A DNA stretch of 38,757 nt, taken from contig JAAEPD010000582.1 in the NCBI GenBank assembly GCA_024222455.1, forward strand, positions 1-38,757. The letters are read 5' to 3'. How positions within the stretch are numbered: position 1 is the first letter of the stretch; each line of letters starts with the position of its first letter. A program made the position numbers and the translations under genes. Positions 1-38,757 of this stretch are shown here, piece by piece. The stretch comes from Aureispira sp. GTDB taxonomy: Bacteria; Bacteroidota; Bacteroidia; Chitinophagales; Saprospiraceae. The notes under the pieces were generated by a model, which was given only the letters and a program-made list of their open reading frames with translations, was not told the origin of the DNA and did not search any database.

Positions 1-117
1 AAGCCTATTAATGCCTTTTCTCATTTATTTGCTGGATTAATTGCCTATCAATATTTAGATAAAAAACCAGCTATTTATTATCCTTCATTAACTAATGTTC
101 AACATAAAGCTGCTTAA
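1..117 (+). CDS. 3' end of an unidentified gene, cut by the window edge
   Basis: Frame 1 is open from the first base to a TAA at 115-117, giving the last 38 residues of a protein whose start lies outside the window. The piece is hydrophobic, then polar, and includes GLIAYQYLDKKPAI. The pattern 'GLIAY...KKP' reminds me of the C-terminal ends of some transposases, but I cannot assign a family from 38 residues. The gene converges on the coiled-coil gene at 128-583 with only 10 bases between the stop codons. Confidence 0.45.
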   Translation, partial: KPINAFSHLFAGLIAYQYLDKKPAIYYPSLTNVQHKAA

Positions 118-127
118 TTTCTAATCC

Positions 128-583
128 TTAGTTCACGTTATACTTAGCTATTTGCTTTGATATTTTTTGGAGGAATTCTTTGTTCTGCTTTTTTAGAACA
201 AGATTATCGATATCATCTGCAATTTTTGTAACATTATTAGCCAACTCCCCAATATTAGCAGCAGCTTTTTGTAATGAATCAAAAGTGACCTCATCTAACT
301 CCATATCTTGAAGCTTAAATAATGTCTTCTTTAGTTTTTTTAAGTTACTTGCTAATTTTTCTAATCGTTTAGATTCCTTATAGAGTTTTTGGATATCTAC
401 TTTTTGCTGACTGCTACCTTGCTCTCTAGAAATATGATTTATCTTCTGAAGTATAGAATAAGTAGCTCTAAGTTTTTTGATCTCTTCTTTTTTCTCTTTT
501 GCTAGGCTTGGATTTTTTTTGATTAAATCAAACCATTGCTGAATTCTTTGAAGAGCATCTGAAACGCCTACTGGATTTTTCAT
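128..583 (-). CDS. Small Lys-rich coiled-coil protein, function unknown
   Basis: This 151-residue protein has no signal peptide and no membrane segment, so it is probably cytoplasmic. It is almost entirely charged, heptad-like helix. Lys/Glu-rich stretches at residues 25-45 and 65-95 are followed by a more hydrophobic helical region (about 95-135) with regularly spaced Ile, Leu and Val, as in a coiled coil or helical bundle. I recognise no catalytic motif and no family. It stands alone: the next minus-strand gene ends 157 bases upstream. It could be a structural or scaffold protein, but that is only a guess from composition. Confidence 0.6.
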   Translation of the reverse strand: MKNPVGVSDALQRIQQWFDLIKKNPSLAKEKKEEIKKLRATYSILQKINHISREQGSSQQKVDIQKLYKESKRLEKLASNLKKLKKTLFKLQDMELDEVTFDSLQKAAANIGELANNVTKIADDIDNLVLKKQNKEFLQKISKQIAKYNVN

Positions 584-740
584 GTTTTTAATGTTTTAAG
601 GTGTGAATATTTGTTGGTACTACAAAGAAGCTAGATTTCTCTTTAATTTCCCAAGCAAAAAAACATTAAAAATGATGAGTCTAACAAAGTGTATTTACAC
701 ACTACTAATAGTTTTTTAGGTGTATTTACATACTTTTAAG

Positions 741-1136
741 TTAGTTGTCAATTGGTGTACATATTTCTATAATAAAACCATTGTTATCCCTCAAATAGGC
801 TACTTCCTGTCCCCAAGGTTTAGTTTTTAATGGCTCTAATTCTACGGCTCCAGCGCCCAAGGCTTTTTTTATAAATTCAGAAGGATTGTCTGTTACAAAC
901 CCCAGCTCTATCCCAAAGGGCTTTTGATTTAAATTGCTCTCCAGAAACCCTTTTTTCAAGTTAGATCCAGCTAATTGGATAGATGCAAAAGCAATTGTAG
1001 TTTCTCCAGATATAATCTCACCATAATCATTTTCAGGAGTACTAAATTTTTTCTCAAAACCAAACGCTTCTTCATAAAAAGCAATAGTCTTACTCACATC
1101 GGTTACATACAAAATAGTATAAGCATATTTTAGCAT
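741..1136 (-). CDS. VOC-family (glyoxalase/bleomycin resistance-like) protein
   Basis: The protein is 131 residues when started at the ATG at 1134-1136, giving MLKYAYTILYVTDVSKTIAF. That N-terminus is the classic first strand of a VOC fold (a beta-strand with 'YVTDV..T..FYE..FGF'). A longer start at 1178 adds 14 unrelated residues and overlaps the upstream gene, so I reject it. The second half repeats the fold (GIELGFVTDNP, then AYLRDNNGFIIEICTP), with an E near the end at the usual metal-binding position. VOC proteins include glyoxalases, dioxygenases and antibiotic-binding proteins; the substrate cannot be read from the sequence. It follows the 92-aa gene by 23 bases, so the two are probably cotranscribed. 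An AGGAG lies 17 bases before the ATG, too far to be clearly a ribosome site. Confidence 0.82.
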   Translation of the reverse strand: MLKYAYTILYVTDVSKTIAFYEEAFGFEKKFSTPENDYGEIISGETTIAFASIQLAGSNLKKGFLESNLNQKPFGIELGFVTDNPSEFIKKALGAGAVELEPLKTKPWGQEVAYLRDNNGFIIEICTPIDN

Positions 1137-1159
1137 AATGATCTTTTTGAACACTCCTA

Positions 1160-1438
1160 TTAAACAATATTCACCCAATCTTCCTCATCTCCTTCTAGAT
1201 ATCGGTCTAACAAAGCACTTGTGGCTTTCCGCATCTCACCAAAACGCTTCATAACTTCTTGCTTAAATTCTTCATCAATCAACTTTTGAATATCATTAAT
1301 TCCTGCCAATTCATTAGATTCTCTAAACTTAAATGTTTGCTCATAAAGCCCATCCTCAAATTTTACGGAAAACCTAAAACCTTGCTTGAATACCGTAATT
1401 TTACAAGTTGAACTTTCTAAATAACCTATTACTCGCAT
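1160..1438 (-). CDS. Conserved-looking hypothetical protein, 92 aa
   Basis: This is a 92-residue soluble protein without signal peptide or membrane helix. The first half is beta-rich (MRVIGYLESSTCKITVFKQG, then FRFSVKFEDGLYEQTFKFRE). The second half is helical and acidic, ending EGDEEDWVNIV. I recall similar small proteins in Bacteroidota genomes but know of no function. It is the first gene of a likely two-gene unit with the VOC gene downstream, with 23 bases between its stop and the ATG at 1136. The nested inverted repeat at 1465-1602 lies directly upstream, in its leader or promoter region. Confidence 0.65.
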   Translation of the reverse strand: MRVIGYLESSTCKITVFKQGFRFSVKFEDGLYEQTFKFRESNELAGINDIQKLIDEEFKQEVMKRFGEMRKATSALLDRYLEGDEEDWVNIV

Positions 1439-1464
1439 ACTGTTCTCTATCTATTCTATTTTAT

Positions 1465-1602
1465 GTTATATTTTGGTGCTGATATTTCATTAGTCCGTGA
1501 AGTTTACTGCTATTTTTAGTTTAATAAAGCTAAAAATGCACGGACTATTAATATTTATAATCCGCTATATATTGAATTTCTTGCTAAAACCCAAAATATA
1601 AC
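1465..1602. repeat. Nested inverted repeats in an intergenic region
   Basis: GTTATATTTTGG at 1465-1476 is matched by its exact reverse complement CCAAAATATAAC at 1591-1602. Inside lies a second pair, TAGTCCGTG at 1491-1499 and CACGGACTA at 1539-1547. Inside that is a third pair, ATTTTTAG at 1512-1519 and CTAAAAAT at 1530-1537. The word ACGGACTAT appears again directly after the outer arm (1601-1609). The unit could be a MITE remnant, a structured leader of the 92-aa gene or a structured RNA. No U-tract follows, so a simple terminator is unlikely. Confidence 0.55.
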
Positions 1603-1653
1603 GGACTATAGTAATTACTATACTTCAGATATTATTACAATATCTATTCACAA

Positions 1654-2502
1654 TTAAAAAGCGCCAATGTTTCGACCATTACTTGCTTTACCTCTACAAG
1701 GCGAATTCTTTCTCAACTCATAATTATCAGCTTTCACGCTTATAAATAAAGGATTTTCATCAACGATGTTGGTTCCATCATCAATAAGGTCATGCTCTGA
1801 AAGATCTTCATCAACCAACGAATGAGTAATTGTTGGGTTACTCTTATTATTGATATAAAAAGCTGCTTTGTTTCGCCAAACAATGGTATTTTCAATTTTA
1901 GGATCTGATTTACTATTACATTCAATACCATATCGATTTCCAACAATAGTAGAATTTTTAATTAAAGGTGCAGAATTTTCTTTACAATTAATTGCAGCCC
2001 AAAAATTTTTCACCAAAACACAGTTTTTGATCTCTGGACTAGACTTGTAAACAGAAATAGCACCAGTAGCATTATCGTCTTCCACAATGTTTTTGATATA
2101 ATGTGAATGCATCACTTTGCAATAAGAAAGCACACTTTTATTGGTTTTATCATTAATCTGGATGCACCCCCAACTTCCTCTTGATCCTTTTCGTCTAAAC
2201 AGAATCATTTTCTTAGCTTTTCCTTTAGCTGTTAATGTCCCATTCACCCTTAAAAAACCAGAACTGAACGACATTGAGGTGTAATCTCTCACATCACCAG
2301 TTTTAAACTGAATTACCACACCAGGCTTAATTTTAAGTGTTTTCCCAATAGCAACTATTGCTTCACCTTCAATAATATATGGTGAACCTGATTTTTTCCA
2401 AGTTCCAGATACATAACTTTTATCTTTTATTATTGTTTGTCCAAACAAGGAACTTGAAATAAAAAAGAGTGCAAAAAATAAACAATAAGTTTTTGTTCTC
2501 AT
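1654..2502 (-). CDS. Exported right-handed parallel beta-helix protein
   Basis: Started at the ATG at 2500-2502, the protein is 282 residues and opens with a clear signal peptide, MRTKTYCLFFALFFISSSLF, cleaved after GQ. The longer start at 2598 would put 32 residues in front of the signal peptide and is rejected. The mature protein has turn-by-turn repeats of about 22 residues (SSPEIKNCVLVKNFWAAINC, SAPLIKNSTIVGNRYGIECN, SDPKIENTIVWRNKAAFYIN), the signature of NosD/pectin-lyase-type beta-helices. The end, with NPLF, then NSPCRGKASNGRNIGAF, is the standard cap of Bacteroidota beta-helix proteins. No catalytic residues or T9SS sorting domain are visible, so it is probably a periplasmic or surface carbohydrate-binding or structural protein. 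It appears monocistronic. Confidence 0.8.
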   Translation of the reverse strand: MRTKTYCLFFALFFISSSLFGQTIIKDKSYVSGTWKKSGSPYIIEGEAIVAIGKTLKIKPGVVIQFKTGDVRDYTSMSFSSGFLRVNGTLTAKGKAKKMILFRRKGSRGSWGCIQINDKTNKSVLSYCKVMHSHYIKNIVEDDNATGAISVYKSSPEIKNCVLVKNFWAAINCKENSAPLIKNSTIVGNRYGIECNSKSDPKIENTIVWRNKAAFYINNKSNPTITHSLVDEDLSEHDLIDDGTNIVDENPLFISVKADNYELRKNSPCRGKASNGRNIGAF

Positions 2503-2864
2503 AATGAAAATAAATTTAAAGGTTAGGTTTGAAAAAAAACATTTCATCTGTCTCAAGATTAGACAGTTAGAGTTTAGCTCTCCGCCTCTATAAGGCATGA
2601 ATTTATGATATGACTATAACAGAACTTTATGGTTTTTGATAAGTCTAAAACTAAAGCTGTTTAGTCGTATTAATTTAGAGTTGTAAAAATAATAAATCTA
2701 TTCACAATATTTAAAGTTATTACGCAGCTTACTGTACTATAATTTTTACACTGATACATTTTTATTACCTTCGGGACTGTGATATTGCTACACCTATTTC
2801 TAATGTTAGTATTTACACAGTTTTTTTATCCCAAATCAAGAATAGCTCGTTCAAATATATACAC
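2503..2864. other. 362-base AT-rich intergenic region with divergent promoters
   Basis: After the start of the beta-helix gene is corrected, this is the longest gap of its part of the window. It holds a small hairpin, CTGTCT-N7-AGACAG (2548-2566), in the leader of the beta-helix gene. A plus-strand TACCTTCG (2766-2773) is a weak match to the Bacteroidota -7 box and could serve the GNAT gene. A minus-strand TATATTTG (complement of 2852-2859) could serve the beta-helix gene. I see no open reading frame, tRNA or repeat. Confidence 0.35.
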
Positions 2865-3458
2865 ATGACAACCATTCGATTAGTTGAAGAAAAAGACAGT
2901 GCTGGCATACTTAATATCTATGCACCTTATGTTCTAGAAACAGCTGTTACCTTTGAGTTAGAGGTTCCTAGTCTTGAAGTTTTTTGGGAACGAGCGAAAA
3001 AAAATCTAGCTGAAGCACCTTTTTTGGTTTGCGAAATAGATGGACAAATAGCAGGTTATGCTTATGCTAGCCGCCATCGCTCTCGTGGAGCATACCAATG
3101 GACTAGAGAACTTTCTGTGTACGTACACCCTCATTTTAGAAAGCGCAAAATTGCTACAGCATTATATTTAACTATAATACAACTTCTCAAGCTACAGAAC
3201 TTCCGAAATGCTTTAGCAGGTATTACGATGCCCAATAGAGCTAGTATACTCCTTCACGAACACTTAGGGTTTGAGCTAGTAGGCACTTACAATAACATAG
3301 GTTACAAGTTAGGGAAATCGCATCAGGTTAGTTGGTGGGAACGCACACTTATTCCATCTAGTATACCAATGGTACCAATCAAAACAATGCAAGAGGTAGT
3401 TGAAACTGCAGAATGGCAAGAACAACTTAAATCAGGAATTCGATTAATTCGTGATTAA
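2865..3458 (+). CDS. GNAT N-acetyltransferase, phosphinothricin acetyltransferase-like
   Basis: This 197-residue cytoplasmic protein has the layout of the PAT/MnaT (YncA) branch of GNAT enzymes. It opens with TIRLVEEKDSAGILNIYAPY, followed by the typical TAVTFELEVPS segment. The acetyl-CoA-binding motif sits in VHPHFRKRKIATALY (about residues 87-101, R-x-x-K-x-A), and the C-terminal acceptor part contains NRASILLHEHLGFELVGTY. The family transfers acetyl from acetyl-CoA to the amine of small amino-acid-like substrates such as phosphinothricin or methionine sulfone. The last 25 residues extend past the usual end. It converges on the ATP-grasp gene with two bases between the stops, so it is not in that operon; a functional link to the OvoA pathway is possible but unsupported. 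Confidence 0.85.
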   Translation: MTTIRLVEEKDSAGILNIYAPYVLETAVTFELEVPSLEVFWERAKKNLAEAPFLVCEIDGQIAGYAYASRHRSRGAYQWTRELSVYVHPHFRKRKIATALYLTIIQLLKLQNFRNALAGITMPNRASILLHEHLGFELVGTYNNIGYKLGKSHQVSWWERTLIPSSIPMVPIKTMQEVVETAEWQEQLKSGIRLIRD

Positions 3459-3460
3459 GC

Positions 3461-4417
3461 CTAATTCAATCCAAAAACTTCCTTTAAGATCATTTGAGCC
3501 ATAGGATGCTGCTTTACTTCCGAAAAAGTATGGTGCAACCAATGTGGTCTAGGATTTATTTCCAATGCCCAAGTCGTATCCTCAGGGTATACTGTATGGT
3601 CTTTGGTTATAGCATCCAAAGCAAAGCAACTAGCATTTAACTCTTTAGCTAAAAGAGTTACCCACTCCTGATATTTTGGGTGTAACTCTTCTGTAATATC
3701 TATAGCTATGCCTCCTTGACTCATATTGGCAACATGCTTAAGTTTTATTTCTTGCCCTTTTTTAGGGATAGTAGACAATAGTAGACCTTGTATTCTTAAC
3801 AAGTCTTTCGTGACTTGATCAACAATTAGTTTATTAGCAGGATTTTGTTGTTTGATTACTTTAGAACGTTGACTGATTAACTCTTCTATATTCTGTTCTC
3901 CATCTCCTACCACATAAGCAGGTTTGCGACAACATGCTGCAACAATTTTTCCTCCCAAGATATGTATCCTAAGGTCTTCGCCCTCTACCTGCTCCTCCAA
4001 GAGAAATAATTTATACTTAGATTTCCAATTATTAAGATAGTCTTTTAAGTGTTCTTTTGTCTTAACATTCATTTCTACCCCATCCCCATCTGTACCATAT
4101 AAAGGCTTGGAGACATAGACTACCCCATCCACCCAAAAATCAGCAATAGCTTGCTCATTTTGAGTTGCTTCTATTACTATACTTTTAGGGCAAGTTATAC
4201 CTAGTTGTTCAAATGTACGTTTGGTAAGTTGTTTATTGTCTAGCCAAAACTCTGTTTGAGTATTTAGTAAGTTCAGTGGGAAACCTTCTCTAAAAACGAC
4301 TTCTTTATTGTCTTTTTTAAACAGTAAAATCCCCTCTGCACCTATGCTATCTAGCTCTATTACTTCTATAGCTAAATCTTTGGCTGCACTCACCAATTCT
4401 TGGTGCATCTTATGCAT
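3461..4417 (-). CDS. ATP-grasp amide ligase of the CphA/GshF type
   Basis: This 318-residue cytoplasmic protein carries the ATP-grasp core. KPLYGTDGDG (104-113) is the glycine-rich nucleotide loop. LLEEQVEGEDLRIHILGGK (139-157) and RKPAYVVGDGEQNIEELI (164-181) are the hallmark of cyanophycin synthetase and the GshF C-terminal domain. NMSQGG (231-236), ALDAI (266-270) and ALEINPRP (284-291) provide the Mg-ATP carboxylates. Such enzymes activate a carboxylate as acyl phosphate and couple it to an amine. The gene starts 6 bases after the stop of the OvoA-like gene, so the two are almost certainly cotranscribed. The product is therefore a good candidate for joining an amino acid to the thiohistidine product or to its precursor. 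Substrates cannot be read from sequence. A second in-frame ATG lies at 4406-4408. Confidence 0.85.
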   Translation of the reverse strand: MHKMHQELVSAAKDLAIEVIELDSIGAEGILLFKKDNKEVVFREGFPLNLLNTQTEFWLDNKQLTKRTFEQLGITCPKSIVIEATQNEQAIADFWVDGVVYVSKPLYGTDGDGVEMNVKTKEHLKDYLNNWKSKYKLFLLEEQVEGEDLRIHILGGKIVAACCRKPAYVVGDGEQNIEELISQRSKVIKQQNPANKLIVDQVTKDLLRIQGLLLSTIPKKGQEIKLKHVANMSQGGIAIDITEELHPKYQEWVTLLAKELNASCFALDAITKDHTVYPEDTTWALEINPRPHWLHHTFSEVKQHPMAQMILKEVFGLN

Positions 4418-4423
4418 ATAAGT

Positions 4424-5773
4424 CTAAGCGTTTTTAGCCATTCGGAAACCTGCATGTTGATAAAACTCTCTACGAAACCATAGTCGATAAAAGCGAGAAG
4501 CTCCTGTGCCTGTAGTTGCCCAAGCTCCACCTAGCATCATGCTATGCTCTGTATCAAAATAAGGCTCCGAAAAGTCAGTATACCAAGGATGTGTTTTAAA
4601 ATCTGGTAAAGCATACCAATCATCCTTTAGCCAATCCCATACATTTCCATAAATATCATTAAACCCAGAAACAGTTTGTCCCTCTTTCATTTGCCCAACA
4701 GGTGTAGGAGAACCTATAAACATGTTTAGATTATGAGCAGAAGCATCAAAAACCGGATCATAATCATCAGATCTACCCTCTTTAGCTATAAACATAAATT
4801 CTGCTTCTGACAGTAATCTCCATTCGTCCCCTTTCCACTTGCAATAAGCCCAAGCCTCATGGGCATTGACCTCTACAGGATAATCTAAAGGCATATACAC
4901 CACATCAAACATAGCTCTATAATTAAAAGTAGTTTTGTCTATAACCCAAAACTTAGGGTGCTTTGTATTGGTGCGTTGCTTCCAATTCCAGCCTTCTGCT
5001 GTCCAGTATTGCTTTTTACTATATGCTCCTGAGCGAACAAACTCTAAGTACTCTTGATTAGATATAAGATTTTGAGTTGCCTCAAATGGTTTGACCTCTA
5101 CTTCTAAACTTCCATACTCATTATCCCAACCATAAATAGTAGAATCTTGAGGTTTGCCTAAGCTCACCTTGCCTCCCTCCACTCTGATTAGCTTGTTCTC
5201 TGGTATATTTGTATTGGAAGAAACTGCATACTCCCAGCCATCAGGACGCTGTAGCAAATGTGCAGGTGCTTGTCGTATCAGCACAGAAGATGTTTCGAAA
5301 TGTATTCGATCATGCTCTAAACCCATAAACAAGGCCCACAAAGCTGATTTCTCATTAATGGGATACTCCAAGGGAGTAGTTGCAATTACCTCGCGCACTA
5401 CATTATAAACTGTTTTGCGATAAGCATCTACATCTGCTAAATTTGGCCATTTAGATTGTGTTTCTAGATTTTCAGGCAAGTCAGGGTCTACCCCTTTTGC
5501 AAATATATCTTCATAATATTCATTAATCCCTTCTTTTAGCAACCCTGCTAAAATCAATTTATTGATATAAAAGGCTGCGGTATGCCCCCAATAAAAAATA
5601 AGTGGATGACGCAAAGGATCAGGATTGATGTAATAAGTTGATTCGTCTTTGATAGAACTAAATAACCAATCGTATAGCTCCCAAGTATTGCAAAAATACT
5701 GGTCAAGTTCTTCACGAGTACAGTTATTCAATAAAACAGGATGTAGGCTTTGGGGTGGAGATAATGTTTCCAT
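4424..5773 (-). CDS. ovoA: OvoA-type 5-histidylcysteine sulfoxide synthase lacking the methyltransferase domain
   Basis: The 449-residue protein has a DinB_2-like iron-binding helical domain (about 20-180) and an FGE/sulfatase-modifying domain (about 190-447). Iron ligands are visible: H64 in YWGHTAAFY and the HX3HXE motif H154/H158/E160 in GLEHDRIHFETSSVLIRQ, which is the OvoA rather than the EgtB wording. The FGE part shows GWDNEYG, VEVNAHEAWAYCKWKGDEWR, GNVWDW and the closing FYQHAGFRMA. OvoA joins cysteine to histidine with O2 at C5 of the imidazole, the first step to ovothiol. Typical OvoA proteins carry a C-terminal SAM methyltransferase of roughly 250 residues; here the protein stops at the end of the FGE domain and an ATP-grasp gene follows 6 bases later. 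No OvoB lyase is nearby. EgtB is the alternative call, less likely from the motifs. Confidence 0.85.
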   Translation of the reverse strand: METLSPPQSLHPVLLNNCTREELDQYFCNTWELYDWLFSSIKDESTYYINPDPLRHPLIFYWGHTAAFYINKLILAGLLKEGINEYYEDIFAKGVDPDLPENLETQSKWPNLADVDAYRKTVYNVVREVIATTPLEYPINEKSALWALFMGLEHDRIHFETSSVLIRQAPAHLLQRPDGWEYAVSSNTNIPENKLIRVEGGKVSLGKPQDSTIYGWDNEYGSLEVEVKPFEATQNLISNQEYLEFVRSGAYSKKQYWTAEGWNWKQRTNTKHPKFWVIDKTTFNYRAMFDVVYMPLDYPVEVNAHEAWAYCKWKGDEWRLLSEAEFMFIAKEGRSDDYDPVFDASAHNLNMFIGSPTPVGQMKEGQTVSGFNDIYGNVWDWLKDDWYALPDFKTHPWYTDFSEPYFDTEHSMMLGGAWATTGTGASRFYRLWFRREFYQHAGFRMAKNA

Positions 5774-5808
5774 GGTATTTATGTTATGCTTTATTATAGT
5801 TTAGCTAC

Positions 5809-5835
5809 TTTGCACTTATCTTAAGCGCAAACATA
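5809..5835 (-). promoter_or_regulatory. Candidate -7 box and overlapping palindrome in front of the OvoA-like operon
   Basis: On the minus strand TATGTTTG (complement of 5828-5835) fits the Bacteroidota -7 consensus TAnnTTTG at every fixed position, about 55 bases before the OvoA-like start. No good -33 TTG is seen. An inverted repeat overlaps it and runs over the expected transcription start: TTTGC-G-CTTA-AGA-TAAG-T-GCAAA (complement of 5809-5831), paired in both arms with one mismatch. The placement suits an operator for a repressor, but this is inferred from position only. Confidence 0.4.
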
Positions 5836-5906
5836 GTGGGGATTCTAATATTGTTAATAAATAAAGCTATCCGATACTTAAATATACAAAAGTCCTATAG
5901 GATTTG

Positions 5907-6686
5907 CTAAAATTTACCAGAATTCACCCATTGCTCACGAGGTTCTATAGCTTCTATTACATCCCAATGTTCTACAATTTTCCCTTCTTCAATTCTAAAT
6001 AAGTCCATAACTGCAAATTCCTTTTTATTCAAAACAGCTTTTGAATAACTCGCAACATAATTTCCATAGCCAATTACTTTGAATATAAAATCATACTGAA
6101 AATCCTCTGTAGCCAAAAATTGCTTTATTGGTCCCACCCCATTATCTAATTGAGGATTATGTTGGATGTATTGCTCTGTTGAAATATAATTCTCTATATT
6201 TTGGTAATTCTTATTTTGAAAAACATCAACAAAAAAGCTTCGAATCAATGCCTTGTTTTCTACTGTCTTATCTAGGTCTTTAGGTTCAAAATCACCTAAA
6301 ATTAAATCGTTTCCTGAAGTTGTATTTTCTTTATCTACATAAGGTATTATAACATCCCAATGCTCTATAAGCTTATCATTATCATCCGTATCAAAAATAT
6401 CCATAGTTACCCACCTAGAATGATTTGCTTGGCCTTTATTCAATTCTTGGTATGCATTCAAAAATACATAATTCCCATCTACAAAAGATCGAATTATTTG
6501 GATATCTCTATCAGGATTACGCTCAACAAAACCTTTAAAAAATTCTAAAAAGCCCTCTTGTCCATCCTTTACACTTTTGTTGTGCTGTGTATATCTAGCC
6601 CCTGTATACTTATGAATAGCATTCATATCTCCATCTCTGATACCTTCTAGGTATAACTTTTTAGCGGCCTCTTCTTTTGGGTTCAT
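5907..6686 (-). CDS. Protein with two tandem SnoaL-like (NTF2-fold) domains
   Basis: The 259-residue soluble protein contains two copies of a SnoaL-like NTF2-fold domain, at about residues 5-115 and 140-255. Each copy ends with the typical acidic/tryptophan strand: DKLIEHWDVIIPY in the first and IEEGKIVEHWDVIEAIEPRE in the second. Each also carries the early 'Y(I/T)QHN' motif (YTQHNKSV and YIQHNPQL). Single-domain members are small hydrolase, cyclase or isomerase-like proteins, often acting on lipophilic metabolites. The double form would give a pseudo-dimer in one chain. The substrate is unknown. The gene lies 110 bases downstream of the AraC-type regulator on the same strand, with its own promoter-like sequence, so the regulator may control it. 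Confidence 0.8.
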   Translation of the reverse strand: MNPKEEAAKKLYLEGIRDGDMNAIHKYTGARYTQHNKSVKDGQEGFLEFFKGFVERNPDRDIQIIRSFVDGNYVFLNAYQELNKGQANHSRWVTMDIFDTDDNDKLIEHWDVIIPYVDKENTTSGNDLILGDFEPKDLDKTVENKALIRSFFVDVFQNKNYQNIENYISTEQYIQHNPQLDNGVGPIKQFLATEDFQYDFIFKVIGYGNYVASYSKAVLNKKEFAVMDLFRIEEGKIVEHWDVIEAIEPREQWVNSGKF

Positions 6687-6730
6687 TATCTTGTTTTTTT
6701 AGTGTTCTTAAATCTTCTTTTGTTACAAAA

Positions 6731-6738
6731 CAAAAATA
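6731..6738 (-). promoter_or_regulatory. Candidate -7 promoter box for the SnoaL-like gene
   Basis: The minus strand reads TATTTTTG (complement of 6731-6738), a full match to TAnnTTTG, 45 bases before the start at 6686. A TTTG (complement of 6755-6758) sits 16 bases further upstream, slightly closer than the usual -33 spacing. The match is in an AT-rich region, so chance is possible. Confidence 0.4.
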
Positions 6739-6796
6739 GCTCAAATACAGAACTCAAAAAAGGTAAAAGTGTCCTCCTTAATGGTAAATATTGAAC

Positions 6797-7609
6797 TTAG
6801 AGGTATTTCTTTCGAAACTGCACAGGTGTTTGGTTGCTTAGTTTCTTAAAATATTTTAAGAAATTGGTAGGTTCATCAAAGCCACATTTATAACTAATCT
6901 CTTTTACAGATAAAGAAGTGGCAGACAAAAATCGTTTTGCCTCTAGAAGTATATAGTCATCAATAAAAACCTTGGCTGTTTTCTCTGTAAATATTTTACA
7001 GATCTTGTTCAATGTTTTATATGACAGGCCCAATTGACTTGCATAAATTTTAGCATTTCTACTTTGAGTATACCCTTGTTCTACAGCATGTTTAAACTGC
7101 TCAAAAACCTCATAGTTTCGGCCAAACTTATATTGCAACCGATCAAATTGCTGTCCTCGCCCCAACTTCAAAAGATAAATACTTAACGCAGCACCCAAAA
7201 TATTGCTTTTCTCAAAAGAATCTCCCTCTATTTCTTCTTCTTGTACTATTGATAATAAATGTTCATTATTAGTAGGAGAAGCTTGATATACTACCGTTCC
7301 TAAATGGTAATTATACAATTGGAATATTTTAGTTTGTGCAGATTGGTTCATAGCATTAATAATAAACTCCTCAGTATGTATTACTAAATAGCCGTCATAA
7401 TTGGGAGAAGTATCAAAAGCATGAATTTGGCCTTTAGAAACCATAAGACTATTGCCTGCTTTAAGGGTGTAACTGCCAAAATCAACCAAATGTGTAGCAA
7501 CACCTTCTGTAATAATAAGAATGGCAAAAAAATCAACTCTATGTGGCTTAAAAGGATTATGATCTTTAGGAAAAGCTGTTCCAAACAACAGCTCTCTAAT
7601 TTTGAGCAC
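6797..7609 (-). CDS. AraC-family transcriptional regulator
   Basis: The 270-residue protein has an N-terminal cupin-like sensor half (about 15-100; HRVDFFAILIITEGVATHLV, then LKAGNSLMVSKGQIHAF) and a C-terminal AraC double helix-turn-helix (about 175-268). The DNA-binding half shows SLSVKEISYKCGFDEPTNFL and KYFKKLSNQTPVQFRKKY, the family signature of the second HTH. It starts with GTG at 7607-7609; I found no in-frame ATG nearby upstream. AraC sensors of this layout usually respond to a small organic ligand. The downstream SnoaL-like gene on the same strand is the likeliest target. The next upstream gene (DUF4249) ends 94 bases away. Confidence 0.88.
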   Translation of the reverse strand: MLKIRELLFGTAFPKDHNPFKPHRVDFFAILIITEGVATHLVDFGSYTLKAGNSLMVSKGQIHAFDTSPNYDGYLVIHTEEFIINAMNQSAQTKIFQLYNYHLGTVVYQASPTNNEHLLSIVQEEEIEGDSFEKSNILGAALSIYLLKLGRGQQFDRLQYKFGRNYEVFEQFKHAVEQGYTQSRNAKIYASQLGLSYKTLNKICKIFTEKTAKVFIDDYILLEAKRFLSATSLSVKEISYKCGFDEPTNFLKYFKKLSNQTPVQFRKKYL

Positions 7610-7703
7610 CTCAAAACCAAGCTTTTGCTCCCTTTTAAATAATATGTTAGGTATTGTTTCTATAACTATTGATATATAACTGAAAATACATTGCCTCTAA
7701 AGA

Positions 7704-8696
7704 CTAGTCTACCCTAAAAGAAACCTCTTTGGTCACTTTAGCTCCTAATATGCCTAATTCGTTACTTACATTGGAATGTAATTGGACAGGTTGTGCAAAA
7801 ATATCGGTACCGTAACTTCGTTCATGGCGTTCAAACCCTTTGTAATACTTATATAAATCTTCGCTTACACTAGATATATTGACTTCTAAAAATCGCTCAG
7901 CTCCATCAATTTTAGGAAATTCTAAAAAAAGTTTAGAGGCCTTTAAGATCAAAAGATGATCAACTCCATTAAACTCATTGTCATTGATAAATATACGTTG
8001 ATATTGGTCTTCTTGCCTTGCAATATCTGAGTTTTCGCAACTAGGGTCCAAACAATACAACCCTACAGCTTGATAATCATCATCATACTGACTATAAACC
8101 TCTCTAGATCTAGCTTCTATTATATAAAAATTATTTTCATTAGGATTATCCTTGATAACAACTGGAAAATCAAAAACTTTAGCTCCCGAAAACTCTGTAG
8201 AGAAGGTATCTAAAGGATCAAATTCAATAGAAAAATCTAGAGGGGTTTGACAACTAGCATTCAAAGAAAAACCATCTGTTCTAAGTATTTCTATTTGGTA
8301 TTCTTTTCCATAGTCAAACTTTAAATTAGGCAGGACATAAGTAGCTTCATTTTTTTCTAAAGAACAGTAATCAGGAATAATGGTATTATTATTATAATAA
8401 TAGTTATAACACAACTGAGCGGTGTCTATTACCCCACCATTTCCATCTTTCAGCAAAACCCAAGAATCGAGTATATCCCCAATATCTTCACCATCAGGTG
8501 GCGGATTACCTAACTCTTGTGTCCATTGAAGATTTAGGATCAAAGAACTATCAGGTTCAAATACAGCATTCAACACCAGATTTTTCTCAAAATCTTTGAT
8601 TTTTAAGTCAATGGCTGTTTCACAGGCTATAGTAGTTGTATAAATAACTCCTATCAAAAAAGACCAGAAACTAATATAGATGTACGCTTTTTTCAT
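7704..8696 (-). CDS. DUF4249 outer-membrane-associated lipoprotein
   Basis: The 330-residue protein starts with a hydrophobic signal and a lipobox-like TIAC (C25) followed by ETAIDLKI, the typical opening of Bacteroidota DUF4249 lipoproteins. Other family marks are LVLNAVFEPDSSLILNLQWT after the anchor, and near the C-terminus SSVSEDLYKYYKGFERH and QPVQLHSNVSNELGILGA. The function of the family is not established. It is usually found beside a TonB-dependent outer-membrane receptor, where it is thought to help ligand uptake. Here no receptor is present; the gene instead follows a Fur-family regulator by 10 bases and is surely cotranscribed with it. The link suggests control by metal or peroxide. 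Confidence 0.82.
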   Translation of the reverse strand: MKKAYIYISFWSFLIGVIYTTTIACETAIDLKIKDFEKNLVLNAVFEPDSSLILNLQWTQELGNPPPDGEDIGDILDSWVLLKDGNGGVIDTAQLCYNYYYNNNTIIPDYCSLEKNEATYVLPNLKFDYGKEYQIEILRTDGFSLNASCQTPLDFSIEFDPLDTFSTEFSGAKVFDFPVVIKDNPNENNFYIIEARSREVYSQYDDDYQAVGLYCLDPSCENSDIARQEDQYQRIFINDNEFNGVDHLLILKASKLFLEFPKIDGAERFLEVNISSVSEDLYKYYKGFERHERSYGTDIFAQPVQLHSNVSNELGILGAKVTKEVSFRVD

Positions 8697-8706
8697 AGAC
8701 TATGAA

Positions 8707-9129
8707 CTACTTACAGTTGCTACAAATACCTATAACCAAAAATTGATGCTTATTAGCAATAAAACCTTCTGGCAACTTTACATTAGGTATTTCAACATTT
8801 TCTAGACAAACTGTTTGTTTGCAGGACTCACATTTGAAGTGGACATGGTTGTCTGAGTGTTGGTGTTGGTGTTCTTGACAATCATCTTTGCATAAGGCGT
8901 ATCGAATCGTATCCGATTCATCTGCAATACGATGAATAACCCCCTTATCTTCAAAAGTTTTTAAGGTTCTATAGAGTGTGACACGGTCAACATCCTCTTG
9001 CATTTCTTTTTCTATAAACCTATGTGTCAACGCATATGAACTTTTGGTAAAAATAGACAACACCTCTCTCCGAACATTGGTGTTTCGCAGTTTATACTTA
9101 GCCAATAACCGTTCTATTTTTTCTTGCAT
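8707..9129 (-). CDS. Fur-family metal-responsive regulator
   Basis: Started at ATG 9127-9129 (MQEKIERLLAKYKLRNTNVR) the protein is 140 residues, the normal Fur length. The longer start at 9192 overlaps the end of the upstream gene and adds residues unlike any Fur, so I reject it. The winged helix contains the recognition segment DVDRVTLYRTLKTFEDKGVI (47-66). A His-rich hinge follows (H87, H89, H91, H95, H97), then two zinc-binding pairs, C100-x2-C103 and C136-x2-C139. Whether it senses iron, zinc or peroxide cannot be told from this alone; the His-rich QEHQHQHSDNHVH stretch is common in Zur/Fur proteins of this phylum. It sits 20 bases after the 191-aa gene and 10 bases before the DUF4249 gene. 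Confidence 0.9.
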   Translation of the reverse strand: MQEKIERLLAKYKLRNTNVRREVLSIFTKSSYALTHRFIEKEMQEDVDRVTLYRTLKTFEDKGVIHRIADESDTIRYALCKDDCQEHQHQHSDNHVHFKCESCKQTVCLENVEIPNVKLPEGFIANKHQFLVIGICSNCK

Positions 9130-9149
9130 ATTATATCTTTTTTTGAAGC

Positions 9150-9725
9150 CTATACTACCGCAACTACTTCTACATTCTCTAACCAAACCCAATAAGTATC
9201 CTTAAAGCGATCTGCTTCTTCTTGACTGTCAAAAACCATTGCTTTCATTGGAACATTAGTTAAGTGGTATTTGTTCTTGACGTATTCTTCTTCAGTTGCA
9301 GCATAGCGAACAATAGCAAAACCTTTTTTGGAGAATCGTTTGAGCCTCGATTCTATTTCACGCATCTTATCGTTTAGTGTTTTAGGCTGATTGTTCAGGT
9401 TTTGAGGAATTTCTAATTTCCCTTCTTTTATAGGTTCTTCTGCTCCTTCCTCAGCCTTAATTTTGGCCGAAGGTAGTGGTTTTGTAGTCTCTTGAGGAAC
9501 TTCTTTTATTTGAGGCACAACAGGAACTATATTGGTCTCTAAGTTGACAGAAATCAACTCTCCTATAGTATCCATTAGCTTATCTTCTACTTTCTGGATG
9601 CCTTTTGCATAACCTTCCTTATAAATCTGTTGAAGCTTTTCTATAATAGCATCTACTTCTAACTTTTTAAGTTCTTCTATATTTATGCTTTGCGAACCAA
9701 TTTGGAGTATTTTATTATTGCCCAT
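9150..9725 (-). CDS. Hypothetical protein with helical N-terminus and Pro/Glu-rich linker
   Basis: The 191-residue protein has no signal peptide. Residues 1-65 look helical (ELKKLEVDAIIEKLQQIYKE). Residues 66-110 are a Pro/Glu/Lys-rich linker. Residues 115-191 form a small alpha/beta unit (KGFAIVRYAATEEEYVKNKY, later SQEEADRFKDTYWVWLENVE) ending EVVAVV. I do not recognise the family. It is the first gene of a likely operon with the Fur regulator (20-base gap) and the DUF4249 lipoprotein, so it may be under Fur control or help to sense the same signal; both are inferences from position. Confidence 0.65.
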   Translation of the reverse strand: MGNNKILQIGSQSINIEELKKLEVDAIIEKLQQIYKEGYAKGIQKVEDKLMDTIGELISVNLETNIVPVVPQIKEVPQETTKPLPSAKIKAEEGAEEPIKEGKLEIPQNLNNQPKTLNDKMREIESRLKRFSKKGFAIVRYAATEEEYVKNKYHLTNVPMKAMVFDSQEEADRFKDTYWVWLENVEVVAVV

Positions 9726-9776
9726 TATTTTCAGTTTTAATGACGTTGTTTACTTTCATCTTCTAATATACACTAA

Positions 9777-9812
9777 CTCATAGCTTTTTTGCTAGTAAAA
9801 AAAACCTATGAG
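9777..9812. repeat. Hairpin between the CAP-domain gene and the 191-aa gene
   Basis: CTCATAG (9777-9783) pairs with CTATGAG (9806-9812), and inside it a run of six T pairs with a run of A, leaving a short loop. On the minus strand it lies after the stop of the CAP-domain gene and before the 191-aa gene. No U-tract follows the stem, so it is a weak terminator at best; it may separate the two transcription units or act as an attenuator. Confidence 0.4.
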
Positions 9813-9867
9813 CTATCAAATACAATAATACACAAATTATTATCGACCTCAAAAAAATAGTTTTGGC

Positions 9868-12189
9868 TTACTTTGAAATAGGATAAATAATGACTTCGTA
9901 TTCAAATTTTTCTCGTTTGGGTGTTGCTCCATAGCCTCGTTTAGCATCTAGCTCTACAACCACTTTTACTGTCTGATCTTTTTTAAGATTTCGATCAATA
10001 CCTTCTGGCACCCAACCTATTTTCATAGTTGTTTCATACTCCAAATCTAATTCAATAGCCTTTCCATCTACATACATCTTTACTTCTGCATTTTCAAAGC
10101 TAAAATTTCTATTATACGATTTGAAAGACCATCGGTTAAATACACAATGAGCAGGTATTGGTCCTCTAGGTGGCCAAGATACAAAATCGGTATCAAACCT
10201 ATCTAGAGCCTCATCATTGTGTCGTTCTTTAGAGCCTGCAGATAAAGCAACTGTATTATTAGTGGCTCCATACACAAAGCTTTTGAAGTGAGGTGTTAGT
10301 AAGTTACCTCTGTGCCCTGTTGCCTTATTATTAGGCCCCGAATCTTCGATCATTTCTAAAATGGACTCTGAGCAGCTGAAACCTATTCCCAAACTATTAT
10401 GAGCACCACGAGCAGCATTTTTAGAATAACACTTCCAGCTTTTATCTGGATTATGGCTCAACTCCCCTTGAGCACTCATACAAAGTGCACCAGCTTGACA
10501 ATATTTATTCTCTTCTGGATCAAGTATAGTTCCATCAGGAAAGCCCAATAACCTTCTTACAAAATCATAACGTTGTATAATTTTCTCTTGAGCTACTTTA
10601 GATATTTTTCCTGGTGTGCAAGTAGCTACAGAACCTGTCCAGTTCAACTCCTTTTCTGCAAACTCAGAGCCTATATAATTAATCTTATAATCTTTTTCTA
10701 CACAAGCTCTTTTTAGGGTTTTAAACTCTTTTTCTTCAGGAAAATACTCTTGTGCTCTCAACAAAAATAATCCTGCTTTAGAAAACTGATTCTTATCAAG
10801 TAAAGTTTTAGAATACTTCTCGAAATAACCTTTTAGCTCAGCTTTTAAGGCCACCATTTTAGGAAAGTTTTTCAACCAATATATCACCTCATCAAATTCA
10901 GTGTAGCTATCTCCCATTGTACTTGCCTTTTTGATCATTCTTTCTTCCAAAGCTTTCATTTTGTCGGCAATCTTAGTTAGATCTTTTTCTTTTGTACGAT
11001 AGATTAAAATTCCAGTGGATTGAGAGCGTAAGTCATTTTTTTGAAAGCCATAATCCACACATTTCAGTGCAGCAGACTCTTTTTTATCATAATCATTGCT
11101 GATAGAACAAAAAAGGTCATATAGAGCTAAGCTTTTCTTTCGTTTCTTATCATCATTCCCTTCCTTATATAGTTGATGTATATTGGATAACAATCCAGTA
11201 TTTATCTGTTGGAGAGCTATAGCAGGTTGCTCCAAACTGTCTAACACAAATCGGTAACTACTTTCTACTTTTGCTAAGTTCTCTGTGCTTGCAGAATAGG
11301 TCTTTATATATCCATTCAAAGCATTCTCAATAAAATTGGCTTTCCATTCTTTTATTTCTTTCTCTTTTGGATATTTTTTTACAGCTTCTTCATGTTCCCT
11401 CAACAATCTAGTCAACTGATGATCATCAGGCTTAATATCATTCATAGCCAGTTTTAGACACTTGAGGAAAGCCTTATCTATTCCTTTTTCGGTAGCTCTA
11501 GAATAAATTAAATCCATAAACCCAAAGGTGCTTATGGCGTGCATATACAAGCCTTTTTCGGAGAGTTGTTCTGTTGCTTTGAGCAAATACTCTAAGACCT
11601 CTGGTTCTGGTCGTATTCCTTTGGATTTGAACTCATAATAATAGTTCTTCAACCCCATATTTAGATAGCGCATTCCTAAGTGCACATCATTATACTCAAT
11701 CCAGCTACAACCAGTGTAAAAATACACGCCTTTGTCTTGCAATTGATTCATAATTGCCTCATAGGCCAATAATGCTCGCTCTATAGAACCGGCTTTTGCA
11801 TACTCATGAGCATCTTCCAGCAGGCGAGAACGTACAAAATGATATTCCTCTAGGTGAGCTTTGATAAATGTACCTGGTCGATCCTTTCGTTTTAGGCTAG
11901 CTAAACTTTTCAAGGCCTTTTTTATAGCACCTTGATACTCTGCCCTATAAGATTTATCTACTGGGCTTATAGTAGAATATTTCGCCCAGACCATTGCATT
12001 GTACAAAATAGGTTCTAAGTCTTTAGAACTTGCTTTTTCGGAGAGTTTCAAGCATTTTTCGTAGTCTCCTTTTTCATAAGCTGTTACAATTTTAGAGTTT
12101 TGAGCTAAAACTCCTTGGGGTTTAGATATAGCTAAAAACATAATAATCAAACTACTTATACATATATATAGTTTTCGCATGTTTCTCAT
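9868..12189 (-). CDS. Exported helical-repeat protein with C-terminal CAP (SCP/PR-1-like) domain
   Basis: The 773-residue protein opens with a signal peptide (cleavage near GVLAQ|N; a second ATG three codons in is equally possible). Residues 30-510 are alpha-helical with irregular TPR-like units (for example EKGDYEKCLKLSEKASSKDL). Residues about 530-660 form a CAP domain: AQGELSHNPDKSW with H579, and ATGHRGNLLTPHFKSFVYGA with H626 are the two conserved histidine regions. It is followed by VSWPPRGPIPAHCVFNRWSF and a beta-sandwich-like tail, an arrangement I know from other bacterial CAP proteins. CAP proteins act outside the cytoplasm in lipid binding, proteolysis or antagonism; no common chemistry is known. 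The gene is 66 bases after the NlpC-like gene and probably in one transcript with the last CHAT gene. Confidence 0.75.
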   Translation of the reverse strand: MRNMRKLYICISSLIIMFLAISKPQGVLAQNSKIVTAYEKGDYEKCLKLSEKASSKDLEPILYNAMVWAKYSTISPVDKSYRAEYQGAIKKALKSLASLKRKDRPGTFIKAHLEEYHFVRSRLLEDAHEYAKAGSIERALLAYEAIMNQLQDKGVYFYTGCSWIEYNDVHLGMRYLNMGLKNYYYEFKSKGIRPEPEVLEYLLKATEQLSEKGLYMHAISTFGFMDLIYSRATEKGIDKAFLKCLKLAMNDIKPDDHQLTRLLREHEEAVKKYPKEKEIKEWKANFIENALNGYIKTYSASTENLAKVESSYRFVLDSLEQPAIALQQINTGLLSNIHQLYKEGNDDKKRKKSLALYDLFCSISNDYDKKESAALKCVDYGFQKNDLRSQSTGILIYRTKEKDLTKIADKMKALEERMIKKASTMGDSYTEFDEVIYWLKNFPKMVALKAELKGYFEKYSKTLLDKNQFSKAGLFLLRAQEYFPEEKEFKTLKRACVEKDYKINYIGSEFAEKELNWTGSVATCTPGKISKVAQEKIIQRYDFVRRLLGFPDGTILDPEENKYCQAGALCMSAQGELSHNPDKSWKCYSKNAARGAHNSLGIGFSCSESILEMIEDSGPNNKATGHRGNLLTPHFKSFVYGATNNTVALSAGSKERHNDEALDRFDTDFVSWPPRGPIPAHCVFNRWSFKSYNRNFSFENAEVKMYVDGKAIELDLEYETTMKIGWVPEGIDRNLKKDQTVKVVVELDAKRGYGATPKREKFEYEVIIYPISK

Positions 12190-12255
12190 TTTTATTTTAA
12201 AGCATTATCTAATAATATGAAGACCTCTTTAAATTTTCAACCTGTTTTGGGTAAT

Positions 12256-12681
12256 TTAATGAGTTTTGTCTTTAAAAAATCGTTTACCTCCGAGGAGAAA
12301 CTTATACTCAGGTTTTTCTGAAAATGTTTCTAAATTCCAAATAACAGGCTTCCCTATTTTTTTAGAATTATGAACAGCTTTATTATCTCCAATAAATACA
12401 GCTAAATGAGCTCCATAAGCATCTTTCTTTTTATGAAAAAACAAAATATCTAAAGGCTCATAATCCTCTGGCACCTGTTCAGAAAACGTTGTATCATCCC
12501 AAAGTTCACTTGATCTTAGATCAGGAACAACTCGATTATGATAACGAAGCAAATAGTACGCAAAGACTTGGCAGTTTGCCCCAGTTTTGATCAAATCATG
12601 TAATTCTCCATTTGGAATAACCTTAAAATTATACTTAATATCCATCATCCAAGTTGGTACTTCAATTGTTCCAATTTCCAT
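12256..12681 (-). CDS. NlpC/P60-like cysteine hydrolase without signal peptide
   Basis: The 141-residue protein has the core of an NlpC/P60 papain-like fold: C37 in KTGANCQVFAYYLLR (usual form DCSGFV), H92 in YGAHLAVFIGDNKAVH (usual form HVAIYIG), and H104 as the likely third residue. The DILFFHKKK strand in front of H92 matches the 'GDLvff' strand of the family. Members cut peptidoglycan stem peptides or other amides. No export signal is present, unlike its neighbours, so it acts in the cytoplasm, is exported by another route, or rides with a partner. It starts 8 bases after the stop of the CHAT gene upstream, indicating cotranscription and possible joint function. Confidence 0.7.
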   Translation of the reverse strand: MEIGTIEVPTWMMDIKYNFKVIPNGELHDLIKTGANCQVFAYYLLRYHNRVVPDLRSSELWDDTTFSEQVPEDYEPLDILFFHKKKDAYGAHLAVFIGDNKAVHNSKKIGKPVIWNLETFSEKPEYKFLLGGKRFFKDKTH

Positions 12682-12689
12682 AATAAATT

Positions 12690-15600
12690 CTACTTAGCCT
12701 TTTCTGAAGTTGAATAAATCCTATTTCTAACTAAAAAAACACTTATAGCTGCTAAAAATAAACCAGCTATACTCCATCCCCAACTCTCCCAAAAACTTTG
12801 CCTTTTAGTTACTTCAATAGGACGACTATCTCCAATTTGAACAAATGGCGACCAAAAAGCTGGGTGGCCTGCTACACCCTTAGCATTTTTAAGGTAATTT
12901 AGTTTAGCCTGCCGCAAAGCTTCTGCCTTATTAACTCCTGTAGCTAGGTTTTGATACAATCTTTGCATAATCTTAGAAGTCGCTTGATCATTCACTTGCC
13001 ACAAGCTCACTATCATACTTGGCACCCCTGCATACATAAAAGCTCTTGCTAATGAGGCTATACCATTCCCTGTTTCAAATTTACCATAGCCTGTTTCACA
13101 AGCAGAAAGCACAACTAATGCTGCATTCAAATCCATTTTAGAAATCTCATAGGCCTGCAAAAAATTATTATCTATACTATCTCCATCTTCCGTAAATGCT
13201 AAACTCGAAAGTGCTCCATTTTCGTTGTTCAATAACCCATGCATTGCTACATGAATAATCCCATAATTCCCTGCTTCTTCCTTAAAAAATCGTTCTGTTG
13301 CAAGACTATCAAAAACAAAATTACCTTCAAAGTTTTTAGCCAATTCTTCTACTTCCTTACGAGCAGCAGGTAAGGGTGCCAAAAAATCTCTAATCTGTTT
13401 ATCCATAGGAGCTCTATGCATTAGTTTATCCTCTTCCACAGCATACTCATAATTAGCCACTACCCCTAAGATATTTCCATTAATTTGAGTTTGGTTATGG
13501 TCCTTACTTTCCTTCCATAATGCAACTGAATAGTTATAACTGATTTGATATTCTTGTAGAAGGTAAGATAGTTTGCTATAGTTTAGTTCATTTTCAGGAG
13601 CAGGATTCATTAAAAAGGTTTCAAAAGGCAAATGCCCCAATTTATCATCTGTTACTATAACTAAATGTTTAATAGCAGTACCTTCTAACAAAACTGGTTT
13701 AACTAATTCCTCATAAAACCAATAGGCGTTCTTAGTGTATTTTTGATAAGCACTTTGAGAGTCGTTGAGTATAGCATTATAATTACTCAATGTAAAATGA
13801 AATTTTCCAATCCGTTTATCTAGTTCTACCTTAGCTATAGGCAAAGCAGTCAACTTAAGATGTTTCTTGTCTAAATAAAATACATAGACGATAGAATCTC
13901 CAACCACATACTCTAGAAATGCAGTTTCATCGTCAAGTTCTTCTTGAATGGCCTCTACATTGGCTTTTGTCTGCTCATACTTTAATTTAGTATACTTTGG
14001 AAATTGTTCCTCTAGAGATTTCCTAAATGCCTTATGCTCAAAATTCAACTTATTCAAAACTTTCCTTAAACTATCTTTTTCTGATTTAGAATATTGTTCA
14101 AGAAGCTTAGATTTAAGCTCTCCTAATTTTTGCTGCAATAGTTGTTCTTTTTGCACTAAAGAATCTGGCAAACCTCCAAAAGTATAGGCTTTAGATGTTT
14201 TGGAAGCATCCATCAAGAGTACAGATTTACTCAGTTCAGCTAAATCAAATGCTTTTGCTACCTCTGTTTCTGGGTTAAAAACCTCTAAGCTTCGCAATGT
14301 CCAATCCGCTGTTTTAGATAAAACTCTAAGTTTATCATTATCATCTGAAAGATCATCTTTGCTTGATTTTAATAGTTTCATAGCCAAATCGACTATTATA
14401 ACCTGTTCTTCACGTCTATCCCCTATAGTCAAAAGATCATAAAGCAAATCAAGAGTATTAATCATTTCCTCAAATGAGACATACTCTGTTATTTCTGCCA
14501 ATTGAGCACTCCAAGTTCTATCAATAGTCTTACTGACAATTATTCCACTATTTGCATTTATAACTTCTATAGCACAAATTAAAGCCTTCTCATATTGCTT
14601 CATTTCTAGATACATCAAAAACATATTATTACTTATTCCAACATAAGTAATATGTCGTTTACCATATACCTTTTCATAAACAGCCAATGCTTCCAAATAC
14701 ATTACCTCTGCTTTTTTATACTCCTCTACATCTCTATAGAAACTTGCCAAATTACCCAAGTCCAAAGCATAAGCAGGATCCATTGTGCCTAATGTTTTTT
14801 TTGAGATTTCAAGAGCTTCCAAATACATTGACTTTGCTCGTTCTTCATCTCCCATTGCCTCATACAGATAAGCTAAATTACCTATACCCATAGCATAATA
14901 ATAATGCTCTGTACCTAAAACATTCTCAAATATCTCCAAAGCCTCTTTATACAAAGGTTCTGCCTCTTTATACTGGCCTGTAGTATAGTATAAAGCTGCT
15001 AAATTATTTAGATCTAAAGCATAACTCGGATCCTCCTCTCCCAAAATTACTCTATCTATAGCTATCGCTTGCTTATACAAAGATTCTGCTTCTGCATAAC
15101 GTCCTGTCTCATCATAAATTCCTGCTAAATAATTTAAAGTAAAAGCATAGTTTTCGCTTTCTTCCCCCTCTGCTTCCTTAAAAATATTCATTGCTTGCAA
15201 GAACAAACGCTCTCCTTCTTCATTTTTCCCCATTTCTACATTCAATCCAGCTAAATTGCTTAAATCAATAGCATAACTAGGAGCATCAGCTCCTAATACT
15301 TCTAAATCAATCTCTGCCGCTTCCAAATACATTGACATTGCATCTAGATATCTTCTCACATTCTGATAATAGAAGCCTAAACAGTTTAAATTGTGTACAT
15401 AAAGCGCATGCTTTTTCCCAAATATGTCCTCTCGAAGAGTTAATGCTTCTAAATACAAATGTTCCACCTTATCGTACTTTCCCATGCTTTCATACAAAGA
15501 CGCCAAATTATGAAGATTTTGGGCATACATAGCACTACTCTTAGCTAGTTTACTATAAGCAGTTTTTGTCTTTATATATAAAGACTCTGCCTCTTCATAC

Positions 15601-15983
15601 TCTTCAAAACCATAATAATAAACATCAGCAATAGCAAGCAAAGTATTGTTATAATCGATAGAAGTCGGAACCAACTTTTCTTGTACAGCAATAGCCTTTT
15701 CATAAGCTTCCATCGCGGCTTCAAACTCATATTGTGCATGTGTTAAACCTAACCCCCAATGAAAATAAATTCGAGCAGACAAAAGATCTTTAGGTTTGTC
15801 GCCTTCTAATTTTTTCATGGCCTCCTTTGCATAAGGATAAATTCTCTCATAGGCTTCTATTTGCTGCAAACTCATACAGATACTATCCAATTCTACTAAA
15901 GAATATTGACCAAGATTTTCTTGTGCAGATAATGAATAGATTAATATAAATTTAATTACAAATGAACTTAATAAATACCTCAT
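12690..15983 (-). CDS. Exported, membrane-anchored TPR-CHAT protease, copy A
   Basis: Started at ATG 15981-15983 the protein is 1,097 residues. The longer start at 16085 runs through a terminator and the promoter and is rejected. Order of parts: signal peptide (RYLLSSFVIKFILIYSLSAQ), a long row of 42-residue kinesin-light-chain-type TPRs (about 60-500; for example YAEAESLYKQAIAIDRVILG), a helical linker, then a CHAT domain (about 740-1060). The caspase-type pair is intact: H915 in HVAMHGLL and C962 in LSACETGYG. A single membrane helix (about 1069-1087, WSIAGLFLAAISVFLV) and a short basic tail close the protein. CHAT domains are caspase-like proteases; the layout predicts TPR and protease in the periplasm, held in the inner membrane. 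It is very like copy D and heads an operon with the NlpC and CAP genes. Confidence 0.88.
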   Translation of the reverse strand: MRYLLSSFVIKFILIYSLSAQENLGQYSLVELDSICMSLQQIEAYERIYPYAKEAMKKLEGDKPKDLLSARIYFHWGLGLTHAQYEFEAAMEAYEKAIAVQEKLVPTSIDYNNTLLAIADVYYYGFEEYEEAESLYIKTKTAYSKLAKSSAMYAQNLHNLASLYESMGKYDKVEHLYLEALTLREDIFGKKHALYVHNLNCLGFYYQNVRRYLDAMSMYLEAAEIDLEVLGADAPSYAIDLSNLAGLNVEMGKNEEGERLFLQAMNIFKEAEGEESENYAFTLNYLAGIYDETGRYAEAESLYKQAIAIDRVILGEEDPSYALDLNNLAALYYTTGQYKEAEPLYKEALEIFENVLGTEHYYYAMGIGNLAYLYEAMGDEERAKSMYLEALEISKKTLGTMDPAYALDLGNLASFYRDVEEYKKAEVMYLEALAVYEKVYGKRHITYVGISNNMFLMYLEMKQYEKALICAIEVINANSGIIVSKTIDRTWSAQLAEITEYVSFEEMINTLDLLYDLLTIGDRREEQVIIVDLAMKLLKSSKDDLSDDNDKLRVLSKTADWTLRSLEVFNPETEVAKAFDLAELSKSVLLMDASKTSKAYTFGGLPDSLVQKEQLLQQKLGELKSKLLEQYSKSEKDSLRKVLNKLNFEHKAFRKSLEEQFPKYTKLKYEQTKANVEAIQEELDDETAFLEYVVGDSIVYVFYLDKKHLKLTALPIAKVELDKRIGKFHFTLSNYNAILNDSQSAYQKYTKNAYWFYEELVKPVLLEGTAIKHLVIVTDDKLGHLPFETFLMNPAPENELNYSKLSYLLQEYQISYNYSVALWKESKDHNQTQINGNILGVVANYEYAVEEDKLMHRAPMDKQIRDFLAPLPAARKEVEELAKNFEGNFVFDSLATERFFKEEAGNYGIIHVAMHGLLNNENGALSSLAFTEDGDSIDNNFLQAYEISKMDLNAALVVLSACETGYGKFETGNGIASLARAFMYAGVPSMIVSLWQVNDQATSKIMQRLYQNLATGVNKAEALRQAKLNYLKNAKGVAGHPAFWSPFVQIGDSRPIEVTKRQSFWESWGWSIAGLFLAAISVFLVRNRIYSTSEKAK

Positions 15984-16012
15984 AAATATGAATTTATAGA
16001 TTTGGCAGAATT

Positions 16013-16020
16013 CAAATATA
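16013..16020 (-). promoter_or_regulatory. -7 promoter box of CHAT copy A
   Basis: The minus strand reads TATATTTG (complement of 16013-16020), a full TAnnTTTG match 30 bases before the start at 15983. The same box in the same context (+ strand TTCAAATATATAAA) precedes copy D at 26188-26195, which supports it as a kept element. No clear -33 TTG is seen. Confidence 0.5.
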
Positions 16021-16042
16021 TAAAACAATTTTATAATTAAAC

Positions 16043-16078
16043 ATAAAAAAAGCTGTCCAATAGATATACTATTGGACA
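16043..16078 (-). terminator. Intrinsic terminator after CHAT copy B
   Basis: Read on the minus strand, a perfect 10-base stem (TGTCCAATAG with CTATTGGACA, arms at 16054-16063 and 16069-16078, 5-base loop) is followed after GC by a run of T. It lies 30 bases past the stop of copy B and before the promoter of copy A, so copy A is a separate transcription unit. A close sequence relative occurs at 26233-26266. Confidence 0.8.
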
Positions 16079-16107
16079 ACTCCATAATTTGATTTTTTTA
16101 TTAAACC

Positions 16108-19100
16108 TTAAACCACTTCCTTTCTCTTTAGTTTACGCCATACCGCAAAAGCTCCAAATATAAATACACAAGCCCCCCCAAGCAATCCAAACTTCTGCCA
16201 CAAGCTGCCTTTCTGAGCTACCTCTATAGGCTGACTATCTCCTATTTGAATAAAGGGTGACCAAAAAGCAGGGTGTCCTGCTATTCCCTTAGCATTTTGG
16301 ATATAATCTAGTTTAGCTTGTCGCAAAGCTGCTGCTTTATTAGTACCTGTAGCTAGGTTTTTATACAAATCTTGCATTATCATAGAAGTTGCTTGATCAT
16401 TCACTTGCCACAGACTCACAATCAAACTAGGAGCACCTGCATACATAAAAGCTCTTGCCAATGAGGCTATACCATTGCCTGTCTCAAACTTTCCATAGCC
16501 TGTTTCGCAAGCAGAAAGTACGACCAACTCAGCATTCAATTCCATTTTAGAAATTTCATAAGCCTGCAAGAAATTGTTCTCTACACTATCCCCATTTTCT
16601 GTAAATGCTAAGCTTGATAATATTGGATTCTCAATATCCAACAAACCATGCATTGCCAGATGAATGATTCCATACTTCCTAGCATTTTGCTTAAACATCA
16701 CTTCATTGGCTTCTTTACCAAAAACAAATTCTCCATCAAATTTTTCAGATAACCCTTCTACCTCTTTTATAGCAGCAGGTAACGGTTTCAATACACCTCT
16801 TAATCTTTGATAGGCAGGTAATCTCAAGTCAACCTTGCTAGAATCTAATTTAATACTATAATCTGCTCCAATAGCTAGAATTTTATGATTATTCTCTTTT
16901 GGTTTTATTTCCTTATTTTCCTTCCATAAGGTCGCTGAATAGTTATAACTAATATTGTAATCCTTCATTAAGTAATGTAAATCACGGTAGCTAACTAAGG
17001 TATTCGAAGCCTCTTCTGCCAAAAAAGCTTCAAAGGGTAAATGGCCCAATTCACCATCAGTTACAATAATAAGTTCTTCAATATCTTTTTTGTCGTTTAA
17101 AGCTGGCTGCACTAAATTTTGATAAGCCCAATAAGCTTCTGTTGTATATTTTTCATAAGCTTCTTTAGGTTTAGAGGCCAACAATGCATAATTGCTCAAT
17201 ACCCATCGAAGTTTATCTACTCTATTAGCAAGTTTCTTTTTAGATATAGGCAATTTCAACAAGTCTATTTCAGATTTACTAATATAAAAAAGATAGATCA
17301 TTGAATCCACTACCACATATTCCAAAAAAGCTGCCCTATTATCTAATAGGTGCTGAATTTCCTCGATTTTGACAGTTTCAGATGAATATTTAAGTGCTGC
17401 ATGTTTAGGGTAATTTGCCTCTATATTCTCTTTAAAGTCATTCAATTTTATGGCTAAATCGTTGAATACAGACCTCAAACTATCTTCTTCCCTTTTAGAG
17501 AGTTTTTCTATCAGTCTAGCTTTTAACTCACTTGCTTTATTAAACAATGATTTTTCTTTTTGCACTAAAGAATCAGGTACCCCTCCAAAAGCATAAGCTT
17601 TATTGGTATTTATTGACTCTTGTAGCAAAACAGACTTTCCTTGTTCTGCAAAATCAAAAGCTTTAATAGGTTCTTTCTCATTTGAAATCTCCAAACCTCG
17701 CTCAAGCCACTCTGCACTACTTTTTAAGCTTCTCATTTTAGCCTCTGATGAGGGATATCCATTCCTGATTTTTTTTAAAAGCTGCAAAGCCAAATCTACT
17801 ATATAATATTTAGCCTTAACATCCCTATTCCTAGAGACTGACTTATAGAGTAGCTCCAATGTTACAATTGTATTTGCAATATGCCCAAGTGATTTATAAT
17901 CTACATTTGCCAAATGGTCCACCCAATCTTTGCTAACTTCCCATCCGATAGGTATTCCTGCATTAGCTTTTAGTGCTAAATGTATATACTTATTTGCTTC
18001 TTCATAGTTCTTGATAGCAATATTAACACCTACCAAGCTATTTAATGTTTTACCATAATTAATATTTTGGGTTTTCTCTGATTGTTCTTGCATTTTCTTA
18101 GACTCTATCCACGATGTTTTGGCCAACTCGTATTCTTCACCACCATAATAAACAACTGCCAAACTATTCAAAGATCTAAAATAATCAGAATGTTCTTTCC
18201 CTAGCAGTTTCAACCGGATTTGCATAGCTTTAAGAGCTGATTTTTTAGCCAACTCATGCTCTTTTAGTTGCACATACAAATGAGCTAAATTATCTAGAAT
18301 TATTGCATAATCAAGATTATCTTCCCCTTCTAAGGCATGCAGAATGTTTTTAGCCTTCAAATAAGCTTCCTTTGCTTCTTTGTATTTCTTCATATTAAAA
18401 TACACAGCAGCTATATTATTGAGTGTTACGAAAAATTTTAAATTATTAGTTCCTACCTTTTCGCTTTGGATACTCATAACTTCTAAATATAAAGAGAGAG
18501 CCTCTTCATAACGTCCAATATCATCCAACAAATGCCCTAAATTGCTTAATGCTGCAGCATACTCTAAAGAGTTTTCTCCTAACTTTTTTTTATCATTTGC
18601 TGCTCTAGCTAAATGAAATTGTTCTGCTTCTTCATATCGTCCCATAGATTGATAAACCCAAGCTAGATCACCAAGTACTATAGGGTATCGATAATCTGCC
18701 TGATCAAGATATTTGAGTATATCTATATGAAGCAACTCTGCTTTTTTGAAATCGTCAGTTTTTATATAAGAATCTGCTAAGTTTATTCTAGCAATACAAT
18801 AATTCAAATCATCTATTGGCGCTATTCTTTTCCGAATATTGACAACCTTTTGATAAGCTTCCGTTGCTTTTTTATATTGATTGAGTTTAGTGTAAGTATA
18901 ACCCAAGTTATTCAAAGTCATAAGGTATTCTTCATCCTCTTCTCCCAATAAGGTCAATTGCAAAGCAAGAATTTGCAAATAAAAAATTTTAGCCTGTTCA
19001 TAATCTTTTAAAAGCCAATAATACACATCTCCAATCCCAATCAAAGTCTTTGAATACTCTAAAGAATTAGGAATTTGTCGTTTTTGAATATGTTCTGCCT

Positions 19101-19404
19101 TATTGTAATAAAACATTGCTTTTTCTACATCATCATAAGCATAATCATAGGCTGTTCCTAAATTATAAGCCATACGTGCATATAAGGTGTCTTGATCACC
19201 CAATTGCTCTTTAGCTTTTGTCTCTGCTAACTGAGCATAAGGAATCATTTGTTCATAGTTTTCTTCATGGTACAACTGTTGGGTTATACGATCCAATTCA
19301 AGAATACTATACTTCGACAAAGTATCCTGTCCCCTCACTAAACCACTCATACTTAATAGCAATATCCAATATACTAAGCCTCTAATTCCGTTCTTCAAAA
19401 TCAC
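16108..19404 (-). CDS. Exported, membrane-anchored TPR-CHAT protease, copy B
   Basis: The 1,098-residue protein has the same layout as its neighbours: signal peptide (NGIRGLVYWILLLSMSGLVR, cleaved after GQ), 42-residue TPRs from about 60 to 510 (for example GRYEEALSLYLEVMSIQSEK), a helical linker, and a CHAT domain with H919 in HLAMHGLLD and C966 in LSACETGYG. The membrane helix near the end (LLGGACVFIFGAFAVW) carries the basic tail RKLKRKEVV. The tail and CHAT parts are much closer to copy C than to A or D. Only 47 bases separate it from the stop of copy C, without a visible promoter or terminator, so C and B are probably one transcript, ended by the hairpin at 16043-16078. Confidence 0.88.
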   Translation of the reverse strand: MILKNGIRGLVYWILLLSMSGLVRGQDTLSKYSILELDRITQQLYHEENYEQMIPYAQLAETKAKEQLGDQDTLYARMAYNLGTAYDYAYDDVEKAMFYYNKAEHIQKRQIPNSLEYSKTLIGIGDVYYWLLKDYEQAKIFYLQILALQLTLLGEEDEEYLMTLNNLGYTYTKLNQYKKATEAYQKVVNIRKRIAPIDDLNYCIARINLADSYIKTDDFKKAELLHIDILKYLDQADYRYPIVLGDLAWVYQSMGRYEEAEQFHLARAANDKKKLGENSLEYAAALSNLGHLLDDIGRYEEALSLYLEVMSIQSEKVGTNNLKFFVTLNNIAAVYFNMKKYKEAKEAYLKAKNILHALEGEDNLDYAIILDNLAHLYVQLKEHELAKKSALKAMQIRLKLLGKEHSDYFRSLNSLAVVYYGGEEYELAKTSWIESKKMQEQSEKTQNINYGKTLNSLVGVNIAIKNYEEANKYIHLALKANAGIPIGWEVSKDWVDHLANVDYKSLGHIANTIVTLELLYKSVSRNRDVKAKYYIVDLALQLLKKIRNGYPSSEAKMRSLKSSAEWLERGLEISNEKEPIKAFDFAEQGKSVLLQESINTNKAYAFGGVPDSLVQKEKSLFNKASELKARLIEKLSKREEDSLRSVFNDLAIKLNDFKENIEANYPKHAALKYSSETVKIEEIQHLLDNRAAFLEYVVVDSMIYLFYISKSEIDLLKLPISKKKLANRVDKLRWVLSNYALLASKPKEAYEKYTTEAYWAYQNLVQPALNDKKDIEELIIVTDGELGHLPFEAFLAEEASNTLVSYRDLHYLMKDYNISYNYSATLWKENKEIKPKENNHKILAIGADYSIKLDSSKVDLRLPAYQRLRGVLKPLPAAIKEVEGLSEKFDGEFVFGKEANEVMFKQNARKYGIIHLAMHGLLDIENPILSSLAFTENGDSVENNFLQAYEISKMELNAELVVLSACETGYGKFETGNGIASLARAFMYAGAPSLIVSLWQVNDQATSMIMQDLYKNLATGTNKAAALRQAKLDYIQNAKGIAGHPAFWSPFIQIGDSQPIEVAQKGSLWQKFGLLGGACVFIFGAFAVWRKLKRKEVV

Positions 19405-19451
19405 TTTTTTTTGTTAGTCCTCAATTTATCTATCCCCAATACAATTTAATC

Positions 19452-21764
19452 TTAAACAACTTCCTTTTTCTTTAGTTTACTCCATATTGCAAAAGCTCCA
19501 AACATAAAAATAAAAGCAGCTCCAATCAATCCCATTTTTTGCCACAAGCTTCCTTTTTGAGCTACCTCAACAGGTCGACTATCTCCCATTTGAATGAAAG
19601 GTGACCAAAAAGCAGGGTGCCCTGCTATTCCCCTAGCATTTTGAAGATAATTTAGTTTAGCCTGTCGCAAAGCTTCTGCTTTATTAGTACCCGTTGCTAG
19701 GTTTTGATACAAATCTTGCATTATCTTAGAAGTTGCTTGGTCATTAACCTGCCACAAGCTCACAATCAAACTTGGAGCGCCAGCATACATAAAGGCTCTT
19801 GCCAATGAGGCGATACCATTTCCTGTTTCAAATTTACCATAGCCTGTTTCACAAGCAGAAAGCACTACTAATTCTGCATTCAAATCCATTTTAGAAATTT
19901 CATAAGCTTGCAAAAAGTTGTTCTCTACACTATCCCCATTTTCTGTAAAAGCTAAACTAGACAGCATTTGATTTCTGTTATCTAAAAGACCATGCATAGC
20001 CAAATGAATAATTCCATATTCTCCTGCTTTTTGCTTAAACATAGCTTCATTAGCTGTTGCATCAAAAGCAAAATAGCCTTCAAATCTTTCTTGAAGCCCT
20101 TTCACTTCTTCTTCGGCAGCCGCTAATGGCTTCAATTGCTTTCTCAACTGCTTATAGGCAGGTAGCCTAGCTCCTAAAACATTAGGGTTAAACTCATAAT
20201 TAGCAGCTATACCAAGTATGTTATTATTAATTTGTTTAGAGAGGCTTTCTTTATTTTCTTTCCATAATGAGGCAGAATAGTTATAGCTAATTTGATAATC
20301 TTTTATCAAATAGTCTAAATCTGTATAATTAACAAAACTGGCAGGTGCTTCTTTTATCAAGAATGTTTCAAATGGCAAATGCCCTAAAACTCCATCAGGA
20401 ATAATAATAAGGTGCCGAATATTTGCTGATTTGACTAATACAGGCTCTAATATATTGGTATAAAACCAATGTGCTGAATTGCTATATTTAGTATAAACAA
20501 GATCATTGTCATTGGTTAATGCCATATAATTGCTCAGACTCCATCTAAGTTTATCAACTTTATCAACTAATGTTGTCTCCAAAATTGCTAACTCCACAAA
20601 TCGACTTTCTACTTTATCTATATAAAAAACATAAAGTGAAGAATCGTCTATAACATATTCTATCAATGCAGTTTGGTCTCCCAATAATTTTTGCACATCA
20701 CTAATAGCTAGATTGGTTTCTTTGTATTTAAGTTGGGCATATTTAGGAAAATCTCGTTCAACTCTATCTTTAAAAGCCTTAATATCCAAATTTAATTGAT
20801 TTAGCATTGTCCGAAAACTATCTTTTTGGTGTTTAGGTCGTTGCTCTAACAACTTTGCTCCAAGTTGACTTTGAGTTTTGTACAACAATTTTTCTTTCAA
20901 AGCTAAAGAATCTGGTAATGCCCCAAACTGATAGGCTTGTCGGCTATTAGAGGCTTCACCCAACAGCACTAACTTGTTTTGTTCTACAACCCTAAAAGCT
21001 TGATCTTTCTGGGTCTTTTTATTCAATGTTTTCAATTTGTAGTGCATCCAGTTATTGGATACTGTCAGCATACGCAGTTTATCCTTATTATGCGCAAATT
21101 CATCCCTATTCCTTTTCAAAAGAGTTAAAGTTAAATCAGCAAGAAGGCTTTGTTCATCTTTATTAGTCAACAACTGGCTGATTGTTTCTAAGGCATAAAT
21201 AGTAGCATTCATATGTTGATAAGAAGCATAATCTACTTGTGCTAAACTATTAACCCACTCCTGATTAATCTGCTCTCCTATATCAACCCTATTAACAGAC
21301 CTTATTCCCTCCATTAGCTTAGTTAAAGCAAGGTCTGGCTTTCCCATTTCTTTGTACAACCTAGCTAAACTAATAATAGTATTGGCATAATTAGGATGCT
21401 TTTTTCCATGTGTATTTACTGTTATATCTAAAGATTGTAGCAATAGTTCTTCTCCTGAACTATAGTTACCCATAACCTCATATAATCCAGCTAAATTTTC
21501 GAGTAGAGCAGAATAAGCAGAGTGCTCGTTCCCATAGATATTTTTATAAATATTTTTAGACTCTACAAGCAATTTTTCAGCCTCTTCATAACGTTGAGTT
21601 CTTTTGTATACTGCGCCCAAATTATTCAAGGCTAAAGCATAATCAGGATCGTTTTCCCCATATAATTCTGCATAAAGCCTTGCAACTTCCAACCCTAGTT
21701 TTTCGGCCTCATCATAACGTTTTAAATCTAAATACAGGTAGGCTAAATTATTCAAACTAGCCAT
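19452..21764 (-). CDS. TPR-CHAT protease copy C, 3' part in the -1 frame (TPRs, CHAT, membrane anchor)
   Basis: This open frame holds the remaining TPRs (for example KRYDEAEKLGLEVARLYAEL), the helical linker, the CHAT domain and the anchor of copy C. Numbered on the joined protein, the catalytic pair is H918 (HLAMHGLLDN) and C965 (LSACETGYG), and the end is the membrane helix GAAFIFMFGAFAIW with tail SKLKKKEVV. It has no signal peptide of its own and opens in the middle of a TPR, so it is not a natural independent gene, although the ATG at 21762-21764 lies 12 bases after an AGGAGGGAGG run and could be a restart site. The frame is open above the ATG to the slippery site at 21791-21797. Joined there to the 5' part, the product is 1,097 residues, the length of the other copies. 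Confidence 0.8.
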   Translation of the reverse strand: MASLNNLAYLYLDLKRYDEAEKLGLEVARLYAELYGENDPDYALALNNLGAVYKRTQRYEEAEKLLVESKNIYKNIYGNEHSAYSALLENLAGLYEVMGNYSSGEELLLQSLDITVNTHGKKHPNYANTIISLARLYKEMGKPDLALTKLMEGIRSVNRVDIGEQINQEWVNSLAQVDYASYQHMNATIYALETISQLLTNKDEQSLLADLTLTLLKRNRDEFAHNKDKLRMLTVSNNWMHYKLKTLNKKTQKDQAFRVVEQNKLVLLGEASNSRQAYQFGALPDSLALKEKLLYKTQSQLGAKLLEQRPKHQKDSFRTMLNQLNLDIKAFKDRVERDFPKYAQLKYKETNLAISDVQKLLGDQTALIEYVIDDSSLYVFYIDKVESRFVELAILETTLVDKVDKLRWSLSNYMALTNDNDLVYTKYSNSAHWFYTNILEPVLVKSANIRHLIIIPDGVLGHLPFETFLIKEAPASFVNYTDLDYLIKDYQISYNYSASLWKENKESLSKQINNNILGIAANYEFNPNVLGARLPAYKQLRKQLKPLAAAEEEVKGLQERFEGYFAFDATANEAMFKQKAGEYGIIHLAMHGLLDNRNQMLSSLAFTENGDSVENNFLQAYEISKMDLNAELVVLSACETGYGKFETGNGIASLARAFMYAGAPSLIVSLWQVNDQATSKIMQDLYQNLATGTNKAEALRQAKLNYLQNARGIAGHPAFWSPFIQMGDSRPVEVAQKGSLWQKMGLIGAAFIFMFGAFAIWSKLKKKEVV

Positions 21765-22744
21765 ATAAGTAGGATCATCCTCCCTCCTGCTTTTAAATAG
21801 ACATTCTTGGACTCTATAAACAATTGTTCAGCCTCTTCATAACGACCTAAATCCATATACAAAACAGCCAAATTATTCAAAGATAAGGCATGATCAATAT
21901 CTTCTTCATTAGTTAGGTGCTCACTTTTTTTATCATAAATAAATTTAACCTCTAAGTATAGTTTTTCAGCAGCCTCTAGGCGAGCCATATCGGTATAAAA
22001 ACCAGCTAAATTATTCAAAGTTACCAGATAACCAGGATGTTTTTTAGCATAAGCCTCAACATGTATTTTTTTAGCCTCTAAGTACAATTTTTCTACCTCC
22101 TCATACTTAGTTTCCATCTCCACATACAGATTTCCCAAATCATTCAATGATTCTGCATAAGCATGGTGATTTTGGCCATATTTTTCTCTATAGCCTTCCT
22201 TTATTTTAAGGTATAAAGATTCTGCTTTATCAAAACGTTTTGTTGATCTATATAAGTAAGCTAAATCACTTAGTACATAAATATGGTAAAGGTCCTCCTT
22301 CCTTTGTTTTTGTACAAAAATGGCTGCGCTCTTTTTGTACAAAGGTTCTGCTTCCTCAAATTCATCCCAATTATAATATAAAACCCCTGCTGTTTTCCAC
22401 AACGTTTCAGCATAAGCCATAGAGTTGGGTACCTGCTCTTTCTGAATAGCTCCTACTCTTGTATAAATGTCCATTGCTTTATCAGAATCACCCTCAGCAT
22501 AATCATAAAAATATCCCAAACTAAATAGCATCTTAGCATATAAGGTATCTTCTACACCATACAACTTCTTTGCCTTAGCTACTCCATATTCAGCATAAAC
22601 CAAGAGTTGCTCATAATCGTGAATTTCCTTATAAATATCAATAAAACTATCAATCTCATGAAGATCATAACGAGCCAAACTATCTTGTGCCTGTGCTCCA
22701 AAAGCCATCAAAATACAAATGAGACCGAGTATGTTTTTTTTCAT
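21752..22744 (-). CDS. TPR-CHAT protease copy C, 5' part in the zero frame (signal peptide, first TPRs)
   Basis: This frame supplies the signal peptide (KKNILGLICILMAFGAQAQ) and the first six or so TPRs (for example ARLEAAEKLYLEVKFIYDKK). It ends with 12 residues out of register (from AGGRMILL) and a TGA at 21752-21754, 330 residues in all, in the middle of a TPR. Without a frameshift it would make an exported TPR protein with no protease and no anchor. The frame change falls at or just after codon 318, at U UUA AAA. Causes may be a programmed -1 shift, a one-base loss in an A run, or a sequencing error; the sequence alone cannot decide. The gene starts 123 bases after the stop of copy D. Confidence 0.8.
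   Translation of the reverse strand: MKKNILGLICILMAFGAQAQDSLARYDLHEIDSFIDIYKEIHDYEQLLVYAEYGVAKAKKLYGVEDTLYAKMLFSLGYFYDYAEGDSDKAMDIYTRVGAIQKEQVPNSMAYAETLWKTAGVLYYNWDEFEEAEPLYKKSAAIFVQKQRKEDLYHIYVLSDLAYLYRSTKRFDKAESLYLKIKEGYREKYGQNHHAYAESLNDLGNLYVEMETKYEEVEKLYLEAKKIHVEAYAKKHPGYLVTLNNLAGFYTDMARLEAAEKLYLEVKFIYDKKSEHLTNEEDIDHALSLNNLAVLYMDLGRYEEAEQLFIESKNVYLKAGGRMILLIWLV
21791..21797 (-). other. U UUA AAA slippery heptamer at the frame switch of CHAT copy C
   Basis: The zero-frame codons read TAT TTA AAA GCA, so the heptamer T TTA AAA (complement of 21791-21797) is in exact X XXY YYZ phase. A -1 slip here gives SRREDDPTYMASLNN, which keeps the 11-residue spacing between the ESKN(I/V)Y and NLA(Y/G)LY parts of the TPR. 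A purine run AGGAGGGAGG follows directly. Possible downstream pairing is GGCTA with TAGCC, 12 bases apart. The heptamer is not rare in an AT-rich genome. Confidence 0.45.
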
Positions 22745-22867
22745 AAATCACTTCGAGTTTAATACTCTAAATATATAAGCAAATATTATCTATAGCACAC
22801 TAAATTCTTTCCAAGTTCTAATATATTAATCACCCCCAAAAACAGCGATCTATAATTATCTAATAAA

Positions 22868-25800
22868 TTATACTATTTCTCGTTTTCTAAAATTAATCCA
22901 AGCTATTATACTCAAAATCACTAATCCTAAAAGTACTGTTCCTCTAAACCACCATTTTGCAGCATCCCCTCCTTTGACAGCCACTTCAATAGGTCGACTA
23001 TCTCCTATTTGAACAAAAGGAGACCAAAAAGCAGGATGCCCATTAATTCCCTTGCTATTTCCTAGATAATTCAATTTTGCTTGCCTCAAAGCCTCTGCTT
23101 TATTCATACCTTTAGCTAAATTTTGATATAAATTTTGCATAATCATTGAGGTTGTTTGATCATTGACTTGCCACAGACTCACCACCATACTTGGCACACC
23201 TGCATACATAAAAGCTCTAGCCAAAGAAGCAACCCCATTTCCTCTTTCAAATTTCCCATAACCAGTTTCGCAAGCAGAAAGCACCACAAGAGCTGCATTC
23301 AAATTCATTTTAGAGATCTCATAAGCTTGCAAAAAATTATTATCTACACTATCTCCATCTTCTGTAAATGCTAAGCTCGAAAGCACCGCATTCTTATTAT
23401 TCAATAATCCATGCATAGCTAAATGAATAATCCCATACTCTCCTGCTTGTTTCTTAAACAATTTCTCTGTAGCAAGGTTATCAAACACAAAAGCACCTTC
23501 AAATTTCTCAGCCAATGCTTCCACCTCCTTTCGTGCAGCAGGCAAAGGTGCCAAAAACCCTCTAAGATGTTTATCTATAGGAGCTCTCACCATCAATTTA
23601 TCTTCTTCTACTGCATACTCATAATTAGCAGCTACACCTAAAATTTTTCCATTAATTTGAGTTTGTTTATGATCCTTACTTTCCTTCCATAAAGCAGCTG
23701 AATAATCATAACTAATCTGATATTTTTGAAGAAGATAGGGCAAGTTTTTATAGTCTAGTTCCTTTTCAGAAGCAAGATCCGTCAAGAATGTCTCAAAAGG
23801 CAAATGCCCTAATTTATCATCTGTCACAATAATCAAATGTTTGACAGCATCATCCCCCAACAAAGCTGGCTTAACTAATTTTTCATAAAACCAATATGCA
23901 TTCTTAGTATATTTGTGATAAGCACCTTGAGGGTCTTTGACTACAGCATTATAATTACTCAACATAGCATGGAACTGCCCAATTTGTTTATTCAACTCTA
24001 CTTTAGAAACAGGTAAAGTAACTAATTTAAGTAGCTTCTTATCCAAATAAAACACATAAACTGTTGAGTCGCCTACTACATATTCCAAAAATGCCGTTTC
24101 ATCATCTAATGTTTCTTGAATATCCATCACATTAGTTGTAGTCTGTTCATATTTTAACTTAGTGTATTTCGGAAATTTTTCCTCTATAGACTTCCTAAAT
24201 GCTTTGTGTTCAAAATTTAATTTATTCAGAATTTTTCTTAAACTATCTTTTTCTGATTTAGAATGTTTTTCGAGAAGTTTAGATTTAAACTCCGCTAATT
24301 TTTGTTGCATCAATTGTTCTTGTTGAACCAAAGAATCTGGCAATCCTCCAAAACTATAAGCTTTAGATGTTTTTGAGGCATCCATTAAGAGCACAGACTT
24401 GCTCAACTCTGAAAACCCAAATGCCTTTGCGACCTCTGTTTCTGAATTTAAGACCTCCAAGCTTCGCAATGTCCAATCTACAGCTTTAGTCAAAACCCTA
24501 AGCTTATCATTCTCATCAGAAAGATTATCTTTACTTGATTTCAATAATCTCATGGCTAAATCAACTATAATGACTTGCTCATCACGTTTTTTTTGAATAG
24601 CTAAAAGCTCATAAAGCAAATCCAATGTATTAATCATTTCCTCAAATGAAACATACTCGGTGACCTCTACCAATTGAGCACTCCAATCTTTATTAATAGT
24701 TTTATTGGCTGTTGCTATTCCACTATTTGCATTTACAATCTCTAAACCATAATTTAAAGCTTTATCATATTGCTTCATCTCTATATACATCAAAAGCATA
24801 TTATTTCCAGCTCCAATGTAGTTGATGTGCTGTTTACCAAATGCTTTTTCATAAACAGCTAATGCTTCCAAATACATGGGTTCTGCTTTTTCATACTGCT
24901 CTATATCTCTATAAAAACTTGCCACATTTCCTAAATCTAAAGCATAAGTAGGGTGCATTGTTCCCAATGTTTTTTTTGAAATCCCAAGAGCTTCTAAATA
25001 CATTAATTTTGCTCTTTCCTTATCTCCCATTGCCTCATATAGATAAGCTAAATTACTTATGGCCATGGCATAATAATAGTGATCTGTACCCAAAACATTC
25101 TCAAATATCTCCAAAGCCTGCTTATACAAAGGTTCTGCTTCTTTAAATCTCTCTGTAACATAGTACAAAGCAGCTAAATTGTTTAAATCTAGAGCATAGC
25201 TAGGGTCTTCCTCCCCCAAAACTACTTTATCTATAGCGATTGCCTGCTTATACAGAGGTTCTGCCTCTGCATAACGTCCTGTCTCATCATAAATTCCTGC
25301 TAAAGAATTTAATGTACTAGCATAGGTTTCGCTTTCTTCCCCTTCTGTCTCCTTAAAAATATCCATTGCTTGCAAGTACAATCTTTCCCCTTCCTCATAT
25401 TTTCCTATTTCTACATTCAGTGCTGCTAAATTGTTTAAATCGGTAGCATAATCAGGGTGGTTTGCCCCCAATACTTCCAAATCAATATCTGCTGCTTCCA
25501 AATACATAGCATTTGCCTCTAAATACCGTCCTACTGTTTGGTAAAAGAAACCTAAACAGTTAAGGTTATGTGCATAGATTGCATGTTTTTTCCCGAATAT
25601 ATCTTCACGAAGAGCTAATGCCTCCAAATACAAGGGTTCTACCTTTTCATACTTCCCTGTACTTTCATACAACGATGCCAAGCTATGAAGATTTTGAGCA
25701 TATGTAGCACTATGCTTAGCTAGTTTGCTATAAGCTGCTAGTGTCTTTAAATATAAGGTCTCTGCCTTTTCATACTCTTCAAAAGCATAATTATATATAT

Positions 25801-26158
25801 CGGCAATAGCACATAAGGTATTGTTATAATCCATAGAGGCAGGAACTAACTCTTCTTGTATAACAATAGCCTTTTCATAAATTTCCATTGCGGCTTCAAA
25901 CTCATATTGTGCATGCGTTAAACCTTGTCCCCAATGAAAATAAGTTCGAGCAGACAAGACATCTTTGGGTTCATTGCCTTCCATTCTTTTCATAGCCTCT
26001 TCTGCATATGGAAAAATCTCTTCATAATTCTCCATTCGCTGGAAACTCATACAAATACTATCCAATTCTATTAAAGAATATTGACTAAGATTTTCTTGAG
26101 CTGATAATGTATAGACTAATATAAATTTGGCTACAAATAAGCTTAATAATTGTTTCAT
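22868..26158 (-). CDS. Exported, membrane-anchored TPR-CHAT protease, copy D
   Basis: I choose the ATG at 26156-26158 because it gives KQLLSLFVAKFILVYTLSAQ, aligned with the start of copy A; an ATG two codons earlier also exists. The protein is 1,096 residues: signal peptide, 42-residue TPRs (for example KFEGAFVF is past them; a clear unit is ERFKEAEPLYKQALEIFENV), linker, CHAT domain with His in HLAMHGLLNN (residue 916) and Cys in LSACETGYG (963), then a membrane helix (GTVLLGLVILSIIAW) and tail INFRKREIV. It is plainly a near copy of A over its whole length, including its promoter and the terminator before it. It is the first gene of the array, downstream of the subtilisin gene; copy C follows after 123 bases. 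Confidence 0.88.
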   Translation of the reverse strand: MKQLLSLFVAKFILVYTLSAQENLSQYSLIELDSICMSFQRMENYEEIFPYAEEAMKRMEGNEPKDVLSARTYFHWGQGLTHAQYEFEAAMEIYEKAIVIQEELVPASMDYNNTLCAIADIYNYAFEEYEKAETLYLKTLAAYSKLAKHSATYAQNLHSLASLYESTGKYEKVEPLYLEALALREDIFGKKHAIYAHNLNCLGFFYQTVGRYLEANAMYLEAADIDLEVLGANHPDYATDLNNLAALNVEIGKYEEGERLYLQAMDIFKETEGEESETYASTLNSLAGIYDETGRYAEAEPLYKQAIAIDKVVLGEEDPSYALDLNNLAALYYVTERFKEAEPLYKQALEIFENVLGTDHYYYAMAISNLAYLYEAMGDKERAKLMYLEALGISKKTLGTMHPTYALDLGNVASFYRDIEQYEKAEPMYLEALAVYEKAFGKQHINYIGAGNNMLLMYIEMKQYDKALNYGLEIVNANSGIATANKTINKDWSAQLVEVTEYVSFEEMINTLDLLYELLAIQKKRDEQVIIVDLAMRLLKSSKDNLSDENDKLRVLTKAVDWTLRSLEVLNSETEVAKAFGFSELSKSVLLMDASKTSKAYSFGGLPDSLVQQEQLMQQKLAEFKSKLLEKHSKSEKDSLRKILNKLNFEHKAFRKSIEEKFPKYTKLKYEQTTTNVMDIQETLDDETAFLEYVVGDSTVYVFYLDKKLLKLVTLPVSKVELNKQIGQFHAMLSNYNAVVKDPQGAYHKYTKNAYWFYEKLVKPALLGDDAVKHLIIVTDDKLGHLPFETFLTDLASEKELDYKNLPYLLQKYQISYDYSAALWKESKDHKQTQINGKILGVAANYEYAVEEDKLMVRAPIDKHLRGFLAPLPAARKEVEALAEKFEGAFVFDNLATEKLFKKQAGEYGIIHLAMHGLLNNKNAVLSSLAFTEDGDSVDNNFLQAYEISKMNLNAALVVLSACETGYGKFERGNGVASLARAFMYAGVPSMVVSLWQVNDQTTSMIMQNLYQNLAKGMNKAEALRQAKLNYLGNSKGINGHPAFWSPFVQIGDSRPIEVAVKGGDAAKWWFRGTVLLGLVILSIIAWINFRKREIV

Positions 26159-26187
26159 GAACATAGGTTTAGTGTTTTGATAGTATT

Positions 26188-26195
26188 CAAATATA
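26188..26195 (-). promoter_or_regulatory. -7 promoter box of CHAT copy D
   Basis: The minus strand reads TATATTTG (complement of 26188-26195), 30 bases before the chosen start at 26158, exactly the distance seen in front of copy A. The equal spacing and context in both copies support it. Confidence 0.5.
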
Positions 26196-26232
26196 TAAAC
26201 TATTTTCTATTTCGATATATTCTATCTCTAAC

Positions 26233-26266
26233 AAAAAAACTGCCCAACAGATATACCATTGGACAG
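26233..26266 (-). terminator. Intrinsic terminator after the subtilisin gene
   Basis: On the minus strand CTGTCCAA pairs with TTGGGCAG (arms at 26259-26266 and 26240-26247, one mismatch), followed by a run of seven T. It lies 24 bases after the stop of the subtilisin gene. The sequence is a close relative of the terminator at 16043-16078, differing at a handful of positions. Confidence 0.7.
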
Positions 26267-26289
26267 CTCTATAATTTAATTTATTCAAA

Positions 26290-29200
26290 CTATTTATTCA
26301 CAACTAATTTCATGGTCTCTACAAAATCTTTTCCTTTCAATTGCACAAAATAAACAGCTGGAGCTAAACCTCCCAAATCAAAGTTAAGTTGTGTCTGCCC
26401 AGCCTCAAGTTTTTGATTTTTCAATACTCGGCCAGCTAGATCAACCAACTGTACATCCAAAGTTTCTTGTAGAGCTTGGCTCAACTGTATTGTTGTATGT
26501 TCTTGAGCAGGATTAGGCAACATTGACACACCCAATTTACCTTCTACGGTTTCTATAGAGGTTATAGTCAATGTAATTTGTTTAGTAATGCTACAAGATC
26601 CATTGTTGATAGTTAGCACAACATCATATGTACCTGGAGCACTATAAGTATGCGAAGTACTACCAGCTTGCGAAGAGCTATTGTTATCACCAAAATCCCA
26701 TGACCAGGTAGTTGCACCTACTGAATTATCAGTAAAACTATAGCTCAAACCTCCTGTTGAAGTTGGAGTAAAATCAGCAGTCACTACAGTTGCATTTATA
26801 GTCTGAGAACTACTAACACACTGATGTGCTAATTCCCAATCGTATAAGTAATAATAGAAACTACCTGGGGTACTAGCCGAAGAACTTGTTTTGGTCAAGA
26901 AATTAGGTACTACATAAGGATAACTTACACCTCCATTGTTTCTATACAGATCTACACTAGTACCTCCAACAGCATACTGTCCTGCAGATGGAACTTGAAA
27001 GTCTAAAAAGACTCGTTGAACACCTGTAGAGGTTAAGTTAACTGTAATTTGGTCAATAACACTACCTGTTGGAGTTCCCCCATTGACAGAACCACTCCAC
27101 AAATATAAGGTTCTTGGCCCTACTGAACCAGCATCTACCCAAGCAGAAACAATGGTAAAACTAGTATCTGCCGTAAAATTGACAGCTCCTGTATATCCAG
27201 TATTATGGTAGCCACCGCCACCAATACCTCCTGTAGTAGGTGTTGAATAGATTGAAGCATTTGGTTGTATAATCCTTCTTAAGTCATAACTAGTTGCAGA
27301 AGCTAAAGTAGGTGTGTTGAAGGTATCTCCAATATGTATCAAATTACCACCTGTATCATACCAATATAAATCTCCCAAATCTGAATCTGCAGAAAGTTTG
27401 ACAGAAGTATTCACGCAACTCTCTCCATGGTTAAGGGTAGTTATAGTAGGTTTAGCTACAACTATATAAGCTGTTTTGGTAGCAATTGTGCTCCCCAAGC
27501 CATTAGTTGCTCTCAGTTCTACAGTATAAGTTCCGCTAGTTGCATAAGTGTGTATCGGATTTTGAGCTATAGAAGTATCATTATCTCCAAAATCCCAATG
27601 CCATTGTGTTGGTCCATTGACAGACATATCTGTAAACTGAACGGTTCCATCACAGGTAAAAGTTACATCTGCAGCAAAATCAGGTACTGGTGCTAGACCG
27701 TTTACATTTATATTATCTAAATAGAGATTATTTCCATTTCTGTTAATATTCACAAACCGAATAACCACATTATTACCTAAGTATGGTGTAAGGTCTACTG
27801 TTTCTGTTTTCCAGTCTGCAGCTGATGCTGGAATCCAAGATGAACTTGCATTTCCAGTGGTAGACAAACTTGCTCCTCCTTTGTAATAAGCTGTTACAAA
27901 ATTTTGTCCGCAGTTTGTAGAAACATCTACACGCAAACTATCTGCATCCTCAGCATAAGCTACATCAAAAGTTAGTGTACTTGCAGTTCCTGATGTTAAA
28001 TCTAAATTGAATGTTTTGAATATATCTTCTTGGCCTGGCGCATTGTAAGAAGCATTGTTGATACCCAACATATTGGATGGCACACCGCCTATTCCCATCA
28101 TATTCACTTGGGTCCATGTTGTTTGGTTATCAGGATTAAGCAGATAACTTAAATTAGGAGGAAATGTTCCAGATTCAAAATCTTCTACATAAGGAAAAGT
28201 ACCAATTGGATCTATAACTTGAATCATTGCCGTCAAGGTATCATTGCATGGAGCAGCATCATTGGTAAGGTCTGTCCATACTCTAATAGTATAACTCCCT
28301 GATGTAGTTGGTAAGGTAAGTGCTGTTGCGAAAGCAAAACCAGCAGTTCCGGAAGGATTTAATGAATTAGTAAAAGTTTCCATAATAGGAGTACCGTTAT
28401 CTAATTGATAATAAACAGGAAAGTTACTTTCTGTATTTAATCCTATGTTTTTGAGAGTCACCTCTATTGGTATGGTTGGAGTTGCACAAGCTTCATAGCT
28501 ATTGGCCAAACCATCAATAGACTCTACACCTGCATCATCATCCGAATTACATTCTAATACACAACTTGAACCTTGAACTGGTGCTCCCGCATAGTAAACC
28601 GCATTTGCTCTACGTCCTACAGCTCCTTCTGGACCTCTAGCCCTAACAGAATACCATATTCCTTGCATTACATTGGCAACTGGAATATCAAAATTAAGAT
28701 CAGATGTATTCCCTACATAATCCATATATTTCTGACCAAGTTTAAATACATCATAACTTGTTGCATTGGCCACTGGACTCCATTTTACTTTGATGGCACT
28801 AGCCGTATAACAAACTCTATCCACACTAAGATTGGAAGGTATCCCAATTACACTGACAGTAGTATCTGTTGCATCAGAAAAAGCGCCTCTTGTTATTCTT
28901 AACATATAGTTTCCTGTAGTAACACTTGGCACCGTAACAACTGCGTATCTTAGATTAGCAGGGATTGGAGCTCCTCCAAACGCAGAGGTCCAAGTTTGTC
29001 CACTATCAATAGAATAGTCCATATCAAAAGTCGATGTATTTCCATAAGCATCCCAATGAACTCGATTTTGACCAAAGGTGATTCCTTCTCCACCTGTAGG
29101 ATAAACCAATGTAACTTCATCTGTCAAAAACTCATAGACTACATAATATTGTTGTGTCCCGAAGGTAACTCCAGAACCTTTTACTTTTAGGTTATAGACA

Positions 29201-31035
29201 CCTGCTGCTGGGTTGTCTATAGCTACTTGCTCCATGTTATTTAGGTTATCAACCCCCTTAGTAGCAGGATTTGCTAAAGTAGTTGCATTAGGAGTTGGAT
29301 CTAATATCCAAGGATAATGCACAGTGCTTCCTGCATCTGTAACAGTAGCATCCAAATCGTTGACTAATGCATAGGTAGAAGATGTTGAAGCTTCCTTATC
29401 TAGCCAATAAACCATGATTTTAGCTCTACGCACACCTGCAGGTATATTGATTGTATGTGTATTGCTATCTCCTTGTGCTACCACATCTGTAAAATAGCGG
29501 TTATCCTCTAAGGTTCTCAATGCCTTATAAGCATTAACTTTACCCCACCCATACGTAAAATCAGGACCATCATTCCCTAGATCATTAGCTGTGTTGAGCA
29601 AACAAGCTTTTAGCAAGGCTGAAGATGCTGTTGCTCCTCCATTCATGGCTCTATAAGCTTGATGCAGTTGAGCTAAAACTCCAGATATACCAGGTGCTGC
29701 TGCCGAAGTTCCACCTCCTGATGCATAGGTATTATTAGGATCGGTAGACATTTGACCTTGCCCATGAGCTGCAATATCTGGTTTGATACGCCCATCTGAA
29801 GCAGGTCCTCTACTACTACTAGTTGCTACTATATCATCATTGTACAAATTGGCTGTAGCAATCGCATTTTTACCAATTTTGTGTCCACCTGTTATATTTC
29901 CCCAACCAGAACCAGCTCCATATCCACAGTTGCTAGTTCCGCTATTTCCTGCTGAAAAGACTTGAATTAAACTTGGATTTTGATAAATCTCTGCATCTAC
30001 AGTCTGTGTAAGTGTGGTATATCCACCATTACAACCATTCCCATAAGAGGAAGAAAATACTAAAACAGAACTATCTGTATGCAACTGAACGGTACCGGGT
30101 AAAGCCCCACTATAGGCCCGTATATGCATATAAGCCCCAGTGGCCATACCTCGCATCAATGGATTTAGATTTCCTGCTCCACCTGCAATTCCTGCAGTCA
30201 TATCTCCATGATCGCCTGTTAGGTCATTTATTACATCTTGCTGATTAACACGACCTTGAAAATCGATATGAGGCCCAACAAAACCATCATCATTAATAGC
30301 TATATTAACTCCTGTTCCATCATAATGACGACCACCAGCATAAGCTACATTCAACATATTTGAACGATGCAAGTTTTTAGCATCATCTGACTCTGGCTCA
30401 CCTGGAGCTGGAGTTAAATCTGCATAACGTAGATAAGCCTTATTGAACAATTCATCTAGTTGGCTAGGTAGTAATTGAACTCTCATTACATGGCTCAATG
30501 GCTTCTCTTCTATAAGAACTGCATTCATTTGCTCTAATTCTTGCTTAATAGTCGCATGTGGAATATCTTGATAGTAAGCAATCATTAATTCTACGCGATT
30601 GCCTTCTACTGCCCATGTAGGAAAAGGGCGTTCTTCCAAACGATTACTCACCTTAAGTTCCTTTTCTACTTTAACTAAACTTCTAATGCCTAAATTTTCT
30701 AGGCTTGTAAAGTTTATTGTGCTAGGAATAGAAGCCAAATAAACCTTGTTTGGAATATACTCTAAAAGAGTAATTCCTTTTGCTTTAATTGCCGCATGTT
30801 CGGCTACTGTAGGAATATGGTCAAACTGAGCATAACGATAAAACCGTCCATTAAATCGTTCTTCTTTATCAATTTGATCAATGCTCTTTATCTCCTTTAT
30901 GTTTGGAGTAAAAACCTTTATACCTTTTGTAAAATAGACTCTATTATCAGTAGTATTTCTTTGTGCTTGAGTTGACATAGTAGTCAAAGCAATACAAAGT
31001 AGTCCAAATAATAGCTTTGTTAACGACCTCTGCAT
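26290..31035 (-). CDS. T9SS-secreted subtilisin-like (S8) serine protease with PKD domains
   Basis: The 1,581-residue protein has a signal peptide (QRSLTKLLFGLLCIALTTMS, cleaved near TQAQ), an N-terminal propeptide-like region to about 215, and an S8 domain (about 225-510). The catalytic triad is D249 (NIAINDDGF), H276 (TGDHGDMTAGI) and S444 (GGGTSAAAPG), with N364 (SAGNSG) as oxyanion residue. After it come Ig/fibronectin-like modules, a jelly-roll or MAM-like domain (about 945-1110, from FPYVEDFESGTFPP), and two PKD domains (about 1115-1190, WHWDFGDND; about 1420-1490, WSWDFGDNN). The type A T9SS sorting domain (about 1505-1581, from SMLPNPAQEHTTIQL to KLVVNK) closes the chain. It is predicted to be secreted or surface-attached. 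Placement upstream of four CHAT proteases hints at a proteolytic link, but a terminator separates them. Confidence 0.92.
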   Translation of the reverse strand: MQRSLTKLLFGLLCIALTTMSTQAQRNTTDNRVYFTKGIKVFTPNIKEIKSIDQIDKEERFNGRFYRYAQFDHIPTVAEHAAIKAKGITLLEYIPNKVYLASIPSTINFTSLENLGIRSLVKVEKELKVSNRLEERPFPTWAVEGNRVELMIAYYQDIPHATIKQELEQMNAVLIEEKPLSHVMRVQLLPSQLDELFNKAYLRYADLTPAPGEPESDDAKNLHRSNMLNVAYAGGRHYDGTGVNIAINDDGFVGPHIDFQGRVNQQDVINDLTGDHGDMTAGIAGGAGNLNPLMRGMATGAYMHIRAYSGALPGTVQLHTDSSVLVFSSSYGNGCNGGYTTLTQTVDAEIYQNPSLIQVFSAGNSGTSNCGYGAGSGWGNITGGHKIGKNAIATANLYNDDIVATSSSRGPASDGRIKPDIAAHGQGQMSTDPNNTYASGGGTSAAAPGISGVLAQLHQAYRAMNGGATASSALLKACLLNTANDLGNDGPDFTYGWGKVNAYKALRTLEDNRYFTDVVAQGDSNTHTINIPAGVRRAKIMVYWLDKEASTSSTYALVNDLDATVTDAGSTVHYPWILDPTPNATTLANPATKGVDNLNNMEQVAIDNPAAGVYNLKVKGSGVTFGTQQYYVVYEFLTDEVTLVYPTGGEGITFGQNRVHWDAYGNTSTFDMDYSIDSGQTWTSAFGGAPIPANLRYAVVTVPSVTTGNYMLRITRGAFSDATDTTVSVIGIPSNLSVDRVCYTASAIKVKWSPVANATSYDVFKLGQKYMDYVGNTSDLNFDIPVANVMQGIWYSVRARGPEGAVGRRANAVYYAGAPVQGSSCVLECNSDDDAGVESIDGLANSYEACATPTIPIEVTLKNIGLNTESNFPVYYQLDNGTPIMETFTNSLNPSGTAGFAFATALTLPTTSGSYTIRVWTDLTNDAAPCNDTLTAMIQVIDPIGTFPYVEDFESGTFPPNLSYLLNPDNQTTWTQVNMMGIGGVPSNMLGINNASYNAPGQEDIFKTFNLDLTSGTASTLTFDVAYAEDADSLRVDVSTNCGQNFVTAYYKGGASLSTTGNASSSWIPASAADWKTETVDLTPYLGNNVVIRFVNINRNGNNLYLDNINVNGLAPVPDFAADVTFTCDGTVQFTDMSVNGPTQWHWDFGDNDTSIAQNPIHTYATSGTYTVELRATNGLGSTIATKTAYIVVAKPTITTLNHGESCVNTSVKLSADSDLGDLYWYDTGGNLIHIGDTFNTPTLASATSYDLRRIIQPNASIYSTPTTGGIGGGGYHNTGYTGAVNFTADTSFTIVSAWVDAGSVGPRTLYLWSGSVNGGTPTGSVIDQITVNLTSTGVQRVFLDFQVPSAGQYAVGGTSVDLYRNNGGVSYPYVVPNFLTKTSSSASTPGSFYYYLYDWELAHQCVSSSQTINATVVTADFTPTSTGGLSYSFTDNSVGATTWSWDFGDNNSSSQAGSTSHTYSAPGTYDVVLTINNGSCSITKQITLTITSIETVEGKLGVSMLPNPAQEHTTIQLSQALQETLDVQLVDLAGRVLKNQKLEAGQTQLNFDLGGLAPAVYFVQLKGKDFVETMKLVVNK

Positions 31036-31215
31036 AATTTGTTTGATTTGATTATCAATATTTAACCTCTTTAGGGAGAAGAGAGTGTTTAAAATAAGGA
31101 TTTTATCTATTAATTTTACTTCTATTAAGCTGATAATGGAAGGTAAGTGTTTTTTTTGATCAAAAATTTACTTTTCATTTAGAATCTGTATGGTTCTGAC
31201 TTCCTGTGTAGACAT

Positions 31216-31249
31216 AAAAAAACAGCTCTATACATATATATATAGCTGT
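31216..31249 (-). terminator. Intrinsic terminator after the Lys-rich protein gene
   Basis: On the minus strand ACAGCT (complement of 31244-31249) pairs with AGCTGT (complement of 31222-31227), with further A/T pairing inside, followed directly by a run of seven T. It lies 28 bases after the stop at 31278. Confidence 0.75.
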
Positions 31250-31277
31250 ATCTTATCGAAGTTGTTTAATATAAAAC

Positions 31278-32174
31278 CTATTTCACATCCTCAAAACAAG
31301 GAAATTGGTCTATCAGAAAATCTAGATAGTAAATATCGTAGACCTGAAAGCCTCCACTCCAAGTTATTCGAACTTGATCTACTTCTGTCTTCTTTAATGT
31401 ATTTAGATCACTTTTGTTGATTGCGAAGGTAGCTTCATAGAGTGTATAATCATCAAATATTTGAGCAGCTCCACCTTTGAAAGACTGTAACGAAATTGGT
31501 TTTCCTCTCATTGGAAATATAAGCATAGTAGAATTGGGTGCGATAACCCCAAATTTAGATTTAGCTGTTTTGCTCAAAACCTTAAACTTGAGATGTAAGG
31601 CCATCAAACCATCAGAGCTTTCCGTTAAATAGCCTGTGCAAGTCAAAAAGTCTTGATCTTTTAGAAACTTCTTATAAGAACCTGGAGTATAAGTAAAAAA
31701 GAGTCGCTCTTTTAAGCCTCTTTTCTTTTTTCCTGTAAACTCATCCACTACATTAAACGCAAACTCACAGTTATCTATCTCAGATGGATGTTTTAGCCCT
31801 TCTGTTTCTTCCGTTGGCTCATCAATAGACATTGATTCTACTAACAATTCTTCTTCTATAGGCTTAGATGCTGTTTTAGCTATGGATTTTTTTTCTTTTT
31901 TGTTCTTCTTTTTAGGTGTCTTAGTTTTGACTACTTTAGCAGGTTTCTCCTTTTTAGTTTTTTCTTTTTTAGGCGATTTTGTTTTAGCTACCTTTTTAGG
32001 TTTAGGGCTTTTGGTCTTTTTAGCCTTAACCTTTTTTTCCTTCTTTTTGGGAGAATCTAACTGCTTTACCTCAACTACATTGTTAGTACTATCTGCCTTT
32101 GTCTTTTGGGCTTGAATGGTAGTAACCATCATTAAAAACAATATAAAGGTATTTAGTATAATTTTTTTTTGCAT
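31278..32174 (-). CDS. Exported protein with a long Lys/Pro/Thr-rich linker
   Basis: The 298-residue protein begins with a signal peptide (QKKIILNTFILFLMMVTTIQ, cleaved after AQ). Residues about 40-100 are a low-complexity stretch built of Lys with Pro, Thr, Ser and Ala (repeats such as KTKSPK and KKEK), strongly basic and histone H1-like. A short acidic piece follows (about 107-128). Residues about 133-298 form a globular domain with beta-strand character (LFFTYTPGSYKKFL, LMALHLKFKVLSKTAK, VDQVRITWSGGFQVYDIYYL) and a few cysteines. I do not recognise this domain. A basic, disordered segment outside the cytoplasm could bind peptidoglycan, LPS, DNA or polyanionic surface material. It is divergent from the prolyl oligopeptidase gene. 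Confidence 0.75.
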   Translation of the reverse strand: MQKKIILNTFILFLMMVTTIQAQKTKADSTNNVVEVKQLDSPKKKEKKVKAKKTKSPKPKKVAKTKSPKKEKTKKEKPAKVVKTKTPKKKNKKEKKSIAKTASKPIEEELLVESMSIDEPTEETEGLKHPSEIDNCEFAFNVVDEFTGKKKRGLKERLFFTYTPGSYKKFLKDQDFLTCTGYLTESSDGLMALHLKFKVLSKTAKSKFGVIAPNSTMLIFPMRGKPISLQSFKGGAAQIFDDYTLYEATFAINKSDLNTLKKTEVDQVRITWSGGFQVYDIYYLDFLIDQFPCFEDVK

Positions 32175-32277
32175 CTTAGGATATGTATTTAATAGTCTGT
32201 ATATTTTAGAGTGCTTGTTTTAGGGCAATTTAATTGATTCATTTTATTCCATTTTTACTTTTTTAGTAAAACTAGTG

Positions 32278-32338
32278 TTAGAACATGTTTAAAATTATAA
32301 TTTTGAGTAATCTGAGTATAAATTTAAACACGCTCTTA
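32278..32338. repeat. MITE-like imperfect palindrome between divergent genes
   Basis: The left arm TTAGAACATGTTTAAAATTA (from 32278) is matched on the other strand by TAAGAGCGTGTTTAAATTTA (from 32338 inward). Over 22 bases 18 match, around a loop of about 17 bases. No U-tract follows in either direction and no clear target duplication is seen. A small non-autonomous element or a dispersed palindromic repeat is the best reading; a long leader hairpin of the Lys-rich protein gene is the alternative. Confidence 0.45.
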
Positions 32339-32372
32339 GCTTATCAGCATCAATTATTATTCCCTAGCACTG

Positions 32373-32380
32373 CAAAGTTA
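32373..32380 (-). promoter_or_regulatory. Candidate -7 box for the Lys-rich protein gene
   Basis: The minus strand reads TAACTTTG (complement of 32373-32380), a full TAnnTTTG match. If used, it gives a leader of nearly 200 bases that contains the palindrome at 32278-32338. No -33 element at good spacing is visible, so the call is weak. Confidence 0.3.
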
Positions 32381-32409
32381 GAATTTAAATGACACAAAAA
32401 TAAAATTTT

Positions 32410-34632
32410 ATGAAACGTTCATTATGGCTGTGGAGTAGTATCCTCTTATTTGTTCTATGGAGTTGCGATAGTAACAAGTCTTCTACAACACACAATACAA
32501 ACGAAGAAAGCATGCATGAAAATCCTGAAAATTCTACTAAAATCAATTATCTAAAAGACCCTAACAAGGTAAAAATAGTCTATCCTAAAACCAAAACGGT
32601 AAATGTTAGTGATAACTATTTTGGGCAAAACGTAAAAGATCCCTATAGATGGTTGGAAAATACTGGTGGGGCTGACTCTACTGCAATTGAAGAATGGATT
32701 GATGCTCAAATAAAAGTGAGCAGTAACTACTTGCAAGGTTTGGAAATACGCAAGACTTTATATGACCGTTTCATGGAAGTATGGAATTATGCTAAATATA
32801 CTGCTCCGTTCAAAGAAGGTAAATACTATTATTATTATAAAAATGATGGTTTGCAAAGCCAAGCTGTTGTCTATCAGCAAGAGTCTATAGATGGGAAATC
32901 TAAAGTTTTCATAGACCCTAACAAGTTTTCTAAAGATGGGACAGTAGCCCTTAGTGGCCTCTATTTTTCTAAAGATGGACGCTATGCAGCTTTAGCTGTA
33001 TCTTCTAGTGGTTCTGACTGGAAAAGTGTAGAAATCAAAGATGTGCAAACCAATAAAATGTTAGAAGACAAGGTAGATTGGCTTCGTTATTCAGGGGTTA
33101 CTTGGTTTAAGGATGGTTTTTTCTACAGCCGTTATGCTGATAGTGATAATGCCAATAAATACATCCAGAAAAATGAATTCCACCAAGTTTACTATCATAA
33201 ACTAGGCACTAAGCAAGCTGATGATCAACTAGTTTTTGCAGATCGCAGTCGTCCAGAAGTTGGTTTTTGGGCAGATATAACAGAAGATGAAAAATTCTTG
33301 ATTGTAGGTGCTTGGCATTCGACTAGTGGCAACGCTCTCTATTACCAAAGCTTAGACCAACCATTGGGCAATATAGAACCATTGATAGAAGAATTTGACA
33401 ACGACTTTCAAGTCATAGGCAATACAGGCAATACACTTATAGTCTACACTAATTATAATGCACCTAATTATCAAATCATTGGTATAGATGTGACTAAGCC
33501 TGCTAAAGTTAATTGGAAACCAATCATAAAAGAGCAAGCTCAAACGCTTGCTAATGTTCGCATACTAGGAGGTAAACTGGTTTGTAAATACATAAGAGAT
33601 GTGAGCCATGAATTGCTTGCCTTTGAGCTGGATGGTAAGGCTATTGGAAAAATAGATTTCCCTGCATTGGTAAGCAAAGGGATTCCTGTTAGTATAGATG
33701 GTTTGTCTGGTAAGAAGAGTGATGATCTTGCATTTTATACCTTGACCTCTTATACCCTTCCTACTACTATTTGCAAACTGGATTTAAAAACGTTGAAATC
33801 TGAAGTTTGGAAAAAACCTGAATTGAAGTTTAACCCTGAGGGTTTTGTGGTAGAGCAAAAGTTTTATAAATCGAAAGATGGAACAAAAGTTCCTATGAGC
33901 ATTGTCTACAAAAAAGGGCTGGATATGAATGGCAAAAATCCAACTATACTCTATGGTTATGGAGGATTTAATATAAGTTTGATGCCTAGTTTTGTACTCC
34001 GCAAACTTCCATTTTTGGAGCAAGGTGGTGTTTATGCTATCGCTAACCTACGTGGTGGTGGTGAATATGGTAAAAACTGGCATAAAGCAGGAACCAAGCT
34101 GCAAAAACAAAACGTTTTTGATGATTTTATAGCTGCTGCTGAGCGATTAATTGCTGACAAGTACACTTCTTCTGATAAATTGGCAATAGAAGGTGGTTCT
34201 AATGGAGGTCTGTTAGTTGGAGCTTGCATGACTCAACGTCCTGACTTATTTAGAGTAGCGATACCTGCTGTTGGAGTATTGGATATGTTGCGTTACCACC
34301 AGTTTACAATAGGTCGAGCATGGTCTGGAGATTATGGAACTAGTGAGGATGAAGTTCAATTCAAGAATCTGATCAAATATTCTCCAGTACACAATGTCAA
34401 GAAAATAGCTTATCCTGCTACTTTGGTTATGACTGCCGATCATGATGATCGTGTAGTACCTGCTCACTCTTTCAAGTTCATATCAGAACTACAAGCAAAA
34501 CAAGCAGGCCCATTACCAGTGCTTATTCGCATAGACAAAAAGGCTGGTCATGGAGCTGGCACACCAACCAAAAAACGTATAGCAAGCGAAAGCGATAAGT
34601 TAGCTTTTGTACTGTTTAATACTAGTAAGTAA
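32410..34632 (+). CDS. Prolyl oligopeptidase (S9A), lipoprotein form
   Basis: The 740-residue protein starts with a lipoprotein signal (WSSILLFVLWSC, C19) and a Ser/Thr/Asn-rich spacer. The opening of the enzyme, YFGQNVKDPYRWLEN (70-84), is the standard S9A start; the seven-bladed propeller covers about 125-470 and the alpha/beta hydrolase part about 475-738. The triad is S597 (EGGSNGGLL), D679 (TADHDDRVVP) and H714 (DKKAGHGAG), with R681 as in the pig enzyme. GYGGFNISL and NLRGGGEYG lie before the nucleophile as expected. It cuts short peptides after proline, here probably in the periplasm or on a membrane. Length is normal for the family plus the lipid anchor. It is followed by a strong terminator and stands alone. 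Confidence 0.95.
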   Translation: MKRSLWLWSSILLFVLWSCDSNKSSTTHNTNEESMHENPENSTKINYLKDPNKVKIVYPKTKTVNVSDNYFGQNVKDPYRWLENTGGADSTAIEEWIDAQIKVSSNYLQGLEIRKTLYDRFMEVWNYAKYTAPFKEGKYYYYYKNDGLQSQAVVYQQESIDGKSKVFIDPNKFSKDGTVALSGLYFSKDGRYAALAVSSSGSDWKSVEIKDVQTNKMLEDKVDWLRYSGVTWFKDGFFYSRYADSDNANKYIQKNEFHQVYYHKLGTKQADDQLVFADRSRPEVGFWADITEDEKFLIVGAWHSTSGNALYYQSLDQPLGNIEPLIEEFDNDFQVIGNTGNTLIVYTNYNAPNYQIIGIDVTKPAKVNWKPIIKEQAQTLANVRILGGKLVCKYIRDVSHELLAFELDGKAIGKIDFPALVSKGIPVSIDGLSGKKSDDLAFYTLTSYTLPTTICKLDLKTLKSEVWKKPELKFNPEGFVVEQKFYKSKDGTKVPMSIVYKKGLDMNGKNPTILYGYGGFNISLMPSFVLRKLPFLEQGGVYAIANLRGGGEYGKNWHKAGTKLQKQNVFDDFIAAAERLIADKYTSSDKLAIEGGSNGGLLVGACMTQRPDLFRVAIPAVGVLDMLRYHQFTIGRAWSGDYGTSEDEVQFKNLIKYSPVHNVKKIAYPATLVMTADHDDRVVPAHSFKFISELQAKQAGPLPVLIRIDKKAGHGAGTPTKKRIASESDKLAFVLFNTSK

Positions 34633-34660
34633 TTCTAATTACACATAAATTTTATCCAAA

Positions 34661-34694
34661 TAGAGACTTTCATTTAGGAAGTCTCTATTTTTTT
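34661..34694 (+). terminator. Intrinsic terminator after the prolyl oligopeptidase gene
   Basis: A perfect 9-base stem TAGAGACTT / AAGTCTCTA (34661-34669 and 34679-34687) with a 9-base loop is followed by seven T. It starts 28 bases after the stop codon. Confidence 0.88.
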
Positions 34695-34716
34695 ACCCAA
34701 AAAATCTTTTTCATAT

Positions 34717-35265
34717 ATGACAAACACTCCAACATACCTTTACCTAATGGCTTTCAGTATTTTATCCTTAATAGGTTGTTCTTCCAATCAAGAGCAAAGT
34801 TTAGACAACAAGGCTACTAATACTAAAAATGAGCAAGCAACGCCTTCTGAAGCTAAGATAGATAGCCCCAAAATTAAAGCACTAAGTTTCACAGACGAGC
34901 AACTCCAACAATATTACAAAGTTTATGACGATCCCTTTGTTATACATATCCGAACAGCTCTTAACAACTTTATCTCAGGTAATCTAGATGGTATAAGTGT
35001 AGAAAAGGCCGAATTACTCCCCTATCAAGAATATTTTCAGCATAAATTTATTGTATATACTATCGAACCTCATTTAGGTGGAGGGTGGCTTGTTAACATA
35101 CTATTCCCTAACAAACTTGATAAAATGTTTAGTGTTTGGGTCTACGATCAAGGCAACTATGATTTAAGAGATTTTCATGAGAATACTGATTTTACAACCG
35201 AAGATTTAAAGACTATTGAAATCCAATACAAAAAACTTCTTATGGATGAAGAACATTCCCTCTAA
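34717..35265 (+). CDS. Small lipoprotein of unknown function
   Basis: The 182-residue protein has a clear lipoprotein signal with lipobox LIGC (C21), then a polar Gln/Asn/Thr/Ser-rich tether to about residue 55. The folded part (about 60-182) mixes helix and strand (TDEQLQQYYKVYDDPFVIHI, HKFIVYTIEPHLGGGWLVNI). It ends with an acidic helical tail. I recognise no family or catalytic motif. It lies between two terminators (34661-34694 and 35315-35349), so it is most likely a single-gene unit. Confidence 0.72.
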   Translation: MTNTPTYLYLMAFSILSLIGCSSNQEQSLDNKATNTKNEQATPSEAKIDSPKIKALSFTDEQLQQYYKVYDDPFVIHIRTALNNFISGNLDGISVEKAELLPYQEYFQHKFIVYTIEPHLGGGWLVNILFPNKLDKMFSVWVYDQGNYDLRDFHENTDFTTEDLKTIEIQYKKLLMDEEHSL

Positions 35266-35314
35266 ATTGAATTAATCATTTTTATTTAAACTTTGCCTAA
35301 AAGCTTTTAGAATG

Positions 35315-35349
35315 GAGGTTCTCAACTATTGAGAGCTTCTATTTTTTTT
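35315..35349 (+). terminator. Intrinsic terminator after the small lipoprotein gene
   Basis: GAGGTTCTCAA (35315-35325) pairs with TTGAGAGCTTC (35329-35339) over 11 positions, two of them G-T, with a 3-base loop, followed by a run of eight T (35342-35349). Confidence 0.82.
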
Positions 35350-35429
35350 ATAGTTCTGATTACCTTTTCCCTATTCACTCATTCAATATTGTTCCTAACA
35401 TATTTTTCAAGCACCAAAACAGTTTTACT

Positions 35430-36599
35430 ATGAAAAGCCTAATATTGATTGTATTAACCCTTTCTGCCTCCTCACTTTTGGGACAAAACAAAATCAACAG
35501 CAAAAACTTAGATCGCTTGATGCAAGAAGCTCAAGCTAGCAATTCTTCTGCTGTGGTGATTTATCAAGATAATAAATTAATAAAGGAGTGGTATACTACC
35601 CAAAAGCCTAAACCGATTGCTACTATGTCGGTCACTAAATCTATTGTAAACTTAGGTATTGGGCTTCTACTAAAAGAAGGTAAGCTTAATTCTATAGATC
35701 AACATGTTTGTGAATTTTATCCAGAATGGAACCAAGGCAAAAAGAAAACGATTACAATTAGGCAACTTCTCAACCATACTTCTGGAATTCAAATGGGCGA
35801 CAATGAAGTCTATCCTAGCTATGACGCTATACAATTGGCACTAAGTGCAGAGCTTGAAACAGATCCAGGTACAGCTTTTTATTACAACAATAAGGCTGTT
35901 AATTTATTGGCAGGAATTATAGAAAAAGCATCTAAACAGCGTATGGATTTATACATTGCTGAAAGGCTTTTCGAGCCCCTAGCTATTACTGATTATGAAT
36001 GGCAAGGTGATAAGGTTGGCACCCCTCATGCTATGGCAGATTTAATTTTGTATCCTAAAGACTTAGCTAAAATTGGGCTACTAGTGCTCCAAAAGGGAGA
36101 ATGGGAAGGTAAACAAGTAATAGAAGCTTCATGGATTGAGGAATCGACTAAGGCAGGTCAAATTTTCAAGCCTACTTGTGGATTACTTTGGTGGGTAGAG
36201 TATTCTAGTGTAACTTATATTGTTGATGATATTCAACTCAAAGAAATAAAGGATTTTTATGGTTCAGAATTATCTGAAGATTTTTATGCTCAGCTTAGTG
36301 AAATGAAAGGTACTTATGAAAGTTTAGACGCTTTTTTTACTCAGTTTGAAAGCGTTTTTGGAAACAATTGGAAAAAAAAGGTTTGTTCTAAAGTCGATTT
36401 TAGACAAGTATCTTTAAGTAGAAAAAAATATGGTGAGCCTATCGGTTTTTCGGCTCAAGGAGCTTGGGGACAATGGATGTATATCTACCCTGACAAAAAC
36501 ATTGTTGCTGTTCGTATGATCGACAATTATGACACATACAATCGCACTAGAGACGAGTTTAGCGAATTTGGTATCAGAGCCTATGACTTAGTCAAATAA
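35430..36599 (+). CDS. Exported serine hydrolase, class C beta-lactamase-like
   Basis: The 389-residue protein has a signal peptide (KSLILIVLTLSASSLLGQ) and the beta-lactamase/DD-peptidase fold. Motif 1 is S67-V-T-K70 (ATMSVTKSIVNL) and motif 2 is Y152-x-N154 (AFYYNNKAVNLLAG); NHTSG (115-119) is the usual segment between them. The third motif (KTG or HTG) is replaced by SAQGAWGQ in GEPIGFSAQGAWGQWMYI, as in many members of this broad family that are esterases or peptidases rather than beta-lactamases. An insertion of about 80 mostly polar and helical residues (about 260-335) precedes it. It probably acts in the periplasm on an ester or peptide. Natural substrates cannot be inferred. It converges on the TlpA-like gene. 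Confidence 0.88.
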   Translation: MKSLILIVLTLSASSLLGQNKINSKNLDRLMQEAQASNSSAVVIYQDNKLIKEWYTTQKPKPIATMSVTKSIVNLGIGLLLKEGKLNSIDQHVCEFYPEWNQGKKKTITIRQLLNHTSGIQMGDNEVYPSYDAIQLALSAELETDPGTAFYYNNKAVNLLAGIIEKASKQRMDLYIAERLFEPLAITDYEWQGDKVGTPHAMADLILYPKDLAKIGLLVLQKGEWEGKQVIEASWIEESTKAGQIFKPTCGLLWWVEYSSVTYIVDDIQLKEIKDFYGSELSEDFYAQLSEMKGTYESLDAFFTQFESVFGNNWKKKVCSKVDFRQVSLSRKKYGEPIGFSAQGAWGQWMYIYPDKNIVAVRMIDNYDTYNRTRDEFSEFGIRAYDLVK

Positions 36600-36617
36600 A
36601 AACTCATATATGTACAT

Positions 36618-36652
36618 AAAAAAAGTAGTTTGCCGCGGGGGTAAACTACTTT
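36618..36652 (-). terminator. Terminator between convergent genes, mainly for the minus strand
   Basis: AAAGTAGTTTGCC (36622-36634) pairs with GGTAAACTACTTT (36640-36652) with one G-T pair and a 5-base loop. On the minus strand the stem runs into a run of T, so it can end the TlpA-like transcript, about 113 bases after its stop. For the plus-strand hydrolase gene it lies 20 bases after the stop but has only TTTG behind it. Confidence 0.78.
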
Positions 36653-36740
36653 GTACAGGTTATGGTCGTCGTCTATTAAACTATTATAAATATAAACTTT
36701 TTTTACTTAAAAAGCACATTTAGAGCTACTTTTTAACCTT

Positions 36741-36764
36741 TTATTAGGATAATCCTCCTAATAA
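36741..36764. repeat. Short hairpin right after the TlpA-like gene
   Basis: TTATTAGGA (36741-36749) and TCCTAATAA (36756-36764) form a perfect 9-base stem with a 6-base loop, directly next to the stop codon of the minus-strand gene. No T run follows, so it may protect the 3' end or pause transcription, with termination at 36618-36652. Confidence 0.5.
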
Positions 36765-37280
36765 TTATGACTTTCGTTTAATCAACTTTTGCAACTGACG
36801 CTTCAATTTAGGATCTCGTGGAGGCACTGCATCTCTATTCACAATCTTGCCATCTTTACTAATAATCATATAATGAGGAATAGAATAGATATAGAAAAAT
36901 TTGAGTAACTCTACAACATCCTCCTTGTTTTTGCGATAATGCAGCCCTTCATCCCCTATTGCCAATTGTTTAATGCTCTTCTTCCACTTATCATCCTTGC
37001 TATCTATAGATAAATACAAAAACACAATATCCTCTCCATCCAAATCTTTTTGCAATTTTTTAGAAAAAGGCATTTCTTTCTTGCATGGTCCACACCAACT
37101 CGCCCAAAAATCGATTAGGATAACCTTTCCTTTGTTGTCATCTAAGATAGTTTGCAAAGATTTTTGATTCCCTGATCTATCCGTAAAAATATTTTCTGCC
37201 ATTATAGTTTTTAGCCCCTTCTGTGCATGACTGGTTGCCATTAACAGAAATGTTAGACAAAAACAGATTAATCCTCTCAT
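36765..37280 (-). CDS. Exported TlpA/ResA-like thioredoxin
   Basis: The 171-residue protein has a signal peptide (RGLICFCLTFLLMATSHAQ) and a thioredoxin fold of the TlpA type. The active site is C63-G-P-C66 in IDFWASWCGPCKKEM, the expected 'WASWCGPC' form. YSIPHYMII further on contains the cis-proline, and HYMIISKDGKIVNRDAVPP is the closing hairpin of the family. It is predicted to reduce disulfides in the periplasm, for example in cytochrome c maturation or in repair of exported proteins. No partner genes are next to it. It is divergent from the Omp28-like gene, which belongs to a thioredoxin-related family, although that may be chance. Confidence 0.9.
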   Translation of the reverse strand: MRGLICFCLTFLLMATSHAQKGLKTIMAENIFTDRSGNQKSLQTILDDNKGKVILIDFWASWCGPCKKEMPFSKKLQKDLDGEDIVFLYLSIDSKDDKWKKSIKQLAIGDEGLHYRKNKEDVVELLKFFYIYSIPHYMIISKDGKIVNRDAVPPRDPKLKRQLQKLIKRKS

Positions 37281-37536
37281 ATTGAATTTCTTTAATTATA
37301 AATGTGAACTATCCATCTTACTCAGGAGGTGGATACATAGACTGTTTTTCCAAAAAAGATACCAAGCTTGAGTCTTCTAGGATAATTTTACTATTACATT
37401 TTGTAGTTTCTCTAGTAGTAGGACGAAAAATAAAATTATTTTTTCAATAGGCAGCTATTTTATAGTGTGTAATTAACTATTAGAAATAATTTCAGTATAT
37501 TTATTAGTATTAGACGGACAGCACTTGTACATTAAA

Positions 37537-37555
37537 AACTAACTATCAGTTAGTT
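37537..37555. repeat. Hairpin in the leader of the Omp28-like gene
   Basis: AACTAAC (37537-37543) and GTTAGTT (37549-37555) form a perfect 7-base stem with a 5-base loop, ending 16 bases before the ATG at 37572. It could affect translation start or be an operator. A run of A follows. The rest of 37281-37571 is AT-rich and shows no other feature I can support. Confidence 0.4.
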
Positions 37556-37571
37556 AAAAAACCATAGTGCC

Positions 37572-38630
37572 ATGAAAAAGTTATTCTTATTATTTTCTAT
37601 ATCAATACTTACTAATATTAGCAATGTTAATGCTCAATTCTCAGTTCAGAATGCATTATTAGAAGTTTATACTGGCAGTTGGAATCAATATTGGCCAGAT
37701 GGAAATGTTATTATGAATAATATAGTAAATACATACCCCTCAAAGGCTTTTGCGGTGACTATTCATCAATCAGACCCCATGGCTAATCCAGATTGTGATT
37801 CACTAATTAATTTCTATTACCCTAACTACCCAGAGGGTCAAATAAATAGAGGCGTTCTAGTTAGTCGAGGCCAATGGACTTCTGGGGTCTCAACTAAAGT
37901 ACAAGGAGCTGCTTACGTCACAGTTAGTTTCGATTCTGTTTCTTTTAATTCTCAAACAAGGGTTTTAGATGTTTATCTCCATGCTAATTTTACAGGCCCC
38001 TATACAGCGGCTGACATGAGGTTTAACTGTATAGTAGTGGAAGATAGTGTTATTGGTAGTGGTAATAGTTATGATCAAGCAAATGCTGATAATGGAACTC
38101 CAGGGCATCCATATAATGGTGCAGGAAATCCTATTGTAGGTTTTCCTCATAGATATGTTGCACGAAAATATCTAGGTGGTCCTTGGGGAACAGCAGGTGT
38201 CATCCCTTCTACTGCCAATTTTGGAACAACTGCTAGTCATCATTATACTTATACTATTCCGGCCATGTACGATGCAACCAAAATATCCTTAATAGGAATA
38301 GTTAGTGAATATGGGGCTACACAGAGTGATAGAACTATATTAAATGTGGGGAATCACCCATCAATTTCAACAGCTCTAATAAGCTCTGTAAAACAAATAG
38401 CTAAAGAAGATAAAATGTCTGTATACCCCAATCCATCAAATGGAACCTTTTGGGTGTCAACGCTCAACGATTGTTTGATGACTGTTTATGCTTCTGATGG
38501 TAAAAAGGTGAAAGAAACGCATCTTAAATCTGGAGTCACCGAAGTTGAAGTTGAACAAGCTGATGGCTTTTATTTTCTAAGATTTGTATCTGGAGAAAGT
38601 ATTCTTACAAAAAAAATAATGGTTCTCTGA
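37572..38630 (+). CDS. Omp28-related secreted protein with T9SS sorting domain
   Basis: The 352-residue protein has a signal peptide (KKLFLLFSISILTNISNVNA), a region matching the Omp28 family (about 25-260), and a type A T9SS sorting domain (about 275-352, SVYPNPSNGTFWVS to KKIMVL). The first strand, NALLEVYTGSWNQYWPDGN, corresponds to the family segment 'E.FTG.WC..CP.G'. Both cysteines of the thioredoxin-like CxxC are changed here, so it cannot be redox active. FAVTIHQSDPMANP and YYPNYPEGQINRG also fit the family. It is probably a surface-exposed or secreted binding or adhesive protein. Its last codons and stop overlap the proposed left end of an insertion sequence. Confidence 0.82.
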   Translation: MKKLFLLFSISILTNISNVNAQFSVQNALLEVYTGSWNQYWPDGNVIMNNIVNTYPSKAFAVTIHQSDPMANPDCDSLINFYYPNYPEGQINRGVLVSRGQWTSGVSTKVQGAAYVTVSFDSVSFNSQTRVLDVYLHANFTGPYTAADMRFNCIVVEDSVIGSGNSYDQANADNGTPGHPYNGAGNPIVGFPHRYVARKYLGGPWGTAGVIPSTANFGTTASHHYTYTIPAMYDATKISLIGIVSEYGATQSDRTILNVGNHPSISTALISSVKQIAKEDKMSVYPNPSNGTFWVSTLNDCLMTVYASDGKKVKETHLKSGVTEVEVEQADGFYFLRFVSGESILTKKIMVL

Positions 38631-38757
38631 CAGTTTTTGCCAAAAAGGGAAAAAAAGTTAAGTTGGTCTAAAAATAAAAATGGCATTAGACTTAGAAATT
38701 TACACAGGGATTCTGAATATACCTAATTTGAAAGTTGAAAAAGTAGAGTATTCAGAA
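38621..38757 (+). mobile_element. Left end of an ISL3-like insertion sequence, cut by the window edge
   Basis: From 38621 the sequence reads GGTTCTCTGACAGTTTTTGC, which resembles the GG(C/T)TCT-type ends I remember for ISL3-family elements. The transposase start follows 59 bases later. The other end and any target duplication lie outside the window, so the exact boundary is uncertain. Confidence 0.45.
38680..38757 (+). CDS. N-terminal fragment of an ISL3-like transposase
   Basis: An ATG at 38680 opens a frame that runs off the window after 26 codons: it reads ALDLEIYTGILNIPNLKVEK, then VEYSE. The 'LGLPNLKVxxVEY'-like opening is that of ISL3 transposases, in which a zinc-finger (zf-ISL3) domain with C-x2-C pairs comes next. 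Only the start is present, so the family call rests on this segment and on the IS-like sequence in front. Confidence 0.6.
   Translation, partial: MALDLEIYTGILNIPNLKVEKVEYSE

Follow-up and report, generated by a model that had tools for sequence, protein, structure and literature searches.

The window, by which we mean the whole 38,757-nucleotide stretch of DNA analysed here, makes up contig C582 of G000, a genome assembled into 683 contigs with 7.76 Mb in all. Its reverse strand carries two neighbouring genes, one for a sulfoxide synthase of the OvoA/EgtB type and one for an ATP-grasp ligase, and both open reading frames, 6 bases apart, lie exactly where a sequence-only reading of the same DNA had put them. 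The features referred to below are the following.

4424 to 5773, reverse strand: OvoA/EgtB-type non-heme iron sulfoxide synthase, 449 aa, with DinB_2 and FGE domains and no methyltransferase domain
3461 to 4417, reverse strand: stand-alone CphA/GshF-type ATP-grasp ligase, 318 aa, from profile matches, fold and conserved residues
4418 to 4423, reverse strand: 6-base gap between the synthase and ligase genes, a probable operon by the coordinates of the reading frames
5582 to 5584, reverse strand: codon of the predicted Fe ligand His64 of the synthase (His in 59/59 full rows of the alignment)
5312 to 5314, reverse strand: codon of the predicted Fe ligand His154 of the synthase (His in 59/59 full rows)
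5300 to 5302, reverse strand: codon of the predicted Fe ligand His158 of the synthase (His in 59/59 full rows)
4478 to 4483, reverse strand: Leu431-Trp432 of the synthase, which align with the columns of Asn414-Trp415 of MthEgtB (hercynine pocket); Leu-Trp in 8/8 clade rows
3521 to 3535, reverse strand: HHTFS of the ligase (residues 295-299), within the signature W-x-HHTFS, invariant in 7/7 homologues

Three-histidine iron enzymes of the OvoA/EgtB kind couple the sulfur of cysteine to an imidazole carbon with the help of O2. The choice of H64, H154 and H158 as iron ligands is borne out by the broad alignment, in which all three columns are histidine in every full row (59 rows; the 60th, a fragment of MthEgtB, stops short of the Fe-His columns). 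The synthase scores 565 bits with the family model TIGR04344 (ovoA_Nterm), against a curated cut-off of 400, and since the match runs over residues 13-445 of 449, the enzyme does end right after its FGE domain, as had been read from the sequence, and no methyltransferase domain follows.

The other genes near the pair were considered as possible pathway members. The GNAT gene at 2865-3458, on the strand opposite to the pair, was set aside as a candidate 5-thiohistidine N-acetyltransferase (5THNAT), being by family model of the ArsN1b/phosphinothricin type (179 bits against a cut-off of 210); a GNAT homologue is absent from the compared loci of the other carriers, where the sole match is a weak one (29 bits) at the fused-OvoA locus L133. 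Two genes upstream of the pair on the same strand were likewise set aside: the SnoaL gene has a relative near the pair in G499 only, and the AraC gene has none near other pairs, its one weak match lying at the EgtD locus L076. The open reading frames listed near the pair showed no lyase gene. A gene for a POT peptide transporter adjoins the pair in G480 and the synthase gene in G516, which is suggestive, the arrangement being seen in only these two genomes.

Conservation of the synthase-ligase pair

Among 199 genomes of the family, eight hold a match to the synthase at E<=1e-30, namely seven close relatives without a methyltransferase and one fused OvoA (a 720-aa frame in G397, 41% identical to the window synthase). 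The six close synthases other than that of the window are 59-63% identical to it. A close synthase is found in seven of the 199 genomes, a close ligase in six and both in six, spanning six genera (Fisher p 9e-11, with kinship ignored); the ligase, synthase and EgtD counts in the 199 genomes are taken as coming from one draw, as the listed handles agree.

The two genes are adjacent on one strand, with the synthase first, in G000, G480, G553, G585 and G499, where the gaps between them are 6, 3, 4, 3 and 73 bases and the neighbours differ, and again in L085, a MAG of Flavobacteriales bacterium HF-Dia22, where they overlap by ATGA, the start being assigned by homology. Because this two-gene order recurs in six genomes with different other listed neighbours, the pairing is more than chance. 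In G516 some 135 kb of a 7.3-Mb contig separate the synthase and ligase genes, and in its congener G589 the ligase and the synthase match are on separate contigs, the latter equal in score and frame length to the synthase of G516. Since both genes are kept in these two genomes in spite of being unlinked, linkage alone does not explain their joint presence. The pairwise distances of the two proteins across seven genomes are correlated (r 0.86); counting the true pairing itself, 6 of 5040 permutations attain this value. Shared species history contributes to this correlation. One genome, G415 (92% complete), holds a synthase without a close ligase, and its 3.1-kb contig carries a RimK-like ATP-grasp gene instead. 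The recurrence of the pair, which had been left to a survey, is now documented by five family genomes and a Flavobacteriales MAG with the genes adjacent, and by two congeners in which they are co-inherited though unlinked. We conclude that the synthase-ligase pair is real, conserved and co-inherited.

Family and phylogeny of the synthase

The classical EgtB model TIGR03440 gives the synthase 157 bits, under the cut-off of 360, and its nearest solved structures are those of EgtB-IV (8vih with 492 bits, 8vig with 443), followed by OvoA (8khq with 341). A tree without outgroup was made from 53 rows, comprising 39 of the best 80 of at least 572 loci, 11 genome rows (the window included) and three PDB entries. 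In this tree the 40 OvoA rows, of which four also lack the methyltransferase, form one side of a branch (100/100). The window clade (96/97) consists of eight rows, the window, six family members (including G415, which has no close ligase) and L085, and it lies on the EgtB-IV side, outside the OvoA rows (100/100) and separate from the EgtB-IV clade (100/99), which holds the only three EgtB-IV rows of the set. The lone enzymes L086 and L088 are found on the EgtB-IV side as well. An earlier tree that included a distant EgtB outgroup did not resolve the base; it joined L086 and L088 to the window clade at 90, whereas the tree without outgroup puts them apart from it, still on the same side.

The residues of the predicted substrate pocket also differ between these enzymes. 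As described in PMC9103826, the hercynine pocket of EgtB is lined by Asn414-Trp415 in MthEgtB and by Asn-Phe in CthEgtB. In our alignment these columns are Leu-Trp in 8/8 rows of the window clade and also in L086 and L088, Asn-Trp in 3/3 EgtB-IV, Asn-Phe/Trp in 6/6 EgtB, and Tyr/Phe followed by Ala/His in 40/40 OvoA rows. His154 is followed by Asp in 8/8 rows of the window clade and in L088; at this position 3/3 EgtB-IV have Gln, and 33/40 OvoA, 6/6 EgtB and L086 have Glu. The pocket argument rests on the alignment because the predicted structure of the synthase is poor (pLDDT 53).

Taken together, the clade position, the pocket motif and the residue after His154 indicate that the synthase is not a truncated OvoA, and not a plain EgtB-IV either. 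The earlier description of it as an OvoA without its methyltransferase was right about the missing domain and not quite right about the enzyme, which belongs to a separate clade beside type-IV EgtB, a family left out of account in that description, and has its own pocket motif. A phylogenetic placement with EgtB had been named as evidence against that description; the tree does not put the synthase with classical EgtB. Most likely it couples the sulfur of cysteine to a histidine ring, and the Leu-Trp motif supplies a residue-based rule, open to experiment, for telling three substrate classes apart.

Family, fold and distribution of the ligase

ATP-grasp enzymes of the CphA, GshF and N-acetylglutaminylglutamine types form peptide bonds by way of an acyl phosphate. 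The ligase reaches 155.5 bits with the CphA model (cut-off 850), with only model positions 212-471 of 862 matched, 133.5 bits with the N-acetylglutaminylglutamine synthetase model (cut-off 569) and 112.7 bits with the GshF model (cut-off 425). With 318 aa in all, it is not a full-length CphA with a C-terminal ligase domain, and it is without the fused GshA ligase domain. That its nucleotide and metal motifs are intact, as first proposed, is supported by K104, D268, E286 and N288, which we take to be the ATP/Mg ligands and which are invariant, together with W-x-HHTFS, in 7/7 homologues. The best of five structural models (pLDDT 86; the worst, 55) finds its closest folds in the ATP-grasp parts of CphA1 (7wae_A, Z 29.2, 312 aligned residues, 3.3 A) and GshF (3ln6, Z 27.2, 314 aligned residues, 3.0 A), with identities of 21-26% in the best fold matches. 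By its predicted fold and its ATP/Mg residues the ligase is a member of the ATP-grasp superfamily, and by analogy with its relatives it most likely makes peptide bonds.

Close homologues of the ligase are rare. While 33 of the 199 family genomes match it at E<=1e-10, only six do so closely (E 7e-82 or better); the five close ligases besides that of the window are 45-50% identical to it, in frames of 317-346 aa, and the other 27 matches are 26-32% identical, all but two of them in frames about as long as cyanophycin synthetase (878-924 aa). In a larger draw of 398 family genomes the ligase family is held by seven, G589 being the new one. The ligase profile, at E<=1e-35, has matches in 53 of 395 genomes drawn from the phylum; apart from that of the window itself (525 bits), none is above 176 bits. 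Among the best 80 of at least 572 loci, some of which end at a contig edge, the profile has a match in L085 alone, and a single-sequence scan of genome contigs with the ligase confirmed no relative. A plasmid search with the ligase returned 130 records, all below 60% identity; the ten matches listed are 26-30% identical and are N-acetylglutaminylglutamine synthetase, cyanophycin synthetase or GshAB where annotated, with one hypothetical protein. Viral contigs scanned with the synthase gave no match.

It is conceivable, albeit unlikely, that the ligase acts first and provides the synthase with its true substrate, a dipeptide that contains histidine or cysteine, much as EgtA makes gamma-glutamylcysteine for EgtB. 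Such an order would accord with the pocket columns that distinguish the classes, since they have a form of their own in the window clade, and with the peptide bonds that its relatives CphA, GshF and N-acetylglutaminylglutamine synthetase make. However, nothing points to the order of the steps; the ligase gene is downstream in all six adjacent pairs. We favour ligation after thiolation, although ligation first, with a histidine dipeptide as the substrate of the synthase, would suit the altered pocket almost equally.

Methyltransferase, EgtD and EgtB in carrier genomes

METHYLTRANSFERASE, EgtD and EgtB content was compared between the carriers and other genomes of the family. A separate OvoM-like methyltransferase elsewhere in the genome had been raised as a possible source of ordinary ovothiol, but the model of the OvoA C-terminal methyltransferase (TIGR04345), which covers the OvoA type only, finds none over its cut-off of 170 bits in the eight carrier genomes. 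The best match among them has 46 bits (G480) and that of the window genome 30 bits, against 270-301 bits in four genomes with a fused OvoA; weak matches below the cut-off turn up in each of these 12 genomes and each of the 14 controls, which is what widespread methyltransferases would give. Ovothiol is therefore an unlikely product.

We think it very unlikely that the synthase makes plain 5-thiohistidine, or ovothiol by means of a methyltransferase that escapes recognition, with the ligase serving a separate function. The TIGR04344 score over the cut-off is what would be expected in this case, and methyltransferase-free OvoA homologues are reported in PMC12631010 beside 5THNATs, the majority of which come from Bacteroidota. 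However, the ligase and the synthase are co-inherited even when unlinked, and no OvoC is found over the cut-off in the eight carriers.

EgtD (PF10017) is present in 69 of the 199 family genomes, in two of the seven carriers (G000 and G516) and in 67 of the 192 others, indicating that it is not linked to the pair. The single EgtD of the window genome scores 291.1 bits with TIGR03438, against a curated cut-off of 290.9, and it has retained the residues that align with the functional Glu and Ser of the M. smegmatis TEVS motif. Ordinary EgtB accompanies EgtD over the cut-off in 63 of the 67 other EgtD genomes (nine, then 54 of 58); G401 and G497 have fragments only, and in G556 and G580 no match falls within the E-value limit. 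None of the eight carriers has an ordinary EgtB over the cut-off, and none is found in the five EgtD-free non-carriers examined (G395, G396, G397, G398 and G411). Thus, the EgtD of G000 and G516 is without its usual partner, a condition that is rare otherwise (2/67 with no match and two more with fragments; p 0.003 and 0.006). This orphan EgtD is the main result against a thiohistidine conjugate as the product and hints at a hercynine-using role in these two genomes.

Since the window genome has EgtD without an ordinary EgtB, the first step may take place at C5 of histidine or at C2 of the methylated histidine. In the lineages of G000 and G516 the synthase may meet hercynine. It is possible, though we regard it as rather improbable, that at least in the species of the window the synthase resembles EgtB-IV and uses hercynine from the unlinked EgtD to make ergothioneine (C2), the substrate of the ligase being ergothioneine or some other compound. 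This would be in line with the scores of the solved relatives, with the shared side of the tree (100/100) and with the one EgtD of the window genome, ordinary EgtB being found over the cut-off neither there nor in G516. However, EgtD is absent from five of the seven carriers, two of which (G480 and G553) are 99-100% complete, the pocket Asn common to 6/6 EgtB, MthEgtB and 3/3 EgtB-IV is Leu in all eight members of the clade, and the window clade is separate from EgtB-IV. According to PMC9103826, OvoA acts at C5 of histidine, its site moving to C2 with methylation of the alpha-amine, and OvoA itself can accept hercynine in vitro, so that activity on hercynine alone would not decide for an EgtB-IV-like role.

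Discussion

Why is a sulfoxide synthase co-inherited with a ligase? Probably the pair makes a small sulfur compound other than ovothiol and ordinary ergothioneine. With somewhat more confidence than doubt, we propose that the two enzymes serve a single pathway, whose end product would be an amide- or peptide-conjugated thiohistidine without the methyl group of ovothiol. Judging from its family, the iron enzyme would use O2 to couple cysteine to the imidazole of histidine or of a histidine derivative, yielding a cysteinyl sulfoxide. A putative PLP-dependent C-S lyase encoded elsewhere would then free the thiohistidine, and the ATP-grasp enzyme, if it works as its relatives do, would activate a carboxylate as an acyl phosphate and join it to an amine, giving the conjugated thiohistidine. 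An unmethylated thiohistidine conjugated by the ligase had been proposed in the sequence-only reading; we retain this idea, given the lack of an OvoA-type methyltransferase over the cut-off and the co-inheritance of the ligase, but not the derivation of the synthase from OvoA.

A wider scenario is appealing, though we put it forward tentatively and would not bet on it. In addition to OvoA and EgtB/EgtB-IV, histidine sulfoxide synthases may have a third lineage, represented by the window enzyme, whose thiohistidine a dedicated W-x-HHTFS ATP-grasp ligase of Bacteroidota would convert to a low-molecular-weight thiol resembling a peptide. Beyond this pair, methyltransferase-free synthases may time and again have partners that form amides and differ in fold, such as ATP-grasp, NRPS and asparagine-synthase-like enzymes, and perhaps an unannotated family that recalls glutamine synthetase by eye. 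Two loci, one of each kind, provide analogies that also speak for the single pathway proposed above: at L086 a Leu-Trp synthase lies 65 bases upstream of an NRPS, and near the Leu-Trp synthase of L088 are genes for an asparagine-synthase-like protein, a halogenase-like protein and a PatB-type C-S lyase, the last of them truncated.

In the open-access papers searched, with subscription journals mostly outside them, we found none that joins OvoA, ATP-grasp and ovothiol, and none that brings ATP-grasp together with thiohistidine, or with both sulfoxide synthase and thiol; among the papers listed on NRPS and ligase/dipeptide themes, titles and the starts of abstracts revealed no such synthase-ligase system. 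What is described here is a conserved combination of known superfamilies, not found in print, with a distinct synthase lineage. Few products of sulfoxide synthase chemistry have known enzymes: ovothiol A, ergothioneine and, since 2025, N-acetyl-5-thiohistidine, as well as selenium analogues. The conserved synthase-ligase pair is a concrete, two-gene candidate that can be assayed.

Among known systems, EgtB-IV (8vih and 8vig) is similar to the window synthase in sequence (50 and 48% identity) and length, in the lack of a methyltransferase domain and in its side of the tree. However, EgtB-IV has Asn-Trp and EHQRIH where the window synthase, in its own clade, has Leu-Trp and EHDRIH, and while the EgtB-IV gene of Microcystis (L087) has EgtD just upstream, the partner of the window synthase is an ATP-grasp enzyme. 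OvoA (8khq; TIGR04344) shares with the window synthase a score over the family cut-off and the same three Fe histidines, but it has a C-terminal methyltransferase and the Tyr/Phe-Ala/His pair, both of which are missing from the window synthase, which falls outside the 40 OvoA rows. Bacteria with 5THNAT, mostly Bacteroidota and some with methyltransferase-free OvoA homologues, are described in PMC12631010 as acetylating 5-thiohistidine, so that the alpha-amine is capped, an analogy in favour of the proposed conjugation; the capping enzyme there is a GNAT acetyltransferase, whereas in the window this part would fall to the ATP-grasp ligase. Finally, the ATP-grasp parts of CphA1 and GshF resemble the window ligase in fold and in the conserved ATP/Mg residues, from which the ligase nevertheless differs as a stand-alone protein of 318 aa, far under the family cut-offs and with its own W-x-HHTFS signature.

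Genes beside the pair in the window and in other carriers

In the window, a GNAT gene and the ATP-grasp ligase gene of the pair are convergent, with 2 bases between them, and a SnoaL-like protein is encoded next to the sulfoxide synthase, as it is in G499, the window's nearest relative.

Genes adjoining the pair
Window 2865-3458, plus strand: GNAT protein near ArsN1b/phosphinothricin acetyltransferases (179 of 210 bits)
Window 5907-6686, minus strand: SnoaL-like protein adjoining the synthase
G499 locus L062:4575-4955, plus strand: SnoaL-like protein adjoining the synthase

The two SnoaL-like proteins match each other at 67 bits, the G499 gene lying on the strand opposite to its synthase, and none of the loci fetched for the other carriers held a homologue of the window GNAT protein. 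Two same-family genomes have a gene for a POT-family peptide transporter close by: immediately downstream of the synthase-ligase pair in G480 (L059:8746-10485), and convergent to the synthase in G516 (L071:8978-10528). In G415, a RimK-like ATP-grasp gene (L072:1969-2892) stands 394 bases past the synthase, in place of the missing usual ligase. Elsewhere in the window, 12690-26164 on the minus strand holds a series of long ORFs that resemble one another; judged by eye, their sequences resemble TPR repeats followed at the C-terminus by a CHAT-type domain.

Genes near other synthases and OvoA

Two further synthases have Leu-Trp at the columns of the hercynine pocket, as the window clade does. In the gammaproteobacterial MAG OFTM90 (L086:326-8765), the synthase is flanked on one side by a TauD-type dioxygenase and on the other by an NRPS, which extends past the contig end; in Gemmatimonadetes MAG.277 (L088:4007-9981), an asparagine-synthase-like gene and a halogenase-like flavoprotein lie near it, together with a convergent PatB-family C-S lyase gene cut by the contig end.

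In Sulfuricurvum (L139:7899-10515 and L162:7953-10527), OvoA without methyltransferase is followed by an overlapping class I/II PLP enzyme (Aminotran_1_2; start uncertain in L139), which appears PatB/MalY-like by eye and is a possible OvoB lyase.

One further protein family of about 345-390 aa directly adjoins OvoA in four loci, from two Alphaproteobacteria MAGs (OvoA without methyltransferase) and two Alteromonadales (fused OvoA); in Thalassotalea, its gene and that of fused OvoA overlap by 4 bases.

Members of the OvoA-adjoining family
L094:1413-2444
L135:9301-10356
L154:6762-7892
L164:6784-7962

The family had no credible match in Pfam (best 0.077) or PDB, where a profile search gave none at E<=10, and the NCBIfam comparison covered two members only. 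To the eye, the motifs R-x-E-x-R...NPYL and GGHQGS in this family are reminiscent of glutamine synthetase.
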